Shown here: positions 1 to 64,000 of the stretch, piece by piece | Position numbering within the stretch: the first letter of the stretch is position 1 | How the letters are laid out: every line of letters starts with the position of its first letter | Assembly (NCBI GenBank): GCA_029945375.1 | Contig: CM057059.1 | Location: 4,154,001-4,218,000, forward strand | From: Agaricus subrufescens | Taxonomy: Eukaryota > Basidiomycota > Agaricomycetes > Agaricales > Agaricaceae | DNA length: 64,000 nucleotides | Reading direction: 5' to 3' | The notes under the pieces: generated by a model | Database searches by the model: none | Told to the model about the DNA's origin: nothing | The model's input: the letters and a program-made list of their open reading frames with translations, nothing else | Made by a program: the position numbers and the translations under genes

Positions 1-3000
1 GCCAGGGCCTGTCGACGGTCACCTGTCAGAGCAAGCACAACAACCAAAAACACAAGGGAGAGGAAGACAGACCTGGGTCTCTTCTGGCAAAGGCGGCCAT
101 TCACTGAACAAGGCTGACCACGACGACTTGCCCGTTCTCTCACTGTGGCTCTGGACCTTGACCTAGTTCGATTGAGATGAGACGAGTTGCTATCGGTCTA
201 TGGACTATGGAAGGTACTGACCCTGTAACTCGCTTTCCTGTACCCTTCATCCTCCTCATCACTGTCCAGCAGTGGTCCCACCTCCTCGGGCATATAGCGT
301 TGGCAAGCAGATGGAGAGAGCAACAAGCGGCAGGAGAGTTGAAAGACACCACTGGGAACGTTCATGAAGGTATTCCATCGGTCGCACCACTTGAGGAACA
401 AGTCTATTGCCTCCTCGCTGTGGCGGGTAAAGGACTCGGATGTGAGGCCATAGAGCCGATCCTCGGTCTGTCGGCTGTGGCCTGCCTGAAGAGCACTGAC
501 GGTGTCGGCGTTCTCAATTGTACTGAAGACCTCGAGCTCAGGACACCACTTGCGCTTGACGGTAATGTTGGCCTGGCGGTAGTCGGCCAGACCCAACTCG
601 ACCCCGACTCCCTTGAGAGTACAGTCCCTCATCTCCTTTGACAGCATATCCGAGTGCAAGACAGCACAGTCATCTGGGAAGAGAAAGACGTTGAGCAACT
701 TCTGGACGGCCATATCTCCAGGATAGAGGATCGACGCAAACAGCTGGGCTACTGGCGTTGCAAGGGCACGAAGCTGAAAGATCATGTCACCGGTGAAGGC
801 ATCAATCCCATGAGGAATAAACTTGTCTTGGCGGGTGAGCGTACTCATCTTGGTGTACCGACAGATGATTGACCAATGTGTGTTGATCTTGTAGAAACCC
901 CGGGCCTGGAGCGGCGTGTTGGTGAACTGGATGCAGGTGAGCTCGGTCCCGCGAGCCGGTGAGCCTCCTCCAATTTGTATACACACGGCCAGCATTTTGA
1001 AAGCCTCACAGTAGTGGCGATACCACAAACGAACCTGAGCAAGGTTCCAAATGGGCTCCCCGGTTCCCGGCCTGGCGCCATGCAAGAAGCGATCTCGAAT
1101 GTCCTTGTCGTCCAGCATGGCCTCTAATAGTTTCAGACTGTGCTTGTGCAGCGGCGTGTTCCGACGGTCTTTGAAGATGTTGTAGCCAGGTGTGGTGTCA
1201 GTCAAGTCATCGGCGATATGGTCATACTGAATGTACAAGTCCTTTCCAAAGAAGATCTTCTGATGGATAAAGCCAAATGCCTCCTTGACCATCTTGGGCG
1301 CCATTGTGCGGAAATCGGGAATAGAGATACGGCTTCCCCGAAAGACAAGCTCAGTATACTCCGGATTAGACCAGAACGAGGCAGGAAGGGAGACAGTGGA
1401 CATGGCCATTGCCGAGGCAAGATGCTGGAGGCTGAGGACGCTATTGAAAGTGCTACAGTCTACCTTTTCAGTACACATGAACTGGATCGCATCCATGCTT
1501 CCCACGAGTGTCTGACCGGGCTGGCTGGAGTGGATCTGGCGCAGAACGACGAGCCTGATACAGTAGGTGAGCTTGGCCAATAGGCCGGTGATGTCTTTGG
1601 GATGAGCCCAGCTGAGGTCGGGCTTGATAGAGGATAGGATAACAAAACACATGGTAGGGTCCCCGACGGTATTTCCAGCGGAGGGCTTCCAGCGATGGGC
1701 CCAGATTGACATCAAGACGTTCTGGATATGGGTAGACAGAGAGGACGGTGTCGAGGCAGGCTGACTCCCAGCCAGACGCAGTTGGTGGAGCGCCTCCCTG
1801 ACTTGAAGCGGTAGCGGCATCTCGTAGCTGCCATGATCCCGCAAGAGAAAGGTAATCAACCGGGTAACCTCATGGACATACTTGTCTAGCGTGGTGACCT
1901 TCTGGTGTGCATGGAAAGGGTCATTAGAGATTCCGCTAGCAAACGTTCCAAAGTTGAGTTTCCAAGTCCAGGTCATAGAGCATGTACTTACGATTTCTGC
2001 GGGTCGGCTGTGTTGAGCCTCTGAAGAATGAGCAACGGCGTCAACTCGATCAACGCCACGTCACTCTTGAACTTGTGTTGGACCGCCGGCTTGAGCCAAG
2101 GCATCTCCGTCTTGGAAGGGTCTCGGACCAGAGCACGAAGGTCGGCTGGTTTATAGGAATGAGTATGGTCAGCCCACTTGGTGAGCCTGAGGAAGTCGGT
2201 AAGCTCCCGGACGTCCTGATAGTTGTGAGTGTCCTGTTGGATTGCTTCGGTGATAAACTGTCTCTTGCTTTCCAGCCACTTGGTATCCAGTACCTCGGCC
2301 GTGATAGAGAGCAGTGCCGGCTCGTAGACCTGGAAATAAGAACGGCTGTTCTGGTTATCAAAGCGCTGTGCACAGACCAAGGCATAGCGAGTGGGTTTGG
2401 TGAGTTCAGGATGTTCTTTCCGGTGATGATAATCCATAGAACCTTGGGTGCCGTATATCTTCTTACACGTCGCAAACGGACAAAGGAGGGCTTCACGGTG
2501 GAGGGGTAGGCCGCTAATTGCATTGCAGGTCACAAAGACATCCGGCATTTGATTGACTATCTCGAGCTGGCGACGGACATGTGCAAACCTGTCTTTGTGG
2601 ATAAAGGGCTCCAAGACAGTGTGGTTCCTCTTGATGTGGCCCAAGGCGGTACTGGACGTGAGGGCGATCCCACAAGGAACACAGAGCAAGACTTTCCAGT
2701 CCCTATCATAGTACAGCCCAATGGTCGTCAAGTAGGGATCGCTGGCCAATGGCTTCCCAATATGGACACTGACGGTCTGCAGAAAAGTGGAAAACGGGTC
2801 AGTATGCTATTTACTCTGAGACAAAGAGAGTTGAGGACTCACAGGTGCCTTTGCCTCGTCTTCTGGCATGGCCGGGAGATTCTTCAACAGAGTTGCGTCA
2901 GTACCAAAAAGACAAAAACAGAAGGATGACAGGTCCTACCGCCTCCTCTGCCTCTATACCAGGCATAGACCTCTATGCCCAACATAGTTGTCAATACGAG

Positions 3001-3314
3001 TCTGAAACCACAAGTCTGATAGGACTACTCACGTGCTCCGCTTCTTCCAAAGGGCCTGTATACTCACATCCATCCTTGTTGACATGTGCGAGAAGCTCAT
3101 ACTCGGAGAAATAGAAATGACGACAGTTGTCAGAGGTACAGTAGCAGGCCAAGCGACCTTGGGCGTCCCGAGTGACCTGGATCTCCGCGTTCGGATAGAC
3201 GACAGTGACAGTAGGCTGGCAGACGGCCATATGAACATAGAGATTAGAGACTTCGGTAAAGTTTTGCCCACATTGGGCACAGTGAAAGACGATGGCTGCA
3301 GTGGGCTGAGACAT
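1..3314 (-). CDS. OrsD-like zinc finger / tyrosine-recombinase-like / (RecQ helicase) fusion, copy 1, 3' end outside window
   Basis: Proposed exons on the minus strand: 3314-3033, 2972-2940, 2881-2843, 2776-1992, 1935-222, 162-73 and 22-1. All junctions are GT-AG and phases add up, giving about 988 residues before the window edge. It is a close paralogue of the complete gene at 7384-12950. Seen: an N-terminal C2HC-type finger (CAQCGQNF), two OrsD/DUF3505-like fingers (CVPCGIALT and CPFATCKKIYG, each followed by HxxxxH), then the recombinase-like boxes PARGTEL, CRYTKMST, LADYRQ and AGHSRQTEDRLYG. The exon at 162-73 ends LFSEWPPLPEETQ, matching the linker just before the helicase exon of the other copy (MFSQWPPKATEHQ), so the helicase probably continues to the left of position 1. 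Unlike copy 2 it has two tiny exons (33 and 39 nt) in the linker after the first finger. Assignment of fold is by motif and spacing, not by database search. Confidence 0.8.
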
Positions 3315-3541
3315 GGGTATGAGAAACGAACGAAGCTAAGGCACGGCAAGCACTTTTAATCCATGACTGAGTCTCCTATATACTGTATATCATAGTGGAT
3401 AAATGTTTCAAAAAAAACAGACTAGATTACTTGGGGAAATGTTTTCCAGTCTACTGCGCTAGCCCGGTAAAAGGCGGATTGAATGTGTAAAACATAGACT
3501 AGGTCACTTGGGGCAACATTTTCCAGTGCGACAAGCAAGGT
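3315..3541. other. 5' flank of copy 1 with degenerate repeat pieces
   Basis: Short AT-rich upstream region of the minus-strand gene. From about 3420 it contains two diverged versions (agactag...cacttgggg...ttttccag) of the repeat that is complete in the next feature. No clear core promoter element is assigned. Confidence 0.4.
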
Positions 3542-3895
3542 CCTGTTCCAGGTGAAAAGCAGACTGAATATGCTAAAAGCAGTCTAGGTCGCTTGGGGAA
3601 AGATTTTCCAATGCGAGCCAGTTACCAGGGGCTTTTTTTTCGCTTTTTTCAAAAGCCCTCCTAGGTAGCTTATGCTTTCACCAGTCGGCTTGATTTTAAT
3701 TTTAATCTTGGTGAGAGCGCCTGTTCCAGGTGAAAAGCAGACTGAATATGCGAAAAGCAGTCTAGGTCGCTTAGGGAAAGATTTTCCAATGAGAGCCAGT
3801 TACTAGGCACTTTTTTTTCGCTTTTTTCAAAAGACCTCCTAGGTAGCTTATGCTTTCACCAGTCGGCTTGATTTTAATTTTAATCTTGGTGAGAA
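3542..3895. repeat. Tandem direct repeat, two units of ~178 bp
   Basis: The sequence starting cctgttccaggtgaaaagc at 3542 repeats at 3720 and both units end atcttggtgaga. Units are about 95% identical by eye, contain a T-run (ttttttttcgcttttttc) and the AT-rich ttttaattttaatc stretch. They sit in the upstream region of copy 1. Function unknown. Confidence 0.85.
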
Positions 3896-6041
3896 GAAAA
3901 TAGGATATAGCTCCTAGTTCTTACCAAGCCAGGGACATAGCGGCGGAGATGCGTCTTTTGTATGAGGATAAAAGGTGATTGAACAGACAAGGTAAGTAGT
4001 ACTGGCTTCCATGTCCTCTAACGACTCTTGTAACTCTCCCAGCATTTCCGCTCCCAGCGTTCCCGCTCTCAGTGTTCCCAGTGCTGCCAGTGTGCCTAAT
4101 AATCTGCCCCCTCGAGTACGGTCTGTACTCGGCCCTGCAGGGTGCATGCCTTCTATGGCAACCGTTACTCGAACAGGGCCGTCGGCCGTGATCCGCACCT
4201 GCCATATTCTGTACTCGCGTTCCCACCGGCTCCATTCCTTCCCACGGCAGCTCCGCTCCCTCCCACGGGGGTCAGCGACTCTTCAGGGGCTCACAAAACT
4301 GAATAGCTCGCTGTTCGCATCATTCTTGCGATCACTCGCGGCTTGATTGCGAGCCGTCCTCAGGCTCTGCCGCCGACGGCTACCCATTGAACACCAGCTC
4401 CTCTCCCTCCCACGGGGATGACCGACTCCTCAGGGGCCCCCGAAACCGCATAGCCTGTTGTTTGCATCATTGTTGCGATCACTTGCCACAGTATTGCAAG
4501 CGGTTCTCAGGCTCTGCCGCTGTGTCGCCGACAGCTAGACATTCAGGCTGGCCCCTGCCGCGTCAGTCAAATGCCCCCCCACACCAGTCAGCGATCAAAC
4601 TCATCACTCCCATCACTCCCATCACTCCCATCATTGCACTCGCATACTTTGCTGCCGACGGATAGCCATTGCTGCTTAGTCCCACTGCATGAGTCATCGA
4701 CACTCCCTTGCCCTCTCACCGTCGGTCTGATAAGGCCTTAGGCCAGACCACTGGGCGATCACTCCCATCCCTTCCATCACTCCCATCGGCCATCGGCCCA
4801 TTGTGCCTCGCTCCTGCCACATGAGTCAACCCTCCCTCTCTTCTCCATCGGTCCTCTAAAACCACACCCTTCGGCAATCACTTCCATCACTCCCATCACT
4901 CCAATCACTTTCCAGCACTGTATTGCAGGCGCTCTCTGGCTCTGCCGCCGGTGCCCATAGCTAGACATTGCTTGCTAGTCCCACTGCAAGAGTCAACACC
5001 CCTCTCCCTTCATCGGTCCCCTAAGCCCGTGCCGCTCTGCGATCAATCGCATCACTCCCAGTCACACAGTGACATTGTGTATATCATTTTGAATTACCCT
5101 GCCGTGACACTGTCCCCTATAAGATACATGCCTGTAACTACTGTATATTACCAGTCCCAAAATACATCATCAGATCGGATTCACTCCACTACGACCTTCC
5201 GTTGCCCGCTCCGTCGGTGGCCCATTTTTAGAACACCATATCCTCCACTCGCAATATTATAAGTGCCTTCTATCACCCTTTGGGTTAGGGTTATGCCATC
5301 GGTCAGGTACCATAGTCAGCGCATTTCTATCATCGAATCAAGATGCTCTTCAGGAGTCTGTGTAGAATGTAACTACAATCCAGTTGACAGAGCTTTGCTC
5401 CCACTACCTGCCGGTGCCGTCGGTCAGGTACCGGCACAAAGCTCTCATCGGTATGCTCATTTTGAACTTTGAGAGAGAGGAGACACGAGAGTGATACCCG
5501 CGTGCATTCTACAATGGAGTGTTAGTAAAATTTCAACATGAACAGAGCCAACAGGAGACGATCGTTGCCTTGATTATCATCCACTTTCCTGATACAAGTA
5601 ACGACGGCCGAAACTCATCATACCGTTTACTTGTCAAGCCGACTGTACTAATTTCTGCAAGCATCTATATTTATCTACGCCCTCTGTATCCACTAAAATA
5701 TAGTCCTACATGCCACCGGCGGAGCTCCCCTGTCAAATCAGATAGATGTTGCTTGTGTGACTTTTCTGGCCTGATTATATACATATGCCCCGGATCCATC
5801 GGCTGGAGTTTTGTACTAGCAATTACTCATGCCAAGAAGGAAAGAAAACTGATATCCGCGCGGACACAAATACCTCATCTCCGTGTGGTGAGCCTTTTCC
5901 AATTACTCGGCCGATATGTGGGAGATATGTGGATTCTTTTGGCGAATAAAAGCATCACACATGGTGAGCATGACGTTTTCATTTTTGCTTACTCGCTCCT
6001 CGCTTGTCACACTCAGCGTCAAACTTACTTGCCGCAATATC
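3896..6041. other. Intergenic region between divergent genes, low-complexity
   Basis: No gene supported. The interval holds short runs of ATCACTCCC-type repeats (about 4601-4637, 4755-4795 and 4877-4910), several imperfect copies of a segment with ctctgccgcc and tccctcccacgggg (about 4240-4560), and several CCGNCGG motifs. The part 5790-5930 resembles the DNA upstream of the complete gene (7110-7260): both have attactcatgccaag followed by gatatccgc and ctcggccgata, which marks an ancient duplication of the promoter side together with the first exon. A gggttagggtt at about 5282 is too short to be a telomere tract. Confidence 0.5.
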
Positions 6042-6395
6042 ATGCCATCTCAGCCTCCCCCGGACGCTCAAATTGTTTATCACTGTGGCTATTGCGGTGA
6101 AAACTTCACCGAGATATCTGAAATCTCTACTCATTTCAATGTTTATCATCCGTGAGTGACTGTAGACTATCTTTATGCTGATATTCGACTGATTTCACCC
6201 ATTGCTCTTTATTCCCTAACAGAGCAGAGACCGAAGCTGAGGTTGAGCTCATTGATTTCTTCTCCTTCCATGGATCAGAAACTGTTGATAGTGAAAATGA
6301 TGAACTCGCCCCAGACCAAGTGACTCTCTCCTTATAATCTCGTCATCTACTCGAACTCACACCCTGAATTATAGGCGAATGTCAATGCCGAGTAA
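6042..6395 (+). pseudogene. Truncated third copy of the N-terminal zinc-finger exon
   Basis: Exon 6042-6151 encodes MPSQPPPDAQIVYHCGYCGE and a C2H2-type finger clearly related to the first exons of copy 1 and copy 2. A GT-AG intron (6152-6222) leads to exon 6223-6319 (acidic, ending ELAPDQ), and a further intron could add a final ANVNAE before a TAA at 6393-6395; without that intron the frame stops at 6335-6337. About 75 residues in all. The second half of the cysteine-rich region, the OrsD-like fingers, the recombinase-like part and the helicase are missing. It preserves the intron positions of copy 2, so it is most simply a decayed or truncated duplicate, although expression as a solo zinc-finger peptide cannot be excluded. 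Confidence 0.65.
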
Positions 6396-7109
6396 TTACT
6401 ATGTACTATATCGTTCCAGTCTCTTGCCGCCGGTGGCCCAATTTCCGAATATGCTATCAGTTGTATTGATAATCATAGTTACGCTGTCGGTACTTCTTAT
6501 ATTGCGAATGTAGACCATAGTACACTATACTCAAATTTCACTATTACAAGTGCATACCAATACCACTCCCACCATCGGAGTGCCACCAACTGGCACCCAT
6601 AGTCAGTATTCTGTATCATTAATCCAGCTGACTTCCAACGTCTCAAACCACCCTTGATGTCAAACCTCTCACCACCACACTTAATTGAACTTTGAAAAGA
6701 GACATGGGACCGATAGCCGCACAAATCAGAGGCCTTCGGTCGAATGATTACTCAAAGCGATACACAGGAGTCAATAGCATCCTTGACAACCCTACCCCAA
6801 GCAGAAATCAATCGTTATCTACGTCGGCCGTTATCTACATTGGCCGCATTCACAGGAGCCGTGTAAACGATGCCCCAATCCATATAGCAAATGCCCCAGT
6901 TTGTTCTATGGGTATATTCATGTAACAAGACTCAGAAGTAATGTCTCTTTTGGCTTCACTTTCACTTTCAAACATCTGAAGAACATAATATATAACACCG
7001 GCGGAGCTTAACCACAGTCGTTCTAGCAGATACATGTGGACTGTCTCGCTTTCTCGGCCTGTTTCCACACATTCCCTCGGCACCAACCCCATCTTGATAT
7101 CATTGATAG
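6396..7109. other. Intergenic region, nothing recognised
   Basis: No open frame with plausible coding character on either strand. Contains CCGCCGG at about 6434 and ACCGGCGG at about 6996 as the only notable words. Confidence 0.4.
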
Positions 7110-7383
7110 CATCTCCTCGGCAGGATTGTTCGTACTAGTGATTACTCATGCCAAGCAGGAACGAAAGTGATATCCGCCTACACACAAATATCTCATCCCG
7201 CGCAGCGATCCTTTTCAGTGAGGTTTTTCAAATTCCTCGGCCGATACGGCAGGACTGTTCATGATTAAAAAGATTAGACATCGAAGTATGACCGTCGGAG
7301 ACCGATATTTACCGTTCTTCATCTTCATTTACTGTTTCTCCGCTTTTCGCACTCAAACCCGCACTTACTCGTCTGGATACACT
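7110..7383 (+). promoter_or_regulatory. Putative promoter/5' leader of the complete recombinase-helicase gene
   Basis: Sequence directly upstream of the ATG at 7384. It shares attactcatgccaag, gatatccgc and ctcggccgata blocks in the same order with 5790-5930, upstream of the truncated copy. Conservation of these blocks in otherwise diverged non-coding DNA suggests either recent duplication or a retained regulatory segment. No TATA box or transcription start can be fixed. Confidence 0.35.
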
Positions 7384-10300
7384 ATGAGCGCATCCCAACC
7401 TCGCACCAACCAACCAGGGCCCTTTCAGTGTACTCACTGTCACGAAAAACCCTTTGACCGAATCTCCGACTTTTACGTTCATCTTGCTATCTGTCAACCA
7501 AAGGTCACTGTGAGCTATCCCAACGCTGAAGTTCAACAGAGTCGGGATGTTCGTGGGCGTATCCCTTGCTACTGCTCTTCTAGCACCTGCCACCGTTTCT
7601 ATTACTCCGAAACTGAGCTTGTCCTCCACATTGATGGAGACGACGCTGAATATGTCGGACCCGCTCCAGAACAGGTCATTCACCTCTATCCAAGTCATCT
7701 ACTTGCCCTGACGCTTTAAATCACAGACTGAAGCTTCAGTTGCTGCCACTGCTGGCAGCGGTGCACCTGAGGCCAACCCTGTTGTTGAGGATAATGTACG
7801 TTGTCTTTTTTTTTCCCGTTAGATATATAGTCGCTTATCAATCACCAAATTAATTGTAGGTTACAGTCTTCTCCACACCGTCGCATGATTTGTCTTTTAC
7901 ATTCTCTGACGAGGGTGTTGATTTCAAGGCGCCTGTTCGTACCATCCATTTATCTATGCAAAACAATGTCACTGATCATGAGCGCCGTCTTCAGACTGTC
8001 AATGTTTACATCGGTGACCCTTTGGCCACCCACCCCGTCCTGACCTCCGTCGGGCTTTACCACAATGTGGACTGGAACATAATAATCTGCGCTTCCTGCG
8101 GTATTGGCCTCACTCGTAACACAGCCCTTCCACATGTCAGGCGCAACCATCCAGTCTTCCAAAGCAATATCAACCGGGACCGGTTTGCCACTGTCTGTGA
8201 TGATTTGGAAATCGTCGACCAGCTTCCCGACGTCTTCCTTGTCATTGAGCCCATAAGTGGCCTCCCTCTTCACCGCCATGCCCTTCTCTGTCCCTTTGCC
8301 ACCTGCAAAAAAGTGTACGGCACCCGAGGCTCTATGGACTTTCATCACCGCAAAGAGCATAAAGAATGCCCTAAGCCGGCTCACTACAATACCGTCTGTG
8401 CCCAGCGTTTCGACAACCAGAAAAGTCGGTCCTACTTCCAAGTCAAAGAACCGGACCAGACAATTATCCCTACCGCACTGCTCAACGCCGAGTGGCTGAC
8501 CGCCAAAGAAGAGTTCATTACCCAAGCTATACAGGAAGATACACACAATTATCAAGATGTCCGTGCCCTCACCGACTTTCTCCGCATCACAAAATGGCCC
8601 GACCACACTCGACCTTACAAACCCGCCAATCTTCGCGATCTTGTTCGCGAACCTGCTAACAACGAGTTGGCATGGCTGAAACCGGCAGTCCTCTACAAGC
8701 TTCGCTCAGATGTCTTACTCATTGAGTTGACACCTTTGCTCATACTTCAGCGTCTCAACACAGCAGATCCGGCCAAAGGGTGAGTAGAGTATCTCACTAC
8801 TATCTCTTCATGTATCGTGACGCTGATGTTTTTTTACAGCGGTATTTCCAACGAGCCCTTTCACGCACACCAGCAGCCCGCTACGCTAGACAAGTACATG
8901 AAGGAGGTCTACAGACTTCTCGCCTTCTTGTTGCGTAACCGGGGTGATTACCAGATGCCTTTGTCGACAACAGTCATGGAGGATATCCATAAACTACGCG
9001 TTGCCGGCGGCCACCCTGCCTCAACCCCTGCTTCCCTGTCTCCGCTCATACAAAATCTACTCATGTCTCTGTGGTCTAACTTATGGATCCCGCAGCCTGG
9101 GAACACCGTCGGCGACCCAACCATGTGCTTCATTATCTTATCGTCCATTAAGTCCGACCTCACATTCCTGCAACCTAAAGACATCACCCCTCTCCTTGCC
9201 CGACTCACGTACAACATTCGCCTCGTTATCCTCCGTCAGATCCATTCTAGTCCCGCCGGCCAGACCCTCGTCCAGTCCATGGAGGCGCTCCAGTTTATGT
9301 GCACGGAGAAGATTGATACAACGACATTCAATAGTATCATGAGTCTCCAGCACTTGGCGACCTCCATCGCCATGAGGACCATTTCTCTTCCTTCTTCCTT
9401 CTGGTCCAACAATCAGTATACCGAGGTGGTCTATCGTGGCAGCCGGGTCTCTATGCAGGACTTCTGTAACATGGCACCAGACATGATCAAGGAGACGTTT
9501 CAGTTTATCCACGAAAACCTTTTTTTGGGCAAGGACCTTTATATTGAGTACGACCACATCGCCGATGACTTGTGGGAGCGTTCCCCTGGTTATAATATTT
9601 TCCAGGACCATCGCAACAGCTCTCTTAAAGGCAAGACACGGCCTTTACTTCAAGCTATCGTTGAGGACGCCAGCCTTCGATCTCGCTTTCTACATGGGAC
9701 TCAACCGGAAACCGGAGAGCCTATTTGGAACTTGTTTCAACTTCGTTTGTGGTATCGTCAATACTGTGAGGCGATGAAGCTATTGGCAGTCTGCTGCCAG
9801 ATTGGCGGAGGGTCACCGGCGCGAGGGACGGAACTCACCTGCATCCAATTCACCAATACGCCTCACCAGGCTCGGGGCTTCTTCAAGGTCGGTACTCATT
9901 GGGTGCTCTCTTGTCAGTACAACAAAACAAGTGCTATCACCAATCAAGACAAGTTTGTCCCTCACGGCCTTGATGCGTTCACGGGGGACATGATTTTCCA
10001 AGTTCGCGCTATTGCTACTCCCTTGGCCCAGCTTTTTGCTTCTATATTATACCCCGGCAACATGGAGCTCCAAAAGCTCCTCAACGTCTTCCTCTTCCCC
10101 GATCATCATGAAATCTTACACTCAGACTCGTTGTCCAAGGAGATGCGTATTCGGACGCTCCGTAGTTTGGGTGTCGAGTTGGGAATCGCTGACTACCGCC
10201 AGTTGAGCGTTGCCATTCGTCACAAGAAATGTCCTGAACTTGAGATCCTCAACAATCTCGATCATGTTGACACCGTCGGTGCTCTCCAGGCAGGTCACAG

Positions 10301-12950
10301 TCGCCAAACGGAGGATCGTATCTACGGTATCACCCATGAGTCATTCAATGGTCATAGCGAAGACATGATCTCCCTTTTCCTGCAATCTAGTGATCGATGG
10401 GATTACTTTATGAATATTCCTAGTGGCGCTTTCCAGCTCTGTTGTCGGCTCCTCTTGTCACCTTCAACTTCTCTACCTTTCATCTCCAGAGTTCGAAGCG
10501 GGTGCCGAGACCCACAGCATGACTCAGATCTGGCTGAGCCCAATTCTTCCACCCTACCCTTGGTATGTATCTTGACTCTATTTACTTTTCAATGCGACTC
10601 ACAGTCATAAACAGGTCTCTCTTAAAGGCAGTCCCGCCCCGCCTATCACCCAGCCGATGTTCAGTCAATGGCCTCCGAAAGCCACCGAGCATCAGGTAAG
10701 CTATTTTGAGACCTCATCACGCTGTCTGAGGCTGACCATCGGTCCACGATCCTATAGTCATTAGAAGAACTGCAGTCGCGATGCTTAAAGGTTCTCCGCG
10801 ATCTGTTGAAGGATCCTAATGCGCAGTGGACATCCGAGGAACAGAAGAATGCCGTGCTCGCCGCTGCCAGCCACTGTGGAGATGTTGTCGCCATTCTCCC
10901 CACCGGCGGCGGTAAAACCATGATCCCACTCATCTCTGCGATGCTCACCAAGTCGTCTCTCACGGTGTTCGTGCTTCCCTTTGTTTCGCTGGTACAAGAT
11001 TACCAAATCCGGTTGAAGCGGATGAAGATCCCCTTTTCCACGTTCAATTCTTCGACCACTCGAATCTCCAGCACCAAGCCCGTTCTCCTTGTTACGGCTG
11101 AAATATGTCACACACGCCATTTCACGCAGTGCTTAATGGAAGCCCACCACCGCGGCATTCTCGTTCAAGCGTTCGTCTTTGATGAATTTCATACTGTCCA
11201 TACTGCCGCCCATTATCGGGAGTCTCTCCAACATATTTACGCCCTTCGTTCAGTTCCCGCCAAGTGGATATTACTCTCTGGCACCATTCCTCCCAATTCC
11301 CTTGACAGTATCATGCACAAGTTTGACCTCCATACGAATGCAATCATCCTACGTGCAGCTACTAATCGCCCGGAGCTTCAGTATGTTGTTCACCCTCCCC
11401 TTCAGACGGAAAACAGTGTGATGGACACTGTCGTGCATGCCTATGCTTTGAATAAGCAACAGTGGAAACCGGAGGATCGAGGACTTGTCTATGTACCCTA
11501 CACCGATCTTGGTTGGGAGCTTGCTGGTCGCCTCCAATGTGACTTCTACGCTGGGTCTACCAACATGGGTGATGAGGAGAGGCGCGAGAAGTATCAACGG
11601 TGGATTACAGGCGAGAACGATGTGATGGTCTGTACCCATGCTCTCGGATGCGGCAACGACTACCCTCATGTGAAATGGGTTTGCCATGCTGGGACTCCCT
11701 ATGAGATGATCAATTACGTCCAGGAGGTTGGTCGGGCGGGCAGGAATGGCGAGCCTGCATTGTGTGAGATGGTGCCGAAGATGAGGGCGGAACCGGCTCT
11801 CGCCGATGGATCTTTCGACCATGGTGGTTCTCTTCATATGCACAGTCTAGTCTTTGAACGCAACCGCTGTATCAGGCTGGCTATTACCGAGTTCACCGAC
11901 CGCGTTGGTATGATGTGTAAGGACAGTGTACAAAACCAGCCCTGCAGTTACTGCAAGCCCTTCCTTCCTTCTTCGCAATCCCCTACCCTCTCTCAGCCCG
12001 GGCCACTCGCGACGCATACCGTCGGCTCGCAAGTCAGTACCCTCCCTGGTTCATCCTTCAGCCTCTCTCAGCCACCAATGATTCACACCGTCGGCTCCCA
12101 AGTCAGTACGCTCCCCGGTTCATCCCCTACGCTCTCTCAGCCACCGGTGAGGCAAGCCGTCGGCTCACTAGTCAGTACCCTCCCCGGTTCATCTCCCACC
12201 CTCTCTCAGCCACCGGTCAACCACGCCGTCTCTTCCCAAGTCAGTACCCTCCGTGGCTCATCTCCCACACCTAGTACCTCGCAAGCGTCAGTCGGTTCAT
12301 CTGTATTCCCTTCTGGTATCATACCCGCACCGGTATTCACTACGGCATCTAAGCTGTTATCCAAACGCCCGTTACGTGACTCACCTCCCCAGGCTGATGT
12401 ATCTCAAGTGTCGACATTGTCTTACGGGAGCAACCCTTTCGTCGTCCAGGCGGCAAATTCCAAGAAGAGGAAGATCGAGGACACAGTCCAGCAAACCCAA
12501 TACAATAAGCGGATCCAGGATGCACTCACTCTTATTCGGGACCAATGTACATGTTGCCTTGTCAAAGGCCGGGATGCCTCGGGTCATATGGCCAACAACT
12601 GTCCCGGCCTTGGCTTCAGTGATATGAGGGCGTGGAGGCAATCGCACCCTGTCCGGTTCACACGCCAACTTCATGGCCACACATGCTTTCGATGCCACAT
12701 GCCCCAGAACGAAGGTAGCTGCCATCCGTTCACTTCTTCGGCTCAAGAATGCCCGTTCCCGGACCTCGTTTTACCGCTTCTCTGGACTATTTATCAAAGT
12801 CCTCACCACCGCCAGGCCTTGCAAACCTTTTATGAGATGCATATTTCCACCCCCATCACTTACACTACCTGGCTCTCTGCAAGGCCGGTTCCAGGTCATT
12901 TGAATAACTCGATGGCTACGTTGCTCTGGTTCGTCGAGCAAGAATTGTAG
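7384..12950 (+). CDS. OrsD-like zinc finger - tyrosine-recombinase-like - RecQ-type helicase fusion, complete copy 2
   Basis: Six exons: 7384-7674, 7727-7795, 7860-8779, 8840-10562, 10615-10695, 10758-12950. They total 5277 nt with consistent phases, giving 1758 residues. Order: C2HC finger (~15-40); OrsD/DUF3505-like fingers (~197-290; C-x2-C and C-x4-C, each with HxxxxH); recombinase-like domain (~430-1000) with R755 in PARGTEL, K789 in QYNKT, R880 in IADYRQ, and H913 and Y922 in GHSRQTEDRIYG; helicase from ~1029 with LPTGGGKT (K1081), DEFH (1170-1173), LSGTIPP and QEVGRAGRNGE (~1350). A Ser/Pro linker repeats SQVSTLPGSS four times; then come a KKRK nuclear signal and a Cys/His-rich tail. 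The H-to-Y spacing of nine is that of lambda Int and Cre, but the first H of HxxR is Ala877. RecQ-like helicases of this kind are known near fungal telomeres. Probable role: DNA recombination and unwinding in the nucleus, perhaps for its own mobility. Its stop lies 40 bp from the converging dioxygenase gene. Confidence 0.88.
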
Positions 12951-12990
12951 ATTATAAATACATATCCATATAGTATACACATCGTTGTTC

Positions 12991-15900
12991 TTAGTTAGAC
13001 AACAATCCAAACGGTCTACATATTTCTTTCCATTCCGCAAAATTTTGCATCCTCGTAAGCTTGCAAAGTGCATGCTCTATGAGTATATCCCCATAACACA
13101 TCAACTCCCTTTCTTCGTCTGTAAAGAGCTTTGCTATCGTTCGCTTCACCTCTGCAAAGGAGGCCGTGATCTCATCGGTTGTAGCAACTGGATAGCCAAG
13201 TAGTTTCAACGCCTTTTTCGATCCTCTGTTCTCATATATCGCCAATCCCATTTCCTTCTCTGTCATAGGTTTCACTAGACCCGCCGTCACATAATCAGCT
13301 GCCAAAAGATACGCCGTGAGCGGCCCAAAACCAGGAAGTGTCGGACTCAATGCCTTTCTGTAGAACTGTTCAAAGGTCAGGCGTCCGTCCGTCAACTCTT
13401 TGTCTTGAGCCCACTGTTGAGCCACGTTCCAATAACATTTTGCTGCCAGCGGCGTTCTACCCGTCGGTGTACCATAGCAGAAAATGTTACATACATAACC
13501 ATTCACCTTTTTCTTTTTCCACGTCAAGGGGCTCTGAGATTCATGCTCCTCATTCTCCCCTAAAGGTCTGTGTGGACCGTAGGCTTGCCTCCACGCGTCT
13601 AAGTCTTTGAATACCGTCGGATGTTCTGAAAGGAAGTTTGTCGACATGGTGATACCCCGGAAAACCAAGGCGCTGAAAAAACCAGACTCCGTTCTCAACA
13701 CCTCCTCAGAAAACGGCCCTCCAGGTTGCAGCACACGCCTTCGGGATTCGGCGTAGTCCCGGAAGACAAGCCGCTTATCCAGGTTTTTCTTGACGATGCT
13801 GAGGAATATCCTCTGCGACTTGTTCCACGACGAAACTTGTTTAGGATCACTTGCGGTAAGAAAGGGAAGGGAAAGCCACAAAATTAATCCCAATTGGGCT
13901 AAGTAGGGATGTTGCGCCAAGATAGAGGCCTCTACACTGTCATCCAGGGATTCTAGACGTGACAGATAGGCTGTGAGTGCCGGTTGCTGCACATCTCCTC
14001 CTTCCATCACTGGTTCCCCCCTTTTAGACAACTTGGAAAGCAGGACCCCCAGATTCGGGAACTCCTCCTCGCACTTTTCCTTGACCTCCCTGAGTTTCTT
14101 GGACCATCTCCTGATATCAATGTCACAATGCTCGGCGAAGCGAAGGCTACACATCGAGCGCACAAACTCTACGGATGGCCTCGTATGTATACCCACTGTA
14201 TACTTTGGCTTGTGCCGAAGAAAACTGACAACACTGTCCAGTAACAACACCTCTACTCCAAGGTGTTTCACCAAGGTGTCCGTCAAAATCGCTGTAACAC
14301 GGTTTTCCATCGAAAGTCCCCAGAATGAGCCCAACACCAGTATCATCACATCATCAACCTCGAGCGTTCCCTTCTTCCACTTTACCAAACCAATTTTGTC
14401 ATTCGTCTTAAATTCCGCTCTTGTAAAGCAAACTTCATCTTGGGTCGACGGCGGAGAACTGGAGGAAATGTCGGACCACTTCACTTTCAGATATCGCTCC
14501 ATCTGACGCTTCGTTTTCTCGATCATAAAAATTTCTACTAGTACCCGCAAAAAATGTAATGGATGGGCAGGGTCCTGCGACCGAGCCACCTGGGTCTCTA
14601 TTGTGTCCCAACACAATAGGTTGCCTATCAAGAATTGGGTCCCCGTCAATGTTCCGGCCACTTGCAGGGTGAAATACTGATGGTACAATTGCCGGAGTGG
14701 CAAGACCCAGTCAGCTATAGACGCGATATTGAATTCGGCGACCGCGTTGATCGGTAACAGTATAGGTAGTACGACCCGTTTGATTTCGTCTTTGACCAAA
14801 GAGAGACTCTGCAGGGTCCCCGTTAAATCATGTTCGGTCACCTTCGGAAATGGGGTTAACCAAGTGAAAGCTACAAACTTGAGTTCCTGGGTCAGTCACA
14901 GGTGTTAATCTATCATACTCACCAGTAAGGTCAATATCATCCCTCTCTTCAAAAGGATTCGGTTCCTCATCCTTAATTGGCTCGCACTCATCATCAGCCA
15001 CTATCTTTCTTCTTTTGCTTTGCCGTCGGTCCATGATTTGCTTGACGGACTCAGATTTATCCTTGGCTTCATCTCTACTTTTCCTCTTATTCCCTGACCC
15101 ATTAACTTTTTTTTGGCCTCCCGAACACTTTCCACTGGCGCGAACAATACGCATCTCCCGTGTCTCCGGCGGTGGCTTGTTCAGTGAGCGTATCATGCCA
15201 TTTCTCGCTTCAAACACACTCCGGCAGCGATGGTGGATCTCCTCTCGGCTTTCCATCACACCTGCGTCTCTTCCCCGGGCTTTCACCCGCTCTTGCTCTT
15301 CACTCAAATAGCTGAATGACCCAATGAAAGCCTCATAATCGATTCTGAGATCGACTTCGGGGTCCGCCTGATGTAGCTGATATTCGATCTGCTGGTGAAA
15401 ACATCGGGCGAGCAACTGAACATATGCTTTTCTCTCCATGATCCCTAAGCCGTCATGGAGCAGCGTAGTGAGCCGCTCGCCGCCGGTGGCGTTATGCTTC
15501 CTATTGTTGGCGTGAGCGGCGTGAGCATGGTGTGGCGCGTTGTATACTTACCAGCTTTCCCTCATCTCTGAAGTATGTTTCACAAGTTCACCGTCCGGTG
15601 TTTCACCTAGGGCAAGAGACCCGTGGTTGTGAAGGACATCTTTCGGTGGGTAGCAAATTAAAGTGACTCTGTAATAATCACTTGCGGGCGCCGTTCTTAC
15701 CGGTCGATACACCGGTTGAATACCCGTATGAAGATATAGGCCTGAAAAGTAGACGGCACATAACGGCGGTATCTCAAAGCACAAACCCAGTCCCAGAATG
15801 GAGAAAAGTTCTGGCGCAACATCAGGATGATCATGGCTCAGATTGAACATGCACGTCAATCCAACAGGGGAGTCCTGCTCATCACAGTGAGAAGCACCAG

Positions 15901-16886
15901 CGGTGCCGAGGGTTTCAATATGGTGTCCTACAAAACAGTCAACTTAAATCAATTGAACGCGGTCGCCAAGTGTAGTCGATCTACTTACCTTGTGAATCTC
16001 CTGTAGACACCGCTCTCGCGACATTGAGTTGCATGGAGGGATAGCAGCAATTTTCTTCAGAGCCAATCCGTGGCGTGTTGTAAATGTTGGCCATGTTTTC
16101 CATGACCTCAAGCAAGGGCGCCGCTTTCTGGCTCAACCCCGAAATGGCGCACTGAGAACCTATCTGATGTCCAGTTTAGCGTCACCCATTCGAGTGGTCT
16201 TTATCAAGTGCTCGTACCTTTAAGACCTTTTTGGGGAGGTCTAGCGATGTATTAATACTCTTACTCATCGTTGACGCTACTCCAGTCATTGTCCTTGGTT
16301 TTTGGTAGGTGAGGCCAAGGTTGTAGCAATGTTTTCCTCGGCCATTGCTAGTCGCTCTTCCTTCAAGGTGTTCGTAGGCAATCTTGCCTTCTGATGGCGA
16401 TCCATTCACCTCTTTTCGGAGTGTAGCGAGTTGATCCGCATTCTCCTCGCTAAGTGTATCTCTGATCCGTTGATCGGTCTCCGGTTGTCAATAATAGAAC
16501 ATGTAGAGTAGACGTACAAGGGAAGAGTCGTAGCCACCAAAATGTCTGTGTCCGGCGGCCCGCCATCGGGATTTTTCACAAACACATAACAATTTTCATC
16601 TGCATGTAAAAGCGGTATTCCTTTTATCCTCCTTGTTATTTGGTTTTCTGTGATATATGGGACAAAGATTCTCACCTTTTTTCAAAGCATCATCTACCGA
16701 CTGCACTGGTGATGTCTTTGATGCACGCTGCTTTGCACGTTCTAGGTTTTGACCCACTTTGTATTCGAGCACATAAATTTTGCAAGCCCTGTCAGTGACA
16801 CAAGGATGGGCTTCTACCTCCTCAACCGAAGGCCAATCGACTGGCCGATTCTTCAGTAATGTTTCGAGATTGTTATTATCGTTCAT
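12991..16886 (-). CDS. TET/JBP-like 2OG-Fe(II) dioxygenase fused to a hypermodification-type helical domain
   Basis: Seven exons, 16886-16676, 16599-16518, 16461-16218, 16163-15989, 15927-15552, 15500-14923 and 14870-12991, sum to 3546 nt with matching phases (1181 residues). Residues ~225-335 hold a 2-oxoglutarate/iron oxygenase pattern: SHCDEQDSP (H251, D253), then LYLHTG (H304) and YYRVTLICYP (R324). In TET/JBP enzymes these bind iron and 2-oxoglutarate and oxidise a base methyl group in DNA. A basic, KRKSR/SKRRK-rich linker (~430-540) follows. The C-terminal ~620 residues end with TLPGFGPLTAYLLAADY (~1066) and DILIEHALCKLTRM (~1150), which recall the helix-hairpin-helix-like LPGxG and D(V/L)EHxLCExDKY signatures of the 5-hmdU DNA kinase helical/aGPT-PPlase families of phages and fungi. 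That match is from memory and is the weaker half. Likely nuclear. It converges on the recombinase-helicase gene with a 40-bp gap. The oxygenase could instead be AlkB- or prolyl-hydroxylase-like. Confidence 0.8.
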
Positions 16887-17134
16887 GGCAGTAAGTGTCG
16901 AAAGTCTCTATATGACTCACTGGCTCCACTTTACACCTGACGGCTTGCTTACTCCACTTTCCATATCTAATCTCTTTTCCTTTGCACGCACAAACTGGCT
17001 AAATGAGCACAGTGCCGACGGTGATCCAGCTTTGTTGAATGAGAATACTTTTGTATTCTATCAAGCGATAACTGCATGCAATCCACAATGTTAAGTTGTT
17101 CTACAGTCAGACGAAGATCTTTGTACACTTTTGA
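16887..17134. other. Upstream region of the dioxygenase gene
   Basis: Non-coding; includes CCGACGG at about 17012. Nothing else recognised. Confidence 0.35.
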
Positions 17135-18330
17135 GAAGAACCCACGTGACCAATATATCAGTATACCACAACGGTGAATAGACCTTTCCCCTCATATTTT
17201 GCAAACTTATAGTGTTGTTGTCGGATGTAGTGATAAGTACAGAAATTTATTGATGATAATAATATGTTCCTGACGGCTCCCAACTGTTGTAAAGTTGCGA
17301 TTAACCGATGAGACTCCTTCTACCAATATTGCATAATAACGAGTAACGCTTGTATCTTCACTTTTGGATCACTTATAGCACCGTAGGTGAGTATAAATGA
17401 AAGTACACGCATTTTATGATAATATTATTGCACCACTTACGGATTCCAACCGTTGTACATTTTCGATTAGCGCACGTGACCACATTTTCAGTATATCACA
17501 ACGGTGAGTAGCCTTTTCCCTTCATCTTTTGCACACTTATAGTGCCGGCGGAGACTGTAATGATAAGTACTAACCCTTATTTATGACAATAATGTATTAC
17601 CGATGGCTACTAAGCGTTGTAGACCTTCAATATGCCATGAATCCCCTTCTACGGATATTTTACCCCAGCGAGTAACGCTTCTATTCTTATTTTTGGGGCC
17701 ACTTACAGCACTATCTGTGAGTATAATGCAAGTACACGCACTTTGTCATGATATTATTGCATGACTTATAGATACCACCCGTTGTACACTTTCGATTCGT
17801 GCACGTGACTGCCTTTTCAATATATCACAATGGTGAATAGCCCTTTCCTTTCATCTTTTGCAAGCTTATAGTGCCGGCGGAGACTGTAATGATGAGTACA
17901 TTCATTTGTTAATCATAATAATGTATTACCGATGACTACTCAGCGTTGTAAATTTTCAATATCCCATGACTCCCCTTCTACCCATACTTCACAACCGCGA
18001 GTAACGCTTTTATCCTCATTTTCTGGTCACTTATCGCACCGGCGGTAGATGTAGTAGCGCTTTAACGGCTATCGTGCTGATATTATTATATGACTAACGG
18101 ATTCCAACTGTTGTGCACTTTCGATGAGCGCACGTGATCAATACATCAGTATATCGCAACGGTGAATAGCTATTTCTCTTAATCTTTTGGTGCCAGCGGT
18201 GACTGTAATGATAAGAACAGAGCCTTTCAGATGATAGTCTCGTACCGCCGACGGACATGTTATGTTGTTTAGGTTCAATGAGTCCATGTAACCTCTTCTA
18301 ACAGTGTATCACAAAGGTGAATTATCCTTT
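17135..18330. repeat. Decayed tandem repeat, about 3.6 units of ~330 bp
   Basis: The anchor (a/g)tatatc(a/g)caacggtgaatag occurs at about 17167, 17497, 17826 and 18155, a period of 329-330 bp. Each unit also carries a CACGTG hexamer just before the anchor, an actta tag(t/c) block, usually followed by CCGGCGG plus actgtaatgataagta, and cgagtaacgctt in mid-unit. Identity between units is perhaps 70-80% by eye. Half units recur to about 19.9 kb and again at 21.8-22.3 kb. No coding capacity. Confidence 0.8.
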
Positions 18331-18787
18331 TGTCCTTATAGTTGGACACTCAGAGTACCGGCGGTGAATGAAATGATACACATAAGATTTTTCTGAGCAT
18401 AATATTGTGTCATTCACAGATAACACTCATCGTACATTTATAATAAACCCTGCTGACCACTTCTAAAGCACACAGACGAGCGCCCATTAATGAGGATTCA
18501 ACATAGGCATGCGATGCCATGTCTAGCCTCATAGACCAAATGATGATCGCGAGCTCTAGACATATAGTGCGCCGTCGGCAAGGTACTGTATTCTCTCTAG
18601 TTAAACAATTCCTGCCGTCCTCTGAACACAATTTCGACCTGAGGCTCGTGCACAAATAACGATAAGCTCCAACGTTTACCGTTTATCATCGGAGGCGCAA
18701 CTTTCGGTAAAGAGACAATTTCGAACCATTGTCAATCCTTACTGTATCAATGACAAGTATTCTCAACTCCAGGTCGGTGTTTTCACA
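18331..18787. other. AT-rich non-coding sequence with repeat fragments
   Basis: Contains degraded pieces of the ~330-bp repeat (accggcggtgaatgaaatga at about 18357; gccgtcgg at about 18573). No gene supported. Confidence 0.4.
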
Positions 18788-19270
18788 ATGGTTCTTATGT
18801 CTTTGGCTAACTCTCTATTGGCCGGTAGTGGACATATGCTCTCGACAGTCAAGGGGCCGTTCATTCGAATTTTTGGACCGCTGAAATTTGCGGGATTGTC
18901 GCCGGCGGACAACGCTGCTCTGTGTACTTATCTGCCTTTGCTTTGGCCGAGTCTCTTGGAACGCCGGATTAAGCTGCGCTTGAAGGGCCCAATCGTTGGG
19001 CTGGTAATGTAGCTCTCGTGGTCTCATCAGACTTGGACGCTGCTGACTTCAGGTAGGGGGGGCGCGCATCACAGCAGGGACGAGCCTTCGAGTGTGCCCA
19101 AGCACTTGACCGTTCGATTCTATGATCGGTCGCGGAAAGCATTCGCGACAGCCCATGTACCCCCAAAACTCGGTGAAACCGTCGCAATTTACTCTACGGT
19201 CAACAAGAAATGGGATGGCCTGCACTTTGATTTGGATTTTAAAGAGTTGGTCAAGGTGTCTGTGGCGTAA
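18788..19270 (+). pseudogene. Possible small gene or gene remnant of unknown function
   Basis: An ATG at 18788 opens a frame that is GC-richer than its AT-rich surroundings and continues, interrupted only by one in-frame TAG at 19010-19012, to a TAA at 19268-19270. The downstream part reads KHLTVRFYDRSRKAF, then VAIYSTVNKKWDGLHF and ends KELVKVSVA, which looks protein-like (alternating beta pattern). Removing the stop by splicing would need an intron of only 27 nt, shorter than any other here. It may therefore be a disabled gene, or a gene whose introns I have not solved. Family not recognised. Confidence 0.3.
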
Positions 19271-20062
19271 AAAGTGCTATATTTTGTATTCAATTGAGCT
19301 TCTATTCTTAATTTAGCACATCTATACTCTCCAAATTATCTAATCTGAATCCGTTCTTCTATCTACTACGATCCTGAACGAGTATATGATGGTATATGAA
19401 CGTATACATATACGCGGCTCCACCGCGCGCTCCCCGTGCGTGTGCTCCTGCAAGTGTTTCTGTGAGTTCCTTCTACAGACATATCACAGCACTGAGTAAT
19501 ACTTCCATCGCCCTTAGTTAGTCACCTATAACACCGGCGGTGAACGTAATCATAAGTCCAGCCTTCTGTGTTGTATCTTCTCAAACCAGTCTATCTGTCA
19601 ATCGTAAGGGCGAATACCCCGTTCGTCTTTTGTAAGTTTCTACCACCGTGGTGTGCTGTAATAGATAAATACAGGACCTCCTCGAGGATAATATATTGTA
19701 TCACCGACGGTTCATAACTGTCGTAAAGTTTTAACAAGCCCATGTGAACACTTCTACCAGTGTATCGCAAACCCGAATCTCTGTCATGCTATATTTTTGT
19801 CGACTTATAGCACCGGCGTTCATTGTATCCATAAGTACAGCCTTTCTCTTATGGCAATTTCCATTACCGAATACTACTGTAAAGGCTTTATGAGGATGTG
19901 TGATCAACTTAAACGGTGAGTAGAACTGTGGGTAGGCACTTTAACTTCAATATCTGGTGTATCGTAGCGTAGCGCGAGTGCAGACTGTCAGCACTACAGA
20001 GACTCTGATGTTATCCATCTACATTCTCGGAGGATTGTAGAGACTCTACAAATTTCTATCTC
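19271..20062. other. AT-rich non-coding sequence with repeat fragments
   Basis: More pieces of the 17-18 kb repeat: caccggcggtgaacgtaat at about 19535, accgacggttcataactgt at about 19703, agcaccggcgttcattgtat at about 19813. No open frame of note. Confidence 0.45.
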
Positions 20063-20905
20063 TCAGTCGTTACCACCTGTTTTCAACTTTCCTTCACTCT
20101 TCTTTTCCACATCACCCGCTGCCGCCATCTGTAACTCGAGCCTTAACTTGATTTCTTCTCGTTCCGCAGCAATCATCTTTCGTTCTTTTGCTAGTTCAAT
20201 CCGGAGTTTCTGCCTTTTGGCCCATCCCTCACTTATAGCCTTTACATCCGGCCGTTCCGGTAATGAGATTTCTGCCATCTCAGTGTCCGTCAATCCTAGA
20301 GCTCGCTTTTTAGCCTCTACTTCCCTCTTTGTTGTCTCTAGCATTTCTTCAAAGTACTTGCGGGCGACCTCAATGGTCTGAGCCATCATCTCTTCATCGC
20401 CGTCGGTGGGGGTAACCCCAATGATCATTTCCTCTTCCGTGACTGGCTGACCTGATTCCTCCATCCCTGACTCAAATTCCTCTATTACTGAAGCAGATAT
20501 TCCAACCAGCCTCAAGTTTTCACTTCTGCCGCCGGACCTCCTGGACATCTTGGGTGATGGAGAGCCCTTGTAATCTTCATCCCATGAGTCATCAGACCAT
20601 CCTAGTGGACATGGTTCGGATGAGAGTGAATTTGGTATTACGCGCATGCGGGCGCCTGTCTTTGTCCTTGTCCTTGAAGATGGCGGGAGGTTCGGTGATG
20701 CCGGCGGCGTCGTTACCACATCCACTATTTCTTCTTCAAACACATCCATATCCGTCGGTACATCTACCTCTCCCACTTTTCTCTCAATGGCTTGTGTAAT
20801 TAGGCCGCTCATCCGGGCCATCAAAGTAGGGTCATTACTGATGATACTGGTAATATCCCGCACACTGGGCTTCTTTGAGGCGGTGTGGGGCTTTTTGGCA
20901 GGCAT
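20063..20905 (-). CDS. Coiled-coil nuclear-type protein, accessory family
   Basis: Single-exon frame of 280 residues starting MPAKKPHTASKKPSVRDI. The N-terminal half is low complexity (Ser/Pro/Asp, TTPPASPNLPPSS, SPKMSRRSGGRS). The C-terminal ~100 residues are a charged coiled coil: ARKYFEEMLETTKREVEAKK, RALGLTDTEM, LPERPDVKAISEGWAKRQKL, KERKMIAAEREEI. The block leucine-rich helix / L-P-x-R-P-D / A-x-x-R-x-K-x-x-A-x-E-R is shared with the genes at 29308-31782, 22496-23602 and 32833-33273, so this is one member of a local family. Unlike two of its relatives it has no CxxC zinc motif. Function unknown; a chromatin- or partner-binding role is only a guess from the coiled coil and basic patches. 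Confidence 0.65.
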   Translation of the reverse strand: MPAKKPHTASKKPSVRDITSIISNDPTLMARMSGLITQAIERKVGEVDVPTDMDVFEEEIVDVVTTPPASPNLPPSSRTRTKTGARMRVIPNSLSSEPCPLGWSDDSWDEDYKGSPSPKMSRRSGGRSENLRLVGISASVIEEFESGMEESGQPVTEEEMIIGVTPTDGDEEMMAQTIEVARKYFEEMLETTKREVEAKKRALGLTDTEMAEISLPERPDVKAISEGWAKRQKLRIELAKERKMIAAEREEIKLRLELQMAAAGDVEKKSEGKLKTGGND

Positions 20906-21058
20906 AATGGGGGGTGTGTGGTAGTCGGCTTCACTTCACACCTTCTTTTATATCCGTTAAACTTTTAGCTTTAGCTTTGGCCTTCTGATTCTATTTCGCG
21001 TATGGTTACTCATCGGTCAATCTGGCCGATCAAAGTTGCTCTTTTTAGTAATCGTACT

Positions 21059-21584
21059 CTACTTCTCAGTGGTGCCTTTCCCCTCTTCTTTCAAAACAAT
21101 CAGCCGCTTTTTGACTTCCCCAAATTCTCGAATATACTCTCCTACCACCATAAAAGACTTTTGAAGGGATCGAGTTTGCCCCTCAATTGTCACCGAGTTG
21201 CCATCAGGACGCCGACTCTGTCCCCTATTGGTTACTGTCTCGTCAACGACCTTGTCTGATTCTATATATAAATCAGTTTTCAATATGACTATGGAAGTCT
21301 GACATACCCTTTCCAAATCTGCTTTGGCGTTTTTTGCCTTTGATCTCTTTTTTCTTTATTCTTTTCAAAGGCGGTAATCTTATCTTGAGCTTGATCTGAT
21401 CCTTTTTCTCTATTGGGTTTTCCAAAATAACTTTTGGAAGTGTAGGCATTTTGTCGTCCACCTCTTTATCAGCCGTATCCTTTGCCTCTTTGCGTTGCGA
21501 AGTTTGAGATATATAGTGACCGATTGCATCACGCATAGCAGGGTTTGGGATGATTTCCCAAGAGGTCGGCATAGGGTCAGACAT
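21059..21584 (-). CDS. Small basic coiled-coil protein, same accessory family
   Basis: Two exons, 21584-21308 and 21261-21059 (phase 1 intron of 46 nt, GT-AG), encode 159 residues starting MSDPMPTSW. The first exon ends in a lysine-rich stretch (PPLKRIKKKEIKGKKRQSRF) that could be a nuclear localisation signal. The second has GQTRSLQKSFMVVGEYIREF, which lines up with TTRSLQETLEEIGEYLRFVI in the 790-residue relative at 29308-31782, followed by a short helix and an EEGKGTTEK end. It lacks both the zinc motif and the LPxRPD segment, so it is a shortened member. Unknown function. Confidence 0.55.
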
Positions 21585-22495
21585 GGTGTTGAGGGACAAG
21601 AGATGGCGCCTGTTGTGCGCCTGCTGTACAAGTTCCACTCTTTATTTATAGGTTCCCAGATATCTCCGAGAACTGCGGCATTATGTAAAGTATAAGTAAG
21701 AACCCCAAATACGCCACATTAAATTGCAGAGACCGAAATCGAAGATGAGAATGCCATACATGGTCCGCAAAGAATGTGGGAAGGTCCCAACAAATGCTAC
21801 GCTCTTATATTACCGGTGGCGGCGATGATAGTGATAAATATCGGCCTTCTATACATCATATTGTAACGCTGCTAATAGATAATTTCCGTTAGGACTTATT
21901 TTCAAATTCTTGTAGTTTTATAACACCGTCAGTGATTGCAACGTTAAGTACCGCATTTCTCTCTGACGATGCCGTATCACAGACGGACCATCCACGGGCA
22001 ATTCCCGTTCTACAATTTTGAAGAGAACATAGTGACCATTCTAATCGTATATATATCGCAATGGCGAGTATCCTTTCGATCCTCATTTTGTAACGCCGTC
22101 GCTGACTGAAACAGTCAGCACTGGCCTTCTGTGAGTGTCCTATCATATCACCGGCGGTTAAATATATCAGAACGGCGAGTAGCGTTTCTTATAGCGCCGT
22201 TGTCGATATAATGATGATAAGTACAGCCCTCTGATTGCAATATCATTCATGTCATCGGCGGATAAATATTGTTGTACAGTTTCAAAGTTTCAATGAGCGC
22301 ATGTCACCACTCTCATATCCTCAGTTCTCCGAGAATTGTAGCTCCTGCGGTGACTGTCGACTATTCCAGCGCTCTACCCTGTTAAAGATAGCTGGGGACA
22401 CATAACACTACATTCTCCTAGACATTCAATGGCAACGATAATGGTTAACATGGTTGTTTACCGTCACTGTAACACATTATCTACTAGCATCCTTA
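21585..22495. other. Intergenic sequence with fragments of the 330-bp repeat
   Basis: Half-units similar to the 17-18 kb repeat: taccggtggcggcgatgatagtgataa at about 21812 (diverged), caccggcggttaaatatatc at about 22150, and atcggcggataaat at about 22254. No gene supported. Confidence 0.45.
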
Positions 22496-23602
22496 CTACT
22501 CAGAAAGATATTTCTCCGTATGTTTCCTATTTGAGCTACGCTCCCCTTTCTCATTCCTGGTGCCTCCCCCTGTCTTTATCTGCTCCTGCTTCCTCCTCTT
22601 TTCTTTTTTTTCCACTTTTGTCCCCGTTTCTTCCACCGACGGCGCATCTCTTTTCTTTCCTGCAACGCGTTCCTCATCTACCGCTGCCTCTAATGCTTGC
22701 TTCTGCAGCCGTATTGCTTCTCGTGCCCTGACCAGATCCTCCAGCTGTAAGGCCAATTCCTTCCTTTCTTTGTCCCTTTCTGCCCGCGCTTTCCTCAGTG
22801 CCTTTCCGTCGGCTCTTTCTGATATAATGTTCTCTGCTACATTTTGTCCTACCTCTTTCTTCTTCAGCTCTAGGCTTATTTTCGCCAAACCCATTGCCTG
22901 GCGTGTGTGTTCCCTCACCATCTCCATAGACTCCTGGACAGAACTTACTGCAGCTGCAATGCACCATATTAGGGCCCAACTGATTCATTGCGGTATACAC
23001 ACTTACCCTGTTCTCGGGTGAACTTACTTCTACCGTCTTCTAACTCGAGATAACTAATCACGCCGCTCATAGCCGCTGCAACCCCGACCTGGGATTCCGT
23101 GATTTCAGCACCTGTTTTGAAAGGATTAAGCAGGTGCCTCTTCTTAATTGGTTCTGGATGAATCAGTGGCCCACACTTAAGCTTCTTGTCGGTGCATCGG
23201 ACACAGGCGTCGTAAGTGGAGTCTTTTGGGATGCGTCAGTACACTTCCAACTTCATGTAAACACTTTTATTTCACTAACGTTCTTCGCAAACAACACCGA
23301 CGGCTTGACATTGTTCACACGGGTTTCGGCCCCCGAATTTCATGCCCAGCCTTTCTCCTGGTCCATCAATTATAAGATCCTCCTTTTGTTTATCTTTGCA
23401 AGCACATTGTCAGTGACAGATTATAGAATTTATACTTTGCCTTTTTACCTCCTTCACTGTCATGGGCCGGCGCATGGTGCACAGTCTTCGCCACTGTTCT
23501 CTCTATAAAAGCCATACGATCAGCATTTTTATCAATAGCAGTCCCTAATTCTGGGGTCAGATGGCCGAAAGACTTTTCTGAGGAGCGGTTTGGAGTAGGC
23601 AT
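22496..23602 (-). CDS. Double CxxC-x6-C zinc motif plus coiled-coil protein
   Basis: Four exons, 23602-23449, 23393-23280, 23222-23007 and 22953-22496, with phase-1 junctions throughout, total 942 nt (313 residues; starts MPTPNRSSEKSFGHL). Two cysteine clusters in adjacent exons, NPCEQCQAVGVVC and DACVRCTDKKLKC, form a CxxC-x6-C pair that resembles a spread Zn2Cys6-type metal site. Then comes MSGVISYLELEDG and a long coiled coil (VQESMEMVREHTRQAMGLAK, LKKKEVGQN, KALRKARAERDKERKELALQ) with a Lys/Glu-rich end. The order zinc pair - linker - coiled coil is the same as in the 790-residue protein at 29308-31782. DNA binding is plausible but not shown. Confidence 0.7.
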
Positions 23603-23904
23603 GTTCAGTATTCTCCAGGAGGGCTACGGGGGAATTATCGATGTCCGGCTTCCCCTCTTATATACCTGACTGTGAACAAGCTTAAACTTTAAACTTTTCT
23701 TCTTTACCATTCCCACTCATACGTCACACTCTTTCGCCGATCTTGATCTTTATCTCTCTAATTTTCATTCTGGTGGTTCGATCTTTATCCATCCTATATT
23801 CATTCTTGTGGTTTTCAACTCGTGCACCATCATGTAATTATATTATACACATCTCCTTTTGGACATTACATTTTCTGTGACTCACCACCACTTTCCTTGC
23901 ACCC
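23603..23904. promoter_or_regulatory. Divergent intergenic region (possible shared promoter)
   Basis: About 300 bp between the ATG of the minus-strand zinc/coiled-coil gene and the ATG of the RFC1 gene. It contains two similar segments (gatctttatc...attc...tgtggttttc type, about 23748 and 23780) and a ttatattatacac AT-rich stretch at about 23840 that could serve as a core promoter. Not resolved further. Confidence 0.35.
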
Positions 23905-26900
23905 ATGCCCCCGAAAAAAGACAAGCGTAAGAACAAGGATATTAGGACGTTCCTCATTCCCAAGACTCTCAAGGTACAAGCGCAGCCAAGGATCATCCAA
24001 CCCTCCGGCACGAGTCTGTCATTGAACACTGTTAGCTAGTATGTGTTCACTGACATTATCATCGTTTCTATATTGTAGGTGTTAAGCGGAATCACATTGG
24101 AACGAAAGGAGAAAGACCGTGAGGACACTCTATTTACAACAAATCAACATCTTCACAAGGGTCATCAGATCATCACCAATCATTATCACTGATAGCAGTG
24201 ATGACGACAAAGTCTCAGCAGGTGAGACACATCTTACTTGTAATATCTCTCTGATCCTCTGTCATCTTCTTGTTCTGCTTTTTTAACATACAACTACACT
24301 AATGAACAACCAGCTGTTGTTGAACAACCTCACCATGACTTTGATGACAGTGATGATGATGAGATGATTCTCCGGATACTGAGAGGTCGTCGGCGAACCC
24401 AATCAGCCATATCACAAGGAAGGTGTGTGTACTTGTAACTATCGTTCAACATCCTGAACATTTTGTGAATAGCAATGAGGAGTCTAATGACTACCAACAG
24501 CAGGATTTTTCGGCACATGATACACAGTGTGTACCCCTTTCCCTTCTCAGCTTTCAGACACAGTAACAATGATAACAGTGATGAACAAACGATCAGCAAC
24601 CATCACAACGATGATACAGAACCCATACCCAGACACCGCCGGCCCAACTATCCTGTGTTATCTGCAAGTTCCAACGTCCAAGACAGCAGTGGTGATGTTA
24701 GTGACACTGGAGAGCCTATAATCAGAAATCGCCGCCGGCGCGGGAATCCCGTTCTTTTATCTAGAGTCTCTGATACTACTGAAATGCATGACAGTAGTAA
24801 TGATAGTAGTGGCCGCCTTGATGAACCCGTACACCGACACCGCCGGCACAAGAATCCATTTATTTTATCTGGAGGCTCGGACGCTACTGAAACGGAAGAA
24901 GGCAGTGATGATGACGGTGACGATGAAGAGCCTACACTCAGACATCACCGTGGGCGTAAGGATCCAGTTATATTATCCGAAGGTTCTGATGAAAGCGTCA
25001 TTTTAGAGCGTCGCCCGGGTAGGGTTCCAGTTCTTTTATTTCGAACCTCTGATCCTACTGAAATAATGAAGGGAGTGACGATAATAGTGATGACGAAGAG
25101 CCCATACTCAGACATCGCCGCCGGCGTAGGGATCCAGTCATTTTATCTGGAGGTTCTGATGAAAGTGTCATTTTAAAGCGTCGCCCGGGTAGGGTTCCAG
25201 TTCTTTTATTTCGAACCTCTGATCCTACTGAAATAATGAAGGGAGTGACGATAATAGTGATGACGAAGAGCCCATACTCAGACATCGCCGCCGGCGTAGG
25301 AATCTAGTCATTTTATCTGGAGGTTCTGATGAAAGTGTCATTTTAGAGCGTCGCCCGGGTAGGGTTCCAGTTCTTTTATTTCGAACCTCTGATCCTACTG
25401 AAATAATGAAGGGAGTGACGATAATAGTGATGACGAAGAGCCCATACTCAGACATCGCCGCCGGCGTAGGAATCTAGTCATTTTATCTGGAGGTTCTGAT
25501 GAAAGTGTCATTTTAGAGCGTCGCCCGGGTAGGGTTCCAGTTCTTTTATCTCGAACCTTTGATCCTACTGAAATAATGAAGGGAGTGACAATAACAGTGA
25601 CGACGAAGAGCCCATACTCAGACATCACCGCCGGCGTAGGAATCCAGTCATTTTATCTGGAGGTTCTGATGAAAGTATCATGGTAGAGCGTGGCCGGGGT
25701 AGGGTTCCAGTTCTTTTATCTTGATCTTCTGATCCTACTGAAATAATGAAGGCAGTGAAGATGATGGTGACACTGAAGCGCTCATGATTAGACACCGCCG
25801 TCGTCGAGATCCAGTGATTTCCTCTGGAGGTTCTGATGGTGCAGATGACGGTGATGATGAATCCATAGGAGGACCAGTGGATAGTCATGAAGATAGTGAT
25901 GATAAAGTGCTCATACTTCGACGACGGCGGCATAATCATCCCCTGTCTGACAATGAAAGTGAGTATGAAGAATGGGTGACTGGTAATGAAGATGATAGCG
26001 ACAATGAGGTACTATCTCTTGCAGGAGAAGGCGACGATCAGAGTGATGATGAGGCTCTTCCTACACTCCACCGGCTCCACCGGCATTCAAGTTCTATAAT
26101 GCTGTCCGAAAGCTCCATCACAGGGTCTGCAGTGGGGGATGTATACCAGTATCCTACAGTGTTGTCTGGGGGCTCGGACGCCGAGTCTGGAGCTACAGGT
26201 GTAGACAAGGCCCATCATCCAAGTAGTAGTAAAGACGAGGGCAAGGAAGATCTTCACATGTCCGTGTTTACATTTATAAGTGAGACATTGTATTGACGGT
26301 CACTTAGCTTTTCTGGTCAGACCATTGTGTTCACTGGTCTATTCAAATATTTTGATCCGCAGTGTGCTGAGGTTATGGATGTTGTAAAACAGTTAGGAGG
26401 GTACGTTTTCCACCGTTTCCACTGGCTCTTCCCCCTCTTCACACGTAACTATGCCTTCTAGATATGTTAAGGAAACGCCAGATTTGGAGAACTGTTTCAT
26501 TGTTACAGGATCTGACGTCGACCCGGAAAAGTTGGAACTAATCGAAAAATATCGGTTCCGTACGTTAAGCGAGGATGTCTTTGTGACTCTGATTCCTTTC
26601 AATTTACTATCTCGTATCCGATCTCGGACTGTGTCCGATGCTGATGCGTATGCCTCTCTTCACAAGCTATGGACTACTCGATACGCACCTCGATGGCTTG
26701 AAGAGGTTTGTGGGAATAAATCTCAAACCCAGAATTTATTAACATGGCTTGAACAATGGTGTGTATCTGTACTCATTGCTAATAGTTCATCAGTCATATA
26801 CCTTATACCCAAGGCCTGAAAGCTTCAAATCTGGATTCCGCTCTGAGGGGAGCAGTGGAATGAACCGGTTTCGTGCCGTGCTCCTATCAGGTCCCCCTGG

Positions 26901-28988
26901 TGTTGGGAAGACAAGCAGCGCACATTTATGTGCTCGTCTAGCAGGCCTCACTCCCATTGAATTCAATGCGAGTGATACAAGGAGTAGGAGGCTAATAGAA
27001 GTATGTAATCGTGATTTACGCTTCCTTTGAACCATTACCTCTGACTTGAGTCTCAACAGGATGTAATGATTGTAGACAACACATGTATTGATCAATTTCT
27101 CACCCACCCTCACCGTTCGTCCATACCAGAGCGTTCATGCCTCATCATGGACGAAGTAGATGGTATATCAGCAGGTGATTGGGGGGGTGTAGGAGCACTC
27201 AATGCACTCATCAAGAAAACCAAAGTCGGTCGTTACATTGATCAGGCGGGTTTACTCCCTCAACTGTTTTCCATAGATTCCTATCATATGTATCACCAAT
27301 AGCTGTGGCGGCCAAAAGCTCAAGCCCCTCTTATCCACCACTTTTCGGTTGAATTTCTATAGGTAAGTGAATAGGATGACAGTGTCCCATCTCACGTATC
27401 TTTCAGACCAGAAGCCGCAAAAATACGTTCCCGCATTTTGTCTATCTTATTCAAGTATGATCACTTGCCATCCCACAAGTATCAGATGACTCATTTATCT
27501 AGGGAAAAAATGACCGTACCAGCCGCTGTTGTGGACCAGCTTATCCTTGATGCCAAATCTGACATTCGGCAGGTGTTAACGATGCTCGCCTGGTGGAAAC
27601 TCTCTGATAACAGTATGACGTTGAATGATGTACAAGCGCTGTAGGTGTTCTTGCCAGATATCATGACCGGCGGCGTTTGTCTCATTGTCATAGAACCAAG
27701 GCAAAAGATAAATTTGGGTCACCCAATAATTTTCGTGCCACAGCATTGTTTCTTGGGCCCGAACTGTTAGGATATGCTGGTAACAAGTTGGGATATACCC
27801 TTGAAGACCAGATGGAACTCTATTTCAATGATCCTTCCATGATGCCCCTTTTTATTCAAGTTAGTCTTTCATCCTTCCCTCTCTGTCCGACCGAATTTCT
27901 TTCTGATCTCTATTCAGGAAAACTATACGCGGCCTAACAGTACCGCACTACAAGGCTTAACGGGCCCCGATCATACATTAAAGTGCCTGGACCTTTTGCG
28001 TCAAGCGTCTGATGCGATGTCTCAGGCAGATGTAGTGGATTCGTTCATACATGGGTACGGGTTCTCCTTTCCACCACGAACGTCCTTCATTCATCTATGG
28101 AGCAGTTCTGAAAACCATTGGAGTCTAATGCCCTTGCACGCCGTATGCTCCTCGGTCCTTCCAGCATATTTTACACATGGCCGATTGGATACAGATGGGA
28201 ATTGGAATAGTATCTCTTTTCCGCAGTGAGTCACTTAGTTTCTCCCTCCTTCAGTTACATCGTATACTCCTGTCACAGATGGCTTGGTCAGAATTCCACA
28301 CAGAACAAGTATCATCGTCGGCTTTTAGAACTGCAGCTTACTATGAGGCACCGAGTGTCGACGGACAAATTAGACTTCGACCTTTTATATGTACCTTACA
28401 TTTACCCTCACATTGTCACCCCGCTGGCAAAGGATGGCTTTGTAAGTACCAATCTTCTCGAGTGCTAATTTTATCGTCATTTCTCACCTTTTAAAGGCTG
28501 CGATAAATACTGTAATCGAACGGATGGACCACTACGGCTTGTCGAAGAACGATTGGGAAACTATACGGGAGTTAGGTTCTTTTAAAGATCATTCTGCCCC
28601 GATCAAAATAAAGGTTGCCGACAAACGTGCATTCACAAGACGGTATGTATACTGTTGGATGGATGTCGTATATAGGCCACCCATTACATTGCTTTCCTAG
28701 ATACGATCAATCAGAGCACCTGGTTCGGTATCACAGGGCGGTGGATCTGACAAACCAACCTCCGGCTTTACAAGTGGGACCGACGGAGCATGAAGCTGTA
28801 TGTTGATACAACATGTGAACACCACAATATGCTTACGTTTCTTATAGAGCCTAGACCTATTGAAAAATCAAGTCGAAGAGGGTCTGGACGGCGGCGACGG
28901 CATAATTAATGACCTTACGGGTGACAGCCTAATACAGCGGCCCAAGAAAAGGAAGAAGAGAACTACTACAAAGCGCAAGGCGAATTGA
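23905..28988 (+). CDS. RFC1: Replication factor C large subunit (RFC1-like)
   Basis: Spliced gene starting [20 protein letters not shown], whose DIRTFL resembles the RFC1 N-terminal PCNA-contact segment, and ending [14 protein letters not shown] long acidic/RHRRRR repeat region (24.5-26.3 kb) is followed by a BRCT domain (exon 26321-26400, [11 protein letters not shown]; next exon from 26462). Then comes the AAA+ clamp-loader core: Walker [13 protein letters not shown] (26890-26925), Walker [10 protein letters not shown] (27138-27164), [19 protein letters not shown], and a C-terminal RFC1 domain ([49 protein letters not shown]). RFC1 loads PCNA onto primed DNA with RFC2-5. Domains and motifs appear intact across roughly 20 exons, so it is probably functional. 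Several exon limits in the first 600 bp are not solved. Whether this is the only RFC1 of the genome or an extra copy in an accessory region cannot be told here. Confidence 0.88.
25019..25751 (+). repeat. 170-bp tandem repeats inside RFC1, each with its own 53-nt intron
   Basis: Near-identical units with a 170-bp period begin about 25019, 25189, 25359, 25529 and 25699. Read straight through, each unit shifts the frame, because 170 is not a multiple of three. Every unit contains ccg|ggtagggttccag...ctgatcctactg...aatgaag|gg, a GT-AG interval of 53 nt with a CTGAT branch-like word. Removing 25019-25071, 25189-25241, 25359-25411, 25529-25581 and 25699-25751 leaves 117-nt exons (39 residues) that stay open and join the upstream and downstream frames. 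Encoded unit: [37 protein letters not shown] type. Confidence 0.8.
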
Positions 28989-29307
28989 TCTCATCTCCAT
29001 AATCACATATGTGTAGTACTCTTTTATCTATATTTATAAGCGTGCTCTTTTTACGGCGGCTTCAATAAGCTATTACAGACATCTCTCGCAGTTATAGGAG
29101 TGTACCGAGCTTTTCCTTTATACGCCTTTCCTTGACCCAGCATTTCTATTCAAACTACTTCAAGGTTCTCTTACGGTTTTCATTCTTTTAAGAGCACAGC
29201 AAAAACTTCAGATTTTATTCATAAAAATTAAAAAAAAACACAAGATACATGAGGCCGACGGAAGCACAAGAGGCTGACGGAAGGACAAGAGGCCGACGGA
29301 AGGACAC
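28989..29307. other. Convergent 3' intergenic region with a 19-bp triple repeat
   Basis: Lies between the stops of RFC1 and the minus-strand zinc/coiled-coil gene. At 29251-29307, directly after the latter's stop codon, a 19-bp unit (gaggccgacggaaggacaa) is repeated three times with small changes; each has the C(C/T)GACGG word. The rest is AT-rich and probably holds both polyadenylation regions (an oligo-A run at about 29228). Confidence 0.6.
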
Positions 29308-31782
29308 CTAATCATCGTTGCTATCAACATCCATGTCCTCCTTTGCTTTCTCCTTACCCTTACCCTTATCCTTACCCTTCCCCTTCCCCTTCCCCTTACC
29401 ATTCCCCTCCTTATCCTGAGCTTCCGCTTCGGCTTGCTGCTGCTGCTGTTGCCTCCGCCTTCTCCGCTCCCTTCGCCGCCGCTCCTTCTCTTCGTTCTCC
29501 TTCATCTTCTCCCTCTCTTGCGCGGCCAATGATGTTTCAGCTATGGGTGACACAATTCTCACCCTCTTCTTCTTCACCGCCGGCTCCTTCTTGTCCTTCT
29601 CCATATTTTCTCTATCTTTAGCAGCGGCCGATGATGATACGGCCAACGATGATTCGGGAATGGGGGCGGCGGCCATCTCCACATCTTCTGTCACTCTAGC
29701 TGCGGCAGACGCCAACGACGATTCGGGGATGGGGGTGGCAGCCGTGCGTGTGACCTTCCCCTTCTTCCTCCTCACCACCGGCGGCTCACTGACCTCTTCT
29801 GCATTCAGACCCAACCTCTTCTTCATTTCCTCCAGCTCTGCCCTTTCCTCTGCCAAAGCCTTGCGTTGGCGATCTGTTTCAGCCTGTTCCCGCCACAGGG
29901 CCAATTCATCTGGGCGGGGCGGCAACACCATCTTAGGGAAATCCTCCTCAGACATCCCCATTCGCTGCCGCTGCAATTCCATGTCCACCTTCCCCAACCC
30001 TATAACAAAACGGAGGTATTCACCGATCTCTTCAAGTGTTTCCTGTAGTGATCGGGTGGTCTCCACCGGCGTCCTGACGACATTTCCATATAGCTGAAGC
30101 TGCGCGTCGGTCCAGTTTCCAACACGCGGAATCTATAAGTGTTACTGTTATTATCTTAACCGTAGCATACATTCACTTACCACATCTCCAGTGGCTCCAC
30201 CGTTCATACACCCAATATCTGCTGGACGCCCAAAGTCCCAACCACCGCACCGGCCCTTGCTCTTGTTGCACCGCCAACACGCTAGCGCTGTCTTATCTGC
30301 CCAATTCTATTAGTCGCTGGTAACAATAATGATAATCGACAGTTACTCACGAGGTATACACCTGACCCCCGCTCTATAACAATTCTCGCATGGGTTATCC
30401 CCACCCCACTTCTCCGTCAGTCCTCCATGCCGACCGCTCCCTCCTGTTTTCTTCTTGCTTGACTCGTCAGTGCCCTCATTGCATGACTTCTCAGCCCGCA
30501 CTTTACTTGACTCGTCAGCCCGCGCTTTGCTTGACTTGTCAGTGTGTGCGCGTGGGGCAGCAGATTTCGCTCGTTTAGTGGCAGGCAAGGTCGATTTTTT
30601 TGGGGCGGAGGCCCGTGCCACTGATGTTGAGTTGGAGGGAGGTTGCGCCGGTGTTTCTGAATCCTCCGAATCATCCTCTACTATAATTGGCACCGGCGGC
30701 GCTTGAGGTACAGGTTTATGACGTGCTGCTGGTTTTCGCGGTGCCTGTGGAGCTGGTGTAGTGGAGGCAGAAGCCGGAGGTCCGGATGACCTGGGGGTAG
30801 ATGGTGGGGACACTGCCTTTCTTGAGGCAGCAGGAGGGGGCTCTGTCGTCCTCGGCGCAACAGGAGGGGGCCCTCGTAGTCTTTGGACAGCAAGGGGGGG
30901 CACAGACACTGCGGGAGTAGGGGCGGAGGCCGGCGGGGTTGATTTTGTAGGGGCGGAGGCCGGAGGGACTGTTTTTGCAGGGGAGGAGGCCGGCGGGGTT
31001 GATTTTGTAGGGGTGGGGGCCGGCGGGGCTGTTCTTGCAGCGGCTGAGGTGGGCGGTAGGGCTGTTGTTGTAGGGGTTGAGGCGGGCGGCGGGGCTGGTG
31101 TAGCAGGGGCTGAGGCAGGTGGCGGGGCTGGTGTTGCCGGGGGAGAGGGCGAGGACGCTGGTGTTTCAGGCGCTGAGGCGGGTGCCGCCGGTGTCGCTGG
31201 TGGTGGTGTTGCTGGTGGCTCCGGGCCCGCCATAACAGTGTCTTCTCTGTCCTCCTCCTCGTCTTCCTCTTTTTCCTCCCCCTCGTCTTCCTCTTTCTCC
31301 TCCTCCTCGTCTTCCTCCTTCTCCTCATCCTCGTCTTCCTCTTTCTCCTCCTCCTCGTCTTCCTCTTTTTCTTCCTCTTTCTCTTTGTCACCGTCCTCGT
31401 CTTCGCTGTTGTCTTCTTCCCTTTCCTCTTCCTTATCGTCCTCGTCGTCGTTGTCCTCATCCCGTATATCATCATCTACCTTGTCATCGGCCTCGGCATT
31501 CATCTCCCGCTCTTCGTTGTCACCGCCGGCGTCATTATTATCGTCAATGTGATCATCGACCTTCTCACCTTCTGTCTCAACCGTTCTGTCTACCTCTTCC
31601 TGGCTCACCATCTCCACATCCTCCTTTTCCTCCTCCACTCTTGCTCTCTTATTCCCACTCTCCGCCGGTTCACCAGTCATAGACTCCGACCTCGCCCTCT
31701 TACCCACACTATTTCTGATGTTTGAGATTAGTTCGGGGTGGGCGTTGATATAAGCAATTTCTTCTTCAGTGAGGCCGAACAT
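29308..31782 (-). CDS. Large acidic/proline-rich protein with double CxxC-x6-C zinc motif and coiled coil
   Basis: Three exons, 31782-30351, 30296-30181 and 30132-29308, with matching phases, encode 790 residues. Start MFGLTEEEIAYINAHPELI. The first ~190 residues are increasingly acidic, with long Glu/Asp/Lys runs. Residues ~190-350 are Ala/Pro/Ser repeats (PPASAPTKSTPPASAP type) and a lysine-rich zone follows. Two cysteine clusters flank the first intron: PCENCYRAGVRC and ALACWRCNKSKGRC (CxxC-x6-C twice). The last exon has TTRSLQETLEEIGEYLRFVI, a coiled coil, LPPRPDELALWREQAETDRQ and KALAEERAELEEMKKRLGLN. It ends in GKGKGKGKDKGKGKEK and MDVDSNDD. Same architecture as the 313-residue protein at 22496-23602. 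Probably nuclear; DNA or chromatin binding is inferred from composition only. Confidence 0.75.
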
Positions 31783-32145
31783 TTTTTGGGAAGAGTGCGA
31801 ATTGTCGTTCGATTACCACCGGTCTGTCTTTTATGTTGAGACCAATTTTAGGATTAGCCTTTGCTTCTTTTTTACTTCCCAGGCTTGGGCCTCGGGCACG
31901 GCGAGAGATCTTCCTCCGATCGAGATTCATCCTTCTTAATGACACTTTATGCTCATCAACCTCCGTTGAGATATTCCTTCTCTCCAATCGGAGGAAGGGC
32001 CTTCGGGTGATGCATTCCGTTAATCACGACGTCATAGTTATCTGATTGGTAGAAAATCATTAACAGGCACCGGAGGCCGAAGTTCAAAGTCAAAAGTTAG
32101 ACTATAAAGAAGAGAAGCCTCGGTCTTCTACTGAAACGGATACCA
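31783..32145. other. Intergenic, divergent promoter region
   Basis: Between divergent starts at 31782 (minus) and 32146 (plus). AT-rich, no repeat of note. No specific element assigned. Confidence 0.35.
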
Positions 32146-33273
32146 ATGAGCCCTGTTCTAATATTGGATCAGCATCGTGGGAACCTCAGTGAGAATCCCA
32201 AAGGAAAAAGTTTATCTATAAAGAAGAGAAGCACAGAGGAGACACCGTTGGTGATCGGTGTCCCTTTCCCGAGGCAATGTTGTGTCTATCATCTATCCTG
32301 CAATACCCCGGTGGTCTCCATGGCAAACTCTATCTGTCGTATAAAAGTCATGAACGACGGGATCGGAGCTCACTCCTTCCCTATGTCCCGTCCATATCAT
32401 CGCTCTGAAACACTTGAACAGCGCCGGCGGAAGAAGCGTAGGCTTAATACACCACCAGAAGATCCAAACCCTTGTCATTCGTCAGAAGCGCCTAACATCC
32501 GTTCAAGTGAACGGCGCCAAACGAAGAGGAAGACATGCCTACTCCCAACACCGGCGGAGCCAGTAGGTTCCACTTCGTTCTCGGAAAGTTCAAACAAGTG
32601 GCAACCAGGATCGGATGAGGTGTGTATTAGCTCTATCTTGATACAAGTTACTTATCATTTTGTAAGGTAACGTTGATACCACCTGATGTAATGCCTCATT
32701 TGGAACATATAGTTGAAGCACTCCGTCATCTCGTGCGTCTACTGCCGTCGGCCCATCTAACAACTGTAACACCGACGGTAGGCTCCCAAACATGGTTCAT
32801 GGTCAAGTTCACGTATAGCCCTGTTCACTGATATGGACGACACACCAGTCGAAGCCTTAGCGTCACTACAGGAGACACTAGAAACTGTTTTGCAGTACCT
32901 GGTCCAGCTCGCTGACTTAATGGTGGCTCGTTTACAACTGAAGGAACAGCAACTTTTGTTGCAGAAAAAGTCAATGCCAGACTTCCAACTGCCACCCATC
33001 CCCGATACTTCCGCCATTCTTAAACAATGTGCGGCCGTCGACCTAGAGAGAAAGCTGCTTGCCATTGAACGTCAGGATATGCGATGGGCGAATTCAGACT
33101 CGCCGGACATCCACCGCTATCTTGCTAACCGTACTAAGTATATCAACTACGTTGATATGATTCAACAAGCAGACATCACCTACTTGAACACTGACGGGTT
33201 ATATGCCTTCAGTTTGGTCAACAGTGGCTTGAAGGAGACAAGGGCCCGTCACATGGATGAATGCAGTGGATAG
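32146..33273 (+). CDS. Small coiled-coil protein of the accessory family (exon limits partly unsolved)
   Basis: A first open block 32146-32618 (MSPVLILDQHRGN..., with a QRRRKKRRLN basic patch and a Pro/Ser-rich remainder) is followed by a likely intron. A second block at about 32667-32775 (IPPDVMPHLEHIVEALRHLV) leads to a last exon ending at 33273. That exon has DTPVEALASLQETLETVLQY, which aligns with RTPVETTRSLQETLEEIGEY of the 790-residue protein, then LPPIPDTSAILKQCAAVDLE and RKLLAIERQDM, parallel to LPPRPDELALWREQ / RKALAEERAELE. I could not fix the exact junction before 32833, so the model is provisional. No zinc motif seen. Function unknown. Confidence 0.5.
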
Positions 33274-33375
33274 GCCATATGGAGGAGAGTGATCAGCTTC
33301 AGCCCCTCCAAATCGTTAACACTATTTTGGTGTATATAATTATATTGTATCATATTCATATTGATCTAGGACAAC

Positions 33376-33512
33376 TATTCTCTAATAGTCTACATAACAC
33401 TATCCAATTTAAACATAGTCATCTTCAGAAGGCGTCCGGCTTGATTATTCTCTAATAGTCTACATAACACTATCCAATTTAAACATTGTCATCTTCATAA
33501 GGCGTCCGGCTC
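33376..33512. repeat. 70-bp tandem duplication
   Basis: tattctctaatagtctacat and what follows repeats with a 70-bp period (33376 and 33446), both ending ggcgtccggct; four or so mismatches by eye. Lies 3' of the coiled-coil gene. Confidence 0.85.
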
Positions 33513-33990
33513 TGTCAATCAACCCACAGGGCTCTGTTTGCCATTTACGTCAAGTGCAGACTTTACCAACCCATTCATCTTGCCTTGTGTGCCCATTCCA
33601 AACACTGCAGCATATATAGCCATAATGAACGTCAACCAAGTCAACGAAGTCGATCCTTTATTATCATCATTCTGCTTTCCAGTTCAGGGTATTCTGTATC
33701 GAGCACTATGAGTAACACTCACAGCATCACGAACGTTGACAAGCGTTGACGGTAAGTATGATTATTGTTGCTTTAACGGCAAATCCATTCATCTGATAGT
33801 ACTGTCGCCTCCTTTCTCTTACCTCTCTCTCAGTTATATTTCAATCGCGAAGTTAGGTGAGGCTAGTCGAGAACTTAACATGATGAAAAGAATGGGCTTC
33901 AGGAAGCTTGTCTACGGCTCAACTATCTTTTTTCTTGCCTCCTCCTGTGAACACCAAAATACTATGTCTATAAAGTTTGAGTGACATTCG
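33513..33990. other. Region with weak signs of a short transcript
   Basis: Contains ATG AAC GTC AAC at about 33625 followed by a short open frame (NVNQVNEVDPLLSSFCFPVQ) and splice-like sites (gacg|gtaagta at about 33750; cctctctctcag at about 33834), but no coherent protein could be assembled. Treated as unresolved. Confidence 0.3.
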
Positions 33991-35146
33991 CTAAATCAAT
34001 CTATTACACCTTTCACAGTGATAGAGTGGGCTCCTGTCTCCGTCAAGCATCTTTTTTATCAACCGCCGCTCTCCCTCATCATCAATGCATCCTATTTCCT
34101 GATACTCTTTACTCCAATTGTCAATAAACGGTTTCGGACCCGTTATCACCCATGGCTCCGCCTTGGTTTCAGACAAGCCTCCTCTACCCCTTACCCACGG
34201 AATGTTGTACAACATTTCTACACAACTACCTATATTACCCTCATTCACATCAGTGATTGCATCCCGGGGTGAGCCGCCGGTGAAATTTTTGATCAAACAG
34301 TGGGAATGCCACCACCGCCGGCATACCTTACACCAGTGTTGCTTGTCTTTGTCCGGGTGGTATGGCAAGTTACAAGTACAATCAAGGACTACACCCTGCG
34401 AACACAAAAATGGATTGACCACACTGGACCGAAGTAGAGACACAAAAAGTGCTTACCTCCAATGACCAAGGCCTACTTTCGGCGCGCTGAATCAATCGCC
34501 ACCTGTAATACCAACCTCCTTTGTTTATATATTCATCCTGATGTTTGCTGTCCTCCAGCTTGACCACATTTGCAATATCTATTATGACAGGGTCGTTAGG
34601 TATCGCTCTTATATTAAGATGTTTTATGTACCCTCAACAACAGCGGAGCTGACAATGTCCTTGTGACTAGACAAAAGAACTTCTGTCCGACCCATATAAT
34701 GCAATAACTCTCTGTGCCTGGTCCAGTGTATGAGGCGCGAGAAACCCAAAGGACAGTAAAGACTTACCTCGACGACATGCGAGCCAGAGCGATGGCATCC
34801 TCCTTCTTGTAATACCAGTAGCCCTGTATCCACTGGTCTTGCTTATCTTGATGAACACCGGTGAGTAGCATCAACCAATAACCTGCCGCACCGGCGGTGG
34901 TGTTTGCGGTGGTGTTGTTTCCGTCGTTCCCTTCGAAGCGTACATACACACTACCCGACAAAGCTGAATACAATGAAAGTTAGAACAAGAACTGCTGCAC
35001 CTTTGACCTGCTCTAACTCGTTGTTGATTGCCTACAGGCCCAATCCAGCCAAACGGAATTTGAGGCAGACTTTCGATGTCACGGAGAGAAGGAAACATGG
35101 GCACGGTGAGACATTGACAGCATGTCTCAGATCTAATATCTTTCAT
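33991..35146 (-). CDS. BAH-PHD chromatin reader
   Basis: Five exons, 35146-35008, 34963-34768, 34717-34632, 34578-34457 and 34395-33991, have consistent phases and encode 315 residues (start MKDIRSETCCQCLTVPMFPS). Residues ~45-180 form a BAH domain: GSVYVRFEG, YWLMLLTGV, WIQGYWYYKKEDAIA, the typical ELL...SSHKDIVSSAVV segment, and GGWYYRWRLI. Residues ~185-315 hold a PHD-type finger: DCTCNLPYHPDKD, WCKVCRRWWHSHCL and YHCERCNRLI give Cys4-His-Cys3 spacing with a long insert. BAH-PHD proteins bind modified histone tails (PHD often binds methylated H3) or nucleosomes. It lies among coiled-coil and histone-like accessory genes, so a role in local chromatin is plausible but inferred. The insert between the finger's last cysteine pairs (about 75 residues) is unusually long. 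Confidence 0.78.
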
Positions 35147-35515
35147 TATCAACAAATCGAGTCAACGGAGCTCCGCATAGCCAATGGGCGGCACTCATAC
35201 TATCTAATACTATTAGCTTAGATCCAATTTAAACAGGTCCAATGTTACACGAGTCCACCGTCAATATAAAACGATACTCTTCAGACTTGAGTGGACCCTT
35301 TTAGCTCTCTCAGGTAGTAAAAACATATATTCTACTATTCTTTAAGTCTCTACTCCCACCTTGCCGTTCCAGTAAAGCCTCTTATATTCCTCCAATGCCG
35401 CACTGGGATCCCTCATTTTTTTCATCCTCCCTCCCGATACACCATCGACGTGTCGCTGTGCTTCCGCTCTAACAGATCTCTTAATCAGTATCCAATTAAC
35501 TATCCAGTTCTGCTC
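35147..35515. other. Intergenic, nothing recognised
   Basis: AT-rich sequence between two minus-strand genes; would contain the promoter of the BAH-PHD gene. No motif assigned. Confidence 0.35.
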
Positions 35516-35893
35516 TTACTCTGTACCGTAGATTCCTGGCACACGCCCAAGCCATACTAGATAGCACTCTTCCCTCTTCGGGATAAACCTAATTCTTTCC
35601 TCGACCTCTTTAACTGTCGGCGGATCTCTCAAGATCACGATTCCCGACGACTCCGATGACGCTGAGCCCTCCGTAACCGTTGTTTCTCCACTATTCTGAA
35701 AATCTGGCGGGTATTCTGATTGAAGGTCTTCCACCCGAGCCTCAAGGTCTGCAATTCATGAGAAATGTCCGACAAATTAGATACCACATTCCTTACCATC
35801 AATTGCATCAACCAAATCCCCAAACTTTTCACGAACTTGCGCCACACCTTGGCTTACACTGTCGAGTACATATTCAATCTCCCTGGCCCACAT
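35516..35893 (-). CDS. Small acidic helical protein, unknown
   Basis: Two exons, 35893-35797 and 35748-35516 (48-nt GT-AG intron, phase 1), encode 109 residues. The N-terminal part is helical and probably coiled coil (MWAREIEYVLDSVSQGVAQV, EKFGDLVDAIDDLEARVEDL), the middle is acidic/Ser-rich, and the end reads PTVKEVEERIRF, ECYLVWLGRVPGIYGTE. It does not show the LPxRPD block of the neighbouring coiled-coil family, so it is listed as unrecognised. The start could lie further upstream in another exon. Confidence 0.5.
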
Positions 35894-36063
35894 GGAAGTT
35901 GATGTTAATCCTCAAATCACGCCATACCTTTCATTTTGTCTACCATTTGTCATCCTCAATGTTTCTTCATGCCGAACCCCAACGATCAATTCCGCTACTA
36001 TTTATTTGTTTTTATACGATTATCGTTGATATATATCAAAGTAACAGATCAATGCGCATGCTC

Positions 36064-36192
36064 CACTGTGAGCCCAAAAGGGTTGTTTTTCTCCAAGTTA
36101 AACGTAAGTAAGTATAAATAACAAGCACTAGCGTGGTTTTTTGAAAGTACAAATTAAATGCATTTAATTTCCCCGCTTTTGGGCTCACAGTG
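36064..36192. mobile_element. CACTG-ended MITE-like element with 17-bp inverted repeats
   Basis: Perfect 17-bp terminal inverted repeats, CACTGTGAGCCCAAAAG (36064-36080) and CTTTTGGGCTCACAGTG (36176-36192), bound a 129-bp AT-rich interior that contains the palindrome attaaatgcatttaat. The trinucleotide ctc flanks both ends (36061-36063 and 36193-36195) and may be a 3-bp target duplication. CACTG ends with 3-bp duplications fit CACTA/EnSpm-type non-autonomous elements. A related single end (cactgtagtgagcccaaaaa) is seen near 55056. Confidence 0.65.
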
Positions 36193-38104
36193 CTCCTGAG
36201 CAGTATTCCTTTCGCGATCGCAACGACATCGAGCTTACATACTACAGGTGGGTAACCCCTCTTCTGTGTATTTCACCACTATTATGGCTTTTATAGTCAA
36301 TCTCCGCCTATTCAAACACTGACTATGGGTCCTTCCTCTGCGAGTTAGGTAGGGCTGGTGGGCGAGTTCTTACGGGTACAAAACTCCATACTTCATATGC
36401 ACAAAAATTGGTGCAGCGTTTTGTTCCGATCACAACGAAAGTAGACTTTATAGACTAGAACAAGCGTCGCTAATATATATATCATAAGTATCATGGCTTT
36501 TATAGCAAATTCACGCACGTTTTCAACACCAATAACCCTATCACTGTGTTCATCATCAGAGTGATATACTCATACTTTTCTTCTCGCTGGCCGTGGTGGT
36601 CCTGAGCTCCTCAAGCGTACACAAAAGGCTTACTTTGAACGTCCTACCACCGCCCTTCCCTACCTTCGTCTGTTCCAATCCAAGGTTAGTAAGGAGCGGG
36701 GCCACCCGGGGATCCGGACTATCGTGGGGTTTATAATGACAGTACACACATTGTAACACCCACAGTGCATCGGCAGGCACCCAGGCCCTGTCGATGACGT
36801 CTTGGTGTACCCCCAGCGTGTGTACGCCAGCGGCGGTGGTCAGCAAGTCACCATCGTGCTTGGAATGTGGTAAACTGTGCCCCTCAAGTTTACACAAACG
36901 GTTTACTTTGACTGTCATACAACTGCCCTTCCCTACCTTCGTCTCTTCCAATCCACGGTTAGTAAGCAGCGGTGCCGGCGGGGTCCGCCCATAGAGTAAG
37001 CGCAGGAAAGAGGTTAGTATGCAGCGGTGTTCTTTTGTTGCTGCCCCCATTGGTTCAGTCCATAGTCCGTTACATCGGAAGCACTCAAAAATAATGGTTT
37101 CAAAATCTATCCCACCGATGAATCTGAATCAGTCCATTTGTCACCACGGTGCTTGTCTGGATGACTTTGATTCCGCTGTATCACTGTGTTTATCATCAGA
37201 GCGATATAATGGTGCTATTATTTTCGCTGTTCGTGGTGGTCCTGAGTTCCTCAAGCGTACACAAAACGCTTACTTTGAATGTCGAACCACTTCCCTTCCC
37301 TACCTTCGTCTGTTCCAATGTGTATGCCGGCGAGTCGCTATCGCGGTTGAAATGCGGTAAACACTGACCCCCACTCTCCTGGATCCTTTGACGGCGAAAC
37401 TACGCATGATAATAGCAAGAGAAACCTGAATATCCGCCTTCTCGCGCTCAGTTTGACGTATCAAATACGTGGCAGTCGTGGTACTACGCACCCCATGGAT
37501 TATGTGTAGTACCCCCTTCCTCGTTGCTGTTCATAGCTTGATCTCACGATAGGGACAACTGTCAAGGCTGTGAACTAGCACCATAGCCTGCCTAGCGCTT
37601 ACCGGACTATTGTGGGGTTTATACCGACTAGACTGTAAGAGTGTTGTCACACCGACTGCGAGTCAGGGAAGCTCTTGGGTCCTGTACATGACTTCTTCCT
37701 GTTGGTCCTGAGGTCTTCAAGCTTATACACAAAGCTTACTTTGAACATCATACCACTGCCCTTCCTCACCTTCGTCTCTACCAGTCCAAGGTTAGTATGG
37801 TTACTTTGAACATCGTACCATACCCCTGCCCCACCTTCGGCGCCGGCGGGGTCCCGTATAGACACAGAGGGCAGAGAAATGTTAGTAGGGAGCAGAGGTC
37901 TTCTGTTACGGCCACCATTGGTTTCTGTCCATCTTTTGTTATAGTGGAAGCACTCAAAGGCACTCGTGGTTGTACTGAGCGGCTCAAGGGTACACAGAAC
38001 GCTTACTTTGAACGTCGTACCACTGCACATCCTCAGCTTCTTCTCTACCGGTCCAAGGTTAGTAAGGATCGGCGCCGGCGGGTTCCACGCATAGGGAAGG
38101 CGAG
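36193..38104. repeat. Dispersed ~90-bp repeat block leading into the GA-rich satellite
   Basis: Several copies of a segment with ctcaagcgtacacaaaa, cttactttgaacgtc and ccttccctaccttcgtct (about 36612, 36890, 37250, 37697, 37980) separated by unrelated sequence. Larger copies 36547-36700 and 37186-37330 also share the atcatcagagtgatata start. Most copies end gttagtaaggagcgg, close to the ggttagtagggagggg core of the next satellite, so the satellite may have grown from this sequence. No gene supported. Confidence 0.6.
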
Positions 38105-41100
38105 TAGTGAGGGGCCCTGGGTCTAGAGAAAGAGGTAGGAGTAGGGAGGGACACCCCAGAAAACGAGGCAGGAGAAAGGCTAGTAGGAGGGGCGCCACCG
38201 GCCCCGGGCTCAGAAAAAGAGGCAGGAGAAAAATTAGTAAGGAGGGGCACAGCCAGAAAAAGAGTCGGGAGAAAGGGCAGTAGGGAGGGGCGCCGGCCCC
38301 GGGCCTAGAAAAAGAGGCAGGAGAAAGGTTAGTAAGGAGGGGTGCCCCCAGAAAAAGAGGCGGGACAAAGGGCCGTAGGGAGGGGCGCCCAAGGGCCCCG
38401 GGGATGGGAACAGAGGCATGAGAAAGGTTAGTAGGGAGGGGCGCCCCTCTGCTCCGCCCATAGAGAAAGAGGCTAGAGAAAGGGTAGTAAATAATGGCGC
38501 TCTTCTGTGGCTACCACCATTAGTTCCGGTCCATCATCCGTTACATCGGAAGAACTGAAGAGCAATGGTTTCAAAAACTACGCTACTGATGGATCTGTAT
38601 CAGCATAGAAAAAAAGGCAGGAGATAGGTCAGTAAGGAGGGGTGCCGCCGGTGTGCGTCTATAGGCAGGAGAAAAGGTAGCAGGGAGGGTCACCACCGGG
38701 CCCGGGACTAGAAAAACGAGGCAGGAGACAGGTTAGTAGGGAGGGGCGCCCCCATAAAAAGGGAAGTAGAAAGGCTAGTAGAGAGGTTCGCCCCGGGCCC
38801 GGGCCTAGAGAAAGAGGCAGCATAAAGGTTAGTAGGGAGGGACGTCCTGAGAAAAAGAGGCAGGAGAAGGGGCAGTATGGAAGGGTGCCCAAGGTCCCCT
38901 GGCAGATGGAAAGAGGCATGAGAAAGGTGGGTAGGGAGAGCCGGCCCCAGAAAAAGAGGCAGGAGAAAGGGTGGAGGAGGGAGGTTAGGCGCTCGCAGAA
39001 AAAGAGGCAGGAGAAAGGATAGTAGGGCGGGGCGCCGTGCCCTGGGCACAGGAAAAGAGGCATGAGAAAGGTTAGTAGGGAGGGGCGCCACCAGAAAAAG
39101 AGGCAGGATGAAGCACAGTAGGGAGGGGCGCCCAATAGTGGAGTGAATGTTTGCTTGGGCTGCAACAGGAACAGTAGGAGCTGCAACGGCACTTTCACGT
39201 ACAGGTAAAGTTGCAGTGGTAGCTGAGATTCTCTCCCTTTCCGAAGTGAAATCAGCACCACCCGAGCCTTTACAATCCAAGGGAACCAGCTCGAGCAATG
39301 GTCTCAAAGGCTATGCTACCGATGAAAGCATACCAGCATAGAAAAAGAGGCAGTAGATAGGTTAGGAAGAGGGGCGCCGCCGGGCTGTGCGTATAGAGAT
39401 AGTAGCGAGAAGTGCCTGTAGAAAAAGAGGTAGGACAAAGGGTAGTAGGGAGGGGCGCCGCCGGGCTGCGGGCCCAGGAAAAGAGGCATGAGAAAGGTTA
39501 GTAGAGAGGCGTCCCCAGAAAAAGAGGCAGGGGAAAGGGTAGTAGGGAGGGGCGCCCAAGGTCTCCGGGCCTAGTGAAAGAGGCATGAGAAAGGTTAGTA
39601 GGGAGGGGCGCCCCCAGAAAAAGAGGCAGGAGAAAGCACAGTAGGGAGGGGCGCTCAAGAGTGGAGTGAATGTTTGCTTGGGCTGCAACAGGAACAGTAG
39701 GAGCTGCAACGGCACTTTCGCATACAACAGGTAAGGTTGCAGTGATAGCTGAGATCCTCTCCATTTCCGAAGCGAAATCAGCACCACCCGAGCCTTTACA
39801 ATCCAAGGGAACCAGCTTGAGCAATGGTCTCAAAAGCTATGTTACCGATGAATCTATACAAGCATAGAAAAAGAGGCAGTAGACAGGTTAGGAAGAGGGG
39901 CGCCGACGCGCTGCGCGTATAGAGAAAGAGGTAGGAGAAAGGGTAGCAGGGAGGGGCGCCGCCGGGCCCCGGACTAGGAAAAGAGGCAGGAGAGAGGTTA
40001 GTAGGGAGAGGAGCCCCCAGAAAAAATAAGAAGGAGAAAGACTAGTAGGGAGGGGCGCCCACAGAAAAAGATGCAGGAGAAAGGGCAGTCGGAGGGGCGC
40101 CGCCGGCCCCGGGGCCTAGGAAAAGAAGCCTGAGAAAGGTTAGTAGGGAGGGGCGCCCCAGGAAAAGAGGCAAAAGAAAGGGTAGCAGGGAGGGGCCCCG
40201 GGCCTAGAGAAAGAGGCAGGAGACTGGTTAGTAAGGAGGGGCGCCACCAGAAAAAGAGGCAGGAGAAAGCACAGTAAGGAGGGGCGCCCAAGAGTGGAGT
40301 GAATGTTTGCTTAGGCTGCAACAGGAACAGTAGGAGCTGCAACGGCACTTTCACGTACAAGGGATAAAGCTACAGTGATAGCTGAGATCCTCTCCCTTTC
40401 CGAAGCGAAATCAGTACCACTCGAGCCTTTATAAGCCACGGGAACCAGCTTGAGCAATGGGTTCGTAATCTATGCTACTGATGAATGTGTATCAGCATAG
40501 ACACAGAGGCAGGAGATAGGTCAGTAAGGAGGAGCGCCACTGCGCTGTAGAGAAAGAGGTAGGAGCAAGGGTAACAGGGAGGGGCGCCGGAAAAGAGGCA
40601 TAAGAAAGGTTAGTAGGTAGGGGCGCCCCCAGAAAAAGAGGCAGGAGAAAGGGTAGTAGGGAGGGGCGCCCAAGGTCTCCGGGCCTAGTGAAAGAGGCAT
40701 GAGAAAGGTTAGTAGGGAGGGCGCCCCCAGAAAAAGAGGCAGGAGAAAGCACAGTAGGGAGGGGCGCCCAATAGTGGAGTGAATGTTTGCTTGGGCTGCA
40801 ACAGGAACAGTAGGAGCTGCAACGGCACTTTCGCATACAACAGGTAAGGTTGCAGTGATAGCTGAGTTCCTCTCCCTTTCCGAAGCGAAATCAGCACCAC
40901 CCGAGCCTTTATAAGCCACGGGAACCAGCTTGAGCAATGGGTTCGTAATCTATGCTACTGATGAATGTGTATCAGCATAGACACAGAGGCAGGAGATAGG
41001 TCAGTAAGGAGGAGCGCCACTGCGCTGTAGAGAAAGAGGTAGGAGAAAGGGTAACAGGGAGGGGCGCCGCCAGGACCCGGGCCTGGAAAAGAGGCAGGAG

Positions 41101-44100
41101 AAAGGTTAGTAAGGAGGGGCGCCCCCAGAAAAAGGGGCAGGAGCAAGGTTAGTAGGGCGGGGCGCCGCCGCGCCCTGGGCCCAGGAAAAGAGGCATGAGA
41201 ACGGTTAGTAGGGAGGGGCGCCCCAGAAAAAGAGGCAGGATGAAGCACAGTAGGGAGGGGCGCCCAAGAGTGGAGTGAATGTTTGCTTGGGCTGCAACAG
41301 GAACAGTAGGAGCTGCAACGGCACTTTCACGTACAACAGGTAAGGTTTCAGTGATAGCTGAGCTCCTCTCCCTTTCCGAAGCGAAATCAGCACCACCCGA
41401 GCCTTTATTATGCACGGGAACCAGCTTGAGCAATGGGTTCGCAATCTAGGCTACTGATGAATGTGTATCAGCATAGACACAGAGGCAGGAGATAGGACAG
41501 TAAGCAGGGGCGCCGCCGGGCTGCGCCTACAGAGCAAGAGGTAGGAGAAAGGGTAGCAGGGAGGGCCGCCGCCGGGACGCGGGCCTAGAAAGGAGGCAGG
41601 AGAAAGGTTAGTAAGGAGGGGCGCCCCCAGAAAAAGCGGCAGGAGAAAGTGAGGGGGGCCGCCGGGCCCCGGGCCCAGGAAAAGAGGCCTGAGAAAGGTT
41701 AGTAGGGAGGGGCGCCCCCAGAAGAAGAGGCAGGAGAAAGGGTAGCAGGGAGGGGCGCTGCCAGGACCGGTCCTAGAAAAAGAGGCATGAGAAAGGTTAG
41801 TAGGGAGGGGCGCCCCCAGCAAAAAAGGCAGAAGAAAGGCCAGTAGGGAGGGACACTGCCGGGACCCGGGCCCAGGAAAAGAGGCAGGAGAAAGGAGGGT
41901 AAGGAGGGGCGCCCCCAGCAAAAGAGGAAAGAGAAAGGGTAGCAGGGAGGGCCGCCGCCGGGACGCGGGCCTAGAAAAAGAGGCAGGTGAAAGGTTAGCA
42001 GGGAGGGGCGCCCCCAGAAAAAGTGGCAGGAGAAAGTGAGGGGCGCCGCCGGGCCCCGGCCCAGAAAAAGAGGCATGAGAAATGTTAGTAGGGTGAGGCG
42101 CCTGCAGAAAAAGAGGCAGGGCAAAGGGTAGTAGGGAGGGGCGCGGACGGGCCCCGGGCCCAGGAAAAGAGGCATTAGAAAGGTTAGTAGGCAGGGGCGC
42201 CCCCACAAAAAGAGGCAGGAGAAAGGATAGTAGGGCGGGGCTCCGCCGGGCCCCGGACACAGGAAAGGAGGCATGAGAAAGGTTACTAGGTAGGGGAGCC
42301 CCCAGAAAAAGAGGCAGGAGGAAGCACAGTAGGGAGGGGCGCCCAAGAGTGGAGTGAATGTTTGCTTGGGCTGCAACAGGAACAGTAGGAACTGCAACGG
42401 CACTTTCACATACAACAGGTAAAGTTGCAGTGATAGCTGAGATCCTCGCCATTTCCGAAGTGAAATCAGCACCACCCGAGCCTTTATAATCCAAGGGAAC
42501 CAGCTCGAGCAATGGTCTCAAAGGCTATGCTACCGATGAAAGCATACCAGCATAGAAAAAGAGGCAGTAGGTAGGTTAGCAAGAGGGGTGCCGCCGGGCT
42601 GCGCGCATAGAGAAAGAGGTAGGAGAAAGGGTAGCAGGGAGGGGCGCCGCCGGGCCCAGAGTAGAAAAAGAGGCAGGAGAGAGGTTAGTAAGGAGAGGCG
42701 CCCCCAGAAAAAAGAAGGAGAAAGGTTAGTAGGGAGGGGCGCTCCCCAAAACCAGGCAGGAGAAATTGTAGCAGGGAGGGGTCCTAGAGACAGCGGCAGG
42801 AGAGAGGTTAGTAGCGAGAGGCGCCTGCAGAAAAACAGGCAGGACAAAGGGTAGTAGGGAGGGGCGCCGCCGGGCCCGGGCCCAGGAAAAGAGGCATAAG
42901 AAAGGTTAGTAGGTAGGGGCGCCCCCAGAAAAAGAGGCAGGAGAAAGGGTAGTAGAGAGGGGCGCCCAAGGTCTCCGGGCCTAGTGAAAGAGGCATGAGA
43001 AAGGTTAGTAGGGAGGGCGCCCCCAGAAAAAGAGGCAGGAGAAAGCACAGTAGGGAGGGGCGCCCAATAGTGGAGTGAATGTTTGCTTGGGCTGCAACAG
43101 GAGCATTAGGAGCACTGCTTGGCTTTTTATATCCCTAACGGGTAAATTCGGTAATCATTGATTCTCCCTTCAAAAATAATCAGCACTTATTTGAGCTATT
43201 ATACGCGGGGAACCCAGCTTGAGCAATGGGTTCACAATCTAGGCTACGTAGATATCAGCGCCAGACACAGAGGCAGGAGATAGGTCAGTAAGGAGGAGCG
43301 CCACTGGGCTGCGCGTATAGAGAAAGAGGTAGGAGAAAGGGTAGCAGGGGGGGGCGCCGCCGGGCCCCGGACTAGGAAAAGAGGCAGGAGAGAGGTTAGT
43401 AGGGAGAGGCGCCCCCAGAAAAAAGATGAAGGAGAAAGACTAGTAGGGAGGGGCGCTCTAGGCCTAGAGAAAGTGGCAGGGGAAAGGTTAGTAGGGAGGG
43501 GCGCCCACAGAAAAAGATGCAGGAGAAAGGGTAGTCGGGAGGGGTGCCGCTGGCCCCGGGGCCTAGGAAAAGAATCCTGAGAAAGGTTGGTAGGGAGGGG
43601 CGCCCCAGGAAAAGAGGCAAAAGAAAGGGTAGCAGGGAGGGGCCCCGGGCCTAGAGAAAGAGGCAGGAGACAGGTCAGTAAGGAGGGGCGCCACCAGAAA
43701 AAGAGGCAGGAGAAAGCACAGTAAGGAGGGGCGCCCAAGAGTGGAGTGAATGTTTGCTTGGGCTGCAACAGGAACAGTAGGAGCTGCAACAGCACTTTCA
43801 CGTACAACAGGTAAAATTGCAGTGATAGCTGAGATCCTCTCCCTTTCCGAAGCGAAATCAGCACCACCCGAGCCTTTATAATCCAAAGGAACCAGCTTGA
43901 GCAATGGTTTCAAAAACTATGCTACCAATGAATTTGTATCAGCATAGAAAAAGAGCCAGGAGATAGGTCAGCAAGGAGGGGCCCCACGGGGCTGTATCTA
44001 TCGAGGAAGAGGTAGGAGCAATGGTGGTACGGATGGACGCCGCCAGGCTGTGTATAGAGAAATAGGTAGGAGAAATGCTAGTAGGGAGGGGTGCCGCCGG

Positions 44101-47100
44101 GCTGCGCCTATAGAGAAGCAGGTAGGAGGAAGGGTAATAGGGTAGGGCCCCGCCGGGCCTGGGACTAGAAAAAGAGCAAGGAGAAATGTTAGTAGGGGGG
44201 GGCGCCCCGAAAAAGCGGCAGGAAAAGGGCCAGTATGGCAGGGCGCCCAAGGGGCTTCCTACACCTATAGAAACAGAGGCAGGAGAAAGTGTAGCAGGGG
44301 CGGAGCCGCCGGGGCCCGGGCCTAGAAAAAGAGGCAGGAGAAAAGGTAGCAGGGAGTGGCGCCGCCGGGACCCAGACCTAGAACAAGAGGCAGGAGAAAG
44401 GTTAGTAGGCAGGGGCGCCCCCAGAAAAAGAGGCAGGAGCAAGTCTAGTAGCGAGGGGTGCCCCAGGCCCTGGGCGTAGACAAAGAGGCAGGAGAAAGGT
44501 TAGTATGGAGGGGCGCCTCCAGAAAAAGAGGCAGGAGAAAGGGTAGTAGGGCGGGTCGCCCAGGGGCCCTGGGCCTAATAATCTGCCCACTCGCGGCAGG
44601 AAAAAGGTGAGTAGGGCGGGGCGCCACCGGGCTGCGCCTATAGAGAAAGAGGTCAGAAAAAGGTTAGTAGGGAGGGCCGTCGCCGGGTTGTGGCTATAGA
44701 CACAGAGGCAGGAGATAGAACAGTAAGCAGGGGCGCCGCCGGGCTGCGCCTAGAGAGCAGAGGTAGGAGAAAGGGTAGCAGGGAGGGCCGCCGCCGGGAC
44801 GCGGGCCTAGAAAAGAGGCAGGAGAAAGGTAAGTAAGGAGGGGCGCCCCCAGCAAAAGAGGCAAGAGAAAGGGTAGCAGGGACGGCCGCCGCCGGGACGC
44901 GGGCCTAGAAAAAGAGGCAGGTGAAAGGTTAGCAGGGAGGGGCGCCCCCAGAAAAAGCGGCAGGAGAAAGTGAGGGGCGTCGCCGGGCCCCGGGCCCAGA
45001 AAAAGAGGCATGAGAAATGTTAGTAGCGAGAGGCGCCTGCAGAAAAAGAGGCAGGGCAAAGTGTAGTAGGGAGGGGCGCGGAGGGGCCCCGGGCCCAGGA
45101 AAAGAGGCATTAGAAAGGTTAGTAGATAGGGGCGCCCCCAGAAAAAGACGCAGGAGGAAGCACAGTAGGGAGGGGCGCCCAAGAGTAGAGTGAATGTTTG
45201 TTTGGGCTGCAACAAGAACGGTAGGAGCTGCAACGGCACTTTCACGTACAACAGGTAAAATTGCAGTGATAGCTGAGATCCTCTCCATTTCCGAAGCGAA
45301 ATCAGCACCACCCGAGCCTTTACAATCCGAGGGAACCAGCTGGAGCAATGGTCTCAAAAGCTATGTTACCGATGAATCTATACAAGCATAGAGAAAGAGG
45401 CAGTAGATAGGTTAAAAAGAGGGGCACCGCCGGGCTGCGCGTATAGAGAAAGAGGTAGGAGAAAGGGTAGCAGGGAGGGGCGCCGCCGGGCCCCGGACTA
45501 GGAAAAGAGGCAGGAGAGAGGCTAGTAGGGAGAGGCGCCCCCAGAAAAAAGAAGAAGGAGAAAGACTAGTAGGGAGGGGCGCTCTAGGCCTAGAGAAAGA
45601 GGCAGGGGAAAGGTTAGTAGGGAGGGGCGCCCACAGAAAAAGATGCAGGAGAAAGGGTAGTCGGGAGGGTAGTCGGGAGGGGCGCCGCCGGCCCGGGGCC
45701 TAGGAAAAGAAGCCTGAGAAAGGTTAGTAGGGAGGGGCGCCCCAGGAAAAGAGGCAAAACAAAGGGTAGCAGGGAGGGGCCCCGGGCCTAGAGAAAGAGG
45801 CAGGAGACCGGTTAGTAGATAGGGGCGCCCCCAGAAAAAGAGGCAGGAGGAAGCACAGTAGGGAGGGGCGCCCAAGAGTGGAGTGAATGTTTGCTTGGGC
45901 TGCAACAGGAACAGTAGGAGCTGCAACGGCACTTTCACGTACAAGGGATAAAGCTGCAGAGATAGCTGAGATCCTCTCCCTTTCTCAAGCGAAATCAGTA
46001 CCACCCGAGCCTTTATAAGCCACGGGAACCAGCTTGAGCAATGGGTTCATAATCTATGCTACTGATGAATGTGTATCAGCATAGACACAGAGGCAGGAGA
46101 TAGGTCAGTAAGGAGGAGCGCCGCCGGGCTGAGCGTATAGAGAAAGAGGTAGGAGAAAGGCTAGCAGGGAGGGGCGCCGCCGGGCCCAGGAGTAGAAAAA
46201 GAGGCAGGGGAGAGGTTAGTAGGGAGAGGCGCCCCCAGAAAAAAGAAGGAGAAAGGTTAGTAGGGAGGGGCGCCCCAGGCCTAGAGAAAGAGGCAGGGGA
46301 AAGGTTAGTAGGGAGGGGCGCCCACAGAAAAAGATGCAGGAGAAAGGGTAGTCGGGAGGGGCGCCGCTGGCCCCGGGGCCTAGGAAAAGAAGCCTGAGAA
46401 AGGTTAGTAGGGAGGGGCGCCCCAGGAAAGGAGGCAAAAGAAAGGGTAGCAGGGAGGGGCCCCGGGCCTAGAGAAAGAGGCAGGAGACCGGTTAGTAGAT
46501 AGGGGCGCCACCAGAAAAAGAGGCAGGAGAAAGCACAGTAAGGAGGGGCGCCCAAGAGTGGAGTGAATGTTTGCTTGGGCTGCAACAGGAACAGTAGGAG
46601 CTGCAACGGCACTTTCACGTACAAGGGGTAAAGCTGCCGTGATAGCTGAGATCCTCTCCCTTTCTGAAGCGAAATCAGCACCACCCAAGCCTTTATAATC
46701 CAGCTTGCGCAATGGTCTAAAAAACTAAGCTACCGATGAATCTATATCAGCATAGCAAAAGAGGTCACCGGGCTGCGCGTATAGAGAAAGAGGTAGGAGA
46801 AATGGTAGTAGGGAGGGGCGCCGCCGGGCCCCGGGCCTAGGAAAAGAGACCTGAGAAAGGTTAGTAGGGAGGGGCGCCCCAAGAAAAAGTGGCAGGAGAA
46901 AGGGTAGCAGGGAGGTGCGCTGCCGGGACCCAGGCCTAGTGAAAGAGGTATAAGAAAGGTTAGTAGGGAGGGGCGCCCCCAGAAAAAAGCCAGGAGAAAG
47001 GGCAGTAGGGAGGGGCGCCCAAGGGCTCTGGGCCTAGTGAAAGAGGCATTCAAGTGTGCTCTCGATCGGTGGGTTAGGTTAGCTCTGCGGGCACCTGCCT

Positions 47101-47583
47101 CTTTGGGAAGTGTTAGTAAGCGCAATCAATGATGAGTGATGCGCGAGTGAACAGCCACCTCAAGGGATCCTCTGGCTTGAACGCCACTTTAGGAAATATT
47201 GGTAAGGGAATCAGCCGAATCTCTCCGCTCCTAGTGAAAGAGGCATGAGAAAGGTGGGTAGGGGGAGGCGCTCCCAGAAAAAGAGGCAGGAGAGAGGCTA
47301 GTAGGGAGGGGCGCCCCCAGAAAAAGAGGCAGGATAAAGGATAGTAGGGCGGGGCGTCGCCGGGCTCCGGCCCCAGGAAATGAGGCATGAGAAAGGTTGT
47401 GGGGAAAGCAAACCCCAGAATTTTTTTGCAGGAGAAAGCACAGTAGGACGGGGCGCCCGATGGTCGAGTGAATGTTTGCTTGGGATACAACAGGAACGGT
47501 AGGAGCTGCAATGGTACTTTCACGTACAACAGGTAAGGTTGCAGTGATAGCTGAGATCCTCTCCCTTTCCGAAGTGGAAATCA
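38105..47583. repeat. GA-rich satellite array with constant GGCGCC core (~9.5 kb)
   Basis: Head-to-tail monomers of roughly 45-65 bp: gaaaaagaggcaggagaaag, then gttagtagggaggggcgcc, then either cccag or a GC-rich variant (gccgggccccgggcctag). GGCGCC, itself palindromic, is the most constant word. Monomers differ by small insertions and substitutions, so the array is old and heterogeneous. Because monomer lengths often keep a frame open, long Pro/Leu/Ser-rich minus-strand frames appear throughout (up to 356 codons at 41451-42521); I regard these as translated satellite, not genes. Local unique interruption at about 43105-43250. Confidence 0.9.
39141..47581 (+). repeat. Twelve interspersed ~205-bp segments, each with a 64-65 codon ORF relic
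   Basis: Within the GA-rich array a non-GA segment starting gagtgaatgtttgcttggg recurs at about 39141, 39664, 40294, 40776, 41273, 42352, 43075, 43741, 45187, 45879, 46559 and 47465. Each runs to ...tatcagcatag where complete. Several copies (39147-39341, 39670-39867, 45194-45391) keep one plus-strand frame: MFAWAATGTVGAATALS, VAVIAEILS(L/I)SEAKSAPPEP, ending DES(I/L)xA. Others have frameshifts or changed starts. Spacing between copies varies from about 480 to 1450 bp. Unknown origin. Confidence 0.75.
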
Positions 47584-50500
47584 GTTGATTTGTGGCCACG
47601 ATGGAAAAAAATCATATTTTTGTGCCACGAGTAGACAAATGGTGACTTGCGGGCACCATGGAAAAAAACAATATTTTGTGCCGTGAGTGGAGAGGTGCTG
47701 ACTTGCGGACAACGATGTATGCGCCGCGAGTCAAAAGCTGCTGACTCGCTGGCACTGCGGAAAAAAATAATATTTTGCGCCGCGAGTCGAGAGGTGCTGA
47801 CTTGCGGACACTTTGGAACCAAATATTATTTTGTGCCGCGAGTCAAAGGGTGTTGACTCGTGGCCAGCTTTGAAAAAACAATATATGTGTATGTGCCACG
47901 AGTCAAAAGCTGCTGACTCACGGCTGCCGTGGAAAAAAATAATATTTTGTGCCGCGAGTCGAGAGGTGCTGACTCGCGGACACTTTGGAACCAAATAATA
48001 TTTTGTGCCTCAAGTCGAGAGGCTTGACTTCATGAGACACTTTGGAACCAAATAATATTTTGTACTCAAGTCGAAGGTGCTGACTCGCGGACAAGAATAT
48101 ATGTACCCTTGAAGTCAAAAGGTGCTGACTCGCGGCTGCTGTGGAAAAAAATAATATTTTGTGCCCCGAGTCGACAGGTGCTGACTTGCGGACACTTTGG
48201 AACCAAACATTATTTTGTGCTGCGAGTCGACAGGTGCTGACTCGCGGACAAGAATATATGTGCCGCGAGTCAAAAGCTGCTGACTCGCGGCTGCCGTGGA
48301 AAAAAATAATATTTTGTGCCGCGAGTCGAGAGGTGCTGACTCGTGGACAAGAATATATGAGCCACGAGTCAAAAGCTGCTGACTCGCGGCTGCCGTGGAA
48401 AAAAATAATATTTTGTGCCGCGAGTCGAGAGGTGCTGACTCGCGGACAAGAATATATGCAGCGAGTCAAAGCTGCTGACTCGCGGCTGCCGTGGAAAAAA
48501 TAATATTTTGTACCGCGAGTCGGCAGTGCTGACTTGTGGACACTGGAACCAAATAATATTTTGTGCATAGTGAGCAGGTGCTGACTTCGCGGCTGCCGTG
48601 AAAAAATAATATTTTGTGCCGCGAGTCGACAGGTGCTGACTCGCGGACAAGAATATATGTGCCGCGAGTCAAAAGCTGCTGACTCGCGGCTGCTGTGGAA
48701 AAAAATAATATTTCGTGCCGCAAGTCAAGAGGTGCTGACTTGTGGACACTTTGGAACCAAATATTATTTTGTGCCGCAAGTCGAGAGGTGCTGACTTGCG
48801 GACACTTTGGAACCAAATAATATTTTGTGCCGCGAGTCGAGAGGTGCTGACTCGCGGACAAGAATATATGTTACCCATGAGTCAAAAGCTGCTGACTCGC
48901 GACGCCTTCAGAGAAAAAAATAATGACTCGTGCATAAGTCAGAGGTGCTGACTTGTGGACCCTTTGGAACAAATATTATTTTGTGCCGCGAGTCGAGAGG
49001 TGCTGACTCGCGGACAAGAATATATGTGCCGCGAGTCAAAAGCTGCTGACTCGCGGCTGCCGTGGAAAAAAATAATGTTTTGTGCCGCGAGTCGACAGGT
49101 GCTGACTTGTGGACACTTTGGAACCAAATAATATTTTGTGCCGCGAGTCGACAGGTGCTGACTCGCGGCTGCCGTGGAAAAAAATAATATTTTGTGCCGC
49201 GAGTCGACAGGTGCTGACTTGCGGACACTTTGGAACCAAACATTATTTTGTGCCGCGAGTCGACAGGTGCTGACTCGCGGACAAGAATATATGTGCCGCG
49301 AGTCAAAAGCTGCTGACTCGCGGCTGCCGTGGAAAAAAATAATATTTTGTGCCGCGAGTCGACAGGTGCTGACTTGTGGACACTTTGGAACCAAATATTA
49401 TTTTGTGCCACGAGTCGAGAGGTGCTGACTCGCGGACAAGAATATATGTGCCGCGAGTCAAAAGCTGCTGACTCGCGGCCGCCTTGAAAAAAATAATATT
49501 TTGTGCCGCGAGTGAAGAGGTGCTGACTTGTGGACACTTTGGAACCAAATATTATTTTGTGCCACGAGTCGAGAGGTGCTGACTCGCGGACAAGAATATA
49601 TGTGCCGCGAGTCAAAAGCTGCTGAATCGCGGCTGCTGTGGAAAAAAATAATATTTTGTGCCGCGAGTCGAGAGGTGCTGACTTGCGGACACTTTGGAAC
49701 CAAACATTATTTTGTGCTGCGAGTCGACAGGTGCTGACTCGCGGACAAGAAATATGTGCCGCAGTCAAAAGCTGCTGACTCGTGGCTGCTGTGGAAAAAA
49801 ATAATATTTTGTGCCTCAAGTCGAGAGGTGCTGACTCGCGGACAAGAATATATGTGCCGCGAGTCAAAAGCTGCTGACTCGCGGCTGCTGTGGAAAAAAA
49901 TAATATTTTGTGCCGCGAGTCGACAGGTGCTGACTTGCGGACACTTTGGAACCAAACATTATTTTGTGCCGCGAGTCGACAGGTGCTGACTCGCGGACAA
50001 GAATATATGTGCCGCGAGTCAAAAGCTGCTGACTCGCGGCTGCCTTGGAAAAAAATAATATTTTGTGCCTCGAGTCGAGAGGTGCTGACTTGTGGACACT
50101 TTGGAACCAAATATTATTTTGTGCCGTGAGTCAAAGGGTGTCGACTCGTGGCCAGCTTTGAAAAACAATATATGTATATGTGCCACGAGTCGAAAGCTGC
50201 TGACTCGCGGCTGCGGTGGAAAAAAATCACATTTTGTCCAGCAAGTCGACAAATGGTGACTCGCGGCCACCATGGAAGAAAACAATATTTTGTGCTGCAA
50301 GTCGAGAGGTGCTGACTCGCGGACAAGAATATATGTGCCGCGAGTCAAAAGCTGCTGACTCGCAGCCGCCGTGGAAAAAAATAATATTTTGTGCCGCGAG
50401 TCGACAGGTGCTGACTCGCGGACACTTTGCAACTAAATATTATTTTGTGCTGTGAGTCAAAAGGTGTCGACTCGCGGCCAGCCTTGAAAATTTTAATATT

Positions 50501-52115
50501 TTCCCCTGCAAGTCACAATATCTCAACTCGTGGCCAGCCTTCAAAAAATATATATATTTTGTGCGGCGAGTTGTAAGCTGCTGACTCCTGGCCACCATGT
50601 CACAGAATATTATTGTATCCCGCGAGTCAAAACGTCTTGAGGCGCGGTTACCATTGCAACAAAATAATATTTGTGCCATGAGTCCAAAGGTGTTGACTCA
50701 CGGCAGCTGTGAAAAAAAATAAAATTTGTGTCACGAGTCTAAAAGTGTAGACTCGTGGCCACCCTTGAAAAAAATAATATTTATCCCCCACAAGTGGCAA
50801 TAATTAATGTGTCAACTCGTAGCCAATCATCACAAAGATAACATGGTTACTATGATAACCCCTTAACCCCTTAACCAACTTGTGGTTTAAAGCAATTTTT
50901 TTTCGGGGGGGAATGTGGTGTACTATTATTGTGTAAAATGAATGATGTAAAAATGGATTATAAAATGGTATTCTAAGGGGTAATGTATATATATATGTGC
51001 ACTTGTTTTAAGTGGATCGTATTGTGGTAAATGCTAAAAACAACAATTGTGCTGCAGACTTGAGGCAGCCATGAAAAAAAAATGAGAATTGTGCCGCAAG
51101 TCAAAAGGTGTTGACTTGCAGCTGGCCTTGAAAAAAAAGAATTTGTGCCAAGAGTGGAAAACTGCTGACTCACAGCAACTGGACATTTTGTCCCGTGAGT
51201 TGAAAAGTCTGGGCTCACTGCCACCATTGAAACAAAATAATGTTTGTGTGGCGAGTCAAAAGGTGTTGACTTGCGGCCAGCCTTGAAAAAGCAATATATG
51301 TGCTGCGAGTCGAAAGCTGTGGACTCGCGGTCATAGCGGACAAAAATCATATTGTGTCCTGCGATTCAAAAGCTGCTGACTCGCGGCCACCATTGAAAGA
51401 AAATAATATTTGTGCTGCAAGTAAAAAGGTGTTGTGTTGAGTCGTGGCCCCTGTGAAAAAAAATTTTTGTGCCGCGAGTCAAAAGGAGTCGACTTGCGGC
51501 GCCTATGAAAAAAACTAATAATGTTTGTGTTGCGAGTCACAAAGTGTTGACTCGTGGCCAGCCTTGAAAAAAACCATATATGTGCCGCGAGTCGAAAGCT
51601 GTTGACTTGCGGCCACCGTGGAAAAAAAATCATACTTTGTCTAGCGAGTCAAAACCTGCTGACTCGCAGCTACTGTTGGACAAAATATTATTTTGTCCCG
51701 CGAGTCAAAACGTGTCGACTTGCGGCTGCTGTGAAAAAAACTAATATTATTTGTGTCGCAAGTCACACAGTGTCAACTCGCGGCCACTGTCAAAAGAAAA
51801 TAATGTTTGTCCCGCAAGTCAAAAGGTGTTGACTCACAGCCCTTGTAAAAAAATAAATATTTTGTGCCTCGGGTCAAAAGGTGTCGACTCGCGGCCAGCC
51901 TTGAAAAAACCAATATATGTGCCAGGAGTGGAAAGCTGTTGACTTGTGGCCACCGTGGAAAAAAAATCATACTTTGTCTCGCAAGTCAAAACCTGCTGAC
52001 TCGTGGCTACTGTTGAACAAAATATTATTTATTTTGTCCCGCAAGTCAAAACGTATTGACTTGCGGCCACCATTGAAACAAAATATTATTTGTGCTGCAA
52101 GTCAAAACGTCTTCT
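47584..52115. repeat. Hairpin satellite array with ~155-bp higher-order period (~4.5 kb)
   Basis: Monomers of about 45-56 bp each contain the inverted repeat CCGCGAGTC ... GACTCGCGG (9-bp arms, about 12-13 nt loop such as aaaagctgct or gacaggtgct) followed by an A/T spacer. Three spacer types alternate in order: acactttggaaccaaatatt, acaagaatatatgt, ctgccgtggaaaaaaataat. This gives a higher-order unit of about 154-155 bp, clearest between about 48.2 and 50.1 kb. Both edges decay into single diverged monomers (50.5-52.1 kb), and an isolated relic lies near 54840-54980. An AT-rich break occurs at about 50830-51040. Confidence 0.92.
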
Positions 52116-52221
52116 GGCCCCTCTCACATTAATCTCTTCTTACTTCATATCCTCACCACCATAATCCATCAAAGAGAATTTATTAGCCACAACTAACTAC
52201 CACATGCCAACCCCCCACCCA

Positions 52222-52907
52222 TCACCCCTCCATACCCACTTCTTCCTCCCTAGCTTCTGCCCTCTCCCTCTTCAACCTCTTGAGCACCCCCACTGCCAGC
52301 CTCACATCCTTCACCCTCAGCAGCTTCCTACATAGGATAGTGCAGCAGAGATGATTGCTCATCTGAAACACTTCATCCAGATACTCAGCACACCCCTGAA
52401 TCAGGGCTGTCCAGGCTAGCTGCTCTATTGCCTGTTATACTTAATCAGTAACTAATCGCCCGCAACATACTCACAACTTACCATGGGACACAGGTCGGGA
52501 CATATCTCCATGATGATGTCCAGGATCATGGCCATGATCCCTCTAGTCATCTCATAGTCCATGATGGTGGGTATTCTCACCGTCTGTCCCTAATACATGG
52601 TCAGTAAATAATACCATCACTTTTATACATGCATTAACACTTACATCTATTGCTCTTTCCACCATGACAATGATGTTTCCATTCTGCAAAATAACAATTA
52701 TTCAGTAATTTTGCCAACCGGAATGAAGGAATCAATACTCACAGCGTCAAGAGGATGATATTGAGGAGCCTCCTCCACAACCTCCACAGCCTCCTCCACC
52801 ACCTCCTCAGCCTCCTCCACTATCACCTCCTCGACGCTCAGCGGTCCCTCAGCTATAGCCAGAGCCTCGGTCATCCCAATGAGAGCTATATCCTCTTGTT
52901 TCTGCAT
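52222..52907 (-). CDS. Histone H3-like histone-fold protein A
   Basis: Four exons in phase 0, 52907-52743, 52683-52645, 52589-52482 and 52431-52222, encode 173 residues (start MQKQEDIALIGM). The N-terminal tail is acidic rather than basic (VEEAEEVVEEAVEVVEEA). The C-terminal ~95 residues line up with histone H3 from helix 1 onward. MTRGIMAMILDIIMEI takes the place of H3 FQRLVREIAQDF. AWTALIQGCAEYLDEVF parallels AVMALQEASEAYLVALF. The shared SNHLCCTIL/TNLCAIHA and RVKDVRLAVGVLKRL/MPKDIQLARRIRGER segments give helices 2 and 3. H3 identity is limited (about one residue in four or five). The charged tail argues against a normal nucleosomal H3. It sits beside the hairpin satellite. A sister gene lies at 57208-58074. 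Confidence 0.72.
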
Positions 52908-54118
52908 ATCGTTGTGGTGGTGTAGAACGATAATTTGTTCACCGCCAGTCCACCTTAAATATCTCTTGCACCCAGTGATTACTAAACACTTTACTAAACA
53001 CTCACATACCCGACTCATCCAATAGCCATTCTCGGCGGCACAAAGATATCCGCCGAACAAAGATATGTGATCGCTTACTGAACCTTACCAAATAGCTTTC
53101 CATCCTCTCAGTCCTTGCTTTCTTATAAATGATGTCCCTAATTTTCCACCGCGCCTGGACCACAAATTAACAGTCTAATTTCTATTCTGAAGTCCCTTCT
53201 TTTAGTGAGAAATGTGCATGTTTTAGCATTCTGATATTCCAATGTTATATCTTTGTAGGAATGACATGATTTTTTGTGTACGTCAAACCTAGACCCCAAG
53301 AAGCTAGAATCGTAGATCCAGGCATCAAGCAAAATTTATGGCCGTTGTCCCTTAGCTATCGGGAACGACTTGGATTAAGAATTACGAATTATGAATTACA
53401 AAATGACAGGTGCAGAGCACCTTTAATTCCTTGCCGCGCTCACAGAAAATACGACGCAGACACTTTTCTGTGTCCAGCCTACATTGCGTGGACTCATTAT
53501 TTCTGCTGTAGCGCATCTATGTGAGACAGAAAACACAATCTGCACCCAACGGGAGATATGTGATGGATTGTTCTGAGGGCTCTCACCACTGCATGGCCTA
53601 CGGCAAATACACTAATCTCCGAGATTACGTGAATCATATACTACTTCCGAGGGTGAAAAGCAGGGTAGCTTGCTTTAGACAACACAACTTGTCCAATCCG
53701 GAAAAATAGGTTCCATCACAAGCAGTCCCGTAGATCAACAGGATTTGTATATTTTTCTTTTGTTTTTGTTTTTCGCCTTTTTTCTGGCAGTGTTATTAGG
53801 CGCAGGATGTAGCTAATGCTCTTTAGAAGCGTGTTGTGTCATACGAAGTAGATGTTTTGTAAGAAAATAATTGAATGTTTATGTAGTCGGGCAGTACGTG
53901 TTCGGGATCTGCTTTATTTGGTTCAAACCAAAAATAGGCGAACAATTACAGAACTGTGCCCAATAGCTTTCCATGCTCTGAATATAATTGCTTTCCTATG
54001 ATCTCGTTATTTTTCACCCTGGCTGCACCCAAGTTAAGCAGACAGATTGCCATGTTTTGGACATCTGGTATTTGAATCCGATATCTTTCTAGCAGTTGCA
54101 TGATTTTTTGTTTACGAC
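52908..54118. other. Upstream region of H3-like gene A
   Basis: No gene supported. Around 53255-53300 the sequence gacatgattttttgtgtacgtcaaacc matches gacatgatttttcctttacgtcaaacg upstream of H3-like gene B (about 58198), and cagtgattactaaacact at about 52975 matches aatgattactaaagact at about 58157. Confidence 0.5.
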
Positions 54119-54490
54119 AAACCTAAACCCCAGGAAGCCAAAATTTTAAATTGAGGTACCAAAATTTTCTAATTTACATTGTCTGTATTGTCCGTTGTAT
54201 TGTCTGTCGTCCTTTACGTCGAACCTAAACCCCAAGAAACCAAAAGTGTAAATTGAGGTATCAAAATTTTCTAATTTATATTGTCTGTATTGTCCGTTGT
54301 ATTGTCTGTCGTCCTTTACGTCGAACCTAAACCCCAAGAAGCCAAAAGTGTAAATTGAGGTATCAAAATTTTCTAATTTATATTGTCTGTATTGTCCGTT
54401 GTATTGTCTGACATCCTTTACGTCGAACCTAAACCCCAAGAAGCCAGAATTGTAAATTGAGGTAATCAAAATTTTCTAAAATTTACATTA
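54119..54490. repeat. 102-bp tandem repeat, about 3.5 units
   Basis: acctaaaccccaagaagcca recurs at 54121, 54223, 54325 and 54427 (period 102). Units include attgtctgtattgtccgttg and tttacgtcgaacct. The same words (tacgtcaaacctagacccca, ccgttgtcccttagctacc) appear singly at 53279-53360 and 54490-54520, so this is an amplified piece of the 5' flank of H3-like gene A. Confidence 0.88.
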
Positions 54491-57207
54491 TCTGTACTGT
54501 CCGTTGTCCCTTAGCTACCGGGAGTGACAATGAAAATATGAATTATCAATGACGAAATTGCAGGAAAGGATAAATTTAGAAATGACAAATGATCATGAAT
54601 TGCTTCCCGCTCAATTTGCACCGGTGAATCCTCGGAGTGTGTCACGTGTGCATCTCTCTAGTGAAGCCCGACTCACTCCTGTTAAATGACATTTTCTATG
54701 GGGCAGCGCTATTTGTTGTGACTGAGATTGTTATTTATTGGTATTTTAAAGCCTCGAGATAGGGTTCTTACATGGGCTCGCGGAGTAATGCAGGACGCTT
54801 TTTGTTGTGGAGCCTGCATTGGGCATGGTAGAGGGAATTTGTGTTGACTCGCAGCCACTCAATCTTGAGGATAAAAAAGTTTTTCTACTCAGGCTACAGG
54901 TTGATGGGTGCCAACTTGTGACTACTCGAAAAAAATTTTTTTGTGCCACAAGTGGCGAGGTGTCATCAACTCCCGGCTACAAGTGTGGAATCCACGTGAG
55001 GACGGGAACTAATGTGGGCTGGATGGACACTTGACATTGAATCAGCGGACATGCACTGTAGTGAGCCCAAAAAGTTGATTACCCCCATTTGGATTAGTAT
55101 ATCATGGGAACTTTCAACAGGAGGAGTGCCAAATGAGCGTCAGAGATGCTATCTGGGACAATGATTCTGACTATGGTAGCTGGGATCATAAGAGGAGGTG
55201 TCAGTATAGTGTGAGTGGTAGATGAGATGACAAGTGTGGTTTGCTAGGCAGTATTGACGGAAAGACTGTTTCCGGTATTTAAACTGGTTGAATGCCGGAA
55301 ATAGATTTTAGGTGAGACAAATAAGAGACAGCTGAAATACAGGGATTTGTACTTAAATATGAAGGATATGAGTGCTTTCAAAATCGAGTTCAATGAAAGA
55401 ACCCCGGAATGCCAACCTCTGGGGATGGGTACGGTCCTACCCCAGGTGGGGACAGGACATGGGATAGTGTCGGGCAAAAGTGCGGATCCGGCGGGCGGGC
55501 GGACTTGACAGGGAATAACCCGAGGTGGACATGGCTTGCATGTTGGAGGAAAGTATGATTGTGTAGAATAGATGGTATAATGGGTAGAGATAGAGCAAGG
55601 GTATTGAAAATTTAAACACACAAGGTGAATGATAGTCAGATTATGGCAACGCAGAAACAATATCAAGGCATGGCGGGGCTGGATGCGTGCTGATGCAGAC
55701 CAATGAGGATGGGTGCGGGCATCATGCGGACGCCTTGGGTACTGATGCGGACACCATGGGGACAGCGACACCTCCTTCAGATCTCCTTAACACTGATAAA
55801 ACATGAATCTTATAATGGTTGTAACACTTATTAGGATATGTGTAAATGAAAAATTGGCAGATTTAAAAAGCTACAAAGTACCGTATGGATATATAGAAGT
55901 GGGTTGATAACATTCAAGAGAGGCTTGATGCGGACACAAGGCAGGCTGGACGTGGAAAAAGAGTCGACATGGGTGTGTGCATTTTTCTGCAAGCGCATTT
56001 TAGGACTGATAAAAGGTCAGGGTTATAATGATTATCAGCATGAGTGTGATGAAGGAGAGAGGATATGATACGGAAAATAGCAGTCTACAGGAAATAGGAG
56101 GAGGGCGGGATGGGCATTTTTCCTGTGTTGTGAGGGTGTAGTGTGGATGGAGTAGAATAAGTGAGATAATTATAACAGAATAAAGATTATAGCACTCACG
56201 CGGGGCTCTCATAATAATAAATAAAAAAAGAAGTTGCTGTATCTGGGTTTATGGATGAAAGTAGGAGAGTCAGTGTTTGGATTTGGGGTACCAGGGTTGT
56301 TGTGTTGGATAGTAAATAAATTGGAGCTTATGGGGACTGAGTGACATGTTAGATGCTACTGTAGGGCATAATTTAGGGCTACCAGAAATACGAGGAGCCC
56401 ACTGCGGGCTGTTTTCCCGTGTTGAGCCCGCGTCAGCCTCTTTTTCCGCGTCTAGTCCGGGTCTAGTCGGTGTCGAGTAGAATAATCCACATAATTATAA
56501 TAAAGTAACCTTATAATATTTAAAAAACATCCTCCCCTCCGTATAGAATTATTTTTCTTGTGCTCTATCTTGCTTTATGTATGTAATTATGGCCTTAGTT
56601 TTCCCACTTGTTGCTCAAATATGGTGACCTTAGTTGTGTTATCTATACCCTCCCACGTCAAGCCCTCGTGAGCCCGCGTCTGATCCTCTGATCCCTCTTC
56701 GCGTCCTCATTTGTCCGTGTCGTACACTCGTGATCCCGTGTTATGTTTTCATCATTAATTAGCTATATCTATTGAATATTTGAGTGGCCTACCACCCTTG
56801 CCGTCTTCTATAATAAATTAGCGGTTCCCCCCACTTCCTGCCTATGTTAGACCCTCCTCTAGCCCATAATTAAACCTCCACCCATTTGCGCCCCTGGTGT
56901 TTGTCGGCGTGTGTCGGCGTGTTAGTTGGCGTGTTAGTTGGCGTGTTAGTTGGCGCATGTTAGTCAGCGTCAGCATGTAAGCCTTGTCAGCACACAGGCT
57001 CCTTGTATTTGCTGTAGCCCCATAATTTAAGGTTGAGGGATTTGAAGTGGGTTGTGATTGTGTGTGAATAAGGATTGTGTGGGGACAGGGTGGTTGTATC
57101 TGGTATAGCTGGGGAAAAATAGGCAAGAAGGAAAAACAAGTAAAGTAAGATTAGATAAGTGGGAATAAATTGATAACTAAAAATAACCATGTCTATGGAT
57201 TAATTAA
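54491..57207. other. Gene-poor region with relic satellite and dispersed repeat
   Basis: Holds an isolated degenerate hairpin-satellite relic (about 54840-54980), many words of the type atgcggaca/gcgggca (about 55480-55760), and one copy of the dispersed repeat at 56376-56492. The 175-codon minus frame at 55244-55771 has no protein-like character. A short direct repeat (gtgttagttggc, three times) lies at about 56917-56955. No gene supported. Confidence 0.45.
56376..56492. repeat. Dispersed repeat, left copy (~117 bp)
   Basis: Begins gggctaccagaaatacgagg, then agccc(a/g)c-rich hairpin and ttttcccgtgttgagcccg, ending tgtcgagtagaa. The right copy is at 63905-64000 in the same orientation, and a fragment at about 58947-58985 begins gggctacagcaaatgcgagg. 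Confidence 0.8.
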
Positions 57208-58074
57208 CTAGTGGCTTGATTCAGATTTAGCTCTGTTTATGATGTCTACTGCTAACCGGAGGTGCTTAGGCTGGAGCTCCTTCTTGAAGAGGGCAGTAAG
57301 GACATCAGAACTCTTGTCAAAAAGATCATCCAACATTTGAATAGATGCCTGGAGGAGGGGCAGCCATGCATCTTCTTCAAGTGGCTGTTGTGTGTATATG
57401 AGAAAAGAACATAGGAGATAGAGTTATAACGTACTAGAGGAGATATGTCAGTGACTATCTCCCTGACAAGTTGTGAGATGCCAGCTGTGATCTCAGGATG
57501 GATTGGGATCGGGATGTGTATGTTTTGTGTGCCTTGAAGACGGGGTAGGAGGACCAGCAGTCTGCCATCCTGAAAAATAAATAAATATGGAGGATTATGG
57601 TGGACATGAATGAATAGTTACGGGATGGAAAGGTTGCTCCTGCTGGCTGTGAATTTGGTCGGGTTGGGTCTGAACTTGGTCAGGTTGGATGTGAATTTGG
57701 TCGGGTTGGATGTGAATTTCCTCGAGTTGGATGTGAATTTCCTCGGGCTCAATCTTGACGTCCTCCTGGACTGGTAGGGTAATAGGCTCCTCCTCCTCTA
57801 TCTTGACCTCGTGTTTGAGCTCTGGTTTAACATGGGCGTCATGGTCGATCTTGACCTCAATCTTAATAGCTTCTTGCTCGGTCTTGAGCTCTGGTTTAAT
57901 GTCGGGCTGCTCCATCTTGACCTCGGCCTTGACGTGTACGGGGATTTCGTGCTCGATTTTGCACTCGGTCTTGACTTGTTGGTTGAGGATTGCTCCTGCC
58001 AGTGGTCGTGTATCGCGGTTTGCACCGGGGGTGGCAGCAGTGGCGCTGGAGAGTGTCTTGTCCTTGACGTCCAT
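57208..58074 (-). CDS. Histone H3-like histone-fold protein B with SUMO-motif-rich tail
   Basis: Three exons in phase 0, 58074-57622, 57569-57435 and 57384-57208, encode 254 residues (start MDVKDKTLSSATAATPG). The ~150-residue tail holds about ten psi-K-x-E motifs (VKTE, VKAE, VKME, IKPE, LKTE, IKIE, VKPE, VKIE) and then IHIQPDQ repeats. The last ~75 residues resemble histone H3. ISQLVREIVTDISPL matches the helix-1 core QRLVREIAQDF, with LVREI identical. DAWLPLLQASIQMLDDLF matches SAVMALQEASEAYLVALF, and LQPKHLRLAVDIINRAK matches IMPKDIQLARRIRGERA. The intron between helices 1 and 2 is at the same place as in protein A; the intron inside A's IDG segment is absent here. A second ATG at 58137 would add 21 residues. 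Probably nuclear; incorporation into chromatin is inferred. Confidence 0.75.
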
Positions 58075-61000
58075 CGTTATGCTGGTGTATTGGATGTGGT
58101 GGTGTTGTAGAATGATGATCGTTAATGCTGTATGCAAATTGAATAACTGTTGTACGAAATGATTACTAAAGACTGGGACACGGGAATAAAGGGAGATGAC
58201 ATGATTTTTCCTTTACGTCAAACGGAAAGCGGACGAAGCTAAGATTGTAAATGGAGGGATGAGATACTATGGATTACATTTCGGTTGTCTGTGGGGGAGT
58301 GGGAATGCGGACAAGTAGTAAAATATGAATGAATTTGGTGTGATCGGTGGGTGGATGCTGGACTCGGATGCTTGAGTATTTGATGCGTTATTGTAGAAGT
58401 GCCATTGTTGGTATGTCAGCTTGTAGGTGTTGTAATCTATGAGATAGGGTATAGCGTGTTGTAGAGCTGCCTGGTCTGCAAGCATGTAACCTGAATAATT
58501 AGTTTGATACTGACGGCGGCTACTGTAGGACAGAAAGTCGATGTTGTTATATACTCATGGGTATATGTATCCTGTAAGTGTGCTAAAGGAAATCAATAAT
58601 GGATCCCAAGTATAGAGTCAGGTAAGCGGTTGCTCGAGAGCAGCGTTGGCTGAGCAAAGCTGAAGTGTTGTTTCGACTGCCCGGATCATTGCAGTGTTCT
58701 ATGCTGGTTTGATGAGAGCGAGAACGTGAACAATAAGATTGTTAAGGAGAGGATACTGCACAATACGACACAATTACGATTTACGATTTAAGATATTTAC
58801 AATAGGATATCTACGATACAACATTTACCGGATACAATATTTATGATTGATTGACTGACCATACTGACGATATTATACCATACTGACGATATTATACCAT
58901 ACTGACCATTGACCGTTTGACCATCCATTCGATGCATTCCATCGGGCTACAGCAAATGCGAGGAGCCCGGGCGCGGACAACATTTCACACAGGCTTCACG
59001 CGGGATGTCAGTTTAGTTCTGGGTATAAAAGATGGGAATTTATACTTTGCATGCTAGCTATACAGTAGCTATGTATAGTATTTATGTATATAAGCCAAGT
59101 GAAAAGGATTAAGGGAGTTATTGTAGTCAGTGGAAAGACTCTCAAACTGTATGGATCTTTGCTGGGGATGAGCAAGTAAATGCGGCGGGCAGGTGCGGAG
59201 GGATGGGGACAGACAAAGGTATCTATATTTGGGGAGAGGACTTGGCGGGGACATGACAGACTGCCCGAGGGCAAGGTGCGGGCAAGTTATGGGAGGGAAA
59301 TCCAATGCTCAGAATGGATTTCGAGGACCCCAATGTGGACATTAGAGACTACTGAAATAAGTACATGGTATTGGACCGGATACGCGACCAGGAAGCTGGG
59401 TAACAGTAAACACGAAGATGTTAAAGGGAGAGGAGCCAGTAGGCTAATGCTAGGTCTACACTTCAGGTTCAAGCTTCTTGAATTTTACATCAAACTCGTG
59501 CCACTGATCGTGAGTCCACATCTCTGTGCCAGTACTGACAGTCTCTAACAATTACACTTGAAGTACTAAGGTCTTCGAATAGAGAACTGCCTTATTCAAT
59601 TATTAGCTAGAATAATGTTCGTGTGTAAGGTTGATGATTTTTTGTAGTGTGACGATGATGATTAGGATATTTACTCTTTAGGTCATTGTGCAGAGTGATG
59701 AGCTTAAAAGTGATTTGACAGAGCGACAGTACATGTATTACGAAATGCGAGGGTCATTATTACGAATATGGTACCGAGTATCATTTGACTAGTACAAGTG
59801 CTGGTAATGTATATCACACATAGTCAATGCTTGTGACTGCCCATGACCAGAAGTCCCAAACGCAACATAAGAGATAGAGTGAAAACCCTGTAGTCAATGT
59901 TTGAACTAGCGTATTCGGTGGCAGAAGTGAAGTGCAACGACATACACTCCAGCTGTATTATGAAAAAGACTGTCCACATAAACAATCTTGCTATCTGAGA
60001 ACCTTCGCATTTACACAAGATTGATTACCAGACTTTGTTGCTTATAGCCCGAACCTGCTTGAGAATGCCATGGTCCAGGGGCTCACGGTGCGGAGACTGA
60101 GCCTTATGGATAAATTTAGTAAAGTAGGTAGGGTAGAACTCATCAGAACTCAGAGATACAAACTCTTGCGCAGCATCCAGAGGAAAGCATAAGGTACATG
60201 TGCGAGGATAAGGTACATGTGCGAGGATAAGGTACATGTGCGAGGATAAGGTACATGTGCGAGGATGTAACACGGACAGCACTCGGGTAAGCGCTCCATA
60301 CACGGGTAAGTGCTCCATACGCGGGTAAGCGCTCCATTTCCATCCATCCATCCCTCATTTCCATTCATTCATTCCATTCCATTCCTCGTCCTTCCCCACA
60401 AGGTTCGGGTAAGGGTTTCCGTATGCTCGTCGACACTATCCTCTCCACCTCTCTTACTAATTTCTTTCCCTCTCTCATCCATTCCTCTACCCTTTGCAGT
60501 TCATCTACCATTCTACTTCTCAACATCTATCTATCTTTCACAGTCCCACCTAACCTACCACTCACATCCTCACTAACAAGACCATACCCACCCTACACAC
60601 TCAATTCACGCATCACGCCCCCAACCGCGCTCACCCGCACTCCACAAAACCAGTCTCGTAGACCGCCACAATACTCAAATCAACTCATATCATGTCAATC
60701 CACATATTACTAACAGGTAATCCCTCTCAAGTATCAATATTTCAACCCTTTTACCTCGCTTTTCCAACCACAGTCCCCACCACACGAGCCACTCCGAGCT
60801 CGTGAACATCGCAAATACCATCAACCTCGCTTGCGAGGCAAAGAGCCCCGACGCCAACATTTGCCAGGCTCACCCTCGACATTCCACAATCCCTCACTCT
60901 CGCTTGACGCACCCTCCTCAGCTATCTCATAAACCTCTATAAATCTAGTCATCAAATGAACAAGAAAATATGTCCTCACAGACAGCATCCTCACTCTCCC

Positions 61001-61391
61001 CTCATCTTCATCATCCACAAAGACTTTACATTTCACCAGTCGATAACATGCATGACCTCCACTCTTTTTTTTCATCAACTCAGAACATTAATTCCCCCGG
61101 GACAAATTGTGCCCAGGACCTGGTTTTTCCAAGCAACCTTTGGTGTACTAAGTCTTGCACCATATACACAGCCCGGTAACAAATCAAAAAAATCAACTTA
61201 CCAGTCTATAGCCCAAATGTTCCACCACCCATCGGGTTCACCAATCAACAGCCATCTCACAGTGATGCCGTCACTCCTCGATCCCGCTGATTAAAACCGC
61301 CACTCCCTATGCTTTATTCAAGATCATCAGATAAGATCTTGATTGGTTTTCCGATTATACAACGCCAAAGTCCACATACACGACATCTGCC
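58075..61391. other. Gene-poor region with short tandem repeats
   Basis: No convincing gene. Short tandem arrays: ccatactgacgatattata (19 bp, two and a half units, 58859-58915) and taaggtacatgtgcgagga (19 bp, four units, 60190-60265), the latter followed by three ~20-bp copies of gcgctccatacacgggtaa. Open frames such as 60310-60713 plus and 60821-61078 minus (GRVRMLSVRTYFLVHLM) are short and without recognisable family; the minus one is the more protein-like. Confidence 0.45.
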
Positions 61392-62102
61392 ATGACCAGT
61401 ATCCCTGACTCTCCAGAGATTTCTAACACCCCTGCCCAAATCCCATCCCCTCTCTCCCCAAATCCCACCAACGGCAAGAGGACAGCCCAAGATTGTACCA
61501 GCCCTATCCCCCCCAAACGCAGGACTACAGACAATAATCCCACATCTTATCTCAACCCTGACTCTTCCCGGAAGCACAACTTCTGGGTCAGCGTTTGGTA
61601 CAATGGCGAGAGAACCGCCACACGCAGCGTCGTTTTAACCTACACTGCCCTCGCCGTCTACAAGTGTGTGGGACATGACGTCACCTCCAATATAACGGTT
61701 AATCAGACCTTGTCCATGACCTACGAGGACGACCCCATGTGGTTCAAGGCCACCTTCTCCCTACCCCCAAGCGTGGGAAAAACACTCCTCTCAGCTACCT
61801 ATGTCGAATCAAAGGTTGCCCTCGTCATTTTTGCTCCCTACCCTTGCACCACCCAGATTATCACACTTGCAGACTTGGAAGAGTGGAAGAATTATAGGGC
61901 AAAGACAGGAGTTATGGGGGACCTTATGGCAAAGTCAGTCATCACAGGAGGTAGACCGTATACCTGGAGCATAGCCAAGTGTTCTCTTGTCAATGAGAGC
62001 ATTGCGCGAAACCGGAAGGCAAGAGTTCCCGATCTCCCCAAGCACCCTTTGCAGGAGTATTTCCACCGCACTGAATCCATCGCAAAGGTTGAGATCATTT
62101 GA
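61392..62102 (+). CDS. Hypothetical protein, 236 residues
   Basis: Uninterrupted frame from ATG at 61392 (MTSIPDSPEISNTPAQIPSP) to TGA at 62100-62102. The first ~60 residues are Pro/Ser-rich with a PPKRRT basic spot. From about 64 the composition becomes folded-protein-like and beta-rich (HNFWVSVWYNGERTATRSVV, LTYTALAVYKCVGHDV, MWFKATFSLPPSVGKTLLSA), followed by LADLEEWKNYRAKTGVMGDL and an end HPLQEYFHRTESIAKVEII. Codon use and lack of stops support a real gene in an otherwise gene-poor stretch. Family not recognised, no catalytic motif, signal peptide or membrane segment seen. Confidence 0.6.
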   Translation: MTSIPDSPEISNTPAQIPSPLSPNPTNGKRTAQDCTSPIPPKRRTTDNNPTSYLNPDSSRKHNFWVSVWYNGERTATRSVVLTYTALAVYKCVGHDVTSNITVNQTLSMTYEDDPMWFKATFSLPPSVGKTLLSATYVESKVALVIFAPYPCTTQIITLADLEEWKNYRAKTGVMGDLMAKSVITGGRPYTWSIAKCSLVNESIARNRKARVPDLPKHPLQEYFHRTESIAKVEII

Positions 62103-63904
62103 AACGAGCTCGATAATCATGTCCCTAGATAGACCTTAGTCATACATTGTCCTTGCACTTGGAAATTTCTTCAACCGTATTCAAATAGCCCTTCACTCAT
62201 CATAAATGGTCCTTAAATAATAATAATAATATGATGCACCCAGGCAAGCATGGCCTGTGGACAGGCTCTCACAAAAGTGCGGACAAGCACACCAGACACT
62301 TTCCCGCGTACTGTACTGTCCGCGCCTTTAACCCAAAGGGGCGACAGTCCACCGTGAGTCCGCGCCGCTATGTAGGAGTCAGTGATACAGATGCCACCAC
62401 CCCGTGTCTACACCGCGCCTCTAGTCCCACTCCGCCGTGCGCAGCTCGGTAGTATTGACGGCCCTTTAGCTGATCATCAATCAATAACTCCACCCTAGAC
62501 AATCTTCTAACACAGCCGCGTATTGATGACCTGTTTACAAAACAACATGTATGTTTGTACTATACATTTAAGAGTTCAATGCCCTTCTTCACTTAATAAT
62601 TTATTGCCATATGGATGTGAATTGCCAACTCCCAAAATATAGAGGAAAGAGCAGGAATCCCCGTCCTGTCCGCGTCACTTAGGTAGAGACCGCACCATCT
62701 GCGTCTGGTCTGCGTGGATTCCGCGTCCATTCCTCATTGGTCCATTCCTCATTGGTCCGCGCCCCCCGCACCTGCCCTCACTTGTCCGCGCGTGCCATTA
62801 CTTGTCCACATCAAAGTGTAAGACTCATGTTCCCTTTACTATGATTATGCCTCTAGTACTCACTAAATGTTCTCTATTGACTACTGATGTCCTTCACAGA
62901 TACGTTACTGATAGCTGCAAATAATTCTGTAGGTTTATCCGCCTATATCTTATCATGTGTTGGTCTTCTGCAAGGCCTTTATCCATGCCAGACCCGCGCT
63001 GTCACCCACGTTCGTGTGCGTACTTGTCCGCACTTCTCTGCGAGCCCTGGACAGAGAGAGTTTTTGTATTTCCCAGCGGACACGCGAGGTCTTGACGCAG
63101 ACATGCCAGTCTTTGTGTGGGCAAGCCCCGGGACAGGCAGCCAAACCACACAAAAACGTCTGTATGACACTATTCTCTATTGGCTACTTGGTTTCTCCAG
63201 AGCCTTCGTATTCCAGCACTACTAGGTTTCTCTACAGCCCCAACTTTTCCTCAGAAGACTTATTTGTGTTCTGAACTCCGCTAGGACTACTAGGCACATA
63301 TCACACAGCGTAGCTTTCAAACCCCAGCTACCAATCTTTCGGCTAATCGGCTTAGTGGTAGTATACATTCGCCTATGACCCTTAGTGGTAGTATACATTC
63401 GCCTATGACCAAGGCAATCATATGCTGTTTCCATCATATAATTCTGGTATGCCTTATTGACCGCTGGTGGTTGATTCTCACTCTGATTTTTCCGATAAAT
63501 CTGCTCTTCCTTATCCAGGAACAAGAATGATGCTGCTCTCGGGAATTTGAGGATCCGTTGTCGAGCTCGTGTTGTAGTGAGCGCCTTATTTTTTGGTTTT
63601 GAAATCAAATAATTTATATACCGGTGCCCTAACACAGTCCGGTCCTTACACATTTATATGCACTAGAGTTATTTGAGGAGAAAGAAAGGAAACCCTCTAA
63701 ACCTAAGACGTGATGCTGCCTTCCAGCCAATATAGTGCCTGCCCCTGGCGGGGACCCAGTAGCAGACAAGAAGAAAGTGGGCTGATTGCTCGTCCAAACA
63801 GTAAAGTTCTGCCCATCAGTACTTTTTTTTTTTTTTGGTGGGGCAAGGTACTGGTATCGCAAACAAGGTTAGCATATCAGTACCTTAGCATATCAGTACT
63901 GCAG
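62103..63904. other. Gene-poor region
   Basis: No gene supported. Repeated ccgcgtc/tgtccgcg words (62660-62810). A 30-bp direct duplication (cttagtggtagtatacattc...) occupies 63351-63410. A T-run of 15 lies near 63821. Confidence 0.4.
63351..63410. repeat. 30-bp tandem duplication
   Basis: cttagtggtagtatacattc plus gcctatgacc occurs twice without change (63351-63380 and 63381-63410). The word ttagtggtag resembles a tRNA D-arm but no T-arm follows. Confidence 0.85.
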
Positions 63905-64000
63905 GGGCTACCAGAAATACGAGGAGCCCGCGGCGGGCTTTTTTCCCGTGTTGAGCCCGTGTCAACCTCTTTCTCCGAGTCTAGTCCGCGTCGAGTAGAA
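63905..64000. repeat. Dispersed repeat, right copy, runs to window edge
   Basis: Same orientation and about 90% identical to 56376-56492. Contains gagcccgcggcgggcttttt, a short hairpin followed by T residues. Continues past the window. Confidence 0.8.

Follow-up and report, generated by a model that had tools for sequence, protein, structure and literature searches.

A predicted oxygenase-HMUDK_hel-like fusion protein in Agaricus subrufescens, encoded at multiple loci and paired with a RecQ-family helicase

Hypermodification of thymidine in phages is thought to go by way of 5hmdU, with a DNA kinase as well as alkylamine transferases taking part (accessible part of PMC6449724). Gordonia phage CaiB carries, in a row, genes for a Tet_JBP-like protein (E 5.6e-4, under the cut-off), an amino acid:DNA transferase (ADDT; E 5.1e-27) and a Ploopntkinase3 protein (E 7.8e-59). 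In Rhodococcus phage Tonitrus, whose cluster is treated in passages of PMC11955845, the annotation names a Tet-like gene, which two small genes separate from one for aGPT-Pplase2, and also a kinase. For phage Fortunato, a natural fusion of oxygenase and ADDT was considered and dropped, the first part of the ORF being arginine-rich and giving no alignment to Tet proteins; this annotated 522-aa ORF (KX589269, 1258-2826) has a wrong-frame-looking first part over the Tet region, followed by a true ADDT domain.

On the fungal side, transposons with TET/JBP genes are described, in the available part of Kojima 2025 (PMC12730594), as encoding no additional protein for further modification, and the words RecQ, OrsD and subtelomere are absent from the main text of that paper. 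The PE-type TET proteins reported there have an HxE hallmark and were recognised through structure-based comparison. In Agaricus bisporus strain H119p4, 19 RecQ gene models are listed, all of them subtelomeric (PMC7473861, passages available). Among the titles and abstract openings listed in literature searches, none concerned the gene described below, and no paper came up pairing 5hmdU kinase with basidiomycetes or TET JBP with a basidiomycete; an earlier description in Iyer 2013, Iyer 2014 or Lee 2022 is possible.

The gene lies in a window of 64,000 nucleotides, the whole stretch of A. subrufescens DNA that was analyzed. The features are as follows.

12991..16886, minus strand: whole gene, seven exons, 1181 aa, with a 2OG-Fe(II) oxygenase-like part and an HMUDK_hel/ADDT-like part (splice model, paralogues, homologues)
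16676..16886, minus strand: exon 1, start codon at 16886 (splice model)
16518..16599, minus strand: exon 2 (splice model)
16218..16461, minus strand: exon 3 (splice model; matched in paralogues)
15989..16163, minus strand: exon 4, where the oxygenase region begins (splice model, alignment)
15552..15927, minus strand: exon 5, oxygenase core with H251-x-D253, H304 and R324 (positions, invariance, TET/JBP comparison)
14923..15500, minus strand: exon 6, helical stretch and charged linker (splice model)
12991..14870, minus strand: exon 7, C-terminal region (profile comparisons, fold hint)
about 13380 down to 13048, minus strand: HMUDK_hel-like part within exon 7, residues about 1053-1163 (profile-profile comparison)
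10758..12950, plus strand: RecQ-family helicase ORF, arranged tail-to-tail with the gene, their stop codons 40 bp apart (Pfam DEAD, Helicase_C)
8784..10610, plus strand: 608-aa ORF with no family assigned, ahead of the helicase and in frame with the OrsD-like ORF (ORF list, family scans)
7860..8783, plus strand: OrsD-like ORF (Pfam, 25.4 bits, just under the cut-off of 26.6), also present in the C4 and C10 copies

Searching independently for splice sites (GT..AG, introns of 51-76 bp) on the minus strand from 16886 to 12991, we obtained seven exons encoding 1181 residues and a stop; the runner-up model was 135 residues shorter. The seven in-phase exons proposed in an earlier, sequence-only reading were thus reproduced, H251-x-D253, H304 and R324 were each at their claimed positions, and both C-terminal stretches singled out there, TLPGFGPLTAYLLAADY and DILIEHALCKLTRM, were found in the spliced protein. 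At least three homologues exist in other fungi: P0003 from A. bisporus var. burnettii (Agabi119p4_10365; best local alignment 47% identical over 40% of the query), whose tag suggests strain H119p4, and P0001 and P0002 from Ramaria rubella. The homologue searches scored roughly 8000 candidates, those with the most words in common, so the count of relatives is a lower bound. In a six-sequence alignment, whose other members are 48, 42, 36, 22 and 24% identical to the window protein, H251, D253, H304, R324, G1071, E1154, L1157 and C1158 are invariant. P0003, the seventh sequence, carries the same motifs. Since these residues are constant across six diverged sequences and recur in a seventh, the motifs are beyond chance. 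Besides the window protein, the full set of seven has three diverged paralogues, together with three proteins from two other fungi.

Direct family searches were unproductive. Neither Pfam nor NCBIfam gave a family above cut-off for the gene; the best Pfam rows for the spliced protein, both under cut-off, were DUF3782 (E 0.18) and DUF4834 (E 0.47), and at E up to 10 this general scan gave no oxygenase family, a point that bears on the prolyl hydroxylases named as a refuting case in the sequence-only reading. PHROGs returned one row for exon 5 (E 0.45) and none for exon 7; NCBIfam returned one for exon 7 (E 0.062), none for exon 5, and four for P0003, the best (E 0.042) located in the acidic linker. 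PADLOC had no match for exon 7, P0003 or P0001. Against PDB sequences, the best exon 5 match reached only E 0.28, the oxygenase profile had no match, the C-terminal profile gave one row (E 0.92), and with the HMUDK_hel profile there was no row at E up to 1. For exon 7, 66 distinct PDB sequences matched at E up to 10; the best 60 were without exception chains of HIV gp120/gp160, the strongest reaching E 0.0032 across 34 residues, and we took these as chance.

The reading that we favor, with somewhat better than even confidence, is that the gene encodes a DNA-base modifying fusion, combining oxidation with a follow-up step, and is part of a module, present in several copies, that includes a RecQ-family helicase. 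The genome (44.65 Mb, 44 contigs) contains ten loci of the gene, as grouped from search pieces. Nine are less than 190 kb from a contig end, the exception lying at C3:1.53 Mb. That internal copy (C3:1526330-1537570) is decayed, has stops, is broken in two by about 7 kb of other DNA and shares about 87-88% DNA identity with the window gene. The three contig-end stretches inspected held 1-2 TTAGGG each; hence these ends are not demonstrably telomeric. The C5 copy is decayed, and the one at C3:4.12 Mb is a fragment. Long spliced models were obtained for the diverged lineages C3b, C1 and C3c; in the C3c model, exon 1 is uncertain.

In eight of the ten loci a RecQ-family helicase stands tail-to-tail with the gene, with 27 to 70 bp separating the ends of the two matches; because of duplications, these eight represent about four sequence lineages. 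No helicase was found in 10 kb around C3c or around the C3:4.12 Mb fragment. The helicase ORF in the window matched TIGR00614 recQ_fam (E 2.3e-31) and DpdF (E 1e-32), although neither match reaches its curated NCBIfam cut-off. The OrsD-like ORF probably belongs to the same module. A second copy of the OrsD-like and 608-aa ORFs, with about 67% DNA identity, occupies window positions 198-2806 on the minus strand, and the helicase of that copy runs past the window edge (C3:4153999-4152068), tail-to-tail with the C3b paralogue. Two modules therefore lie side by side. Upstream of the gene start lie about three imperfect repeats of some 330 bases each (17121-18226), which the C4 and C10 copies share. 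On inspection by eye, the ORF list shows long open frames of repetitive appearance at about 37600-50400, the majority on the minus strand. The multicopy, helicase-paired context is the unanticipated part of the result.

Such a context raises the possibility of a selfish element, in which the helicase and oxygenase form a transposon-like or chromosome-end pair and the oxygenase counters silencing. We consider this possible, though with the balance somewhat against it, and compatible with the favored reading. A role in countering silencing has been proposed for fungal TET-bearing transposons. The ten loci, of which one is split and carries stops, one is decayed and one is a fragment, would fit such an element, as would the finding that many DNA transposons of fungi contain TET genes (PMC12730594, Kojima 2025, available part). 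However, the flanks at 6500-7900 and 16880-19500 share no 12-base inverted or 14-base direct repeats. The window, C4 and C10 copies lie in a stretch of 99.9% identity that begins at window position 4096 and ends, within the pieces compared, at 28810 on C4 (24.7 kb) and at 23793 on C10 (19.7 kb, cut by the contig start). The newest copies being contained in stretches of this length, segmental duplication rather than hops of a single gene is indicated. The two C1 loci are 99.99% identical over 9.8 kb.

For the C terminus of the favored DNA-base modifying fusion, the sequence-only reading had proposed a hypermodification-type domain. When the seven homologues were compared with HMUDK_hel by hhalign, a score of 36.7 was obtained (Prob 37.9, E 3.4e-4), and none of 200 column shuffles reached it (mean 13.0, maximum 21.7); the E-values from hhalign refer to a single pair, and column shuffling destroys local order, which makes it a lenient control. 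Other regions of the same protein and a reversed profile scored 12.8-14.5. The first comparison, with twelve HMUDK_hel sequences, had given Prob 48.2 and E 1.8e-4 over 98 columns spanning both motifs; an 11-sequence profile gave Prob 29 and E 5.8e-4. With the full-length alignment the same region was chosen, Prob falling to 15.5 and E rising to 1.7e-3, and a global alignment reached a Prob of just 5.8. Probabilities of 15.5 to 48 are low in absolute terms. The Ramaria rows alone gave E 0.022, and the fungal HMUDK_hel alone E 0.014. The HMUDK_hel profile was built from chosen rows, 11 of the 474 phage records with a match and one host gene. ADDT profiles (8, then 9, chosen from 407 or their neighbors) matched the C terminus at E 0.011 and 0.0055, respectively, and in each case 1 of 150 shuffles scored as high; a single ADDT sequence gave E 0.27. 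HMUDK_hel and ADDT profiles matched each other at E 0.03.

The curated profiles were silent. Pfam HMUDK_hel (PF18723), the search by which the claim was to be checked, missed the C terminus in both protein and genome scans and matched only a host gene on C13. Pfam ADDT (PF18724) did not match the protein; genome searches with ADDT and aGPT-Pplase3 gave no match, and neither did their controls. PGPG and C-E-x-x-K, invariant in the 11-sequence HMUDK_hel alignment except for the first P, are changed in the fungal proteins: PGPG is absent and C-E-x-x-K reads C-K-x-x-R in all seven, with C kept, E replaced by K, and K by R. We conclude from these profile comparisons that the C terminus is a remote homologue of HMUDK_hel and not a member of the family. 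The proposed relationship thus survives as distant homology, family membership does not, and no search placed the region in an unrelated family. With its changed motifs, it may perform other chemistry, or binding alone. The C13 gene (C13:1450141-1451052) is a canonical HMUDK_hel fused to a chromodomain (346 bits); it occupies a separate locus and, unlike the window gene, retains PGPG and C-E-x-x-K. A viral_contigs scan with this host gene had no match, nor did tblastn of P0003 against phages.

Structure prediction, also proposed in the sequence-only reading, supplied a hint for one half of the protein. The top viral fold match of the exon-7 model was a phage ADDT (probability 0.95, next 0.10, E 0.037), at TM 0.21-0.24 and an rmsd of 29 over 505 columns. 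The models were poor overall (mean pLDDT 42.8 and 39.9); the oxygenase region was modelled at pLDDT of about 30, and no oxygenase fold was obtained. Foldseek on the PDB gave nothing under E 0.84. Among the best 50 of 101 viral fold matches of the P0003 model no row was named ADDT or HMUDK_hel, which we did not take as exclusion.

The best PDB rows for the C terminus of the P0003 model were 8-oxoguanine glycosylases and MutY. Together with the changes to PGPG and C-E in all seven sequences, they would suit a TET/JBP-like oxygenase joined to an HhH DNA-glycosylase-like C terminus that binds or removes oxidised bases, in demethylation rather than hypermodification. We regard this as fairly unlikely: the usual HhH-GPD catalytic residue pattern was not seen by eye, and in the profiles compared and the viral fold search the similarity points to HMUDK_hel and ADDT. 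The best 50 VIA rows for the exon-7 model included no glycosylase, an absence that was not taken as exclusion.

At the N terminus, a 2-His-1-carboxylate set with an arginine (H251-x-D253, H304, R324), as in the 2OG-Fe(II) superfamily, is present in 7/7 aligned sequences, with spacings of 52-53 and 19-20. Assignment to TET/JBP is less direct. Pfam Tet_JBP (PF12851), the profile by which this assignment was to be checked, had no match to the spliced protein even at E up to 10, and in the genome it matched four places, none inside the gene. Three of the Tet_JBP matches, at C2:3846077, C7:2235142 and C14:163711, have identical scores and are probably a recent multicopy TET gene; these three host copies sit elsewhere in the genome than the window gene. 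A ten-sequence TET/JBP profile of chosen rows (7 of 91, the host's own and two PDB fragments) matched the oxygenase region at E 0.053 over 76 columns, with 1 of 200 shuffles reaching the score and an hhalign probability of about 1, low in absolute terms. With a three-sequence TET profile 15 of 100 shuffles reached the score, and 10 of 100 did so when the profile held three phage sequences, of which one was out of frame. The support thus depends on the profile, only the ten-sequence one, the third tried, favoring the reading. The claimed resemblance to TET/JBP is suggested by the co-linear HxD, H and R and by the ten-sequence comparison, but not by Pfam or the two thinner profiles. That a 2OG oxygenase acts here on protein, RNA or a small molecule, its C-terminal similarity being distant fold kinship only, would fit the weakness of the TET/JBP match (E 0.053) and the higher score of a two-sequence AlkB profile (18.8, over 11 columns off the catalytic residues) than of the three-sequence TET profile (14.2), but is distinctly improbable given that both parts lean to DNA-base modification families and that the partner gene is a RecQ-type helicase.

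Starting from the gene model, the conserved motifs, the remote C-terminal homology, the copies and the helicase pairing, a DNA-base modifying fusion could work as follows. The N-terminal TET/JBP-like 2OG/Fe(II) oxygenase would hydroxylate the methyl group of a pyrimidine, presumably in DNA. The C-terminal diverged HMUDK_hel/ADDT relative would bind the oxidised base in DNA and might carry out, position or read a follow-up modification, oxidation presumably coming first. In this way the protein may mark or protect the module or nearby DNA. A more specific version, in which one eukaryotic protein oxidises the pyrimidine methyl and then attaches an amino acid or amine, leaving a hypermodified base on helicase-linked chromosome-end modules and so mirroring, in fused form, the oxidise-then-decorate pathway of phages, seems to us unlikely. 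No kinase was present among the neighbors of the window gene examined, and an exon-by-exon search of the genome for a phage-type P-loop DNA kinase yielded none past the cut-off (best E 0.42); chemistry via a phosphorylated base is therefore not established. If the favored reading is true, the fusion of an oxygenase with an HMUDK_hel/ADDT-like part would represent a second modification step, in a eukaryote, beside a chromosome-end-type helicase. It raises a testable question: does the DNA of these fungi contain a hypermodified base, concentrated near chromosome ends?

Among known systems, TET/JBP proteins (PF12851, including CcTET and the fungal PU, AG and PE types in the available part of Kojima 2025) share with the window protein the order HxD, distal H, R; the PE-type hallmark is HxE, whereas the window gene has HxD (PMC12730594, same part). 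The subtelomeric RecQ genes of A. bisporus var. burnettii H119p4 place RecQ helicases in chromosome-end regions, as here toward contig ends; the word "dioxygenase" is absent from the main text of that paper (PMC7473861, passages available). With HMUDK_hel and ADDT of phage thymine hypermodification the C terminus has in common the ordered motifs G-x-[FL], a tyrosine-rich helix with [DN], and E-x3-C-x3-[KR]. In contrast to the phage proteins, it falls below Pfam detection and is joined to an oxygenase-like part. The CaiB and Tonitrus clusters likewise encode an oxygenase together with a transferase-type protein; there these are separate genes, whereas the window gene joins counterparts of the two in one polypeptide.
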